A stretch of 53,460 bases of DNA from Treponema sp. GTDB taxonomy: Bacteria > Spirochaetota > Spirochaetia > Treponematales > Breznakiellaceae. Positions 1 through 53,460 of this stretch are shown piece by piece; positions within the stretch are counted from its first letter, which is position 1, and each line of letters opens with the position of its first letter. A model generated the notes under the pieces. The model was not told where the DNA came from. It did not search any database and worked only from the letters and a program-made list of their open reading frames with translations. Both the position numbers and the translations under genes were made by a program. The stretch spans positions 1 to 53,460 of the forward strand of contig JAISSH010000039.1 in assembly GCA_031273265.1 (NCBI GenBank), in the 5' to 3' direction.

Positions 1-48
1 GAAATTCTCAAACGGCTTTTGGGAGAGTGAAAACTTCAGGCGGATTAA

Positions 49-1092
49 ATGCAAAACAGTTACAGCGAAAGTTACAAAGCCTCAGGCGTTGACGTAACCG
101 CCGGATACCGCGCCGTTGAACTCATGAAAAAGCACGTCGAGCGCACAAAAATCTCAGGCGTACTGGAAGGCATCGGCGGTTTCGGCGGTTTGTTCGCGCT
201 TCCAAAAACTGGCAACTCTGAACCCGTCCTTGTCTCAGGCACGGACGGCGTTGGAACCAAGTTAAAAATTTCGATGCTATTGGACAAGCACGACACCGTT
301 GGAATTGACTGCGTAGCCATGTGCGTAAACGACATTATCTGCGCAGGAGCAAAACCGCTGTTCTTTCTTGACTATATCGCGTTAGGCAAAAACGTCCCGG
401 AAAAAGTTGAAAAAATAGTCGCAGGAGTAGCCGAAGGATGCGTGCAGGCGGAATGCGCTCTTGTCGGCGGAGAAACCGCCGAACATCCGGGAATGATGGC
501 GGAAGACGAATACGACATCGCCGGTTTTTCTGTCGGCATAGTGGAAAAATCAAAAATCCTCGACAAAAACAGCGTGAAAAATGGCGACATTATCATCGCG
601 CTTGCCTCATCGGGAGTACACTCCAACGGTTTTTCGCTTACGCGCAAAGTTTTTGACATAGACGCAAACGGCAAAATACTTGAAAAGCGCTTTGACGAAT
701 TAGGCAAAACGTTAGGTGAAGAACTTTTAACACCCACAAAAATCTATGTAAAGCCGATCCTGCGCCTTTTAGAAAAAGTGCCAATCCGCTCCCTGTGTCA
801 CATAACAGGCGGAGGCTTTCAGGAAAACATCCCGCGCGCTTTCGGCGAAGAAGTGGGCGCGGTCATAAAAAAAAGCGCGGTTGAAATTCCGCAAATTTTC
901 AATTTAATTGCCGCCGCTGGAAAAATCCCCGAACGCGATATGTTCAACACTTACAACATGGGCGTAGGGATGTGCGTAATCACTCAAGCGGAAAACGCCG
1001 ACGAAGCCCTGCGCGTCCTGCGCTCGTCAGGCGAAAAAGCAGTGATAATCGGCGAGATACAAAACGGTATTTCGGGAGTGAAAATTGAATAA
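49..1092 (+). CDS. purM: phosphoribosylformylglycinamidine cyclo-ligase (AIR synthetase)
   Basis: SGTDGVGTKLKI, ALVGGETAEHPG and HITGGGFQENIPR motifs; followed by purN and purD. Confidence 0.97.
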   Translation: MQNSYSESYKASGVDVTAGYRAVELMKKHVERTKISGVLEGIGGFGGLFALPKTGNSEPVLVSGTDGVGTKLKISMLLDKHDTVGIDCVAMCVNDIICAGAKPLFFLDYIALGKNVPEKVEKIVAGVAEGCVQAECALVGGETAEHPGMMAEDEYDIAGFSVGIVEKSKILDKNSVKNGDIIIALASSGVHSNGFSLTRKVFDIDANGKILEKRFDELGKTLGEELLTPTKIYVKPILRLLEKVPIRSLCHITGGGFQENIPRAFGEEVGAVIKKSAVEIPQIFNLIAAAGKIPERDMFNTYNMGVGMCVITQAENADEALRVLRSSGEKAVIIGEIQNGISGVKIE

Positions 1093-1108
1093 AATTATTC
1101 CAAAAGAT

Positions 1109-1216
1109 TCTCGCGCAAAGGCGCAAAGGTACAAAGAACGCAAAGTTTTATTTATTTATTTTTCCTTTGCGTCCTTAGAGTCTCTGTTTGCTTGCAAACG
1201 ACGCCTCTGCGTGAGA
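1109..1216. repeat. intergenic imperfect inverted-repeat element between purM and purN
   Basis: TCTCGCGCAAAGGCGCAAAG...CTTTGCGTCC...CGCCTCTGCGTGAGA: the ends are near-complementary and rich in GCAAAG/CTTTGC words. Confidence 0.65.
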
Positions 1217-1233
1217 TGTATCGAGTAATTTCT

Positions 1234-1833
1234 ATGATAAAAATTGCCGTATTGGTATCAGGCGGAGGAACAAACCTTCAAGCCCTAATTGACGCATGGG
1301 AAAAAAACGAACTTGATGGGGGAGAACTGTCGCTGGTTATTTCTTCAAAGCACGGCGTTGGGGCATTGGAACGCGCGGAAAAAGCCGGTATCAAGGCAAT
1401 TACAATCGAGCGAAAAAAGTATACGCGGCTTGAGGACTTTGACGCCGCCGTTGCCGCAGTGTTATCTGAAAACGGTATTGAGCTTGTCGTTCTTGCCGGG
1501 TTTCTGTCTATTCTTGGACAGAGGACGCTCAAATTATACGAAAACAGAATAATCAACGTACATCCCGCCCTGATACCGTCTTTCTGCGGGAAGGGATTTT
1601 ACGGGCTTCGCGTTCACGAAGAGGCTCTTAAATACGGCGTAAAAGTAACAGGCGCGACTGTTCACTTTGTAAACGAAATTATAGACGGCGGCAAAATAAT
1701 CCTGCAAAAAGCGGTTGACGTTCTGCCCGGCGACACGCCGGAAACGCTTCAACAGCGCGTCATGCGCGAAGCCGAATGGGTTCTTCTGCCAAAAGCCGTG
1801 GCGATGATCTGCGCTGAAAAGGAGTTATTATGA
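1234..1833 (+). CDS. purN: phosphoribosylglycinamide formyltransferase
   Basis: VLVSGGGTNLQALIDA, NVHPALIPSF, GATVHFVNEIIDGGKII; the ATG at 1234 (MIKIAVLVSGGG) is the likely start. Confidence 0.96.
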   Translation: MIKIAVLVSGGGTNLQALIDAWEKNELDGGELSLVISSKHGVGALERAEKAGIKAITIERKKYTRLEDFDAAVAAVLSENGIELVVLAGFLSILGQRTLKLYENRIINVHPALIPSFCGKGFYGLRVHEEALKYGVKVTGATVHFVNEIIDGGKIILQKAVDVLPGDTPETLQQRVMREAEWVLLPKAVAMICAEKELL

Positions 1834-3101
1834 AGGTACTGGTTATAGGCGGCGGGGGACGCGAACACGCGATAATCAAGGCGTTGAAAAAAAGCGATAA
1901 AATAACCCAGCTTTACGCGGCTCCCGGAAACGGAGGAATAAGCAGAGACGCGAGATGCGTCCCGATAAAAGCGACGGACATTCCCGCCGTTACGGAATTT
2001 GCCGCGCAGAACGAAATTGATTACGTGGTCGTAGCGCCCGATGATCCGCTCGCTATCGGCATGGTGGACGCTCTTGAAGAAAAAGGAATTCGCTGTTTCG
2101 GACCGGATAAAGCCGCCGCCCGCATCGAAAGCAGCAAGGTCTTCGCTAAAGACCTGATGAAAAAATACGGCATACCGACCGCCGCTTATGAAATTTTTTC
2201 AGACGCGGACAAGGCGGCGGATTATGTAAAATCAAATTCAGTTTCTTTCCCGCTGGTGATAAAAGCGGACGGTCTTGCCTTCGGAAAGGGAGTAATTATC
2301 GCCGCTAATTCTGACGAAGCCTCAGCCGCCATCGACAGCATAATGCGCGAGAAAAGATTCGGTTTAAGCGGCTTAAAAATCGTCATTGAGGAATTTTTGA
2401 CAGGTCCTGAAGTTTCGGTTCTTGCCTTCACCGATGGAAAATCAATCGCGCCTATGGTTTCCTCAATGGACCACAAACGCGCCTTTGAAAACAACGAGGG
2501 TCCCAACACGGGCGGCATGGGCGTAATCGCGCCAAATCCCCACTACACGGACGAAATCGCAAGAGTGTGCGAAAAAACCATCTTTCTGCCGACAATTAAA
2601 GCAATGAGGGAAGAAGGTTGTCCTTTCAAGGGCTGTCTGTACTTCGGGCTTATGCTCACGCCGAGTGGACCTTCGGTAATCGAGTACAATTCCCGTTTCG
2701 GCGACCCGGAAACGCAGGCTGTTCTCCCTCTTCTGGAGACTGACCTTCTTGAAATAATGGAAGCCGTAACGGATGAAAGGCTTTCCAATCTAGAAATCCG
2801 TTGGAAAAACGCCCATTCAGCCTGCGTGGTACTGGCAAGCGGGGGTTATCCTGACGTTTACAAGACCGGGCTGGCTATCAGCGGGCTTGACGGGAACGGA
2901 AACGCCAAAAACAGCGATGCCGTGATTTACCACGCCGGAACCGAATACAGAGACGGCGCTTTTTATACGCTGGGCGGACGGGTTCTGGGAGTTACCGCGG
3001 CGGCTTCTGACCTGAAAAGCGCCCTTGAATCGGCGTATAAAACTGCGGAAAAAATCAGTTTTGAAGGGGTTCATTACCGCAGGGACATTGGCAAATATTA
3101 A
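1830..3101 (+). CDS. purD: phosphoribosylamine-glycine ligase
   Basis: MKVLVIGGGGREHAI, ATP-grasp features, YNSRFGDPETQAVLPLL; ATGA overlap with purN. Confidence 0.97.
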   Translation: MKVLVIGGGGREHAIIKALKKSDKITQLYAAPGNGGISRDARCVPIKATDIPAVTEFAAQNEIDYVVVAPDDPLAIGMVDALEEKGIRCFGPDKAAARIESSKVFAKDLMKKYGIPTAAYEIFSDADKAADYVKSNSVSFPLVIKADGLAFGKGVIIAANSDEASAAIDSIMREKRFGLSGLKIVIEEFLTGPEVSVLAFTDGKSIAPMVSSMDHKRAFENNEGPNTGGMGVIAPNPHYTDEIARVCEKTIFLPTIKAMREEGCPFKGCLYFGLMLTPSGPSVIEYNSRFGDPETQAVLPLLETDLLEIMEAVTDERLSNLEIRWKNAHSACVVLASGGYPDVYKTGLAISGLDGNGNAKNSDAVIYHAGTEYRDGAFYTLGGRVLGVTAAASDLKSALESAYKTAEKISFEGVHYRRDIGKY

Positions 3102-3182
3102 GCCTTTTTATACTGTTGTACAAATTGATAAAAAACCCTTATAATTAAATTAAGGGAGAGGATAATTAGGGAGCGTGTATTG

Positions 3183-3635
3183 ATGACTAAAAGCAAACAG
3201 ATTACTCTTGCCGGCTTACTTTGCCTCAATTTTTTTATCATTCAACAGGTATATGGTCAAACCGAATACGATCCAAAAGCCCTCGCTTTCTTCAAAAGCA
3301 GTCTGGTCAATTTGGCTCACGGCGAATATGAAAAAGCTATAGCCGACTGCAATCAGGTTCTGCGAATCGATCCAAATTCATCCGTAACATACACCGTCCG
3401 CGCCCGCGCGTTTTTTGAAATCGGCGACATGGACAGAGTAATCGCGGACTGTACAAAGGCTATCAGCAATAACAGAAATAACGTAAGCGCGTTCAACATC
3501 CGCGCAAGCGCGTACGGCATAAAGGGCGATTATGACAGAGCCATCAAAGATTGGGAAACGGCGTTAAGATTAGACTCCGGTCTTGATGAAGCTAAAGCAA
3601 ATATCGAAAAAGTAAAAAAGCTTCGGGGGTATTAA
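3183..3635 (+). CDS. TPR-repeat protein with N-terminal signal sequence
   Basis: Tandem TPR-like AIADCNQVLRIDPNSS / RAIKDWETALRLD units after a hydrophobic N-terminus. Confidence 0.8.
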   Translation: MTKSKQITLAGLLCLNFFIIQQVYGQTEYDPKALAFFKSSLVNLAHGEYEKAIADCNQVLRIDPNSSVTYTVRARAFFEIGDMDRVIADCTKAISNNRNNVSAFNIRASAYGIKGDYDRAIKDWETALRLDSGLDEAKANIEKVKKLRGY

Positions 3636-3643
3636 ACCATCCC

Positions 3644-4093
3644 ATGACGGACACTAGCTTTTTTTCCGCCGGTCTGAAGTTTTCCTGCAAACGATGTTCA
3701 GCCTGCTGCCGCTATGAAGCGGGTTTTGTCTATCTTTCAAAAAATGACATGGAAAAACTTACAGGGGAGCTTAAAACCGACAGTGAAAATTTTATAAAAA
3801 GTTACTGCCGCTGGGTTACCGATCGGCGGGGAAAAGAGGTTCTTTCGCTGAGGGAAAAGGGCAACAAGGATTGTATTTTCTGGGACAAATGCTGTAAAAT
3901 TTACGACGCGCGTCCGCTTCAATGCAGAACTTTTCCGTTTTGGGAATCAATTGTTTCTTCGGCGCAAAGTTGGGAAATCGCGGCAAGCGGCTGTCCGGGA
4001 ATGAATTCAGGCAAGCTTCATACCGGAAAGGCGATAACCGATTGCCTTGAAAAACGTTCCGCGCAGCCAATAATTTGCAGAAGGGGGAAATGA
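3644..4093 (+). CDS. YkgJ-family cysteine cluster (metal-binding) protein
   Basis: CKRCSACCRYE ... CKIYDARPLQCRTFPFW pattern. Confidence 0.85.
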   Translation: MTDTSFFSAGLKFSCKRCSACCRYEAGFVYLSKNDMEKLTGELKTDSENFIKSYCRWVTDRRGKEVLSLREKGNKDCIFWDKCCKIYDARPLQCRTFPFWESIVSSAQSWEIAASGCPGMNSGKLHTGKAITDCLEKRSAQPIICRRGK

Positions 4094-4100
4094 TTTTTTT

Positions 4101-5042
4101 ATGAACATCCGTTTTTGGGGAGTGCGCGGATCTATTCCCACGCCGGTAACTCCCTCGCGCATAAAGAGCAAAATATCCGCGATTGTCGAGCAAATTACCC
4201 CCGAAGATTTAGAAAGCGCGGAAAGCAGGGAACGTTTTCTCGCGGGGCTTCCGCCATGGCTTTTCGGAGCGGTCGGCGGCAACAGCCCCTGCTTAAGCGT
4301 AGATTTTGGAAACTCTTCGGAATGTATTGTCTTCGACTGCGGCTCCGGTATCCGTGAATTTGGCATGACTCAAACCGGTAAAAAAAAGAATTTTACAAAT
4401 TATCATATTTTTATGTCTCACTTTCACTGGGATCATATGCAGGGGCTGCCGTTTTTTGGTCCCTGTTATAATCCGTCGCTAAAAATTGATTTTTATTCTC
4501 CCGTGAAGGAACTTGAGGAAATATTAAGCGGTCAAATGGTCAGTCCGTATTTTCCCGTTCGCATGGATACGATGAGAGCAAAAAAAACATTCCATCATTT
4601 AGAAAATGAAATTACCGTCTGCGGACGCAAAATCAGTTTTAAAAAAATGAACCATCCGGGGGATTCATACGCGTATTGCGTTAATGAAAACGGTAAACGT
4701 TTTATCTATTCAACGGATACGGAGCTTACCGCGGATGATTTTATGAAGACGGAAGAAAATACCGCTTTTTTTAAGGACGCCGATTTAATTGTCGTTGACT
4801 GCCAATATACGTTAGGTGAAGCTATCGACAAGTACAATTGGGGGCACAGCGCGTTCAGCCTTGCGGTGGACTTTGCAGCGAACTGGGGGATCAAGCATAT
4901 GGTAATGTTTCATCATGATCCTACATACGACGATCACAAACTTTACGGCATATTACAATCCGCGCGGTGGTATCTGGAACGGATGAATATTAAGGGAATT
5001 GAACTGACTCTGGCTTATGAGGGTCTTGAAATTTCAATATAA
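4101..5042 (+). CDS. MBL-fold metallohydrolase
   Basis: HFHWDHMQGLPFF metallo-beta-lactamase motif; YSTDTEL; FHHDP. Confidence 0.88.
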   Translation: MNIRFWGVRGSIPTPVTPSRIKSKISAIVEQITPEDLESAESRERFLAGLPPWLFGAVGGNSPCLSVDFGNSSECIVFDCGSGIREFGMTQTGKKKNFTNYHIFMSHFHWDHMQGLPFFGPCYNPSLKIDFYSPVKELEEILSGQMVSPYFPVRMDTMRAKKTFHHLENEITVCGRKISFKKMNHPGDSYAYCVNENGKRFIYSTDTELTADDFMKTEENTAFFKDADLIVVDCQYTLGEAIDKYNWGHSAFSLAVDFAANWGIKHMVMFHHDPTYDDHKLYGILQSARWYLERMNIKGIELTLAYEGLEISI

Positions 5043-5054
5043 ACGGGAGTTTCT

Positions 5055-6149
5055 TTGATCGAAAAAAATAAAAAAACAGGACATCTTCCGCTGATACTCA
5101 GACTGTCTATGGTATTTGTCGCTTTATCTCTTTTCATTGTTCCGTTGTCGTTAGGCGTTTTTATTTATTTTAACGCGCCGGCGGCAGGCGGTATTCCGCA
5201 CTTCTTTACGGAACATGATGGGATTACAAATGATGAAAACGGAAACTATTTTTTTGAGGTGCGAAGGGGAGAAAGCGCCATGTCTGTAGGCAACCGTCTG
5301 GAGAGCGCGGGCTTTATCAAGAACAGGTATTTCTGGTATTTCCTTTGCCGTTTTGGAAACGAGCACCTGAAAACAGGCACGTACAGGCTGGAAATACCGT
5401 CAAGCCAAATTGCCATTTACCGTTTGCTTGTTTCAGGTGTACAGATTCTGCACCGGGTAACAGTTCCTGAAGGCGTAACGCTAAAAAAAACAGCGCGGAT
5501 TCTGGAAGAAGCCGGCATTTGTTCCGCCGATGATTTTATTTCCGCCACCGCAGACCGGCAGATAATCGACAGTTACAAAATACCGAATGACACGATGGAA
5601 GGCTACCTTTTTCCAGATACCTATTTATTTCCGTCTGGTTTCCCCGCCGCCAGAGCGTTAAAAGCTATGGCTGATAATTTTTTTATTAAGATCGAAAAGA
5701 TTGAACCTTCGGTTGTTAGTATGAATCCTGTTGAATTAAATAAAAAAGTTATACTCGCTTCCATTGTGGAAAGGGAATACAGAGTCGCGGACGAAGCGCC
5801 TCTTATGGCTGGAGTTTTTTACAACCGTTTGAATATCGGCATGGCTCTTCAATCATGCGCCACAGTAGAGTACGTCATTACTGAGATTCAAAACAAACCT
5901 CATCCTTCGGTAATCTTAAACAGAGACCTTGAAATACCTTCTCCGTACAACACATACCTTGTACCGGGACTGCCGCCGGGACCAATTTCCGCTCCGGGAG
6001 AGGTGGCTCTCAACGCCGCGTTGAAACCGGAAAGAACGGATTTCTTTTATTTTCGGCTTGACGATCCTCAAAGCGGCAGACATTACTTTTCTAAAACACT
6101 GGACGAGCATATCAAAGCCGGACAGCTCCTGCCTAAGGGCGGGTTTTGA
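5055..6149 (+). CDS. mltG: endolytic transglycosylase MltG (YceG-like)
   Basis: EGYLFPDTYLFP, ASIVEREYRVADEAPLMAGVFYNRL, PSPYNTYLVPGLPPGPISAPG. Confidence 0.95.
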   Translation: MIEKNKKTGHLPLILRLSMVFVALSLFIVPLSLGVFIYFNAPAAGGIPHFFTEHDGITNDENGNYFFEVRRGESAMSVGNRLESAGFIKNRYFWYFLCRFGNEHLKTGTYRLEIPSSQIAIYRLLVSGVQILHRVTVPEGVTLKKTARILEEAGICSADDFISATADRQIIDSYKIPNDTMEGYLFPDTYLFPSGFPAARALKAMADNFFIKIEKIEPSVVSMNPVELNKKVILASIVEREYRVADEAPLMAGVFYNRLNIGMALQSCATVEYVITEIQNKPHPSVILNRDLEIPSPYNTYLVPGLPPGPISAPGEVALNAALKPERTDFFYFRLDDPQSGRHYFSKTLDEHIKAGQLLPKGGF

Positions 6150-6161
6150 AACGGAAACTTT

Positions 6162-8018
6162 ATGAGCCTGATATCCAAATCAACTGTTCAGGAAGTAAAC
6201 GACCGTCTGGACGCGATTTCCGCGGTTCAAGACTATCTCGCGCTTGAAAAAAAAGGCGGTCGGTGGTGGGGCAGATGTCCCTTTCACTCAGGCGGGCAGG
6301 AAAAAACTCCGTCATTCAAAGTTGATCCTGATCTGAAAACTTACCACTGTTTTGGCTGCGGCAAGGGCGGCAGTATTATCAGCTTTGTGATGGAGATGGA
6401 CAAACTTACCTTTCCCGAAGCGATCAAACATCTTGCGCGCAAACTGGGAATCGAAATTATTTATGAGGACGGAGGGACAGGGCAGGAAGAATTTGACAAC
6501 AGCGAAAAAGAAGAACTTTTTGAACTTTACCGCAGGACCACTCTTACCTTTCAGCATTTTTTACACGAAAAACCAGAAGGACAGGCAGCCAAAAAATATT
6601 TATCAGACAGAGGCATCAGCGAGGAAATGATCGAAAAATTCAAACTTGGTTTTTCTCCTCCCGATCGGGATTTCCTGCATAAATTTTTAAGCTCAAAAAG
6701 CTATTCAAATGATTTTCTTGAAAAGTCAGGGCTTTTTTCTTCCCGCTATAAAACAATGCCAATGTTTTCAGGAAGGCTTATGTTCCCAATTTCCGACCGG
6801 CAGGCGAGGGTTGTGGCGTTCGGCGGAAGAGCCATGCCCGGCGTCCTGCAAAACGACGGCAGTGAGCCTCCCAAGTACATAAATTCGCCGGAAACGTCAA
6901 TTTACAAAAAAGGGCAGACCCTTTACGCGATTGATCTTGCCCTGCCGGAGATAAGGCAAACCAAGACCGTGTACCTTTCCGAAGGCTACATGGACGTTAT
7001 CGCCCTACATCAGGCGGGCATTGTAAACGCCGTCGCCCCGCTTGGGACAGCTTTCACAGGGGAGCAGGCAAGCCTCTTGCGCCGCTGGGCGGAAAAAGCC
7101 GTCCTCATTTTTGACAACGACGAAGCCGGGAAAAAGGCGGCTTACAAGGCGATTATCACCTGCCGAAAAAGCGGGCTTTTCTGCGCCGTTACCGGGATGC
7201 AGGAGGCTCTAAAGGCGGAAACGACTGAAGAAACGGACAAATTTAAGGATCCTGCGGATATTTTGCAAAAATTCGGCGCGGAGATATTGAAAAAAGTTTT
7301 AAAAAATACTATAAATGACATTGAATACCTTATTTCCTGCGGCAAGTCTCAGTACGAAGCGATAGGTAGCGGTAAGAACCGCGCGGCGGAATTTTTGTTT
7401 CCGTATTTAGACGCGCTGGATTCTGAGATTGAGCGGGATGACTGTATCGCTCTGATTGCCGATGCTTTCAGAGTAGATCGTAACGCGGTGCAGGGGGATT
7501 ATACAAAGCGGAAAACGGGAACTCATTCTTCAAAATATGAAAATCCTGCACAGCAGGATAATTTGGCTGGCAAGCCAATCAGAATGAATTCCGAGCTTTT
7601 TCTGCTTACTGTTGTCGCCGCGAATATGTTTCTGTATCCGGAATTAAGGGCTGCTCTGGAGATTAAGGAGATTGACGATCCTGCCGCGAAAGAACTCTTC
7701 GTCGCAATGGAAGAGTGTTTCATCCATGATGAAAGCGGCATAGATTTTCTTCTGCCTAGGATCAATGATGAGCAGCTTAGGAATTTCATGTCGGGAAGGG
7801 GAATATCCCCTGAGTTTACGGGCGTAAACGCGGGAGACCCCAGACGTCTTATGGAGGACGGAATAAACGAGATAAGGAAAAAGAGGCTCCGCAAGAGGCT
7901 AGCCGAAATAAACTTTGAAATGCGCGATAACGAACGCGCGGACGGTCAATACATTGATGAACTGCTTGCGGAAAAAAAGGTTATAGATTCGCAAATGCGA
8001 AAACTTGAAGGAAGATAA
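6162..8018 (+). CDS. dnaG: DNA primase
   Basis: Zinc-binding CPFHSGGQEKTPSFKVDPDLKTYHCFGCGKGG, Toprim VYLSEGYMDVIALHQAG. Confidence 0.97.
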   Translation: MSLISKSTVQEVNDRLDAISAVQDYLALEKKGGRWWGRCPFHSGGQEKTPSFKVDPDLKTYHCFGCGKGGSIISFVMEMDKLTFPEAIKHLARKLGIEIIYEDGGTGQEEFDNSEKEELFELYRRTTLTFQHFLHEKPEGQAAKKYLSDRGISEEMIEKFKLGFSPPDRDFLHKFLSSKSYSNDFLEKSGLFSSRYKTMPMFSGRLMFPISDRQARVVAFGGRAMPGVLQNDGSEPPKYINSPETSIYKKGQTLYAIDLALPEIRQTKTVYLSEGYMDVIALHQAGIVNAVAPLGTAFTGEQASLLRRWAEKAVLIFDNDEAGKKAAYKAIITCRKSGLFCAVTGMQEALKAETTEETDKFKDPADILQKFGAEILKKVLKNTINDIEYLISCGKSQYEAIGSGKNRAAEFLFPYLDALDSEIERDDCIALIADAFRVDRNAVQGDYTKRKTGTHSSKYENPAQQDNLAGKPIRMNSELFLLTVVAANMFLYPELRAALEIKEIDDPAAKELFVAMEECFIHDESGIDFLLPRINDEQLRNFMSGRGISPEFTGVNAGDPRRLMEDGINEIRKKRLRKRLAEINFEMRDNERADGQYIDELLAEKKVIDSQMRKLEGR

Positions 8019-8021
8019 TAT

Positions 8022-9905
8022 ATGTTTAACATTTCTATTTTCTCACGTAAAAAAGTTTCCCCGTTATTAAATCATATCCCTAAAAAAAATGTAAGGCGCA
8101 TACAGTACAAACCGCGTCCCCAAACCGCCGATAATAAAAACCAAGCCATTCTGGATGCCGCTATACTGCAGACCGCTTCCGACCCCGCGATAATAAAACT
8201 GCTTGAATACGCAAGGGAGAAATCGACTCTCTCCTACGAAGAACTGTCCGACTTTCTTCCTGAGCACATAACAAATTCCGATAAAATCGAACAGGTTCTT
8301 GCCCTTCTGGAAGCCAACAACGTTCAATTGGTGGAAGAAGACAGCTCGTCCGACGAAGACGAAGGACCTCCCCGCAAGGGACAGGAAGCGTCAAAAAAAC
8401 GCTCCGCTTCGGGAAGCGATAAAGAGTCGTCGCTTGTTGACGACCCAATAAGGCTGTACCTCAGGGAAATCGGGAAAGAACATCTTTTAGCGGCTGAGCA
8501 GGAAATCGAGCTTTCCAAACAGATGGAAGAAGGTGAAAACATCGTAAAGAACGTGATAAAAAGATCGGGCATGATAATTCCCGAATTTTTCCACATAGCG
8601 CAAAAAGCCTTCTTAAAAAGAGACATGAAAGAGCTTAACCTCTCCAAAAAGGAATTTACCGAACAGATGACGGAAAGCCGCAGGCTGAACCAGTACTACA
8701 AGGAAACGTTACGCGCCATACTCGGCGACCTGAAGAATTACATGGAGCTAAAAAAGCAGTTGATCTCCAAAGATATGGATTATCTTGAAGACAAGGACTG
8801 CTCGGTTGTAAGAAAGCGCATAATGAAAATTATAAAAAACACGCAGATACATCCTGAGGAAATTCAAGTCTTTTCCGACAAATTTATTCAGGCTTCAAAA
8901 AAAATCAAGCGTTATATAAAAGAGCAGGAACGGCTGGAAAAGCACCTGAAAGTCGGCTCATTAAAGGAACTGCGCACGCTCGGACGCTATCTTACAATCA
9001 AGGACGAACGCGAAAAACTGGAAACAGAGCTTGGACTTTCTTCGGAAGAAATAAAGGATAAAATCAGGCAGATACAGGTTACGGAAAAGAAACTGCGGGC
9101 GCTGGAAATTGAATTTGAGGAAACAATCGAGGATATCAATCAAATGGCGAATGAGATTTACCACGGCAGAATAATGATGAAAAACGCCAAAGACAGGCTG
9201 ATAAGAGCCAACCTCAGGCTGGTGGTTTCAATCGCGAAAAAATACACAAACAGGGGACTGCACTTCTTCGACCTTGTGCAGGAAGGCAATATCGGTCTTA
9301 TAAAAGCCGTTGAAAAGTTCGAGTACCAAAAGGGCTTTAAATTTTCCACTTACGCCACATGGTGGATAAGGCAGGCGATAACCCGCTCCATATCGGATCA
9401 GGCAAGGACTATCCGCGTACCTGTTCACATGATCGAACAGATCAACAAAGTGGTGCGCGAATCGCGGCAGCTTCTCCAGTCTCTGGGGCGCGAACCCACA
9501 GACGAGGAAATCGCCGAAAAATTAGGCTGGACCGCGCCGCGCGTAAAATCCGTAAAAAATGTGGCGCGCGAGCCTATCAGCCTTGAAACGCCCATCGGAG
9601 AGGAAGAAGACTCGCTTTTAGGCGACTTTATCGAGGATAAAGACGTTGAAAACCCAGCAAACCAGACCGCGTTTACGCTTTTGCAGGAACAGCTTGGGGG
9701 AGTGCTTTCGACCCTTCCTTCCAGAGAGCAGGAAGTGCTTAAAATGCGCTTCGGGCTGGACGACGGTTATTCCCTTACCTTGGAGGAAGTTGGGCTGTAT
9801 TTCAACGTAACCCGCGAAAGGATAAGGCAGATAGAAGCCAAAGCCTTGCGCCGCCTGCGGCACCCAAAGAGAAGCAGAAAACTCAAAGACTATCTTGACC
9901 ATTAA
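8022..9905 (+). CDS. rpoD: RNA polymerase sigma factor RpoD (sigma-70)
   Basis: [74 protein letters not shown]; region 4 [20 protein letters not shown]. Confidence 0.97.
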
Positions 9906-9948
9906 TGTATTATCGCGTATCTTAAATAAATCAGGGCAGGGAGAGAAC

Positions 9949-10791
9949 ATGGTAACCGAAAACGATTTGAATAAATTAAGATCATTACAGGAAATAATCT
10001 ATGAAAAAATAGGACTGCAGAAAAGCATTCAGGAAATACCCAAACTGCAGGGCACTCAGGAAGAACTTCTGACAAGAATTAAAAAAACCTTTATCGAGAA
10101 AAATCAGGAATATGAAAGGGTAAAGTCCGAAGAGGTCGATTTAAGAGGCAGGCTGGCGGAAGCCGGTTCCGCCAGGGAAAAAGCCGAAAAAACAATGGAT
10201 CTGATCAGCACCCAAAGAGAATACGAAGCGTTGGACAAGGAAATCCGCGACGCGACCGACAAAGAGCAGCAGTACCGCAAAGACCTTCAGCAAAGAGAGC
10301 GTGTCCTTGAAGAGCTTGACGAACAGATCAAACAGCACACTGCCCTTATTGAACAGCAGGAAAAAGAACTGGAAGAACGCCGGAAAATCATACAGGCGGA
10401 AATCCATGACAAGCAAAAACAGATAGACGCGCTTCAAAAGAAAGAAGAAAAATTGACCGAAAATCTCGATTCTGAAATGGTTTTTAAATTCGAAAGAATC
10501 ATAAAAAACAAAATGGGCGTCGGAATTGTCGCGATAAAGGGAAATGTCTGTATGGGATGCCACATGATCCTCCCCGTTCAATTCGCCAACGAAGTGCGCA
10601 TCGGCGACGATTTTGTTTTTTGCCCATATTGTTCGCGTATTCTTTTCTACGAAGAATCCGGCGAACAAGACGAAGACTACTTCAGCACCGAAGACACCGG
10701 CTCTCTTTCCGATCTTGACGAAATTGAAGAAGAAGAGGACGAGGAAGACGAAGAGGAAGAAGAGAAAGTTAATATCGATTATGAGGAATAA
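9949..10791 (+). CDS. C4-type zinc-ribbon coiled-coil protein with acidic C-terminal tail
   Basis: Coiled-coil body; CMGCHMILPVQFANEVRIGDDFVFCPYCSRILFYEE; tail EIEEEEDEEDEEEEEKVNIDYEE. Confidence 0.85.
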   Translation: MVTENDLNKLRSLQEIIYEKIGLQKSIQEIPKLQGTQEELLTRIKKTFIEKNQEYERVKSEEVDLRGRLAEAGSAREKAEKTMDLISTQREYEALDKEIRDATDKEQQYRKDLQQRERVLEELDEQIKQHTALIEQQEKELEERRKIIQAEIHDKQKQIDALQKKEEKLTENLDSEMVFKFERIIKNKMGVGIVAIKGNVCMGCHMILPVQFANEVRIGDDFVFCPYCSRILFYEESGEQDEDYFSTEDTGSLSDLDEIEEEEDEEDEEEEEKVNIDYEE

Positions 10792-10826
10792 TTGGTAAAA
10801 TTCCATGTTTGGGTTATACTTAACAA

Positions 10827-11555
10827 ATGGAAATAAAGTCTGAAACCGCCGGGCATAGTTTTAAGCTAAGCGAGTTCGAGGGACCGCTCGATCTCCTGCT
10901 TTACATGATCCGTAAAAATGAGATCAACATCTACGACATTCCTGTCGCTCAGATAACCGAACAGTACATTGAATACCTTTGCGGCGCGGAAACAATGGAC
11001 ATGGAAGACCTTACCGCTTTTCACGCGATGGCGGCGACACTGCTCTATATAAAAAGCAGAACTTTGCTTCCTGTGGAAATGGACGAGGACGCGGACATGG
11101 AAGACCCAAGGGCGGAACTTGTAGAGCGCCTGATTGAATATCAGAAGTATAAAAGACTTTCCGAACTTATGGAAGAAAAGGAAAATGAAAACGAATGGGT
11201 TATCGAACGGCGCGGACTGCGGCAAAATCTTCCGTTTGCCGACGATGACATGTGGGAAAAAGTCGAAATCTGGGACATTGTAAAAACATTTTCCGCGCTC
11301 GCTTTTAATTTACCGGCGGAGCGCATTTTAGACCTTTACGAAGAAGTATCCGTGAACGAAAAAACCACCCTGCTTTTGGAATTTCTGGATAACAAGGGAG
11401 AGTGCAGGTTTTCCGAACTCATTGTTCGAAGCGGGGCGATGGACGTGGTATGCGCCTTTCTGGCGGTACTTGAAGCGGCAAAAATGCGCATGATAGCGCT
11501 GTATCAAAACCGCCTTTTTGGTGATATTCTTATACGACCAAACGTTTCAGAGTGA
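10827..11555 (+). CDS. scpA: segregation and condensation protein A
   Basis: FEGPLDLLLYMIRKNEINIYDIPVAQITEQYIEYL. Confidence 0.95.
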   Translation: MEIKSETAGHSFKLSEFEGPLDLLLYMIRKNEINIYDIPVAQITEQYIEYLCGAETMDMEDLTAFHAMAATLLYIKSRTLLPVEMDEDADMEDPRAELVERLIEYQKYKRLSELMEEKENENEWVIERRGLRQNLPFADDDMWEKVEIWDIVKTFSALAFNLPAERILDLYEEVSVNEKTTLLLEFLDNKGECRFSELIVRSGAMDVVCAFLAVLEAAKMRMIALYQNRLFGDILIRPNVSE

Positions 11556-11573
11556 TTATGACGGGAGTTATTC

Positions 11574-12128
11574 GTGAGCAGCAATCTTGAAAAAGAAACC
11601 GCCCTTGTCGAGGCGATTCTATACATGGAGGGAGATCCCCTCGACGAAGGCGGTATAAGCCGCATTTGCGGGCTTTCAAAAGAGGCAATAACAGCCGCCC
11701 TTGATAATTTAGCCGAAAGGTATAAAGCCGCCGGCTGCGGTCTGGAACTTGCTCGCATTGGCGGCGGAATAATGATCTCCGCCAAGCGCGAATACTGGGA
11801 CGATTTAAAAGACCGTTACGGCAAAAAAACCGAAGGCAAAATTTCCCGCGCCGCTATGGAAACACTCGCGATTGTCGCCTATTCTCAGCCTGTTACCCGC
11901 GCCGAAATCGAAAAAATCCGCGGAGTATCCGCCGACAATATGATTCGCCTCCTCCTTGAAAAATCCCTTGTCCGCGAAGCGGGAAAGAAAGACATTCCCG
12001 GAAGACCTGTCATGTACGGAACCACGAAGGAGTTTCTCAAGCTTTTCCGCATGAATTCCATAGCGGAACTTCCAAAACTCAGCGATATTGACGTTGAAAA
12101 ATTCGAGCTGGTGGGGGAGAAGTATTAG
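11574..12128 (+). CDS. scpB: segregation and condensation protein B
   Basis: ETLAIVAYSQPVTRAEIEKIRGVSADNMIRLLLEKSLV, GRPVMYGTTKEFL. Confidence 0.95.
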   Translation: MSSNLEKETALVEAILYMEGDPLDEGGISRICGLSKEAITAALDNLAERYKAAGCGLELARIGGGIMISAKREYWDDLKDRYGKKTEGKISRAAMETLAIVAYSQPVTRAEIEKIRGVSADNMIRLLLEKSLVREAGKKDIPGRPVMYGTTKEFLKLFRMNSIAELPKLSDIDVEKFELVGEKY

Positions 12129-12813
12129 ACTTCAGGTTTTTCTTTCCCACGCGGGTATTGCCTCAAGACGAGCCTCGGAAGAAATAATCGCGAGCGGCAG
12201 GGTCTCCGTGAACGGCGTAGCGATTACCTCTCAGGGGTACAAAGTCGAAGAAAACGACATTGTCCTTCTTGACGGAAAACCCGTTCAAGCGGAAAGCCGA
12301 TTGCTTCATCTTGCCCTGAACAAGCCGGCGGGCTTTATATGCAGTTCCAGCGACCCTCAGGGGCGTCCGCTTGCGCTTTCCCTGCTTCCTGCCGCGAAAG
12401 AGCGGCTTTACAGCGTAGGAAGGCTTGATTTTCAATCCTGCGGGCTTATTTTCTTTACAAACGACGGGAATTTTGCCGCCCGCCTCGGTCATCCCGCTTC
12501 CGGTCTTGAAAAGGAATACATAGTGGAGGCGACAGGCGTAATTCCCGACACAGTGGTAGAAGCCTTTACAAGCGGAATTACGATTGAAGACGTATACTAC
12601 AAGGCAAAAACAGCGGAAAGAACCGGGCGTAAAACTTTACGGATAGTCCTTGTTGAAGGTAAAAACCGGGAAATTCGCCGCGTTTTTTCCCACTTTCACC
12701 TGCACCCGGCGACGCTTCGCAGGGTACGCATCGGTACTGTCCTTCTTGGCAATCTACCTGAGGGCGAGTCCCGTCCCTTAACAAAAAATGAAATTAAGGA
12801 GTTATTATGGTAA
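12088..12813 (+). CDS. rluB: pseudouridine synthase (RluB/RsuA family); start codon uncertain, ORF overlaps scpB
   Basis: S4-like RLQVFLSHAGIASRRASEEIIASGRVSVNG; VGRLDFQSCGLIFFTNDG; EGKNREIRRVF. Confidence 0.9.
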   Translation: MTLKNSSWWGRSIRLQVFLSHAGIASRRASEEIIASGRVSVNGVAITSQGYKVEENDIVLLDGKPVQAESRLLHLALNKPAGFICSSSDPQGRPLALSLLPAAKERLYSVGRLDFQSCGLIFFTNDGNFAARLGHPASGLEKEYIVEATGVIPDTVVEAFTSGITIEDVYYKAKTAERTGRKTLRIVLVEGKNREIRRVFSHFHLHPATLRRVRIGTVLLGNLPEGESRPLTKNEIKELLW

Positions 12814-13454
12814 TAGCGATTGACGGTCCCGCCGGCTCCGGGAAAAGCACTATCGCGCAGTTGCTTGCCGAAAAGTTGAAAGGCAGGGACGGCGGGGAGT
12901 TCACCTACATCAACTCCGGCAATTTGTACCGTGCGATAACATTGGGCTGTTTAAGGGCAAGAATCGACCTTTCAGACGGCGAAAAAGTGATAGAAATCGC
13001 AAAAAACGTCAAAATTTCCTACCAAAAGACCAATGTTTTTATTGACGGTGAAAATGTTACCGACCTTCTACACACGGACGAAATTGACCGTCATTCGGCT
13101 CCGGTTTCGGCTATAGTTCCGGTAAGGCACATAGTGAACGATATTATCCGTTCCCTCTCGGAAGGCAGGAATATAGTGGTGGAGGGCAGGGACATGACCA
13201 CCGTAGTCTTTCCAAACGCCGAATACCGCTTCTATCTAGACGCCTCGGCGGATTCCAGAGCGAAAAGACGCTATGAACAGGGGGTCTCGAACCTCAGTTT
13301 GGAAGAGATAAAAGCCGCAATTATGAAGCGGGACGAAATAGACAGGAATAAAGCCGAAGGAAGCCTGAAAATAGCCGATGGAGCGGTATATTTGGACACA
13401 TCGGACTTGACCATTATTCAAGTTTATGAGAAATTGATAGAGGCAATAGATTAA
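12807..13454 (+). CDS. cmk: cytidylate kinase
   Basis: IAIDGPAGSGKST; VEGRDMTTVVFPNAEYRFYLDASADSRAKRR. Confidence 0.95.
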   Translation: MVIAIDGPAGSGKSTIAQLLAEKLKGRDGGEFTYINSGNLYRAITLGCLRARIDLSDGEKVIEIAKNVKISYQKTNVFIDGENVTDLLHTDEIDRHSAPVSAIVPVRHIVNDIIRSLSEGRNIVVEGRDMTTVVFPNAEYRFYLDASADSRAKRRYEQGVSNLSLEEIKAAIMKRDEIDRNKAEGSLKIADGAVYLDTSDLTIIQVYEKLIEAID

Positions 13455-13473
13455 AAATAAGGAAAGTTATACA

Positions 13474-15231
13474 ATGGTTGTAATGGAAGTGGAATCGGAC
13501 ACTAGTCCGGTAAACGACGGCGAAAATATTCAAACTCAATTACAGGAAGAATACCTGAAAACTCTCGAACAGCTTGAGGAAGGTCAGCTTGTCGAAGGAA
13601 AGGTAATTCAGGTTACGTCGGATCAGGTATTTATCGACGTAGGTTATAAATCCGAAGGAAAAATTCCCATAACGGAATTTTCACAGATACCGGAAATAGG
13701 AGACACAGTCTCCGTTATTCTTATCGCGAAAGAAAATAAACACGGCGAAGTTATAGTTTCAAAACAAAAAGCGGACGCCAAACTTTTCTGGAAAAATATA
13801 AAGCAGGCTCATCAGGAAAAACACGCGGTAGAGGGCATCGTAGAAAAACAGGTAAAAGGCGGATTCGATGTGAACCTCGGAGCGGGAATGCACGCCTTCC
13901 TTCCCGTCAGCCAGTCTGACATTCAAAAAGTTGACAAGCCCGAAAAGATTCTTAACAAGAAAATAAATGTTTATGTCGAGCGTCTCTATTCGGACGGAAA
14001 AATAAACATAGTGGTAAACAGGCGCAAGTGCATGGAAGAAGAACTGGAACGCAAGCGCAATAATTTCTTTGAAAATACTCCCATAGGCTCCGACGTAACC
14101 GGCGTTGTAAAAAGTTTCACCTCATTCGGAGCGTTCATAGACCTTGGCGGCTTTGACGGACTCTTGCATATCAATGACATGAGCTGGGGGCACGTTACGC
14201 GCCCAAAAGATTTTGTTAAAAAAGGGCAGGAGATTAAGTTAAAAGTAATTCGTATAGATCGCAAGGAAAAAAGAATCAACCTTTCTCTGAAACATTACAC
14301 CGACGACCCATGGGTGCATTTTGAGGAAAAATACCACGTTAACGACGTTGTAAAGGGTAAGGTTACAAAACTCACCGATTTTGGCGCTTTCATTGAACTG
14401 GAAGAGGGCATAGAAGGGCTCGCGCACATTTCGGAATTTTCATGGATAAAGAAAATTCAAAAGCCTCAGGATCTGTTGAAACTCAACGACTTTGTCGAGT
14501 GTATGATATTGGGTTACGATCTTCAGGCGGGGCGTGTTTCTCTGGGACTTAAACAGGTGCAGAACAATCCGTGGGAAACCATCGAGGAAAAATACCCTGT
14601 TGGCTCAAGGATTAAAAGAAAAGTTGTTAAAATAACCAACGCCGGGGCTTTCATCGAACTGGAAGAAGGCATCGACGGATTCCTGCATTCGGACGATATG
14701 TCATGGACAAGGAAGGCGAAGGGACAGAACAGCGGTCTTACCGTAGGTCAGGAAGTAGAGGTAATGGTTATTGCCGTGGATGTTCAAAACCGCAATATAA
14801 AACTGGGAATCAAACAGCTTACGGAAGATCCGTGGAAGAATTTCACGGAAAGTCACAGTCCCGGCTCTCCTGTGGAAGGAGAAGTTGTATCTATAACGGA
14901 TTTCGGTATTTTCCTTCGCTTGCCCGGCGGAATAGAAGGGCTGATTCACAAATCAAATCTTGTCGAAAATCGCGAAGAAAACCCGGACGATGCTTTGAAA
15001 AAATTCAAAACGGGGGATAAGTTAAAAGCCGTTGTTTTGGAAATTCAAAGCGACAAGCAGAAAGTCGCTTTTTCACTGCGTGATTATCAGAAAAAAGCCC
15101 ACAAAGATGAAATTTCGCGTTATATGACGACAGAAGAGGAATCTTCCGATTCAACATATACTCTGGGCTCCCTCTTAAAATCCAAAAATTCACAATCAAG
15201 CGATACTGAAGATGAAAAGAAATCCAAATAG
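13474..15231 (+). CDS. rpsA: 30S ribosomal protein S1 (multiple S1 domains)
   Basis: Repeated S1 units such as GVVKSFTSFGAFIDLGGFDGLLHINDMSWGHV. Confidence 0.95.
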   Translation: MVVMEVESDTSPVNDGENIQTQLQEEYLKTLEQLEEGQLVEGKVIQVTSDQVFIDVGYKSEGKIPITEFSQIPEIGDTVSVILIAKENKHGEVIVSKQKADAKLFWKNIKQAHQEKHAVEGIVEKQVKGGFDVNLGAGMHAFLPVSQSDIQKVDKPEKILNKKINVYVERLYSDGKINIVVNRRKCMEEELERKRNNFFENTPIGSDVTGVVKSFTSFGAFIDLGGFDGLLHINDMSWGHVTRPKDFVKKGQEIKLKVIRIDRKEKRINLSLKHYTDDPWVHFEEKYHVNDVVKGKVTKLTDFGAFIELEEGIEGLAHISEFSWIKKIQKPQDLLKLNDFVECMILGYDLQAGRVSLGLKQVQNNPWETIEEKYPVGSRIKRKVVKITNAGAFIELEEGIDGFLHSDDMSWTRKAKGQNSGLTVGQEVEVMVIAVDVQNRNIKLGIKQLTEDPWKNFTESHSPGSPVEGEVVSITDFGIFLRLPGGIEGLIHKSNLVENREENPDDALKKFKTGDKLKAVVLEIQSDKQKVAFSLRDYQKKAHKDEISRYMTTEEESSDSTYTLGSLLKSKNSQSSDTEDEKKSK

Positions 15232-15246
15232 TATCAGGGACGGCCT

Positions 15247-16761
15247 ATGCTGTCAAACATTGACGTAAATAAATTTCATACTCTTATCGAGATTAATTCT
15301 CTTATAAATTCAAACTATAAGAATGTTCACAGCCTTCTTTCCCAAATAATGGAATCGGCGACACGGCTTTCAGACGCCGAAGCGTCGAGCCTTTTTTTTA
15401 TGGACAAGCAAAGAAACGAACTTTACTTTGAAGTTGCCCTTGGTCCAAAGGGCAATGAAGTGCAGAAGTACACCGTAAAACTTGGAGAGGGCATTGCCGG
15501 CTGGGTAGCGTTGAACAATAAATCTCTTATTGTAAACGACGTGGCGAGCGACAAGCGCCATTTAAGCACCATAGGAGAGGAAATAAATTACGCTTCAAAA
15601 ACCATGATAGCGGTTCCAATGAGAGTCAAGGATGAGTGCATAGGAGTTCTCGAAGTAATAAATAAACGGGACGCCGCGGGTTTTTCACAGGATGATCTTG
15701 AATGGCTGGAAATATTCGCTAACCAGGCGGCGTTGGCGATTGTCAACGCGAAAAACATGGAAGAAGCCTACAGCGAAATCATGAATTTAAAAGATTTGCT
15801 GAAAAATGATCAGGGCTATCACACAATAATAACAAAAAGCCCCGTGATTCTGGAAAAGCTGGAAATAATCGACAGAGTAGCGCAGACGGATTCATCGGTT
15901 TTACTGCTGGGGGAGAGCGGGGTAGGGAAGGAGCTTTTTGCCGAACAGATACACCTCAGGAGCAAACGCAGAAGTTCTCCGTTTATCAGGGTGAACTGCG
16001 CGGCTTTGCCGGAAGGTCTGCTGGAAAGCGAGCTTTTCGGACACGTCAAGGGCGCCTTTACAAACGCTATTTCCAACCGTCAGGGACGTTTTGAAATGGC
16101 GGACAGCGGCACCATCTTTCTTGACGAGATAGGAGATCTGCCGCTGTCATTACAGGCGAAAATCTTGCGCGTAATTCAGGAGAAAAAATTTGAAAAAGTG
16201 GGGTCGGATGTTACGCATACGGTTAATGTGCGCATAATAGCCGCTACCAATAAAGACATTGAAGAACAGGTGAAGAAAAATGAATTTCGCCAGGATTTGT
16301 TCTACCGCCTTAACGTGTTTCCGGTTTATATTCCGCCCCTGCGCCAGCGTCCGGAAGATATACCCGAACTGGCGAATTTTTTCCTTGACTGCTTCATGAA
16401 AGAAACAAAAAAACAATTTGAGGGATTTTCCCAGGACGCTCTTGACGCCCTGCTTTCATATTCATGGCCTGGCAACGTCCGCGAACTTCAAAATTGCATA
16501 GAACGCGCATGCGTAATGGGAAAAAATAAACATATAGGACGCGAGGACCTTTTCCTTAAATACGGAGAAACAAGAGAAGGGGAAGCTACCGAGCGGAATT
16601 TAAAGAACGCGATTAATGTTTTCAAAACCAATTTTATCCGCAGAGTGCTGGAAGAAAACGACTGGAATCAGACCGACACTTCCAAAGCCCTTGCCATACA
16701 GCGCACTTATTTGTCAAGATTGATAAAAGAATTGAAATTATTTAATCCAAAGGAGTTATAA
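15247..16761 (+). CDS. GAF-domain sigma54-dependent transcriptional activator
   Basis: GAF domain; LLGESGVGKELFAEQIH Walker A; GTIFLDEIGDLPL Walker B; Fis-type C-terminal HTH; GAFTNA in place of GAFTGA. Confidence 0.92.
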   Translation: MLSNIDVNKFHTLIEINSLINSNYKNVHSLLSQIMESATRLSDAEASSLFFMDKQRNELYFEVALGPKGNEVQKYTVKLGEGIAGWVALNNKSLIVNDVASDKRHLSTIGEEINYASKTMIAVPMRVKDECIGVLEVINKRDAAGFSQDDLEWLEIFANQAALAIVNAKNMEEAYSEIMNLKDLLKNDQGYHTIITKSPVILEKLEIIDRVAQTDSSVLLLGESGVGKELFAEQIHLRSKRRSSPFIRVNCAALPEGLLESELFGHVKGAFTNAISNRQGRFEMADSGTIFLDEIGDLPLSLQAKILRVIQEKKFEKVGSDVTHTVNVRIIAATNKDIEEQVKKNEFRQDLFYRLNVFPVYIPPLRQRPEDIPELANFFLDCFMKETKKQFEGFSQDALDALLSYSWPGNVRELQNCIERACVMGKNKHIGREDLFLKYGETREGEATERNLKNAINVFKTNFIRRVLEENDWNQTDTSKALAIQRTYLSRLIKELKLFNPKEL

Positions 16762-17435
16762 TGCAAAACAACGGTGAAAGTACAAATGCAAGGGACCAAT
16801 TCAACGATTTTGTTCAAAGGAACAGAAAAGGTATTTTTTTTAGTTTAGGCGCGTTGGTCGTTCTGCTTGTCGGATTGGTGGTCTTTCTGTATGTGAAAGA
16901 TTATCTTCAGAAGAAAGCTTTAGCGGAAGTTGAAGTGTTAAACACCCGCTTTACAGATCTGCGCGCCAATCTTAAAGAGGAAGACAGCGCGGACGATGTG
17001 CAATCGCTTCTTGTTGACCTTAATTCGTTTGTAAACAGTAAATTCGGTCTGGCGGAAGGAAGGGGATGGACTGTTATCGCGCAGATACATAGTGAAAGAG
17101 AGGAATGGCAGCAGGCGGAAGACGCCTGGCGCAATGCGGCTAAAGCGGCGGCGAATTCATACCTCGCTCCTGTCGCCTATTTTAACGCCGCCGCCGCCGC
17201 CGAAGAGCAGGGAAAGACCGAGCAGGCGATAGAACTACTGGAAAAAAGCCTTTCAAGTAAATTTGAATTTCCGGCCGCCGCGCGCGCTCAGTTTTCCATT
17301 GGCAGATTGAATGAAGAACTCGATAATATTCCTGAAGCGATTATTGCGTACCGCCTTGTTGTTTCCAAATGGCCTAACTTATCGGGCTGGACGGAACTGG
17401 CAAACAGCCGTATAGTTGTTCTTGAGGAGCAATGA
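16761..17435 (+). CDS. membrane-anchored TPR protein (YfgM-like)
   Basis: Single N-terminal TM helix, then TPR-like repeats. Confidence 0.7.
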   Translation: MQNNGESTNARDQFNDFVQRNRKGIFFSLGALVVLLVGLVVFLYVKDYLQKKALAEVEVLNTRFTDLRANLKEEDSADDVQSLLVDLNSFVNSKFGLAEGRGWTVIAQIHSEREEWQQAEDAWRNAAKAAANSYLAPVAYFNAAAAAEEQGKTEQAIELLEKSLSSKFEFPAAARAQFSIGRLNEELDNIPEAIIAYRLVVSKWPNLSGWTELANSRIVVLEEQ

Positions 17436-18166
17436 AATACAGGAAAGTTATCGCAGTTTTTTTCGCGTCTCTTTTAGTTCCGTCCTGCGGTATTGAGGAG
17501 AACTATTACCTTCCGCAAGTACCGCAGAACAGGATTACAAGGACAAACAATACGGAAGCCGTGATAATTCTTCCGTCGCTTAATCAGTATAACTACGCCC
17601 AAAATTATATTATTTACTACAAGATATATATCAGCGGGGAGGATTCTATAGCCGATATTCAAACATCTTCGGAACGAAGCAATATCAGCTCCGATCTAGC
17701 AAGTGATTATAGCGCTATCAATCCTTACGCAGATCCTGTTTCCCAATCACAATCAAATGTGTCAACTATTCTCAAAAACCGAAATTATTTTGAACTTGAG
17801 CTTGACGGTGCGGATATAAAAAACTCTCTGCCTTTATCCGGCGGCAGCGTTAGAATATTTTTCCCGACCAGCGCAGGCGAATATCCTACCTTGTCCTATA
17901 ATGATGGTCAAGGAATACGTTTTCGCCGATCAAGACAATTAATCTCTCCGCAGCCTGTTGGCGACCCATATTTTCGTAATACAAATGATTTAAGCAATCC
18001 AGAAAACTCTAACAGTAATATAAATGCGGATGTGGCAAGCCGCAGCGGTTCGACAGGTTTTGCCTATGCTTCAATGTATATAGTCGCGGTAGGGCTCACA
18101 AATGATTTTAAGCAAATATTCAGTAAACCAACACACATCAGTATTTTTAAACTGCCAAATGTGTAA
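17432..18166 (+). CDS. putative lipoprotein of unknown function
   Basis: N-terminal hydrophobic segment ending SLLVPSCG (lipobox-like). Confidence 0.65.
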   Translation: MKYRKVIAVFFASLLVPSCGIEENYYLPQVPQNRITRTNNTEAVIILPSLNQYNYAQNYIIYYKIYISGEDSIADIQTSSERSNISSDLASDYSAINPYADPVSQSQSNVSTILKNRNYFELELDGADIKNSLPLSGGSVRIFFPTSAGEYPTLSYNDGQGIRFRRSRQLISPQPVGDPYFRNTNDLSNPENSNSNINADVASRSGSTGFAYASMYIVAVGLTNDFKQIFSKPTHISIFKLPNV

Positions 18167-18253
18167 TTATTTCAATACCATCCGCTGAAATTATTCACAT
18201 ATATTACTAACCATAATCAATATTCTGTCTACCAATATTAATGTTGTGAAAGG

Positions 18254-20719
18254 TTATCCGTATAAAAACCTGTATGCGTCAAAGTACGATAACCATTCAC
18301 CAGCGCCGCCCGCGACGTTTCGCGCCAGAACTTCGCTTCGCCTTAAACAAAACAAAGAACTGTCTTTTTCAAGGCGGCTTTGCCTGTATGCTTTTTCTTC
18401 GCCAAATTTAACATGATTCGTTTCATTTCCGCGTTTATATGCAAAACCCCATAACAAAGACGACAGCGAATGTTTTTTAGAACCGCTTTGTATGATAAAA
18501 CCCTGCGCTTCTTCAATGCGGATACCCTGCGGTAAACTGCCGTTTAAGCGCGGGATAAAATCATCCATTGGGATTTTACCGGAGATTTCACCGTCAAAAT
18601 CAACAGCGGCAATCTCAAAGTCCGCGCTTACCCCTGTTGACAATGGAGACGCAAACTCCAATTTGGCAAGCGGGTTAAAACCAAGGCTGTACATAACAGG
18701 AAACCCGGCTCTTGTAAACGACATGGAAAATACCTCGATAAGACTGAGATGCCCGTGAAAAACAGCGCCGCCCTGTTTGCTGAAAGCGAATAATACCCTG
18801 TAAATTGAAGGGTCGCTTTTTTGTTCTGTATTTTTGTTAACCTGTAATAAATCATGGTTAACGATTAAATCCGGTATATCGCTGATGCCTTCGTTTTTAC
18901 CGCTTTCACCGGATAAAAACACGCATTGCGGCGTATTTTCTTCGCTTGGCGGCTCATTTGCGGTTTCTGTCTTTTTACCGCATACTCCGCAAAGGGCGCA
19001 TTTTTCCTTGCATGAAGAAGTCCGCTCGCAGTTGTTTGATTTTTCCAGTTCACGGCGCAAATACTCAGGAGTTACGCGGGAATCAATTCCGTCCCAGGGA
19101 AGCCGTTCTTTTCCGCATAGGACTCTGTCTACCTCTTCCTTGTTTTCATCCAAAAGCTCCCGCCATTTTTCCCTGTTGATATATTCGCCCCACGCGTCCA
19201 GCCGGCTGCCGCTGTTATAGGCTTCTTCGCATAAAAGCCCCGCTCTCTCGCCTCCCCTGCTTAAAAGCCCCTCAATCATTGACACAAGCGGATCGGAAAA
19301 ACTGACTTTGTGTCCCATAGGTTTCAGTCTGCTTCGAATATACTCAAGTTTTTTTAACGCCGTTTCACTGTCAATTTGAGCCGCCCATTGGTAAGGCGTA
19401 TGCGGTTTTGGAACAAATATCCCGACATTGATATTGAAGTGCATCCGCGTCCTTCTTGCGATGTCGATAATAAAATCCACAATCTCATCTTCCTCACTGC
19501 CTCTTTCTTCAGGCAAAGGGAGACCTATCATAAAATAAAACTTCGCCCCTTTCCAGCCTTTTTTTTTCGCTTCATCAAGAATCGCGGCGACTGAGTCGCG
19601 GGTTACCTCTTTGTTAATCGCGATTTGCCACGCGTCGCGCGGCGTTTCCACGGCGAAGGTAAGCCCGCTTTTTCTTGTTACGGAAATTTTTTCAAGAAGC
19701 TCAAGCGAAAAACTTGAAACTTTAAGCGAGGGCAGTTGGAATGAAACGTGCAAACCCGCGAACATATTGTTTAGCGTGTCAACCAGTCCGCTTATGCCGC
19801 TGTAGTCGCCCGAAGAAAGCGATGACAGGCTGATCTCGCGCCAGCCGCCCTTTGTTACCATCCCGCGCGCTTCGCCGGCAATTCTGCTTATGCTTTTCTG
19901 ACGCGCGGGTCTGTACCAGAAACCGGCGTGGCAAAAGCGGCAGCCGTTTGGACAGCCTCTCATTATTTCGACGGCTCCGTGGTTATGCACGATTTTCATG
20001 CTCGGAATGGGAAAAATGTCAGCCGCGTCATCGTAAGAAAAATTGACGGCAATAGCGCGTTTTACTTTTTTTGCCGTATCCGCGTTTTCCGAAGAAGCCC
20101 AGATGTTCGGGTGTGAAGAAATTTTTTCCATAAGAGCCACCCTGCCCTTCCCGCTTTTTTTTAAAAAAGTCAATTCTTTTACAAAGTCAAAAAAACCCGC
20201 CTCCGCCTCCCCTATCCAGAAAGCGTCGATAAATGGAGAATACGGCAGGGGATTGGAAACGGCGGGACCTCCGGCGATAATTATCGGGCAGTTTTCGTTT
20301 CTTTTTTCACGGCGCAGGGGAATCCCGGAAACATCCAGCATTAATAAAACGCCGCTTAGACCAAGTTCATAGCCCATGGTGAACATAAGAAGGTCAAGGT
20401 TTGCGAGACTGACGCCGGTATCAAGTCCGTAAAGAGGGATTTTTTTTTCGCGTAACAATTTTTCAAAATCGGGAGCGGGGGCGAAAGCGCGGTCGCAGGA
20501 AACGCCTTCAATATTGTTCAGGCGGTTGTAGATAATACGCAGTGCCTGATTGCCCATGCCTATTTCATAAAGATCGGGAAAGGCGATCAATGTGCGAAAA
20601 ACACCCTCGCCCCTTTTCGCGAGAATGCCGAACTCTCCGCCTACATAGCGGGAAGGTTTTTCTACATTCAGAAGAAGTCCGCCAAACTCCGCGACAGGAT
20701 CAATATATCCCACGGACAT
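18254..20719 (-). CDS. B12-binding-type radical SAM protein fused to a DUF2344-like C-terminal domain
   Basis: EIMRGCPNGCRFCHAGFWYRPAR; PEERGSEEDEIVDFI; C-terminal GHLSLIEVFSMSFTRAGFPVMYSLGFNPLAKLEFASPLSTGV. Confidence 0.9.
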   Translation of the reverse strand: MSVGYIDPVAEFGGLLLNVEKPSRYVGGEFGILAKRGEGVFRTLIAFPDLYEIGMGNQALRIIYNRLNNIEGVSCDRAFAPAPDFEKLLREKKIPLYGLDTGVSLANLDLLMFTMGYELGLSGVLLMLDVSGIPLRREKRNENCPIIIAGGPAVSNPLPYSPFIDAFWIGEAEAGFFDFVKELTFLKKSGKGRVALMEKISSHPNIWASSENADTAKKVKRAIAVNFSYDDAADIFPIPSMKIVHNHGAVEIMRGCPNGCRFCHAGFWYRPARQKSISRIAGEARGMVTKGGWREISLSSLSSGDYSGISGLVDTLNNMFAGLHVSFQLPSLKVSSFSLELLEKISVTRKSGLTFAVETPRDAWQIAINKEVTRDSVAAILDEAKKKGWKGAKFYFMIGLPLPEERGSEEDEIVDFIIDIARRTRMHFNINVGIFVPKPHTPYQWAAQIDSETALKKLEYIRSRLKPMGHKVSFSDPLVSMIEGLLSRGGERAGLLCEEAYNSGSRLDAWGEYINREKWRELLDENKEEVDRVLCGKERLPWDGIDSRVTPEYLRRELEKSNNCERTSSCKEKCALCGVCGKKTETANEPPSEENTPQCVFLSGESGKNEGISDIPDLIVNHDLLQVNKNTEQKSDPSIYRVLFAFSKQGGAVFHGHLSLIEVFSMSFTRAGFPVMYSLGFNPLAKLEFASPLSTGVSADFEIAAVDFDGEISGKIPMDDFIPRLNGSLPQGIRIEEAQGFIIQSGSKKHSLSSLLWGFAYKRGNETNHVKFGEEKAYRQSRLEKDSSLFCLRRSEVLARNVAGGAGEWLSYFDAYRFLYG

Positions 20720-22029
20720 CAGCGGTTGAACCTTCTTATGTAAATACTCAACGCAATCCCTATGCCCGCCATCGCTGAAAAAACGGCGGAACCTCCGTAT
20801 GACATGAATAAAAGCGGAATGCCAGTAATTGGCATAATGCCCATTGTCATGCCGACATTAATAATAAAGTGAAAGCTGATCATTCCCGCAAGCCCGGCGC
20901 AGATATACTTCGCAAAAGAATCCGCCGTCGTTTTCGTTATTAAGAGAAGACGGCTGCATATCAGCACAAAAAGCAAAAACACCGCAAGCCCGCCCAGAAG
21001 CCCCGCTTCTTCAGAAAATATCGAAAAAATAAAATCCGTGCTTTGTTCCGGCAGAAACCGGTAATGGCTCTGCGTTCCCTGCAAATATCCCCTGCCTGTA
21101 AGCCCTCCGGCTCCAATGGCTGTTACAGATTGAATTATATTCCAGCCAGCTCCGCGCGGATCAACATTAGGATCAAGAAATACAATTAGCCGCATAATCT
21201 GATAATTTTTCAGTATCAACCGCGCCGCGTAGGAAGCGCCGAGAGAAAAGACGCTGATAGCCAGCGTATATACAAGCCAGTAAAAATAACCTTTCTTAAA
21301 TTTTATATAACCGAACAGCGCGATACCGGCTAAAAGTAAAATGAATAAAATTACAAGCATTAGTATTTTGGGATTTGTAAGCAGGGCTAAAACAGGCAGA
21401 GGCTTTCTTAATATATAGCTTTGCCAAAGCGGTAGGACAAGAAATATTCCCGTTAACGCGATACATGACGTCATAAACGCCACATAACGCATCGCCACCC
21501 CCGCGGTAAAAGTCATTGTTACAAGAATGGCGATATAAACAAGCGCGGTTCCAAGATCGGGCTGGAGCAAAACCATACCCATAGGGATAAAAACTATCAC
21601 GCAGCTTATGAAAAAACGTGAGAACGCTTCTCTGTTATGATCGGTATCTGAAAGGTAGCGCGCCAAAAGTATGATAACGGAAATTTTTACAAACTCAGAC
21701 GCCTGTATGCCAAACATGCCGATTCTGAGCCAGCGTGCCGCGTTGTAAATTACCCTTCCAAAGATCAATGTGTATACAAGGGGCAAAAGAGAAATAAGGT
21801 AAATGTAAATGGAAAAATAATAAAACCTGCGGTAATTAACCAGCGCGATAACAAGGGCTATTATTAACCCCGCCGACGCCCATATTATTTGTCTTATATA
21901 TTCATTTGAGATATGCGCGCCGGCATAAGGTATCCCCGATGAATAAATGAATAGTATTCCAAACACAAGAAGAACAAGCACCGGCATTAATAATAAATAA
22001 TCTACTTTTAATAAATCGCCGGCTCTCAT
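20719..22029 (-). CDS. rodA: rod shape-determining protein RodA (SEDS family)
   Basis: Multi-TM; QPDLGTALVYIAI; SHYRFLPEQSTDFIFSIFSEEAGLLGG; GIPLLFMSYGGSAVF. Confidence 0.95.
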   Translation of the reverse strand: MRAGDLLKVDYLLLMPVLVLLVFGILFIYSSGIPYAGAHISNEYIRQIIWASAGLIIALVIALVNYRRFYYFSIYIYLISLLPLVYTLIFGRVIYNAARWLRIGMFGIQASEFVKISVIILLARYLSDTDHNREAFSRFFISCVIVFIPMGMVLLQPDLGTALVYIAILVTMTFTAGVAMRYVAFMTSCIALTGIFLVLPLWQSYILRKPLPVLALLTNPKILMLVILFILLLAGIALFGYIKFKKGYFYWLVYTLAISVFSLGASYAARLILKNYQIMRLIVFLDPNVDPRGAGWNIIQSVTAIGAGGLTGRGYLQGTQSHYRFLPEQSTDFIFSIFSEEAGLLGGLAVFLLFVLICSRLLLITKTTADSFAKYICAGLAGMISFHFIINVGMTMGIMPITGIPLLFMSYGGSAVFSAMAGIGIALSIYIRRFNR

Positions 22030-23882
22030 TCTCTTCGCCCCTGTACCGGCATTAAATACTGGAAACCAAGCGTGCGAACCGCGTCTTCATATTCCTGATT
22101 CGCGAAATACCCCTGAAAAATTATAGCCGACGCGTAAGGAGCCCACCATTCCCATTTGTTAGCCGCTTCTACTATTACCGAAACAACTATCGCGTTTTCC
22201 GCATCTTCACTGTTATAAGGAGCGTAAGCCGCAAACCACGAATGCCATCTGTCGGCAAGTCCTATTTCCGCCGTTCCTGTTTTTCCGGCAATTTGCACTC
22301 TTCTTTCCAAGCTGGAAAAAGGATATTGAGCGGTTCCCTCTGTTATGACTCCTCTCATATCCCTTCTGACCGCTTCGAAAACTTCTTTTGACAGCTTGCT
22401 TTCATGCAGTAATTCAGGACGGACGCTCCTTTCCACCGAGTTTGTTACAGGATCGCGCACTTCTTTTAACACATGAGGCTTGTAAACCTTTCCGTTGTTA
22501 ACTGTCATGCTGATCATGTTCGCCATTTGAATTGGCGTAACAAGAGTATATCCCTGCCCGATAGACATATTCATCGTGTCTCCGGCAACCCATCTTTCAT
22601 GAAAACGGCGTTCCTTCCACTGCGGTGTCGGTATAAACCCGGCGATTTCACCGGGAAGATCAATGTCTGTTAGTTCGCCAAAACCGTATTCCCTTGAATA
22701 CGAAACAATTCTCTCCGCTCCAAGATAATCCCTGCCTACAGTCCAATAATAAATGTCGCATGACTGCGCCATTGCCCTGTGAAGATTCAACCTGCCGTGT
22801 CCCGGACGGCGTACATGGCAATTCCAGTCGCGGTTTCCAAAGTTAATCAACCCCGGGCATAGGACTGTCTGTTCAGGCGGGAAAGCGTTTTCCGCAATTA
22901 TGCCGGTTGTCATAATAATTTTAAAAGTAGAAGCCGGAGGATATGACGATTGAATAGTCCTGTTTATAAAAGGCTTATTGGGATCATTGACAAGGGACTG
23001 ATATTCGGAGCGCAGACCGCTTGTAAAAACATTCGGATCGTACCACGGATAGGAAACCATTGCCAGAATTTCTCCTGTTGACGGGCGCATAACCATAGCC
23101 GCGCCTATCCTCTGCCCCAGCGCTTTTTCAACCAGCGTTTGCAGTCCGGTGTCTATCGTTAAAACGAGATTTTTTCCCATTTCGGGAGGAAGACGTACGA
23201 TGTTTTCCTGTCCGGCAATGCGTCTGCCCCTTACGTCTACTGTTCTTGTTTCCCTTCCTTCCTTTCCGCGCAAAAGAATATCGTATTGTTTCTCTATTCC
23301 CGCCTTGCCGATTACGTCCCCCTGTTGATATCCCATATTGTAAAGTGTCGTAAGCTCGTCGCGGGTAATATCGCCTACATAGCCCAAAATGTGCGAAAGA
23401 CTGCCCGAATCTCCGTAATTGCGTATTTGTTTGCTTTGCCATGAAATGCCGGGCAGTTCGTTTTTTCTTTCCGCGAGAGAGGCAATAGCCTGAAAAGAAA
23501 CGTTAGCCGCAATTTCCACAGGCTGGTAAAGCTGTAAATACTGGCTTGGGAGTCTCAACCTGATTTCATCCTGCGAAATATTTAATACCTGCGAAACTGT
23601 TTCAATTACGCCGTCCATGCTTCCCCTTGGTACTTCCGCGGGGGTAATGCTGACCGCAAAAGAATCCCTGTTCATTACCATAGGACGCGTAAAATTGCGG
23701 TCGTATATTTCGCCGCGCTGTGCGGGTATTGGAAATGTCCTTCGTGAAATGTCCTGCGCCATTGTTCGGTATTCATCGCCGGATAATATCTGCATACTGA
23801 ATAATTTAACGCCGTAGACGATAAAAACTACAATCAAAAGGACTCTGAATACCGTTATGCGCTTGGCATTATTGTCGTTCAT
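22026..23882 (-). CDS. mrdA: penicillin-binding protein 2
   Basis: SSYPPASTFKIIMTTGI (SxxK), KTGTAEIG, next to rodA and mreCD. Confidence 0.95.
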   Translation of the reverse strand: MNDNNAKRITVFRVLLIVVFIVYGVKLFSMQILSGDEYRTMAQDISRRTFPIPAQRGEIYDRNFTRPMVMNRDSFAVSITPAEVPRGSMDGVIETVSQVLNISQDEIRLRLPSQYLQLYQPVEIAANVSFQAIASLAERKNELPGISWQSKQIRNYGDSGSLSHILGYVGDITRDELTTLYNMGYQQGDVIGKAGIEKQYDILLRGKEGRETRTVDVRGRRIAGQENIVRLPPEMGKNLVLTIDTGLQTLVEKALGQRIGAAMVMRPSTGEILAMVSYPWYDPNVFTSGLRSEYQSLVNDPNKPFINRTIQSSYPPASTFKIIMTTGIIAENAFPPEQTVLCPGLINFGNRDWNCHVRRPGHGRLNLHRAMAQSCDIYYWTVGRDYLGAERIVSYSREYGFGELTDIDLPGEIAGFIPTPQWKERRFHERWVAGDTMNMSIGQGYTLVTPIQMANMISMTVNNGKVYKPHVLKEVRDPVTNSVERSVRPELLHESKLSKEVFEAVRRDMRGVITEGTAQYPFSSLERRVQIAGKTGTAEIGLADRWHSWFAAYAPYNSEDAENAIVVSVIVEAANKWEWWAPYASAIIFQGYFANQEYEDAVRTLGFQYLMPVQGRRE

Positions 23883-23888
23883 TTTTAC

Positions 23889-24386
23889 TTATTTCCTCCC
23901 CACAGTCATATATCTAAAGCGCCTTAGCAGGAAAAACAAAAGAGGGGCGCTTAACGTATTCATCGCGAGTTCTAGCCAAAAAACCGCCGTTACAAGCGAA
24001 TAAGCCGGAACGCCGGAACCCATTATCAAATTTATAAAAAAAAGTATTATCGCTTTTAATATTGTCGCAAGAGCGCAAAGCAACATAGGCATAATAAAAT
24101 AATCAAGAAACAACGCTCCTTTGAAAATGCCGGCTAACGCCCCGATCAAAGTGCGGACAAGGCAATTTAAGCCAAGCGGAGCGGCGGAAAGAAAATCCAG
24201 AAAAAGTCCCGATATAAAACCTGAAATTTGCCCTGTCATGGTTCCGTTTACATAGGCGGAATAAACTAGTATGCACAGGGCAAGATCCGGAATTACGTTA
24301 AAGAGAGCGAATTTGGCAATCAGAGTTGATTGTAATATACCCGCGATTACGGAGAAAATAACAGTCCAGATAATGCTTCTAATCAT
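23889..24386 (-). CDS. mreD: rod shape-determining protein MreD
   Basis: Small multi-TM protein between mreC and mrdA. Confidence 0.88.
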   Translation of the reverse strand: MIRSIIWTVIFSVIAGILQSTLIAKFALFNVIPDLALCILVYSAYVNGTMTGQISGFISGLFLDFLSAAPLGLNCLVRTLIGALAGIFKGALFLDYFIMPMLLCALATILKAIILFFINLIMGSGVPAYSLVTAVFWLELAMNTLSAPLLFFLLRRFRYMTVGRK

Positions 24387-25293
24387 TATTTAATCCCGTA
24401 TCCTGCGAGCCGGAAATTTCAGCTTCAATTAAAAAAACATATTCCAGTCTGGAAAAATCTATCATCGGTATAATTTCAACTTCCAACGTAGTTTCATACT
24501 CAAGACTGTTCACTCCTCCTACGCGCCCTATATTAATGCCGGAAGGAAACACTCCTCCCATGCCGCTTGAAATAACAATGTCTCCCGTGTTTATTTCGTC
24601 TCTTGCGCGTTTGGGAACAAAACGCATCAATAACGGAGCTTCAAAGCTTCCCTGTCCTTCGACTATGCCTTCGTATCTTGAAACTGAAAAGCGGGAAGAA
24701 ACCTGCGAATTAATATCGAATATTGGCATAACAAGACTTTCAAACGCTCCGCTTTGAATCACTTTTCCCACAAGCGCCCGCGTGCCGTTCTGCCACGCGA
24801 CAACAGCCATGTTATTCGAAACTCCTGAGTAACTTCCTTTGTTTATTACTACGGCGGAAAACAAATTATTTGGGTCGCGTCCTGAAATTTGCGCCGGGAT
24901 TCGCCGGTAGCGCAATGATTGCGCAAATCCGAGCTGTTCCCTAAGCCGCTGGTTTTCCTGATAAATTTCCGCGTTGCTGCGTTCAAGTTCTTCAAAACGT
25001 TCAAGCTGTTTCAGCAATTCGGTGTATTCTTTTCTTAAATCCGCCAATTCTTTTACGGAAAGTATGGTTCTTGATATTAACGAAGTAAATTCATAAATGC
25101 CGCTTCTTGTTCCGGAAAAAATAGAAAGACCCGCGTTCTTGACATTGGAAAAAAATACGCCGCCGGAAAACATTAAAAGTAAAAATGATATTAATACAAG
25201 AGATACAAATACATAGGCAGATGAATTAACGGCCGCTGTGGGTGCTTTGCCGCCGCCTTTTTTGGAAAGCGCACCAAAGAAACCCCGCCGCAT
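24379..25293 (-). CDS. mreC: rod shape-determining protein MreC
   Basis: N-terminal TM and coiled coil; GDIVISSGMGGVFPSGINIGRV. Confidence 0.93.
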   Translation of the reverse strand: MRRGFFGALSKKGGGKAPTAAVNSSAYVFVSLVLISFLLLMFSGGVFFSNVKNAGLSIFSGTRSGIYEFTSLISRTILSVKELADLRKEYTELLKQLERFEELERSNAEIYQENQRLREQLGFAQSLRYRRIPAQISGRDPNNLFSAVVINKGSYSGVSNNMAVVAWQNGTRALVGKVIQSGAFESLVMPIFDINSQVSSRFSVSRYEGIVEGQGSFEAPLLMRFVPKRARDEINTGDIVISSGMGGVFPSGINIGRVGGVNSLEYETTLEVEIIPMIDFSRLEYVFLIEAEISGSQDTGLNND

Positions 25294-25297
25294 ATTT

Positions 25298-26326
25298 TTA
25301 TCCGTTCAATCTGTCATAGATGTTTTTTGTAAGATCGGAGCCTTTCATGTAATCGAAATATTTACCGGCTCCCAGAGCGACGCAGTTTTCAGGCTGATCG
25401 GCGATTATTGCCGGAACTCCCGTTTCTTTCGCGATGAGTTTGTCGAGTCCTTTTAAGAGAGAACCGCCGCCCGTCATTACAATACCGCGGTCTACGATGT
25501 CCGCCGCCAATTCGGGCGGGGTTTTTCCCAATACGGATTTTATTTCGTCAATTATTGACGTTATGGGATCTTTTAGAGCTTCCCTCACTTCCACTGAATC
25601 AATTTCAAGGCGGCGCGGAAGCCCCGTTATGGCGTCATTGCCTTTTACTTCAAGTTTTTCAATTACCTTGTCAGGAGAGGCGTTCCCTATTTCAATTTTG
25701 AGTTTTTCCGCCATCTGCTCGCCTATTATCAGGTTGTGAACGCTGCGTATATGCTTGATTATCGCTTCGTCAAATTCATCGCCGCCGATTCGAATGGCGC
25801 TTGTTACAACCATGCCTCCGAGCGAAATAACGGAAATCTCCGTTGTGCCGCCGCCAATGTCGCAGATCATATGACCCGCCGGCTCTCTTATCGGAATGTC
25901 CGCGCCGATTGCGGCGGCAAGGCTTTCCTCGATAACGTGCACTTCCCTCGCGCCTGATTTATACGCGCTTTCTTCGACGGCGCGCCTTTCAACTTCGGTA
26001 ATACATGACGGAATCCCAATTACCATGCGCGGTTTCAAAAAACGGTAGCGCGGGAAAACCTGATAAATGAAATACCGAATCATTTTTTCCGTAGACTCAA
26101 TGTCGGCTATCACTCCGTCTCTCATCGGTCTTATCGCGATTATATTTTCAGGCGTTTTCCAGAGCATTCGTTTTGCGTCCGCTCCGACTGCCACTATTTT
26201 TTTTGTTCCGCGCTCCACCGCGACTACGGACGGCTCATTCAGCACTATGCCCTTTCCTTTGACATAAATGAGCGTGTTACAAGTTCCCAAATCAATGCCG
26301 AGATCAGATGACATATTGCCAAACAT
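25298..26326 (-). CDS. mreB: rod shape-determining protein MreB
   Basis: [59 protein letters not shown]. Confidence 0.97.
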
Positions 26327-26336
26327 GCTTCCCTCC

Positions 26337-27272
26337 TTAATTGAGCCGCGCTTTTGCCTTTATATGCGCAGGATCCTGATTAATTGCGACTCTCCATTCT
26401 GCTCTGGCTCTGACAGCATCTCCCTTAAGAAGGTACAGTTCGCCTAATTGATAACGGACTTCCGCATTTTCACCTGAATCATTAATAATACTTACATACT
26501 GCCTTTCGGCGTTGTCATGTTCACCTAACGTCTTGTAAACTTCCGCAAGAAGAAGGCGGGCGATATTTATTGATTTTACGTCGGGTGAAGTTTCAACGCA
26601 CCTGTTAAGATAGCCAATCGCCATGTTGAAATCTTCCATCGCCATATATGAACGCGCGATTGATAACAGCAGAGTATCAGACGGCGGACGGTCTGCGCTG
26701 AACGCTCCCGAAAAAGCCTCTATACTGCTTCTGTAATCGCCGCACGCGGCATATGCAAGCCCAAGATATTCGTTTATATCCTGAGCTTTGTAAGAAAGTT
26801 TTTTTGCCATTTCAAGATATTTAACCGCAAGGTCTGCGTATTCATTTCCCTTGTAACTGTACGCCTTTCCAAGCACATAAAAAATTCTTCCGTCTGTTGA
26901 AGCTTCTTTATGCAGGAGCGCCTTTCTTAAAGAAATTATACATTCGTCAATATACATTACTATACTGTTACTGTTTATCTGCGAAATGCCCAACTGATAC
27001 GCTGAAAAACCGTTTATTGTTAGCAGAAAATAGTCAACTGGATTTTCATTCAACGCTTCTTTGCTTATTTTATAAGCCTGTTCGTAATCTTCATTATTCC
27101 AGACGCGCAGTAGTTCTTTTTTTTCATTTTTTACGCCGCTTGTAGCTCTTATAATAACCGCAACGGAGATAACAACGGCGAATATTAAAAAGGATACAGC
27201 CGCCAAACTGCGGAGCTTTTTGAGTCTGTATAGCTGTCTTCCGTTTCGGAGCCTTGTTTTATCGCTTAACAT
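26337..27272 (-). CDS. TPR-repeat membrane protein
   Basis: N-terminal TM; repeated TPR units such as [21 protein letters not shown]. Confidence 0.8.
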
Positions 27273-27346
27273 TGCCTATTAAGTCAATTTAATATGAAAT
27301 TTGACGCACTGTCAATTGATTGGACACTGATTTTAGAAAAAAAACA

Positions 27347-27844
27347 CGATGAACCATAAGCCGGGTTCTGTTGCCGGTATAAACCGACCGCTGCCATCTG
27401 TCTAAAAGACCCGTTTCCGGAAGAAATCCTCGCCGCCTTGCGGCATAGCGGGGATTTCCGTACCTTTTTAGCAGTCTACCCGCGCTTATCCGGCGGGCAG
27501 CCGGACGGCAAAGGGGAAACCCCTTTACCCGCGCATATTTGACTTTGCTCCTGATGAGGCTTGCCATTCCGGTATTGTTGCCAATACCGAGGTGGGCTCT
27601 TACCCCGCCTTTTCACCCTTACCTGACCACTAAAAACGCCAAAAATCATACATAGAACTAATGTAAAGTTAGCGTTTTTAATGGTCAGGCGGTTTGTTTT
27701 CTGCGGCGCTGTCTGTCTCTGACCACACAATCAAAGATTGTATGGTCAGGTCCCGGGCGTTACCCGGCATCATGCCCTGCGGAGCCCGGACTTTCCTCCC
27801 TAAATTCGCCGTTGGCGAACTTAAAGCGGCAGCCTGGTTCATCG
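27347..27844 (-). ncRNA. rnpB: RNase P RNA (type A-like)
   Basis: P1 pairing GATGAACC/GGTTCATC; 5' GAACCAGGCTGCCGC...GGAGGAAAGTCCGGGCTCC; GTAAGGGTGAAAAGGCGGGGTAAGAGCCCACC; 3' CAACAGAACCCGGCTTATGGTTCATCG (minus strand). Confidence 0.93.
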
Positions 27845-27910
27845 CACGTTAATACTACGCTTCTTTGCCGGCGCGGTCAAGTTGATAATCAACTGCCACT
27901 GCCGGGCAAA

Positions 27911-29038
27911 TTATTTCGGCGCGGCGGCGGGTTTTGACGATTCCGCGGGAGCGGGTTTTGCCGCTGGCGCGTTTTTAGGCTGGGGGAATTCCCTGCCGGG
28001 GAAAATTTGAGCGCGCAGTTTTGTTTCCAGCTCTTTGGCGAAATCGGGATTCTTTTCAAGGTACTCGCGGGCGTTGTCCCTGCCCTGCCCTATCTTTTCC
28101 TCGTTGTAGGAATACCACGCGCCGCTTTTCTTGATGATGTCGTACTTCACCGCGCAGTCCAACAGGCTTCCTGTCGCGGAAATGCCCTTGCCGAACATCA
28201 GTTCCAACTCTGTGCGCCTGAAAGGAGGCGCGACTTTGTTCTTCACCACCTTAACGCGCACCCTGTTTCCGATTGCGTCCGCGTCTTTGGAAACTTCGAT
28301 GGTTTCCGTTTTTCGCACTTCAAGGCGCACGGACGAATAAAACTTAAGCGCGTTTCCGCCGGTCGTGGTTTCCGGGTTGCCGAAGAATACGCCGATCTTC
28401 ATGCGGATTTGATTGATGAAAATCAGAATGGTGCGCGATTTACCGATTGTCGCCGTAAGTTTGCGCAGAGCCTGGCTCATAAGACGCGCCTGAGCGCCCA
28501 TTTGAGCGTCGCCCATCTCCCCTTCAATTTCCGACTGCGGGGTTAATGCCGCGACGGAGTCCACGACAATAACGTCTACCGCGCCTGAACGGACAAGGCT
28601 TTCGGTGATTTCCATCGCCTGCTCGCCGTTGTCAGGCTGGGAAACCCACAATTCGTCGATGTTTACGCCGAGATTTTTCGCGTAAACAGGATCAAGCGCG
28701 TGTTCCGCGTCCACAAACGCCGCGTTCCCGCCAAGTCTTTGCGCTTCCGCTATCGCGTGAAGCGCGAGGGTGGTTTTCCCCGACGACTCCGGTCCGTAAA
28801 TCTCGATGATGCGTCCGCGCGGATAGCCGCCGATGCCGAGCGCCTCATCCAGCAGGATGGAACCCGAAGGTATAACCTCAATACCGGCGGCGGAATTGTG
28901 CGCCCCCAGTTTGATCAATGATCCCGCGCCAAACTGTTTTTCAATCTGAAGCCGGGCCGCTTCCAGGGCTTTTGCTTTTTCCTCGCTTGAAGCGTTAGGA
29001 TCTCCCCTGGACTTTTCTGAATCAGTTGTCTTTGCCAT
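27911..29038 (-). CDS. recA: recombinase RecA
   Basis: [67 protein letters not shown]. Confidence 0.98.
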
Positions 29039-29124
29039 AAATATCTCCTCCCCCTATATTTGGCGCGTATATGCACGGCGCTTTGCCGAACACGAAAAAT
29101 TATATCATTACTATACAAAAAATA

Positions 29125-30225
29125 CTACAAGTTTGTAAAGTGGTTTTTCTCCTCAAGATACGCGGCTGCGTTAAAGGTTTTTAGAAGATTGCTCATCGTT
29201 TCATTGTTTATTATCGCTTTGATTACTTTGGCGGCTTCTTCCGCCGATTCTACAATTTCCAGTCCTTTAATATGAGGGAGCGAATCGGGGCACACGGTAT
29301 CTGTAACTATCGTGCGGCTCAAAAGCCCTTCCCGTGAAAGAGCTTCCAGCCGCTCAGCCGCCGGCGGCGAAAAAAGGGCGTGAACCGCGATGATATTGAT
29401 TTCCCGCGGTTTAAGAGGCGCAAGGGCGCGGATGAGCTTTTCCACAGAACCGGCGGTATCTATCATATCGTCAACAATCCAAAGGCTTTTTCCTTCCAGC
29501 GGTTCAGCGGAAAGAATGTTTATCGATTCAACCGTATTCGGTTTTGAATAATTGCGCTGTTTGTGCGCTACAACCAGCGGAGCGCCGAATGAATTGGCAA
29601 AAACGCGGGCAAGTTTTTCTCCGCCCGCGTCTACCGAACAAAATGCCCAGTGGTTTCTTACCTCGTTTTCCAGTTTTTCCGTGGTTTTGATGTAGACGTC
29701 GCAAAGGTACTTTTTCAGCAGGGTCAGGGCGGGAATATCGTCTATGGCGCAAAGAGTCGGGTCGAGCATGGTTTTTGATTTATCGGAATGAAGCTGAAAA
29801 GTGACAACATGCCGCCCGCCAAGACTGGAAATTGCCTTTAAATGAACCCACAAACCCACAGAACTGCGGCGCGTTGTGCGATCCGAGCGCGAACTTGATA
29901 TAAAAGGCTCAAATACGATGATCTTTCCCGCCTGACAGCGTATAAGGGCGTCCAGCGCGTGGTACAGCTCGATTTTCGCCTCATTAACGCCTATTCCGGC
30001 TTTGTTGCGGGCGTTTGAGGAAAAAATCACCACATCTTTGCCGCGGATTGAAGAATTGACAGTTACTTCCATTTCACCGTCGGCGAATAGGTCGGCGGCA
30101 AGCAAATTTATCCCGTTAATTTGTTCCATGAATCCTGAAAATTCGGGAAATTCCGACAGGCGCGCGATAACTTTGGAAGCGTAATCGCGCATTGTACGGG
30201 TGGCGCAAATTATAAAATTTTTCAT
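29125..30225 (-). CDS. prs: ribose-phosphate pyrophosphokinase family protein
   Basis: FADGEMEVTVNSSIRGKDVVIF; DRTTRRSSVGLWVHLKAISSLGGRHVVTFQLHSDKSKTM; VDDMIDTAGSVEKLI. Confidence 0.87.
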   Translation of the reverse strand: MKNFIICATRTMRDYASKVIARLSEFPEFSGFMEQINGINLLAADLFADGEMEVTVNSSIRGKDVVIFSSNARNKAGIGVNEAKIELYHALDALIRCQAGKIIVFEPFISSSRSDRTTRRSSVGLWVHLKAISSLGGRHVVTFQLHSDKSKTMLDPTLCAIDDIPALTLLKKYLCDVYIKTTEKLENEVRNHWAFCSVDAGGEKLARVFANSFGAPLVVAHKQRNYSKPNTVESINILSAEPLEGKSLWIVDDMIDTAGSVEKLIRALAPLKPREINIIAVHALFSPPAAERLEALSREGLLSRTIVTDTVCPDSLPHIKGLEIVESAEEAAKVIKAIINNETMSNLLKTFNAAAYLEEKNHFTNL

Positions 30226-30263
30226 ATAGGGTTTTTACAGTATTTATTATTTCAGGAAAAGAA

Positions 30264-30644
30264 TCAACAGTCATTCTTAACTGTAACAAACTTTGTTTTT
30301 GTATAATACGCGGACAATTTAGTCAAAACATTTTCGATACTGTCCGGCTGTTCAAAAACGGAAATGTCTTTTGAGGCAAGCGTCCTTCTTGCGCCGCCGC
30401 CTATTTTTACGGCGACCACCGCGGCGCAATCAGACAACGAGGCGGCGCATGACAAAAGACCGTCGCTTGTATGTCCGCCGCCCGACTCGCATAGGGGCTT
30501 TACCTCACGCTTTTCTACAAGCGTCCAGCCAACGGCGTCCACGTCGTAAATGTGAAAAGACAACGCCCTGCCGAAATGTTCGTTAACCGTTTTTCCGTCC
30601 GTAGTGGCGACCGCGACCCGGTGTATTTTAGTCAAATCCGGCAT
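30264..30644 (-). CDS. NifX / NifB-C-terminal-like (dinitrogenase Fe-Mo cofactor biosynthesis family) protein
   Basis: VAVATTDGKTVNEHFGRALSFHIYDVD; AVVAVKIGGGARRTL; immediately downstream of nifB. Confidence 0.85.
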   Translation of the reverse strand: MPDLTKIHRVAVATTDGKTVNEHFGRALSFHIYDVDAVGWTLVEKREVKPLCESGGGHTSDGLLSCAASLSDCAAVVAVKIGGGARRTLASKDISVFEQPDSIENVLTKLSAYYTKTKFVTVKNDC

Positions 30645-30671
30645 TTGTCCCTCCGGAGCGCCGTGAAAAAT

Positions 30672-31553
30672 TTACCCATGAGAAAACGTGTTTTCCATCC
30701 CCGAATATTCGTGCAATAGATGTGAAAAATCTTCTGTCATTGTTCCGGCGGCGTCGGCGCGGCAGTGGCGGCAGTGCCTGAAAACCGGAAGGTATTCTTC
30801 CGCTTCCTCCCGCGCCTTGCTAAGAGCCTGACAATCGGGCGGTTGTACATTCGCCATTTCAAACTGCGGTATCAGCGGGATAATGTTCATAATCGATGCT
30901 CCCCAAGCTTTGACCGTTCCCGCGATTTCCTCAATGTGATAATCGTTTATTCCCGGTATCAGGACGGTGTTTATCTTTACAACCGCCCCAAGCGCGGACA
31001 TTTTTTCGATACCCCGCCTTTGCGCGTCTATCAAAATTTCAGCGCCTTCTTCTCCTTCATAAACATTTCCGTCAAGAAAGACGCGCGAGCATATTTTCGC
31101 GAGAATCCCCGCGTCAACGGCGTTAACCGTTACGGTAACAGTCTTTACTCCGGCTTTCCATAAATCCACGGCGTATTTTTCAAGAAGAAGCCCGTTTGTA
31201 CTCAGGCAGTTGATGAGATACGGAAATTCTTTGTGTACCAGATTGAACGCTTCAAGAGCGTGCGTTGTCGCGAGCGTGTCGCCGGGACCGGCAATGCCCG
31301 CCACGGTTATGCTTGGGCAGATCTCAAGCGCTTTGCCTACGAGCGCGGGCGCTTCTTTGGGGTGCAGCATCCTTGCCGCGACTCCGGGACGCCTTTCCCA
31401 TTTGTTAAAATCCCTTTTGCAGAATTTGCACTGTATGTTGCATACCGGGCTTACCGGCAGATGTATCCTGCCGTTGTTCATGTTCGCGCCGTCTGAAAAA
31501 CACGGGTGGCGGTTCTTTATATCCGTAATTTCCGCCGTCTCTACCGCCGTCAT
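30672..31553 (-). CDS. nifB: NifB-like radical SAM protein (nitrogenase cofactor precursor synthesis)
   Basis: RHPCFSDGANMNNGRIHLPVSPVCNIQCKFCKRDF; GIAGPGDTLA; C-terminal FRHCRHCRADAAGTMTED. Confidence 0.92.
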   Translation of the reverse strand: MTAVETAEITDIKNRHPCFSDGANMNNGRIHLPVSPVCNIQCKFCKRDFNKWERRPGVAARMLHPKEAPALVGKALEICPSITVAGIAGPGDTLATTHALEAFNLVHKEFPYLINCLSTNGLLLEKYAVDLWKAGVKTVTVTVNAVDAGILAKICSRVFLDGNVYEGEEGAEILIDAQRRGIEKMSALGAVVKINTVLIPGINDYHIEEIAGTVKAWGASIMNIIPLIPQFEMANVQPPDCQALSKAREEAEEYLPVFRHCRHCRADAAGTMTEDFSHLLHEYSGMENTFSHG

Positions 31554-31554
31554 A

Positions 31555-32499
31555 TTACCTTTTATCCTGAATGTCGTATAATGCCGTGGAAAGATACCTT
31601 TCCCCCGTATCCGGCAGAACCGTTACGACAATTTTATTTTTATATTCGGGTCTTTTGGCGATCTGCGTTCCGGCAAACGCCGCCGCTCCCGATGAAATCC
31701 CGACCAATAAACCTTCGGAACGAGCCAGCGCCTGCGATGTTTGAAAGGCTTCCTCATTTCTTACCTTGTAAATTTCATCGATAATTCCGGTATTAAGAAC
31801 AGCCGGCACAAACCCCGCCCCGATACCCTGTATCTTGTGAGGGGAAGGAGCGCAGCCGGACAACACCGCCGAATCGTAAGGTTCAACCGCGATTATTTTA
31901 ATGTCCTTGTTTTTGCTTTTCAGGAACTCCCCTACTCCCGTAATCGTACCGCCTGTTCCTACGCCGGAGACAAACGCTGCTACTTCGCCGTCCGTATCCT
32001 TCCATATTTCCTCAGCCGTTGTTGTCCTGTGTATTTCAGGATTTGCCGGATTTTCAAACTGTTGGGGTATGAACGAATTTTCTATCTGCGAAAATAATTC
32101 TTCCGCCTTGCGTATCGCTCCCCTCATGCCGTCCTTGCCGGGCGTAAGAACAAGTTCCGCGCCCAGCGCCTTGAGAAGATTACGCCGCTCAACGCTCATC
32201 GTGTCGGGCATGGTTAAAATTAGCTTGTAACCCTTCGACGCTGCGACAAAAGCAAGCCCTATTCCCGTGTTGCCGCTTGTCGGCTCAATAATAACGGTGT
32301 CCTTGTTTACCTTGCCGCTTTTTTCGGCGGTTTCTATCATGGCGAAAGCTATACGGTCCTTTACGCTGCCCAGAGGGTTAAAATACTCCAGTTTGGCGAC
32401 CAGCCTTCCGCCCAGATTGTTCAGGCGGTTATAGTCGGTTAATTCCAACAGCGGTGTATTGCCAATAAGGTCTGTGAGTTTTGAGGCTATTTTTTTCAT
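31555..32499 (-). CDS. cysK: O-acetylserine sulfhydrylase (cysteine synthase), copy 1
   Basis: [59 protein letters not shown]; likely ATG at 32499 preceded by AGGAG. Confidence 0.95.
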
Positions 32500-32516
32500 A
32501 TCCTGCTCCTTCAATA

Positions 32517-32533
32517 CATAGTATTTATATATG
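32517..32533. promoter_or_regulatory. candidate Rrf2 operator upstream of cysK1-nifB-nifX
   Basis: CATAGTATTTATATATG; reverse-strand -35 TTGACA at 32569-32574. Confidence 0.55.
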
Positions 32534-32635
32534 CTTTATAAGTAATATATAGATACTATTTTGCCTTTTGTCAATAGATTTTTATCAATTTTTAAAGAAA
32601 TTTTTTGATATAAAAACAGGCGGAATTTGCCTAAT

Positions 32636-35359
32636 TTAGCGGTAAACGTCCCTATTCCGGTATTTTCGTATCTTTTCCAGAACTTTACCCATGTCAAGGG
32701 GTTTACCGATATGGTCGTTCATCCCCGCCTCAAGGCATCTATCAATATCCTCTTTGAACACATTCGCCGTCATAGCGATAATCGGGATATCGTTGCCGTT
32801 TTCGCGTATATTGCGCGTCGCTTCAAGCCCGTCCATCTCCGGCATCTGCATATCCATAAAAACAAGGTCGTATTTTTCGGGATTTTCGGAAAGCAGGCGA
32901 ATAGCTTGAAGCCCGTTCTCCGCGCAGTCAATTTCAACGCCGGTACTTTCCATGCTCGCGAGGAGAATTTCGCGGTTTATTTCAACATCTTCGGCAAGCA
33001 AAATGCGGCAGCCCTTAAGCTCCCCGCCTTTGACGGCGTTCTGCTGTTTTTGCGTATTGGAACCGCCCACTCCAAGACACTCGTTCATACAGTCCATAAT
33101 TTCCGAAGCGAACAGCGGTTTCATTAAAAATTTATCAACGCCGACGATTTCCGCTTTTTCGCGTATCAGAGTCCATTCGGTAGCTGAAATCATTATAACG
33201 ACGCTTTTCCTTTTCGCGCTTTGTTTTTTTATTCTTTTTGTCAGCTCTATTCCGTCCATACCCGGCATTTTCCAGTCCACAAAATAAATGTCATAGCCGC
33301 CTGATTTTTCTATTTTTTTAATTGCCTCTTCGCCGCTTAACGCGGTGTCGCATAACACGCCGTATCTTTTGAAGATTTCGGTAAAGTAGGAAAGTATCTC
33401 CTGCGCGTCGTCAACGGCGAGGACTTTCATCGTTTCCCAGTTTACGGAAGGATCGAGCAGTGAAACATGGCTGTCTTTGCCTCTTTTCGCTTTGAAATTG
33501 AATTTAAATTCGGAGCCTCTGCCCTCTTGCGACGTAATGCTTATTTCACCGTCCATCAGTTTGACGAGACGCCGTGAAATTGCAAGCCCCAGACCCGTTC
33601 CGCCGAATTTGCGCGATGTTCCGGAGTCCGCCTGTTCAAACGCGTTAAAGATTCTGTTCTGCTGTTCGGGAGAAATTCCTATTCCCGTGTCGCTGACCGA
33701 TATAACAATGTCGCATAACTCGTCCTCTTCCCCGGAAAGAAAGGCGTTAAGGCTGATATTGCCGCCTTCCGGGGTGAATTTGACGGCGTTGCTCAATAAA
33801 TTGATGATAATCTGCGTGAGCCTTTGATCATCGCCTGTCAGAATATGGGGTATTTTGCCGTCAATCGTTACGCTGAATTTTAGCTGTTTCTGTTCTATGC
33901 GGATACAAACGGCGTTTACCGTTTTTTTCAACATTCTCTCAAAGGAAAAATCCGCCAAAACAAGCTCAAGTTTGCCCGCCTCTATTTTTGACATATCAAG
34001 AACGTCGTTGATTACGCCGAGAAGATGGGACGACGCTTCTTCAATTTTGCCTAACGCGTATTCCTTTCGCTCGATACCCGGCGAATTTTTCCCGATTGAC
34101 GCCATGCCGATTATTGTGTTAAGAGGGGTTCTCATTTCATGCGACATATTCGACAAGAAAAAACCCTTTGCCTGAGACGCGGCGGTCGCGTGATCAAGGG
34201 CGTTTTTTAGTTTTTCGTTGTAGGTTTTCAACTGTTCATTCGCTTCAAAAAGATTGTCCTCCATTTCGACGCGAATAACCGTATTCGCGAATAAAAACGC
34301 CGCCGATCTCATCATCTCCGTTGAATCGTTTTCAAAGTAACGCTCGTTATGGCGATCCTCAAAAAGCACGAAACCCCAGAAATTACCGCCGATAAAAATC
34401 GGCGAAATGTACGCCGACACGACTCCGAAGGAGTTAAGCATTTTCCATTCAGGCAGAAGTTTTACGGGGCTGTTTATAGTTTCGCCGCGCGCCAACAACT
34501 CCTGCCAGCGCGGAGCGAGTTTGTCGTAAGTAACATTCTCCAGCCCTGGCGTAGACTGCGTAGTGCCTCCCGATATCCTGTCCCAGCGGTAGATTTGCGA
34601 AGTATGCAGGACGTCCTGCTCGTAAAAGTTACGCCAAACGGATATTCTGTCCAGCCCCGCTATGTCGGCAATCGGTCCCGCGCCGATATTCATCATTTCC
34701 TCAAAAGTTTTTTCTCTGTTGGAAAGAAAAATAATAGCCGTATTGTTGACGATATCCGCCATTTTTTTACTGCGTTCCATCGCTTTGTATGAATCAATAG
34801 AATTTTTATACAGGCTTTCCCGGATCAATGCGTTGGCGCACAGATTTGCCGCTGAAATGAGAAGGTCTATACAGCCGTCGCTTATATTGGCTTCCGCCTT
34901 ATGGTTCTGGAAGGCGACTGCTCCCCAAAATTCTCCGTAAGAAAAAATCGGTATCAGTAAAATTGATTTTACTCCGAACGTTTCAGTTAGTTTTCTTTCA
35001 TCTTCTGTCATGCTGCTGCTAGTTTTGTAAACACATTCGTTTTTACTTAAGATTTCGGTCCAATCATCAATAGTCTTGTTCTCTGGAAGATTCAAAAGAA
35101 TATCGGTCAGTGAAACATCGCTTCCCAATTCCCTGTCCCACCTGTAAATCTGACCCAGAACCTTCGCGCCTTCCCTGTCTCTGAAACTGTAAATAGCGAT
35201 GCGATCAACGCCTACCGCGTTCGCTATGGGTCCGGCGCCGTTTGACATAACTTCCGAAAAAGAATTCCCCTTCAGAACAGTAAAAGTTTCTATCGCTTTA
35301 TTTAACGCGGAAATTATTCTGTCGCGGACGGCGGAAAGACTGTCATTTGTGGTCATCAA
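32636..35359 (-). CDS. hybrid sensor histidine kinase (two GAF-like domains, HisKA, HATPase, two receiver domains)
   Basis: [63 protein letters not shown]; two REC domains ([24 protein letters not shown]). Confidence 0.93.
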
Positions 35360-35466
35360 TTCCCCTTTTATTAGGTGATAGTTATATTATAATCTATCCT
35401 TACCATTTTGGAAACCTTGAAATCAAATTAAATATGCTGTATTTTTACATAACAGGAGGAATAGTT

Positions 35467-35841
35467 ATGGAAACAGTTGCATCAAAAGACGCTCCGGCGG
35501 CTATAGGACCCTATTCTCAGGCGATTATTGAAAATGGTTTTATTTTTACATCGGGGCAAATTCCGCTTTTGCCGGAAACAGGCGAAGTTGCCGTCGGCGG
35601 AATCAAAGAACAGGCGGAACAGGTAATTAAAAATCTGAAAGCGGTATTGACAGCCGCCGGCAGCGACCTTGCCCATGTTGTCAAAACCACCTGTTTTTTA
35701 ACCGATATGGGAGATTTCGCCGCTTTTAACGAAGTTTACTCGGCGCATTTCACCGCAAAACCCGCGCGTTCCTGCGTAGCGGTTCTCGCTCTGCCGAAAG
35801 GCGTAAAGGTCGAGATTGAAGCGGTCGCTGTAAAAGTCTAA
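35467..35841 (+). CDS. ridA: RidA/YjgF-family enamine/imine deaminase
   Basis: PAAIGPYSQAIIENGFIFTSGQIPL; VVKTTCFLTDMGDFAAFNEVY; PARSCVAVLALPKGVKVEIEAVA. Confidence 0.95.
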   Translation: METVASKDAPAAIGPYSQAIIENGFIFTSGQIPLLPETGEVAVGGIKEQAEQVIKNLKAVLTAAGSDLAHVVKTTCFLTDMGDFAAFNEVYSAHFTAKPARSCVAVLALPKGVKVEIEAVAVKV

Positions 35842-36791
35842 ATCATATAGAACCAGTCGTCGCTTTTTTCCAGATCTTTGTGTACGGATTTATCGCCGTT
35901 TTTGTACAAAAGTTCGGGACTTTTTACGCTCACTTTTGTTTTTTCCGGCACGGATTTTATCACGAAGGCGTTGCCGCCGATTACCACATTTTCGCCTATC
36001 ACGGTTTCACCGCCCAGAATTGACGCGCCTGAGTATATCGTTACGTGATCTAAAATTGTGGGATGACGCTTGACGTTTTTCAGCTTCTGCCCGCCGCTTG
36101 TGGACAGCGCGCCCAAGGTAACTCCCTGATAAATTTTCACATAACTGCCTATTACCGTCGTCTCCCCTATTACAATGCCCGTGCCGTGATCCATGAAAAA
36201 GTATTTGCCGATTGAAGCGCCGGGATGAACGTCAATTCCCGTAACGCTGTGCGCGTGTTCGCTCATTATTCTGGGTATGAGAGGAACCTGCAGGAGATAA
36301 AGCTCGTGCGCGAGGCGGTGAATCATGCCTGTATATATTCCGGGATATGAAATAATAATTTCTGACTTGCTGAAAGCGGAAGGGTCGCCTTCGTAAGCCG
36401 CTTCAATGTCGGTATCAAGATACTCCTTTACTACGGGAAGTTTCGACAGAAAATTCAACGCAATAGCGGATGCCTCGCGTTCTATTGTTTCTTGAGGCGC
36501 GCTTTTAAACTGTTCGCTGAAACGTAATGCGAAACTTATCTGCTCCGAAAGACCGGACAAAATTTCTTCCAAAAGTGAGCAAAGCTGATACCTCATCGCG
36601 CGGATACTGAGCTGACTGTCCTCAAAATAGCCGGGAAAAAGCGCGTGCTGTAACTGCGTTATTATCTGCACGATGACGGATTTTACCGGGTGCTTGTAAA
36701 CGCGAAAGATGGACGAATCCCCTCCTGAGCCCGCCATTAAAGAAGAAGCGACCCTCTCTATTTCAGTATCCGCCGAATCCCGTCTTTCCAT
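35838..36791 (-). CDS. cysE: serine O-acetyltransferase (EpsC/CysE type)
   Basis: GIDVHPGASIGKYFFMDHGTGIVIGETTVIGSYVKIYQGVTLGALS hexapeptide repeats; located in the encapsulin operon. Confidence 0.92.
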   Translation of the reverse strand: MERRDSADTEIERVASSLMAGSGGDSSIFRVYKHPVKSVIVQIITQLQHALFPGYFEDSQLSIRAMRYQLCSLLEEILSGLSEQISFALRFSEQFKSAPQETIEREASAIALNFLSKLPVVKEYLDTDIEAAYEGDPSAFSKSEIIISYPGIYTGMIHRLAHELYLLQVPLIPRIMSEHAHSVTGIDVHPGASIGKYFFMDHGTGIVIGETTVIGSYVKIYQGVTLGALSTSGGQKLKNVKRHPTILDHVTIYSGASILGGETVIGENVVIGGNAFVIKSVPEKTKVSVKSPELLYKNGDKSVHKDLEKSDDWFYMI

Positions 36792-38277
36792 AATTCAACC
36801 CCGAACCCGTAAGTTCGCGTAACGCCCTGACAAGCGCATCTACGTCCGCGTAATTGTTGTACAGCGCAAGCGTTGGGCGGACAGTCGCTTCCAGCCCGAA
36901 ATGGCGTAAAATCGGCTGGGCGCAGTGGTGTCCCGCTCTAACCGCGATGCCTTTACTGCTCAAATACTTCCCGATGTCTGGGACGCTGTGTCCGTCAAGA
37001 ACAAACGAAAGGACGCTTGCCTTTTCCGCCGCCGTTCCAATCAGTTTTAATCCTTTTATTTTTGTCAGTTCTTTTGTCGCGTACTGCAAAAGTTCATGCT
37101 CGTAGTGAAAAATATTTTGAAGTCCAATGGAGCTGACATAATCAAGAGCCGCGCCAAGTCCCGCCGCGTCCGCGATGTTGCCTGTTCCCGCCTCAAACTT
37201 TGAAGGAGGAGGATTGTAGATCGTACGCTCAAACGTAACGTCGGCTATCATGTTGCCGCCTCCCTGATAGGGAACTGCCTGTTCCAGCGCGTCAGCTTTT
37301 CCGTATAACGCGCCTATGCCCGTGGGAGCGAAAATTTTATGTCCCGAAAAGACATAAAAGTCCGGATCAAGCGAAGTTACATTTACCGGAATATGCGACA
37401 CAGACTGAGCGCCGTCAATTAAAATTCGCACCCCATGACTGTGCGCGATTTGAACAAGCTCGTAAACAGGCGTGATAGTGCCAAGCGCGTTAGACACATG
37501 AGTCGCCGAGACAAACTTTGTATTCCTGTTAAAGAGTTTTTCGTACTCGCTCATGATAAGCTGTCCGCTTGAGTCAACCGGAACGACGCGGATGAGCGCG
37601 CCGGTTTCCTCGGCGATTAACTGCCATGGCACAATGTTCGCGTGATGTTCAAGGAGGGTCAGAATAATTTCATCGCCGGGGTTAAGAAGCGGCTTAACGT
37701 AGGCGTTAGCCGCAAGATTTATGGCTTCTGTCGTTCCCCTTACAAAGACGATATTTTCCGGCGAAGGAGCGCCGAGGAAATTTGCCGTCGTCTGCCGCGC
37801 GGCTTCGTATGCGTCCGTCGCGCGGGCTGCCAGAGTGTGAGCGCCCCTGTGCACATTGGAATTTTCGTTTTCGTAAAAATAGCTGAGTCTGTCGATTACC
37901 TGCCTCGGTTTCTGCGTGGTAGCGCCGTTGTCAAGCCAGACCAGGTCCTTTCCGTCCACCTTTTGCGACAGAATAGGGAAATCCGCGCGGATAGCCTCAA
38001 TACTCCTGCCGCCGGCAAAGACCTGTCTGGCGTTTTGGGAATCCGCCGCGCTTACCGCGTGGTTTGAGAGGAAGGTGTTTTTCGCCTCGTTATGCGAAAC
38101 CACCGCCGGCGAGAACGCCGGGCGCTCATTGACAAAAGCGTCCTGAACGCCGTCCTGCAGGCTGACAAATTTTCCGGCTTCTCTGTACTCAGGGAAATAC
38201 TCCTGCGCCCAAGAAGCGATCTGCTCCTCGCTCGGCAGTCCTATGGAAGCGGGATTCAACTCACTTGCTGTAATCAT
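36763..38277 (-). CDS. sufS: SufS-type cysteine desulfurase with ~90-aa N-terminal extension (predicted Family 2A encapsulin cargo)
   Basis: Core IEAIRADFPILSQKVDGKDLVWLDNGATTQKP, DGAQSVSHIPV, SGHKIFAPTGIGALYG, catalytic Cys in RAGHHCAQPIL; extension MITASELNPASIGLPSEEQIASWAQEYFPE... Confidence 0.92.
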   Translation of the reverse strand: MITASELNPASIGLPSEEQIASWAQEYFPEYREAGKFVSLQDGVQDAFVNERPAFSPAVVSHNEAKNTFLSNHAVSAADSQNARQVFAGGRSIEAIRADFPILSQKVDGKDLVWLDNGATTQKPRQVIDRLSYFYENENSNVHRGAHTLAARATDAYEAARQTTANFLGAPSPENIVFVRGTTEAINLAANAYVKPLLNPGDEIILTLLEHHANIVPWQLIAEETGALIRVVPVDSSGQLIMSEYEKLFNRNTKFVSATHVSNALGTITPVYELVQIAHSHGVRILIDGAQSVSHIPVNVTSLDPDFYVFSGHKIFAPTGIGALYGKADALEQAVPYQGGGNMIADVTFERTIYNPPPSKFEAGTGNIADAAGLGAALDYVSSIGLQNIFHYEHELLQYATKELTKIKGLKLIGTAAEKASVLSFVLDGHSVPDIGKYLSSKGIAVRAGHHCAQPILRHFGLEATVRPTLALYNNYADVDALVRALRELTGSGLNYGKTGFGGY

Positions 38278-39202
38278 AGTAATCACCGACTTCGACATCT
38301 TCAAGAACGGCTATCGCGTCGTCCGCGAGAATCGCCGCGGAGCAGTACAGGGACAACAGGTAAGAGGCGACTCCTTTTTTATCGATTCCCATGTATTTAA
38401 CAGACAGTCCTCTTGATTGTTCGTTCGGCAGTCCCGCCTGAAAAAGCCCGACTACTCCCCTCTTCGACTCGCCCGTTCTTACAAGCAGAATATTCGTCTT
38501 GCCGCCCTTTCCTTTCGGGTTTTTCAATCCGTCTACAAAAAGTTTATCGCTCGGAACAAGCGGGATTCCTCTCCATGTGATAAAGTTTCCGCCGTAAAGC
38601 GAAGCTGTTACTGGCGGGACTCCCCTCCTTGTACATTCGCGCTCAAAAGCGGCAATCGCCCTTGGGTGAGCCAAAAAGAAAGACGGCTCTTTCCAAACCT
38701 TGCTGATCAGTTCGTCCAGATCGTCCGGCATGGGAGCGCCTTTGCGCGGAGTGATGCGCTGAGAATCGGCGACGTTTTTCAGGAGACCGTAATCGTCGTT
38801 ATTGACGAGCTGGCTTTCCTGCCTTTCCTTCAAACTTTCAATCGCCAACTGAAGCTGTTCCTTTGTCTGATCAAAAGGCGAAGAAAAAACGTCAGATACT
38901 TGCGTGTTAACATTGATGATTGTCGATATCGAATTCAAAATATATTCTCTGGGGGAAGTCTGATAATCGACAAAACCTTCGGGAATATCCGCCGATTTTT
39001 TTTCGGACGAGCAAAGGACATCAAGCGGGGTTTCTCCTTCCACAACCTTGTTGACCCTGTAAATACCGCTTTCAAGACCCTTAAACTCCAAAAAGCGGGT
39101 TATCCACTTGGGCGTTATCGCCGCGAATTGCGGCGCGGTCTTTGTTACATTGGCAAGCTGGTACGCAGCCTGTTTACTTAACGCGTTAATATTGTTTTCC
39201 AT
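38261..39202 (-). CDS. Family 2A encapsulin shell protein (SrpI-like, HK97 fold)
   Basis: AAYQLANVTKTAPQFAAITPKWITRFLEFKGLESGIYRVNKV; KVWKEPSFFLAHPRAIAAFERECTRRGVPPVT; SLYCSAAILADDAIAVLEDVEVGDYYDYSK; no cyclic-nucleotide-binding insertion; overlaps the SufS gene. Confidence 0.9.
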   Translation of the reverse strand: MENNINALSKQAAYQLANVTKTAPQFAAITPKWITRFLEFKGLESGIYRVNKVVEGETPLDVLCSSEKKSADIPEGFVDYQTSPREYILNSISTIINVNTQVSDVFSSPFDQTKEQLQLAIESLKERQESQLVNNDDYGLLKNVADSQRITPRKGAPMPDDLDELISKVWKEPSFFLAHPRAIAAFERECTRRGVPPVTASLYGGNFITWRGIPLVPSDKLFVDGLKNPKGKGGKTNILLVRTGESKRGVVGLFQAGLPNEQSRGLSVKYMGIDKKGVASYLLSLYCSAAILADDAIAVLEDVEVGDYYDYSK

Positions 39203-39222
39203 TCTATTTCCTCCTAAGAAAG

Positions 39223-39239
39223 CATACAATTTATATATG
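39223..39239. promoter_or_regulatory. candidate Rrf2 operator upstream of encapsulin-sufS-cysE
   Basis: CATACAATTTATATATG; reverse-strand -35 TTGACA at 39262-39267. Confidence 0.5.
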
Positions 39240-39310
39240 TATTATAAAATTAATGCACTTTTGTCAATAGATTTATGACAAATTTAACACAAGCTAAGCG
39301 CCAATTTTTC

Positions 39311-39376
39311 GTAGAAAAGGCGAAAGGCGAAGGAAATTTCAGGAGGAAGAACACCATTATTTTTTCGCCTTTTCGC
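39311..39376. repeat. inverted repeat between the ABC-transporter operon and the encapsulin promoter (possible terminator)
   Basis: GAAAAGGCGAAAGGCGAA ... TTTTTTCGCCTTTTCGCC. Confidence 0.45.
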
Positions 39377-39393
39377 CATATTTTTACTTTTTC

Positions 39394-40410
39394 CTAAAAC
39401 AGTGAATCCGGCACGCCCGGTACCGCCACAAAGGTGTCCTTAACCAGAGCGTTCACGTCAACATCGGCGGCAACAATGCCGATCTGCTGTAATTCGCGGG
39501 CGTTGCGGTCAAGCGCTACCTGCGCATGGCTTACCGAAGCCCGGTAATTGTAGGTCTTGAGCACTTTGGCGTTAGTCGCAACTTCACCGGCAATGTACTT
39601 TTGTTCGGTGATGATTCGGGCGGTCTCGTCGGGATTTTCCTGCACCCACTTGGAAGCCTTCTGCAAAGCCCGCAGGAATTTGGCTACCGCCTCGGGATGA
39701 TCCTTTACGGTCTGGGAACGTACCGGCGCGACACAGCAGAATTCGTCTTTAAGGTTGTTGTCGGTGGCGTTGTTGATTATCACCCGGATATTGCCTTCGG
39801 CTTCGATAATTGAGGCGGTGGGATCTCCAACACCGATGGCGTCAACAAAGCCTCTTTCCAACGCCAGAGGAAGTTCAGCCGAAGGGAAGATAAGCCACTC
39901 CACATCGGCATTGGCGCCGTCCGGTTTAAGTCCAAGACTTGCAAGCACGCGGGAAGGAATCACCTTGGTGCTGGCATTGAGGCTGGATACGCCTATCTTT
40001 TTCCCCTTGAGATCAGCTGGAGTCCTGATACCCGAATTAGCCTTGGTCAACACCTTGACGCATCCTGTGTGAATCGCCAGCGGTATCTTGACATCAAGAC
40101 CGTTCGCGATAGGTTGAATCAGCGTTGCCAGCAAATTGTTGGTAACGTCGATGCTTCCGGTGGTCAGGTGATTCATCGCGGTTCCCGGATCCATTTTGAA
40201 GACCTTGTAATTAAGTCCTTCGGCTTCAAACAGTTTGTGCTCAATGGCGATATAGAAAGGCGCTTCACAGAGTCCGCCTTCAACCGGCAGTCCGATAGTC
40301 AGGACAAAATCCTTATCGGACACTTTTTTGTCCCCGCTTCCTCCTGCCCAGACCGCCGTCAATACGGCGCAGGCAAGCAGTAAACCCAAGAAATGTTTTT
40401 TCATATACAT
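39394..40410 (-). CDS. ABC transporter substrate-binding protein (NMT1/SsuA/TauA-like)
   Basis: Signal peptide; EAPFYIAIEHKLFEAEGLNYKVF; TPADLKGKKIGV; adjacent ATPase and permease. Confidence 0.87.
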   Translation of the reverse strand: MYMKKHFLGLLLACAVLTAVWAGGSGDKKVSDKDFVLTIGLPVEGGLCEAPFYIAIEHKLFEAEGLNYKVFKMDPGTAMNHLTTGSIDVTNNLLATLIQPIANGLDVKIPLAIHTGCVKVLTKANSGIRTPADLKGKKIGVSSLNASTKVIPSRVLASLGLKPDGANADVEWLIFPSAELPLALERGFVDAIGVGDPTASIIEAEGNIRVIINNATDNNLKDEFCCVAPVRSQTVKDHPEAVAKFLRALQKASKWVQENPDETARIITEQKYIAGEVATNAKVLKTYNYRASVSHAQVALDRNARELQQIGIVAADVDVNALVKDTFVAVPGVPDSLF

Positions 40411-40451
40411 CTCCTTTTTATATTTTTACTTCCCGCATGCGCGGAAAGTTT

Positions 40452-41243
40452 TTACAAATAATATTGCAATTCCTCGCGATTTCCGGCGAAGTGTAAAATT
40501 TTCAGTATCTTCGCCCTCATCGCCAAGAATTCAGGATCATCCCGCTGTCTTGGACGACTCATTTCCACATTGATCACCTTCTCTATTTTCGCGGGACGGG
40601 CGGACATAACCACGATCTGAGTTGCCATGTAGATCGCCTCATCGACATCGTGGGTTACCATCACCGTTGTCATTCCGCGCTTTTCCCAAATTTTAAGAAT
40701 CTCGTCCTGCATATTCATGCGGGTAAACGCGTCCAACGCGCCCAGCGGCTCGTCGAGTAACAGCACCTTGGGATTATTTACAAGGGCGCGCGCAAGACTT
40801 GCTCTTTGCGCCATACCGCCAGACAATTGATGGGGATAGGATTTTTCAAAACCCTCAAGTCCGACGAGTTTAATGAATTCGGGAATGCTCTCCTTTTCTT
40901 CACGGTACACTTTACGCGCCCGCAGTCCGAAAGCGATGTTTTCATACACGGTCTTCCAAGGGAACAGAGTCGGGTCCTGAAACACAAGTCCCCGTTCATA
41001 TCCGGGAGAAGTAATTTTCTCGCCGTCCAGTTCAATGATTCCGTTGTTAGGCAGGATAAGTCCCGCTATGAGCCTGAGCAATGTTGACTTACCGCACCCC
41101 GACGGACCGATGAGAGAAATAAATTTGCCGCTTGTAAAATCAAAATCTATGTTGTTCAACGCGACTACTTCGCCGCCGTCCGGCTGGGGAAAAGTTTTCC
41201 TCACCCTTTGAATCGAAATGTTTCCTTCATTCGCCATTTCCAT
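40452..41243 (-). CDS. ABC transporter ATP-binding protein (SsuB/TauB-like)
   Basis: LIGPSGCGKSTLLRLIAGL; LSGGMAQRASLARALVNNPKVLLLDEPLGALDAFTR. Confidence 0.95.
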   Translation of the reverse strand: MEMANEGNISIQRVRKTFPQPDGGEVVALNNIDFDFTSGKFISLIGPSGCGKSTLLRLIAGLILPNNGIIELDGEKITSPGYERGLVFQDPTLFPWKTVYENIAFGLRARKVYREEKESIPEFIKLVGLEGFEKSYPHQLSGGMAQRASLARALVNNPKVLLLDEPLGALDAFTRMNMQDEILKIWEKRGMTTVMVTHDVDEAIYMATQIVVMSARPAKIEKVINVEMSRPRQRDDPEFLAMRAKILKILHFAGNREELQYYL

Positions 41244-41246
41244 TAT

Positions 41247-42242
41247 TCACCACCTTATAGTTCCCTTTTGCCATGCCAGCACTTTGTTGCGTATCTTGAA
41301 CTGCATCGTTATGAGAAATGAAAAAGTTACCGCTATGACAATTAACGCCGCGTACACGTTCGGGTACGCCAGAGTCTCTCTCTGCCAGTTGATGTACCAG
41401 CCGATTCCGAATTTGCAGCCGATCATCTCCGCCGCCATGAGGGTAAGGAAACAAGCCGAAGTGCCGTTGAAAAGCCCGGCGAACACGTTGGGCGCGGCTC
41501 CCGGCAGGGCTATGGAAAGAATGTTCCGCAGAGTGCTTGCTCCCAGAGTGCTTGAAACTTCAAAGTAGCTTTTCTGCACGTTGATGATTCCTGAACTGGT
41601 CAACACTGTTGTTGGAAACCAGACGCCAAGAGCAATGAGGAAGAGACTCGCGTCTGTTGGCTTGAGAAAAATCACCAGCGCGATTGGTATCCATGCTGTT
41701 GAGGGAATGGGTCCCACGATGCGGATAAACGGCATGATCCAGTAGTTCCAGCGCTGGCTCCAGCCTATGACGGTTCCTGTAAGCACTCCGACAAACGCTC
41801 CAAGAAAAAAACCGCCTAATAAAAGCCGCAGCGAATACGCGAGGCATTGCAGCAAGAACAGCCAGTCGTTGACAAAAACGCCGATGATCCGTTCCGGCGC
41901 CGGGAAGTAGAGGCTGGGAACCAGATTCCATTTAATTGTGATGAGGTTGTACAGCCCTAAAATAAGGAAACCAACTCCCAAAAACGGAGATTTGAAAATC
42001 AGCTTCCTGCGCAAACCGGCGTTAAACACTCCCGCTATAAAAAGAACCGTGAAAACAGCGATAAGGAGTACGAGAAAACGTGAAAACCATGGCAGTACTT
42101 TTGGACGGTACGCCGAATGGGTTGGAATCAGTATATGAAGGGCAATAACTACACCCAATGCCGCTATCGGAATAAAGGTTCGCCAGTTGAATAAAAACCG
42201 CGGCTCTGCGGCTTCGCCATTTTTTATTAATAAATCTGACAT
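41247..42242 (-). CDS. ABC transporter permease (SsuC/TauC-like)
   Basis: Multi-TM; SSTLGASTLRNILSIALPGAAPNVFAGL EAA-like loop; probable start MSDLLIKNGEAAEP at 42242. Confidence 0.9.
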   Translation of the reverse strand: MSDLLIKNGEAAEPRFLFNWRTFIPIAALGVVIALHILIPTHSAYRPKVLPWFSRFLVLLIAVFTVLFIAGVFNAGLRRKLIFKSPFLGVGFLILGLYNLITIKWNLVPSLYFPAPERIIGVFVNDWLFLLQCLAYSLRLLLGGFFLGAFVGVLTGTVIGWSQRWNYWIMPFIRIVGPIPSTAWIPIALVIFLKPTDASLFLIALGVWFPTTVLTSSGIINVQKSYFEVSSTLGASTLRNILSIALPGAAPNVFAGLFNGTSACFLTLMAAEMIGCKFGIGWYINWQRETLAYPNVYAALIVIAVTFSFLITMQFKIRNKVLAWQKGTIRW

Positions 42243-42252
42243 AATGTTCTCC

Positions 42253-43767
42253 TTACTCCTTGATATACGTGAATGGGTCTTTGTCGTACCATTCTTTTTT
42301 GTACGGCAGTTCAGTATTCTCCGCGAGATTTTTGTTGAACTGATTGTTGCGTATAACACGCGCAAGACGCCTTACAATTTCAAAAACGCCTGAATATCCC
42401 ATGTAGTTATAAGCCGGTCCGAATAACGGAAATATTGGCAGTCCGTGTTTTGCCGCGATATTGTTGCCGCCGACATGAGTAATTAAAATATCCGGCTTAA
42501 GGCGCTTAACAAGGTTCGCCTGCTCAAACGGCTGGTTAGTCGCTACGTCAATAACCACGTCGTCTATATTTTCAAGCGCCTCGAATATCGGTTCAATAAA
42601 CTGATCAAAATGGTGCGCCTTAAAACCGACAACTTCCATCCCAAGGTCCTGAATTATTTCCGCAGTCGCGATAATCCGCACTTCTCCTCCCGCCAAAAAT
42701 ACCTTCTTGCCCTTAAACACATTGCGGTATTTGTCGATGCTTGCTTCGAGAATCCTGTTTTCTTCCGCGATAAACCTCTGCGCTTCCTTTTCAAGACCGA
42801 AGTTTTCCGCTATTTTCAATACCCAGCGATCGGTGTTTTTTCTGCCGATAGGGATTGTGTCTATAACGAAGGGAATGTCGTACTTTGTCTTTAGATGTTC
42901 CACAAAATAGTCATCGTGGGTTCCGCAGATGCTTACATTAAGCGAAGTTTCAAGCGCGTACTGAAAATCATCAGGCTCTGCGTAACAGGGAATAAAGCGC
43001 ACGTTAAGCCCGATGCCAGTAAGTATTCTCTGTAGTTCCAGTTCATCAGGTCTGCTCATCGAACCCACGTTAAAAATATTCACGTTACGCGATATTCTGT
43101 ACTGTCTTTCCATTTCATCAAGATCGCGCTCTACGATAAATTCCTCACGTTCCGGCAAACGCACGAATTTTTTCAAAATACCGTGATAAACGGCGTCGTA
43201 AGCCGTCGCCATTACCTTTGTTTTGAATCCTTCGCAGTGAATGGGTACAATAACCGCCGCGACCTGTTCCTGCAGATCGTTGAGTATATTGTCAACGTCG
43301 TCGCCGATTAGAGCCGGAACGCACCCGTTAGTTACGATTATTGTTTCCGGTCTGAACTCTTTGTCCGCGAACAGAACCGCTTCGCGCAGTTTTTTCTCGC
43401 CGCCGCCGATTACGTCAGCTTCGTCAAGATTAGTGCTTATCCAGATAGAGCCTTCCGCTAACGGATCGCGAAGCTGTTTTAACGTTTTGTTTACGCCGAT
43501 ATTTCCCATACTACTGATTCCGCAGCCGACAGGACCGTGCTTGATGATCACCGCCTTGCGAATCGAGTTCAACATACCAAGACTCAAATTGAACTGGCAG
43601 CCGTGAGTCTGCGAAAAACTTCTGCTTGAAAGGTTAAGGCATCCGTCTTTGCCGAAACAGCCGTTTTTAAGACAGCTTTTCATCTTTCCCGAAGTGCCGC
43701 CAAAAGCCGTGTTTGTTTTGTGCCGGTCTTCCCTTCCCGGAACCGAAATTGCGTCTAAATAGTTCAT
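42253..43767 (-). CDS. nitrogenase component 1-like protein, NifD-like subunit
   Basis: P-cluster-type cysteines C57 (THGCQFN), C82 (HGPVGCGI), C149 (TNGCVPALIGDD); LNVSICGTHDDYFVEHLKTKYDIPFV resembles the NifD Cys275 region. Confidence 0.88.
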   Translation of the reverse strand: MNYLDAISVPGREDRHKTNTAFGGTSGKMKSCLKNGCFGKDGCLNLSSRSFSQTHGCQFNLSLGMLNSIRKAVIIKHGPVGCGISSMGNIGVNKTLKQLRDPLAEGSIWISTNLDEADVIGGGEKKLREAVLFADKEFRPETIIVTNGCVPALIGDDVDNILNDLQEQVAAVIVPIHCEGFKTKVMATAYDAVYHGILKKFVRLPEREEFIVERDLDEMERQYRISRNVNIFNVGSMSRPDELELQRILTGIGLNVRFIPCYAEPDDFQYALETSLNVSICGTHDDYFVEHLKTKYDIPFVIDTIPIGRKNTDRWVLKIAENFGLEKEAQRFIAEENRILEASIDKYRNVFKGKKVFLAGGEVRIIATAEIIQDLGMEVVGFKAHHFDQFIEPIFEALENIDDVVIDVATNQPFEQANLVKRLKPDILITHVGGNNIAAKHGLPIFPLFGPAYNYMGYSGVFEIVRRLARVIRNNQFNKNLAENTELPYKKEWYDKDPFTYIKE

Positions 43768-43777
43768 AATTCTCTCC

Positions 43778-45118
43778 CTACCTTCCCGCGACCAAAGCGG
43801 TAAAAATATCTTCTGTTAAACTAAGTCCGCCGTTAATTCCGGCATACGCCCTGTTAAGCACTACCCTGTTCGTTATCGGATATGTCGCCGTTACCAGCGG
43901 CAGATTAAATTCGGCGGACAGATCCCTTTCGTACGCGCTTCCTACAATTACAGCCGGCGACATCGAGTCGTAGTAACGCTCACTGCGGTTACGCTGCCAA
44001 ACTTCGGCGATATATTTTTTAATTGAAGACGTGTTCGTGTCGAATTTAACGTTCGCTTTTAAGCCGGACTTCATGCCGCCAAGAGACAATATAATTTTTT
44101 CTTTTATGTCTTCTTCGGGTAAATCGTTTATTACCGTAAGTTCCGGCAGCCAGCCAAGCTCATCTGACAGAAATTCCGTAATCGCGGGAGCGTAGTTGCA
44201 GTCGCCGATTACAATGGCGTACCTTTGCAGATCGATGTCGTTGTAAATATCCGCGAGACGTTCAACATAGTTGTAGTACGTTTTTTTCTCATCATTTATT
44301 ACCGCGTCCGTTAGCTGTTTGCCGCTGTTTAACTTTTCCGAAACTTTCCTTAAAAAGTCCTCCGTAGCGTGCGCGCCGATTGGCAATTTTGTCGTTAAAA
44401 AGGGAATATCGTGAACTTCCTCAAATACGCGCGCCGTACCCGCTCCGTAAACTTCGGATAAAACGATATTCAGCGAAGCGTTGCCTGCGTTTTTAATATC
44501 ATCAAGCGTCTCTCCTTCGCCGAAGAACGTGTTGACTTCCAGCCCAAGTCTGGCAAGAAGGCGTTTAATTTCTTTCAGATTGCCCTTCCAAAATACGTCA
44601 AGCGCGGGAACAATGCCTAAAATATTTACTTTGTTTGCGATCTTTTCTTTTTGTTTCGTTATATATTTTCTTGTTAAACCGTTTAATACAAGTTCATAGC
44701 CTATGAATGAATTCCCCTTAAAACTTGGCGTATGCACGGGAATTACAGGTTTGTCTTCTTTGATAAAATCCGAAACAACGGCGTCAAGATCGTCGCCTAT
44801 CATCTCTACCATACAGCCTGTCACAACGACATAAATATCGCCGTCCATTACCTCAAGCGTGGTTTTTATCTGTTCCCTTAAACGTTCCTCGCCGCCGAAT
44901 ACGACATCGCGCTCCACAACATTACTGCTCGGAAGCGAATTGCCTCCGCAGTAACCGCCGCCGAGGTAGCCGCCGCCGGAGTTATTGGCAATGTGCAGAT
45001 TCTGACCGCATCCCGCGGACGCGTGTATAACAGGTATGGCTCGCGGTATCGCCCTTAATACGGCAAGCGCTCCTCCAAGAGCGCAGGAATACCGCGGTCT
45101 ATCAATAAAATCACTCAT
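43778..45118 (-). CDS. nitrogenase component 1-like protein, NifK-like subunit
   Basis: RYSCALGGA, HASAGCGQN and VTGCMVEMIGDD cysteines as in nitrogenase component 1; likely ATG at 45118 with GGAGGAAGGA upstream. Confidence 0.87.
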   Translation of the reverse strand: MSDFIDRPRYSCALGGALAVLRAIPRAIPVIHASAGCGQNLHIANNSGGGYLGGGYCGGNSLPSSNVVERDVVFGGEERLREQIKTTLEVMDGDIYVVVTGCMVEMIGDDLDAVVSDFIKEDKPVIPVHTPSFKGNSFIGYELVLNGLTRKYITKQKEKIANKVNILGIVPALDVFWKGNLKEIKRLLARLGLEVNTFFGEGETLDDIKNAGNASLNIVLSEVYGAGTARVFEEVHDIPFLTTKLPIGAHATEDFLRKVSEKLNSGKQLTDAVINDEKKTYYNYVERLADIYNDIDLQRYAIVIGDCNYAPAITEFLSDELGWLPELTVINDLPEEDIKEKIILSLGGMKSGLKANVKFDTNTSSIKKYIAEVWQRNRSERYYDSMSPAVIVGSAYERDLSAEFNLPLVTATYPITNRVVLNRAYAGINGGLSLTEDIFTALVAGR

Positions 45119-45195
45119 TTTCCTTCCTCCAATGGCGTTTTCCCTGAAAATAGGCAAGTTTTGAGGATAATTACCTCATTTTCGCCTATCTAATA

Positions 45196-45212
45196 CATAT
45201 TAAATATATATG
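45196..45212. promoter_or_regulatory. candidate Rrf2 operator upstream of the nitrogenase-like operon
   Basis: CATATTAAATATATATG; reverse-strand -35 TTGACA at 45255-45260; second CATATATG-like half-site at 45223-45230. Confidence 0.5.
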
Positions 45213-45300
45213 ATTTATATGACATATATGCAATATATATTCTGAAAATATTTTTGTCAAGAGGATTTGAAAGATTTTTTATTTTTTTTCCACTTGAAGG

Positions 45301-45315
45301 CATAGTACACATATG
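45301..45315. promoter_or_regulatory. candidate Rrf2 autoregulatory operator
   Basis: CATAGTACACATATG (15-bp variant) between a possible TTGAAG -35 and TATTAT -10 of the Rrf2 gene. Confidence 0.4.
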
Positions 45316-45347
45316 TTATTATTGACAAAAGAAAGGGGGCTGACAGA

Positions 45348-45782
45348 TTGAAAGTATCGACAAAGGGCAGATACGCCCTAAGAATGCTGCTGGATCTGGC
45401 GGAACACAAAGGCGACGGGTTTATATCCCTAAAAGAAATAGCCGAAAGGCAGAATATATCAAAACAGTATCTGGAACAGATTGTTTCCCTTTTGAACACC
45501 TCTAATATCCTTCGTACAAACCGCGGAAAACAGGGCGGGTATATGCTGGCGAAAGAGCCTTCGGAATACAATGTCAGGGATATTCTGCGTATTACTGAGG
45601 GCAATCTTGCGCCCGTAACCTGTCTTGAGGAAGAAGTAAACACCTGCGAAAAGGTCGCGACCTGTAAAACCATAGCGTTGTGGAAAGGGCTTAACGATGT
45701 CATTTCAGAGTACCTAAGCGGCGTTACATTGAAGGATATGCTTGAACAAGCCGGTGAAAATGTTGATAACTGGGTAATTTGA
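45348..45782 (+). CDS. Rrf2-family transcriptional regulator (IscR/CymR-like)
   Basis: MKVSTKGRYALRMLLDLAEHKGDGFISLKEIAERQNISKQYLEQIVSLLNTSNILRTNRGKQGGYML; CLEEEVNTCEKVATC; TTG start at 45348. Confidence 0.94.
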   Translation: MKVSTKGRYALRMLLDLAEHKGDGFISLKEIAERQNISKQYLEQIVSLLNTSNILRTNRGKQGGYMLAKEPSEYNVRDILRITEGNLAPVTCLEEEVNTCEKVATCKTIALWKGLNDVISEYLSGVTLKDMLEQAGENVDNWVI

Positions 45783-45834
45783 AAAAAAATGTAAAAAACT
45801 ATTGACAAAATTAAAAATGTTTGATAATTTAATA

Positions 45835-45851
45835 CATAGTAAACATATATG
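45835..45851. promoter_or_regulatory. candidate Rrf2 operator upstream of cysK2-metQ
   Basis: CATAGTAAACATATATG; -35 TTGACA at 45802-45807 with a TAATTT-like -10 just upstream. Confidence 0.55.
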
Positions 45852-45882
45852 TTTATAAATAGAAATTGAAAGGAGGATTTTT

Positions 45883-46806
45883 ATGGCGCGTGTGGATAAA
45901 ATTACCGACCTCATCGGTAATACGCCGATTGTAAAGCTCAACAAAATCAATGAAGGAGGGGCGGTTGTTTACGTAAAACTTGAAAGTTTCAACCCCCTGC
46001 ACAGCGTAAAGGACCGCATTGCTCTTGCGATGATCGAGGCTGCCGAAAAAGACGGCAAGATAAAAAAAGGCACGGTGATTATCGAGCCTACAAGCGGCAA
46101 TACCGGCATCGGGCTGGCGTATGTCGCGGCGGTCAAAGGTTACAGGATAATCCTGACCATGCCGGAAACGATGAGCATTGAAAGGCGCAAACTTTTGAAA
46201 GCGCTCGGCGCGGAACTTGAGCTTACCGAAGGAGCGAAGGGAATGAAAGGGGCAATCGCCAAAGCCGAAGAGCTTGCCGCGATAACTCCCAATTCTTTCA
46301 TACCCCAGCAGTTCAACAACCCGTCAAACCCCAAAATTCACGAAGAGACCACAGGTCCTGAAATCTGGAACGACACCGAAGGAAAGATCGATATTCTTAT
46401 CGGCGGAGTCGGGACAGGCGGAACTCTTAGCGGAGCGGGCAAGTACCTGAAGGCGAAAAAATCTTCGGTAAAGGTAATCGCGGTCGAGCCGTCCGCGTCG
46501 CCGGTACTTTCCGGCGGTTCGCCCGGACCGCACAAGATTCAGGGAATCGGCGCGGGTTTCCAGCCCGCGATTTACGACCCTTCGGTAATCGATGAAATTT
46601 ACCAGACCGATGACGTTAAATCAGGAACGGCGGCAAGACTGCTTGCGAGGGAAGAAGGAATCCTTGTCGGCATTTCATCAGGCGCGGCTCTTGAAGCGGC
46701 GCTGACCGTTTCCAAACGTCCCGAAAACAAGGGCAAAACCATAGTAACGGTTCTGCCGGATACGGGCGAGCGTTATCTGTCAACATGGCTCTGGGAACAG
46801 GAATAA
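45883..46806 (+). CDS. cysK: O-acetylserine sulfhydrylase (cysteine synthase), copy 2
   Basis: [60 protein letters not shown]. Confidence 0.95.
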
Positions 46807-46868
46807 GCGGGATATTATCTTCGTTTGTTTCTGTATAAATTTTTATTTTAATTTTTTTGGAGGAAAAA

Positions 46869-47678
46869 ATGAAAAAAACTGTTTTAAGCCTGTTTATTGC
46901 GGGCGTATTGATTTTTGCTGTTAACGGCGCCGCTCACGCGAAGGGCAACTCACAGCAATCCGGTTCGGTTCTTTCGGTGGGAGCTACTCCAGTTCCCCAC
47001 GCGGAACTGCTAAATCTTATCAAGGACGATCTTGCATCGCAGGGCATTACGCTGAAAGTGGTGGAGTTCACCGACTATGTACAGCCCAATGTGGCGGTGA
47101 TAAGCGGAGACCTTGACGCCAACTTCTTCCAGCATATTCCCTATCTGGATTCCAATGATGAATGGTCTGCCAAACTTGTTTCGGCTTTCGGCGTACATGT
47201 GGAGCCTTTCGGAGTTTATTCGTCAAAGCACAAGGACATTAGCGCTCTTCCAAACGGGGCATCCATCGCCATTCCCAATGATCCGTCCAACGGAGGCAGG
47301 GCGCTTCTTCTGCTCCAGTCCAAAGGGCTAATCACTCTCAGGCAGGGAGCCGGGCTTACCGCCACAGTCCGCGACATTACGGGCAACCCCAAAAACTTCC
47401 GCTTTCAGGAACTTGAAGCCGCTCTGCTTCCCCGCTCCCTGCGTGATGTAGACGCCGCCGCAATCAACGGCAACTACGCTCTTGAGGCGGGCTTTAACCC
47501 GATAAAAGATTCTCTTATAATTGAAGGAGCGGAATCCCCGTATGTAAACATAGTGGTCGTACTGAAAGGAAAAGAAAACGATCCCAATATCACCGCCCTT
47601 AAAAACGCGCTCTTAAGTAAAAAAGTAAAAGATTATATTGAAAGCCGCTACGACGGCGGCGTTGTCGCCGTTTTCTAA
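46869..47678 (+). CDS. metQ: MetQ-like methionine-type substrate-binding protein (NlpA family)
   Basis: SVGATPVPHAELL; FFQHIPYLD; AIPNDPSNGGRALLLLQSKGLITL; AINGNYALEAGF. Confidence 0.92.
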   Translation: MKKTVLSLFIAGVLIFAVNGAAHAKGNSQQSGSVLSVGATPVPHAELLNLIKDDLASQGITLKVVEFTDYVQPNVAVISGDLDANFFQHIPYLDSNDEWSAKLVSAFGVHVEPFGVYSSKHKDISALPNGASIAIPNDPSNGGRALLLLQSKGLITLRQGAGLTATVRDITGNPKNFRFQELEAALLPRSLRDVDAAAINGNYALEAGFNPIKDSLIIEGAESPYVNIVVVLKGKENDPNITALKNALLSKKVKDYIESRYDGGVVAVF

Positions 47679-47692
47679 GAAACTCCCCTATC

Positions 47693-47732
47693 AGCCTGAC
47701 TGTTCGCAAAAACGGTCAGGCTGTGTTGGGTT
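47693..47732 (+). terminator. probable rho-independent terminator after metQ
   Basis: Stem AGCCTGAC/GTCAGGCT followed by a T-rich stretch. Confidence 0.55.
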
Positions 47733-47749
47733 TTACCGCTTTCCGCGTC

Positions 47750-49840
47750 TTATTTTTTATATCCCCATTGGTACTTGCCCGATTTGTCGTCAATAACAAG
47801 AATAAGTGTCCCTGCCTTGCCGTTATAAACCTTGTCAAAAGGAATATAATCGCTGCCTGTTGTAATTTCAGAATCTAGACCGGTTTCTTCATCGAAAACT
47901 ATCTTACCGGTATGTTGAATAAAATCTTCTATTCCAATCATATCAAAATAAGTACCCATCATAAACCCGACTGCAATTTTCCCGATTGTAACATTGTTAC
48001 CAATGGTTACACTTCTGATTTTGTGATTGCCGCTTGTTATCCCGTCGCCGATAAAAACATTGTCAGGAATGGTAATACTGTTTATTCCACTGCATAGTAC
48101 ACCCTGATATATTTTGGTAACAGGAAGTCCGCGAATTTGCGAAGGAATTTTTAGCTCTTTTCCTTTCCCTTTGTAATCACTCACTATTATCGACTTGATA
48201 TCGTCGGAATAAAGCACCATTAAATCCCCTTCAGCGCTTTCGTTATCTGCAAATGCCTCTTTCCCGATATTCTCAATACTGCCTTGAATGTCTATGCTTG
48301 AGATAGCGTTATCATAAAACGCTTTTTCCCCGACGCTTGCGATATTACCTTTAACGGTTAAGCCTGTAAGTCCGCTTTGACAAAACGCCTGTTCTCCTAT
48401 GCTCGTAACGCTTGAGGGAATAATTATTCCGGCGGCGAGATTGCACCGCCTGAATACTTTTGACCCGATAGAAGTAATGCCGCCGCCGAGCGTTACGCTT
48501 TCGAGTTTTCGACATTCTTCAAAAGCCGAATCTCCTATGCTCGTAACGCTGTCAGGAATGGCGACAGAAGCGAGGTAACTTTTCATAAAAGCCTTGTTCC
48601 CGATACTTGTAACTCCGGCGGGAATACTTATGCTTTCGATTTTGTTTTCAGCAAATGCCTCGTCTCCTATAAATGTAACGCTGTCGGGAACAATTACGTT
48701 TATTGTGTCTTTTTTATAAAACGCCTTTGCCGCAATTCCTGTAACAGGCAGTCCGTTTATAAGCAGAGGTATCTTTAAATTCTTCATCCATTTTGAAACT
48801 TTGTAACCGGTAATAATAACCGACTTGCCGTCTTGTGATTCAATTATTTCGTAATCGTTTTCGGCTTTACCTTTAATCAACACAGACCCGTCTGCTTTGA
48901 GAACACCGGCGTCTCCAAACGCCCCTTCTCCAAAACTTTTAAGGCTGTCAGGAACGGTTACGATGGTGAGGTTGTTGTTTTGAAACGCTTCTTTCCCGAT
49001 AGTTTTAAGACCCGCCGGAATGTTTATCTCGGCGATCTGATTGTTACGGAATGCCCTGTCTCCTATACTTGCAACGCTGTCAGGAATATTTATCTCGGTG
49101 ATTTTATTGTCGCTAAACGCGTCGGCTTCAATGCAGGTAACGCTGCCGGGAATTGTTACGGAAGCAAGTTGATTTTGTGTAAAGGCAGAATCCTTAATAC
49201 TCGTTATGCCGTCAGGAATAGTTACGCTTGTTAGCTGATTTTCCTCAAACGCGTATTCACCGATACTGGTAACACTGCCGGGAATGGTTATATTATCAAG
49301 TTTGTTTTTCGCAAACGCCGACTTACCTATGCTCGTAACACTGTTGGGAATGTCGATAGAGGCAAGCTGGTTTCCCTCAAACGCCGATTCTCCGATACTC
49401 GCGACGCCTTTGCCTAAACTTGCGCTTGTTAGCTGATTTTTCGCAAACGCCATATCTTCGATACTTGTAACGCTGTCGGGAATGGTTACGCCGGTGAGTT
49501 TTTTATCACGAAACGCCCTTCTCCCGATTACGGTAACGGGCATTCCGTTCATCTGCGCGGGGATTTGTATAATCGTATCATTTCCCTTATATCCGTTAAT
49601 TTTAACCGAATTGCCGTTTATAACTTCTATGCTCCAATCCCCTTCTTCTTTTTTCTCGCCGCTTTGTTGAATTGCACCTGACGACTGCATGGCAAGTCCC
49701 TGTCTGATATTTTCCCAGTAAGATGGATCTCCGGCGTTAGGCGCTTTTGTAAACGCATCCATAATTGTCTGCTGCATATTAGCCGGATAAACGGTAGCTA
49801 TCAGTTCCCCCACTGCTTTTTTCGCCTGTTCCAAGTCCAT
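47750..49840 (-). CDS. BspA-like leucine-rich repeat (LRR_5) protein
   Basis: Many tandem VTIPDSVTSIGDSAFxxNQL-type repeats; no obvious signal peptide. Confidence 0.92.
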   Translation of the reverse strand: MDLEQAKKAVGELIATVYPANMQQTIMDAFTKAPNAGDPSYWENIRQGLAMQSSGAIQQSGEKKEEGDWSIEVINGNSVKINGYKGNDTIIQIPAQMNGMPVTVIGRRAFRDKKLTGVTIPDSVTSIEDMAFAKNQLTSASLGKGVASIGESAFEGNQLASIDIPNSVTSIGKSAFAKNKLDNITIPGSVTSIGEYAFEENQLTSVTIPDGITSIKDSAFTQNQLASVTIPGSVTCIEADAFSDNKITEINIPDSVASIGDRAFRNNQIAEINIPAGLKTIGKEAFQNNNLTIVTVPDSLKSFGEGAFGDAGVLKADGSVLIKGKAENDYEIIESQDGKSVIITGYKVSKWMKNLKIPLLINGLPVTGIAAKAFYKKDTINVIVPDSVTFIGDEAFAENKIESISIPAGVTSIGNKAFMKSYLASVAIPDSVTSIGDSAFEECRKLESVTLGGGITSIGSKVFRRCNLAAGIIIPSSVTSIGEQAFCQSGLTGLTVKGNIASVGEKAFYDNAISSIDIQGSIENIGKEAFADNESAEGDLMVLYSDDIKSIIVSDYKGKGKELKIPSQIRGLPVTKIYQGVLCSGINSITIPDNVFIGDGITSGNHKIRSVTIGNNVTIGKIAVGFMMGTYFDMIGIEDFIQHTGKIVFDEETGLDSEITTGSDYIPFDKVYNGKAGTLILVIDDKSGKYQWGYKK

Positions 49841-49853
49841 GTTTTATCTCCTT

Positions 49854-51005
49854 TTAATAAATCGGCATACTATTGTCTACTTCTCTCGCCCATGCGTTAA
49901 GTCCGTCCTGCAGATTCAACAACCGTCCCGTGTAGCCAACTTCTTCAAGCGCCCTGATTCCCAAGATGCTCCTCTGCCCTATTTTGCAAAGAAACACCGC
50001 GTCAATTTCAGGATTTAACTCGTCTTTTCTGCGCTGAAGCTGACCCAACGGCATGACAATCGCGCCGGGGAATTTTACAATTGCTCTTTCATGCGGTTCG
50101 CGTATGTCGATAAGTTGAATTTTGTCGCCTTTATCAAGACGCGCTTTTAAATCTGTCGCGGTAATTGTTTCAATCGGCTTTTCGTCGTTTTTCTTTTTAA
50201 GACCGCAGAATTCCTCGTAATCAATTAATTCTTTGATTGATGGGTCTTTTCCGCAGACAGGACAAGCAGGCTCTTTGGAAAGTTTCAGCTCACGGAACTT
50301 CATGCGCCATGCGTCAAAAATTAAAAGCCGCCCGACCAGCGAATTACCGCCGCCGACAATGAGCTTTATCACTTCGTTTGCCTGTATCGTCCCCACGATG
50401 CCGGGAAGAACTCCCATTACGCCTCCTTCGGCGCAGGACGGAACAAGTCCGGGCGGCGGCGGAGAGGGGTAAAGACAGCGGTAGCACGGTCCCTCTTTCG
50501 CGTAAAAAATGCTCGACTGCCCTTCGAATTGAAAAATGGAGCCGTACACGTTCGGCTTTCCCAAAAAGACGCACGCGTCGTTTACAAGATAGCGCGTTTG
50601 GTAGTTGTCGGTTCCGTCCGCTACAATGTCATAATCGGCGATTATATCCATCGCGTTCTTGCTTGTAAGCGCTTCGTTATGTGTAATGATATTTATGTAC
50701 GGATTGATGCTTTTCATTCTGTCTTTCGCGGACGCGACTTTCGGTCTTCCCACGTCTTTTGTCCCGTGAATGATCTGACGCTGAAGATTCGATTCGTCTA
50801 CAAAATCAAAATCGACAATGCCGATTGTCCCGATTCCGGCGGCGGACAGGTACAGCGCAAGAGGAGCGCCGAGACCGCCAGTGCCGACAATCAACACTTT
50901 CGCGGCTTTCAGCTTTTTCTGCCCCTCAATGCCGATTTCCGGCAGTAAAAGATGACGGCTGTAACGCGCTATTTCCTCATTGGTCAGATCCGCCAATTCG
51001 CTCAT
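49854..51005 (-). CDS. moeZ: ThiF/MoeB-type sulfur-carrier adenylyltransferase with C-terminal rhodanese domain (MoeZ-like)
   Basis: IARYSRHLLLPEIGIEGQKKLKAAKVLIVGTGGLGAPLALYL; DGTDNYQTRYLVNDAC; zinc Cys pairs; rhodanese IDIREPHERAIVKFPGA ... FLCKIGQRS. Confidence 0.93.
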   Translation of the reverse strand: MSELADLTNEEIARYSRHLLLPEIGIEGQKKLKAAKVLIVGTGGLGAPLALYLSAAGIGTIGIVDFDFVDESNLQRQIIHGTKDVGRPKVASAKDRMKSINPYINIITHNEALTSKNAMDIIADYDIVADGTDNYQTRYLVNDACVFLGKPNVYGSIFQFEGQSSIFYAKEGPCYRCLYPSPPPPGLVPSCAEGGVMGVLPGIVGTIQANEVIKLIVGGGNSLVGRLLIFDAWRMKFRELKLSKEPACPVCGKDPSIKELIDYEEFCGLKKKNDEKPIETITATDLKARLDKGDKIQLIDIREPHERAIVKFPGAIVMPLGQLQRRKDELNPEIDAVFLCKIGQRSILGIRALEEVGYTGRLLNLQDGLNAWAREVDNSMPIY

Positions 51006-51283
51006 CGCAATCCCCCAGCGATTGCCGGTACAAGCATGACGGAATCCCCGTCTTTTACGGGAGTCGCCAATCCGTTAAGTTCCTTGATATTCGTGTCCCC
51101 AATAAAAACGTTTATAAAATCGCGTAAAGTGTCGTCGTCTTTGTACAGATGTTTGCAAATGTCCGGGTGTTTCGCCGCCAAATCCGCGATAGCCTCTCCT
51201 GCTGTTCCGCCCGAAACTTCAATTTCCGCCTGTCTTTCCGTGTAGGCTCGCAACGCCGCCGGAACCAATATTGAAACTGCCAT
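51002..51283 (-). CDS. cysO: MoaD/ThiS/CysO-like sulfur carrier protein ending AGGLR
   Basis: Ubiquitin-like MoaD-type protein; FINVFIGDTNIKELNGLATPVKDGDSVMLVPAIAGGLR; between a JAMM protease and MoeZ. Confidence 0.88.
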   Translation of the reverse strand: MAVSILVPAALRAYTERQAEIEVSGGTAGEAIADLAAKHPDICKHLYKDDDTLRDFINVFIGDTNIKELNGLATPVKDGDSVMLVPAIAGGLR

Positions 51284-51285
51284 AG

Positions 51286-51720
51286 TTAATCTCCTTCGTT
51301 TATTATAACATCTTCTTCGATAAATGCCGACCTGTCGTCCTTCAAAATCCAGCTTGTAAAATCTCTCGCTTTTCCCTTTTCCACAGCGGTAATTATGTAC
51401 GAATAAAACGGCAGAGCGTGTTCCCTGTCAAAATCGGACGGTTTCGCGGGGTGATCGGGGTGTGAGTGATAAAAACCAAGAACGTCAAGTTTAAGAGAAC
51501 GTGCTTTTTTTTCCGCGTCAAGCATATTTTCAGGCGTAATTAAAAAACGGTGGTACTGTTCGCCCTCAGAGAATTCGTTTGATATGGGCAAAATTTGAGT
51601 GATAGACTTTTCCTCGCTTTCACCTAACGTCCCAAGCAAAACACCGCAACACTCGTTGGGATAAGCCTTCTCTCCTTCGGACTTTATTTCGTCTTGCAAA
51701 GATTTTGTTATATTCAGCAT
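51286..51720 (-). CDS. mec: JAMM/MPN+ metalloprotease (Mec-like)
   Basis: NECCGVLLGT; GFYHSHPDHPAKPSDFDREHA; ATGA overlap with cysM. Confidence 0.9.
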   Translation of the reverse strand: MLNITKSLQDEIKSEGEKAYPNECCGVLLGTLGESEEKSITQILPISNEFSEGEQYHRFLITPENMLDAEKKARSLKLDVLGFYHSHPDHPAKPSDFDREHALPFYSYIITAVEKGKARDFTSWILKDDRSAFIEEDVIINEGD

Positions 51721-52622
51721 CAAACACCTTCCAGAACCGGCTCCGACATATAACGGTAACCGCCGTCGCATAAAATGGTAACAACGACAGAACCCTCAGG
51801 CAGTTTTTCCGCGATTCTCACCGCGGCGAGTACGTTCGCTCCGGCGCTTACGCCGACAAACAGACCTTCTTCCCTCGCAAGACGGCGCGTCATCTCATAC
51901 GCCTCTTCCGTTCCTATTTCGGTCCGACTATCAATTATGCTTTCGTCAAAAAAGCCGGGCTTTATTGTCGTCTCCATGTGCTTCATGCCTTCAAGACCGT
52001 GAAAAGGCGAATCGGGCTGCATGAAAATCGCCTTTATATTCTTGTTATGCGATTTAAGACGTTTTGTTATTCCCATAAAACTTCCCGAAGTGCCCGCTCC
52101 CGCGACAAAGTGCGTAACGGCGTTATTTGTCTGTTCAAGGATTTCAACGCCTGTCGTTTCGTAGTGAGCCTTCCAGTTGTTGTCGTTGTTGTACTGATCG
52201 GGATAAAAGTATTTTTCAGGACTCTGTGCAACAAGTTTCTGCACCGCGTGATATGCGCCGTCTGAACTTTCAAGAGGGTCTGTGTCGATAATCTGCGCTC
52301 CGTAAGCGCGGAGAATTTTCTTGCGCTCAAAACTGGCGTTCGCCGGCATGCAAAGCGTTACGCGATAACCCAACGCCGCCCCTATCATGGCGTAGGCGAT
52401 GCCTGTATTTCCGCTTGTTGCGTCGATTATAATTTTATCCTTTGTAAGCTTTCCGCTTTTAATTCCGTCAAGGATCATCGCCTTCGCCGCCCTGTCTTTT
52501 ACAGAGCCGCTCGGATTAAAATACTCGGCTTTCGCAAGCACCTGAACCCCGTTAAGAGAGCGCGTGATATTTTTCAAGGCGATTAAAGGAGTGTTTCCAA
52601 CCGTATCAATGATGTTATTCAT
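51720..52622 (-). CDS. cysM: PLP-dependent cysteine synthase (CysM-like)
   Basis: IIDTVGNTPLIALKNI; NPSGSVKDRAAKAMI; DATSGNTGIAYAMIGAALGY; GAGTSGSFMGITKRLK. Confidence 0.93.
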   Translation of the reverse strand: MNNIIDTVGNTPLIALKNITRSLNGVQVLAKAEYFNPSGSVKDRAAKAMILDGIKSGKLTKDKIIIDATSGNTGIAYAMIGAALGYRVTLCMPANASFERKKILRAYGAQIIDTDPLESSDGAYHAVQKLVAQSPEKYFYPDQYNNDNNWKAHYETTGVEILEQTNNAVTHFVAGAGTSGSFMGITKRLKSHNKNIKAIFMQPDSPFHGLEGMKHMETTIKPGFFDESIIDSRTEIGTEEAYEMTRRLAREEGLFVGVSAGANVLAAVRIAEKLPEGSVVVTILCDGGYRYMSEPVLEGV

Positions 52623-52633
52623 ACTGTTTATTA

Positions 52634-52650
52634 AGTATTAAATATATAAA
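52634..52650. promoter_or_regulatory. candidate (weaker) Rrf2 operator upstream of cysM
   Basis: AGTATTAAATATATAAA; reverse-strand -35 TTGACA at 52657-52662. Confidence 0.35.
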
Positions 52651-52717
52651 AAGAATTGTCAAGCCGTTTTTGCCAAATTTTTATTAATCTTGAAAAAATA
52701 TAAAAAAGGGGAATAAT

Positions 52718-53113
52718 ATGAATATGAGGTTTTGGGGCTATAATATGATTAAAGCAGTTGCTTCAATATGCATAATTATTTTTTTATCGTCTTGTAAATA
52801 TATGCCTGTTTATGTGGAAAAAGAATTTGATTTGAATAATGAATTTGAATTTATTTTACAATATGAGACAAACAAGGCTTCTTCAAAAGCGGAATTTATC
52901 CTTGAAGGGGAAATAAGCGGTTTGGGAAAAGTTGAATTTTTTGCTCCCCCTAACAATGAAATAGAAAGTGTGTTTCATACCAAAACATTTCTTATTAAAG
53001 ATAACATAAAATTTCAAGTTGAACAAACTTGGTATGAAAAAAGCGCGGTGATAAAATATGTCCCCATAGAGCCAAGCACAGGAAAATTATTGGTAAAATT
53101 TAGAGTGTATTGA
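52718..53113 (+). CDS. small putative lipoprotein of unknown function
   Basis: Hydrophobic N-terminus with lipobox-like FLSSC. Confidence 0.6.
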   Translation: MNMRFWGYNMIKAVASICIIIFLSSCKYMPVYVEKEFDLNNEFEFILQYETNKASSKAEFILEGEISGLGKVEFFAPPNNEIESVFHTKTFLIKDNIKFQVEQTWYEKSAVIKYVPIEPSTGKLLVKFRVY

Positions 53114-53269
53114 GATTCAAATTTACCCTCTTGGTACAAAACACATCACAAGCCAATAATTACCCTCTAATTCTTCAACATAATCACCAAGCCGCCTGTA
53201 AACTTCCAACATTTGAAAATTTTTCCATCTTCAGTCAAGCGCCGTACATCTGCGCGCCATATATAGGGT

Positions 53270-53460
53270 ATGAAAACTAACACAAAATTCAAGAACAGCG
53301 TGTTTACTCTGCTGTTCAGCGACCCGGCTTTGCTGAGGGAACTCTATTGCGCGCTGGAAGGAGTCTCGCTTCCGCCGGACGCGCCGGTTTCCATTAACAC
53401 GCTCGACGACGTGCTGTTTATGGATTTAATCAACGACATCTCTTTCGAGATAGACGGAAA
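53270..53460 (+). CDS. Rpn / PD-(D/E)XK nuclease family transposase-like protein, truncated by the window end
   Basis: MKTNTKFKNSVFTLLFSDPALLRELYCALEGVSLPPDAPVSINTLDDVLFMDLINDISFEIDG. Confidence 0.7.
   Translation, partial: MKTNTKFKNSVFTLLFSDPALLRELYCALEGVSLPPDAPVSINTLDDVLFMDLINDISFEIDG

Follow-up and report, generated by a model that had tools for sequence, protein, structure and literature searches.

A nitrogenase-like K–D gene pair related to methylthio-alkane reductase in a cysteine biosynthesis neighbourhood of a Treponema genome

Gene organization around the K–D pair

The window analysed here is a 53,460-nucleotide stretch of DNA, contig C42 of a Treponema sp. genome (2.0 Mb in 136 contigs, estimated to be 87% complete). 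The nearest named relatives of the source genome are Treponema MAGs, which we take to be of termite-gut origin. The window also carries core genes, such as recA. On the minus strand, two adjacent genes encode a NifK-like subunit of 446 residues (K; positions 43778–45118) and a NifD-like subunit of 504 residues (D; 42253–43767). Both reading frames are intact and are separated by 10 bp. The PF00148 match spans the whole domain in D (249.6 bits; E = 6.7e-74) and in K (245.1 bits; E = 1.5e-72) against a cut-off of 28.6 bits, and E values of this size mean that the family match is not a chance event. The scores against the curated nifD and nifK profiles lie below the cut-offs (155.9 versus 653.55 bits for D and 119.8 versus 427.3 bits for K).

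K and D head a minus-strand run of eight genes with gaps of at most 164 bp. The permease of a NitT/TauT-type ABC importer (41247–42242; PF00528, with weak ntrB, SaoP and SsuC matches) begins at an ATG 10 bp after D and is followed by the importer ATPase (40452–41243), whose NCBIfam matches of SaoA, ntrCD and TauB type are below cut-off. The importer SBP (39394–40410) belongs to the NMT1/SsuA superfamily (PF09084) and has distant solved relatives only. The preliminary description of this locus called the importer sulfonate-type, but the SBP scores 128 bits against the SsuA-family cut-off of 163.5 (TIGR01728) and also stays below the SaoX family cut-off. The run continues with a family 2A encapsulin shell protein (38261–39229; NF041162, 499 bits, cut-off 380) and its SufS-type cargo cysteine desulfurase (36763–38304; NF041166, 780 bits, cut-off 800; TIGR01979, 531 bits, cut-off 475). 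It ends with a CysE-type serine O-acetyltransferase (SAT; 35838–36791; TIGR01172, 160.7 bits, cut-off 210.65; NF041874, 150.1 bits, cut-off 150), which terminates in the sequence DWFYMI and thus has a C-terminal Ile.

Further genes of the same system are located on both sides of this run. Approximately 10 kb from K–D on the minus strand lie the cysteine synthase gene cysK (31555–32514; TIGR01139, 452.8 bits) and nifB (30672–31553), so that the operon found in relatives is split in the window. The CysK protein corresponds to the CysK encoded in the operon of close relatives, with 76–89% identity. NifB consists of the radical-SAM core without a NifX domain and contains the motifs CNIQCKFC, AGPGD and CRHCRADA. 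It matches TIGR01290 across the radical-SAM part (E = 1.2e-75), below the full-length cut-off, and is 58–69% identical to the operon NifB of close relatives. A NifX-like cofactor carrier (30264–30644, minus strand; PF02579, 71.3 bits) is encoded next to it. Divergently from K, the plus strand encodes an Rrf2-family protein (45348–45782; TIGR00738, 129 bits, above cut-off), a second CysK (45883–46806; TIGR01139, 451 bits) and a MetQ-family substrate-binding lipoprotein (46857–47678; MetQ model, 197 bits, below cut-off). The Rrf2 protein is CymR/IscR-like (CymR model, 120 versus 195 bits) and is the probable regulator of the locus. The genome has three cysK/M genes, all on the window contig. The gene neighbourhood of K–D is one of cysteine biosynthesis.

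Neither NifH-type (PF00142) nor NifEN genes were found in the window, and the PF00142 and PF00148 matches of the genome, D and K excepted, lie elsewhere. Contig C28 carries nifD, nifK, nifE and a NifN–NifB fusion, and high-scoring canonical nif components are present in this genome and in most other genomes checked. Contigs C34 and C56 each end in an NflH fragment of matching type. The two contigs share ∼420 near-identical bases, and a repeated nflH gene probably broke the assembly there. K–D had been described as an orphan pair. This holds for the window in that NifH and NifEN are missing, but NifB and NifX are encoded in the window, NflH and other nif genes on other contigs, and a full operon in relatives; the term 'orphan' thus fits this contig only.

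Ligand residues and phylogenetic position

Among solved structures, K–D most closely resembles the methylthio-alkane reductase (Mar) of Rhodospirillum rubrum, MarHDK/MarB (9fmg, 9d9u), in both sequence and predicted fold. The nearest solved relatives by sequence are MarD (9d9u/9fmg) for D and MarK (E = 1.2e-79) for K. The AlphaFold models of D and K (pLDDT of 88.1 and 88.6, respectively) have MarD 9fmg_A (TM 0.83/0.89) and MarK 9fmg_B (TM 0.92/0.92) as their top PDB fold matches. In addition to the fold (TM 0.83–0.92), a NifB-type maturase and a group IV NflH, the two systems share all six P-cluster cysteines. D residues Cys57, Cys82 and Cys149 align with the P-cluster cysteines of NifD-type subunits, and K residues Cys12, Cys37 and Cys102 align likewise. 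D Cys281 is equivalent to NifD Cys275 and MarD Cys270, and D His386 to MarD His375. At the position of NifD His442, the aligned D segment, FPLFGPAYNYMGYSG (NYMGYSG), contains no histidine. These cysteines and the missing histidine had all been read in the same way in the preliminary description.

The altered, histidine-free cofactor ligation that the preliminary description derived from this segment is not borne out. D His431 in 'ILITHVGG' aligns exactly with MarD His429 in 'IIIRHNG' of Loop I. In the Mar cryo-EM structure, His429 is the Fe8 ligand; this second cofactor ligand sits in an extended Loop I and was overlooked by earlier sequence work (PMC12552129). From the alignment, Cys281 and His431 are predicted to ligate the [Fe8S9C] cofactor of D in a Mar-style arrangement. 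The surroundings of these ligands differ from Mar. Arg428, the neighbour of His429, has been proposed as a Mar hallmark (PMC12552129), and its equivalent is absent from window D in the alignment to MarD, owing to a Loop I that is shorter by one residue. Mar residues Trp195 and Phe199, present in 20/20 members of the Mar clade, are replaced in window D by Met186 and Tyr190, which also occupy the positions of NifD Gln191 and His195. D His284, D Cys43 and K Cys57 of the window type are not found in Mar; R. rubrum MarK has Gly at the K Cys57 position, and the remaining members of the Mar clade have other residues there. The gene order K–D and the partner gene cysK likewise set the window type apart from Mar.

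The window pair falls into a monophyletic, CysK-linked lineage of group IV D/K proteins, clade W, which is marked by D Cys281-x-x-His284 and His431 without the Arg and by K Cys57. The 91 clade-W D subunits were selected by Cys281 and His284, and the counts of these two residues are so by construction. His431, Cys82, Cys149 and Tyr190 are present in all 91 D subunits, Cys57 in 90 and Cys43 in 88, and K Cys57 is found in 80 of the 84 paired K subunits. Position 186 of D varies within clade W (Met, Trp, Val or Gln), a pattern that suggests differing substrates. Window D is 82% identical to the D subunit of a congener, with all ligands kept.

In a D tree of 54 sequences (IQ-TREE, LG+C20), clade W forms one starred clade of 33 rows with support of 98/92. 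Window D lies inside it and belongs to clade W both by its residue marks and by this monophyly. The Arg-His type, including R. rubrum MarD, forms a separate starred clade (100/100), and a further clade lacks the Loop I His (100/99). Two sequences similar to the isethionate reductase (Isr) are a possible sister of clade W (83/84, not starred). Placement of the window subclade inside the Mar clade was rejected by a topology test (p-AU of 0.00098), and the distinct clade that the preliminary description had considered possible is supported in this respect. A sister relationship of clade W and Mar without Isr was not rejected (p-AU of 0.143), so that either Isr or Mar may be the sister of clade W.

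Homologues of D occur in 101 of 294 genomes of the same order. Among named genomes, the best 80 of 568 loci belong to Spirochaetota, Bacillota (Paenibacillus, Ruminiclostridium, Acetivibrio and Clostridium), Geobacterales and several bins labelled Synergistaceae, Planctomycetaceae, Adiutrix and Deltaproteobacteria. Clade W spans five or more phyla, and the genomes that carry it often encode several nitrogenase-like pairs. The K–D lineage is a widespread relative of the methylthio-alkane and isethionate reductases and represents a known but uncharacterised group.

Operon conservation and sulfur metabolism in clade W

The commonest gene order in close relatives is permease-ATPase-SBP-CysK-NifB-K-D-H. 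In the same-strand run with D, CysK is encoded at 57 of the 91 clade loci, importer genes at 44, NifB at 33 and H at 29; these counts are minima, as contigs are often short, and related loci are not independent. CysK lies within 7 kb in 39 of the 48 loci that have at least 5 kb on both sides, compared with a chance expectation of ∼2–3% calculated from three cysK/M genes in a 2.0 Mb genome. Encapsulin and SAT genes are again found close to the system in a different treponeme genus (L052) and in a bin of Oryzomonas (L137). A subclade is associated with an MtaA-type methyltransferase, a corrinoid protein and a corrinoid activase, which matches the reported linkage of group IV-A genes to type I mlp clusters (PMC10418091).

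Neither sulfite reductase (PF01077) nor PAPS/APS reductase (PF01507) was matched in the source genome, where gene absences are provisional because the assembly is an estimated 87% complete. Both families are also absent from two congeners, G279 (100% complete) and G213, and PF01077 is missing in 24 of the 36 genomes of the family in which group-IV D/K genes occur. Several clade-W genomes do carry sulfite reductase, which is encoded on other contigs than the clade-W genes or far from them, whereas the two Isr-like clusters of the set (L071 and L079) lie within ∼10 kb of sulfite reductase. In the genomes of these two clusters, the clade-W genes have no sulfite reductase at such a distance. This contrast would fit sulfite as the product of Isr and sulfide for CysK as the product in clade W. 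The sulfite reductase of several clade-W genomes means, however, that sulfide is not forced as the product.

Proposed function and alternative readings

K and D probably form a D2K2 nitrogenase-like catalytic component that acts as an [Fe8S9C] C–S bond reductase and passes sulfur, probably as sulfide, to CysK. Most likely, the pair cuts C–S bonds of imported organosulfur compounds for cysteine synthesis and does not fix N2. NifB and NifX, encoded in the same genome, would supply the L-cluster without NifEN, Mo or homocitrate, and an NflH dimer would use ATP to pass electrons on by way of the P-cluster. A small organosulfur compound would enter through the NitT/TauT-type importer, and K–D would break its C–S bond reductively. 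The sulfur would be released as sulfide or, less likely, as a thiol, and CysK would join it to O-acetylserine made by SAT. SufS in the encapsulin may store surplus sulfur. Both characterised relatives with sulfur substrates, Mar and Isr, act on C–S bonds (PMC12552129, PMC11423573). The non-N2, sulfur-related role suggested in the preliminary description is supported by the importer, CysK, SAT, encapsulated SufS and the conserved CysK–K–D operons.

The main rival, a group IV-A nitrogenase that needs no NifEN and uses the L-cluster to reduce N2, is unlikely, although it draws on experimental reports. Group IV-A/Nfa (E. proavitum, Paenibacillus and Heliophilum NflDK1) is probably the same group as window K–D, a likeness drawn through the Paenibacillus kin and the cluster context only. 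The shared features are a kept Cys275, a lost His442, the lack of NifEN and corrinoid methyltransferase clusters (PMC10418091); the difference is the N2 fixation claimed for E. proavitum. According to PMC9147875, diazotrophy in E. proavitum and Heliophilum presumably depends on group IV-A genes. The paper also cites Zheng et al. for 15N2 incorporation by E. proavitum, which has no nif-like genes other than those of group IV-A, and names P. riograndensis as a carrier of group IV-A genes; clade W likewise has Paenibacillus members. The E. proavitum enzyme may belong to clade W, and its reported 15N2 incorporation is the strongest objection to the sulfur reading. Moreover, N2 reduction is possible on L-clusters bound to NifB or NifEN (PMC13245594). 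Against N2 reduction by K–D, canonical nif components are already present in the source genome and most others checked, and no GlnB/NifI gene occurs at any of the 91 clade loci. The NifD Gln191/His195 pair is replaced by Met186/Tyr190, the conserved partner is CysK, and Mar does not reduce N2 with the same cluster (PMC12552129).

If K–D were a true methylthio-alkane reductase, it would split methyl thioethers (for example, DMS or 2-methylthioethanol) into methanethiol and a hydrocarbon, and the methanethiol would be used for methionine. The nearest solved relatives of both subunits, the common P-cluster and Cys/His cofactor ligands, the nearby MetQ-family gene and the MtaA-linked corrinoid subclade are in line with this activity. 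It is nevertheless improbable, given the rejected placement in the Mar clade (p-AU of 0.00098), the missing Arg428 hallmark in a shorter Loop I, the Met186/Tyr190 replacement of an invariant Trp195/Phe199 pair and a partner gene for CysK instead of O-acetylhomoserine sulfhydrylase.

An Isr-like sulfonate reductase would release sulfite from an imported sulfonate, such as isethionate. The gene set of Isr is similar to that of the window. The 'major membrane protein I' encoded beside Rhodobacter capsulatus isrBHDK is presumably an SrpI-type encapsulin. The same R. capsulatus neighbourhood contains the tauABC importer, sufS2 and a serine acetyltransferase, and Isr has an assimilatory sulfur role (PMC11423573). 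Isr is also the possible, unstarred sister clade of clade W. IsrD, however, retains only the Cys88 equivalent and lacks those of Cys62, Cys154 and Cys275, all of which are present in window D, and IsrB is BciD-like and not NifB-like (PMC11423573). The D cysteines and the NifB-type maturase rule out Isr itself as the identity of K–D. An Isr-like activity is also doubtful, as the source genome and its complete congener have no sulfite reductase match, window-type loci do not adjoin sulfite reductase as Isr-like loci do, and the importer SBP is below the SsuA-family cut-off. Finally, the NifE/NifD-type similarity, the coexisting nif genes and the broken-up operon might suggest that K–D assists the canonical nitrogenase encoded in the same genome, as a NifEN-like assembly scaffold or as a relic. 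This is very improbable, because nifE and a NifN–NifB fusion are already present in the genome, the K–D genes are intact with conserved ligands and 82% identity to the congener D, and the operon of relatives holds CysK and importer genes, not nifDKEN.

The C–S bond reductase reading can be extended, tentatively, to clade W as a whole. Its members may be separate, widespread 'reductive desulfurases' that convert imported small organosulfur compounds to sulfide for the operon CysK, with neither sulfite nor sulfite reductase involved. Such enzymes would hold an L-cluster on Cys281/His431 without the Mar Arg, carry the D His284/K Cys57 pair and comprise paralogues diversified by substrate.

An association between this group and cysteine synthase had already been noted in 2012, 2023 and 2026. 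The pertinent passages of PMC3464626 (Dos Santos et al., 2012) place Cys275-bearing pairs with cysteine synthase or O-acetylhomoserine sulfhydrylase. Those of a 2026 study of pillotinaceous spirochaetes (PMC13067680) describe nifK, nifD and cysteine synthase in one operon of P. corrugata and propose a sulfur metabolism function for it. The Cys275-bearing NifDK-like pair, the cysteine synthase and the suggested sulfur role are shared with the window; the Loop I His, the clade-specific residues, the boundary to Mar and Isr and the missing sulfite reductase do not appear in these passages. As far as the searched literature shows, it is new that clade W has the Loop I His but has lost the Mar Arg, that it carries residues of its own and that it is statistically separate from Mar. 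The operon counts and the contrast in sulfite reductase are likewise new.

Mar and Isr are the only two characterised nitrogenase-like enzymes that act on sulfur compounds, and surveys of nifH and nifD can count clade W as nitrogen fixation. The Cys281/His431 pair without the Arg is a directly testable ligand prediction. If the proposed function is correct, clade W would provide an anaerobic route, independent of sulfite reductase, by which gut and soil bacteria convert organosulfur compounds to cysteine. Such a result would be directly relevant to the question of N2 fixation by group IV-A enzymes and to how the protein environment of a single L-cluster selects N2 or C–S bonds as the target.

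Cysteine gene groups in the window

A compact minus-strand set at nucleotides 49854–52622 encodes CysM, a JAB protease, a ThiS-like carrier and a MoeZ-like ThiF/rhodanese protein. The carrier (51002–51283, minus strand) consists of 93 amino acids and has AIAGGLR at its C-terminal end. This arrangement resembles a CysO/Mec-type pathway, in which cysteine is made with the help of a sulfur-carrier protein. It is located close to the CysK-based cysteine route of the window. Two cysteine gene groups flank a BspA-type leucine-rich-repeat (LRR) protein (47750–49840, minus strand). In P. corrugata, LRR proteins are likewise reported within the operon of nifK, nifD and cysteine synthase (PMC13067680). 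CysK/NifB is separated from the K-D operon, at its SAT end, by a hybrid histidine kinase that contains GAF-like and receiver regions (32636–35359, minus strand).

nflH copies and related D sequences

The genome of the window contains two copies of nflH, the group IV nitrogenase-like H gene, at the ends of contigs C34 and C56 (loci L081 and L082), which are near-identical over ∼420 bp. One copy is divergently oriented from another SBP–ATPase–permease set, possibly a second importer.

In relatives, a third D clade (L078:13038, L080, L161:8977 and L162–L169) retains every cysteine, has lost the Loop I His (His431, a predicted cofactor ligand) by deletion and mostly contains Thr at the His386 position. 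Isethionate reductase (Isr)-like H-D-K clusters are observed at L071 (genome G043, 3,855,671 bp) and L079 (genome G016, 4,059,867 bp), close to sulfite reductase and PAPS-reductase-family genes. Their D proteins lack equivalents of Cys57, Cys149 and Cys281.

Possible transfer and expansion in Bacillota

D proteins with 73–74% identity that lie near the treponeme subclade come from L091 and L092, in bins labelled Bacillota and Clostridiaceae, a closeness that would reflect either recent horizontal transfer or a binning error. Nitrogenase-like pairs are greatly expanded in Clostridium sp. LS (the genome of L097), whose 28 matches to PF00148 (nitrogenase superfamily component 1) are the highest number among the 15 genomes checked.
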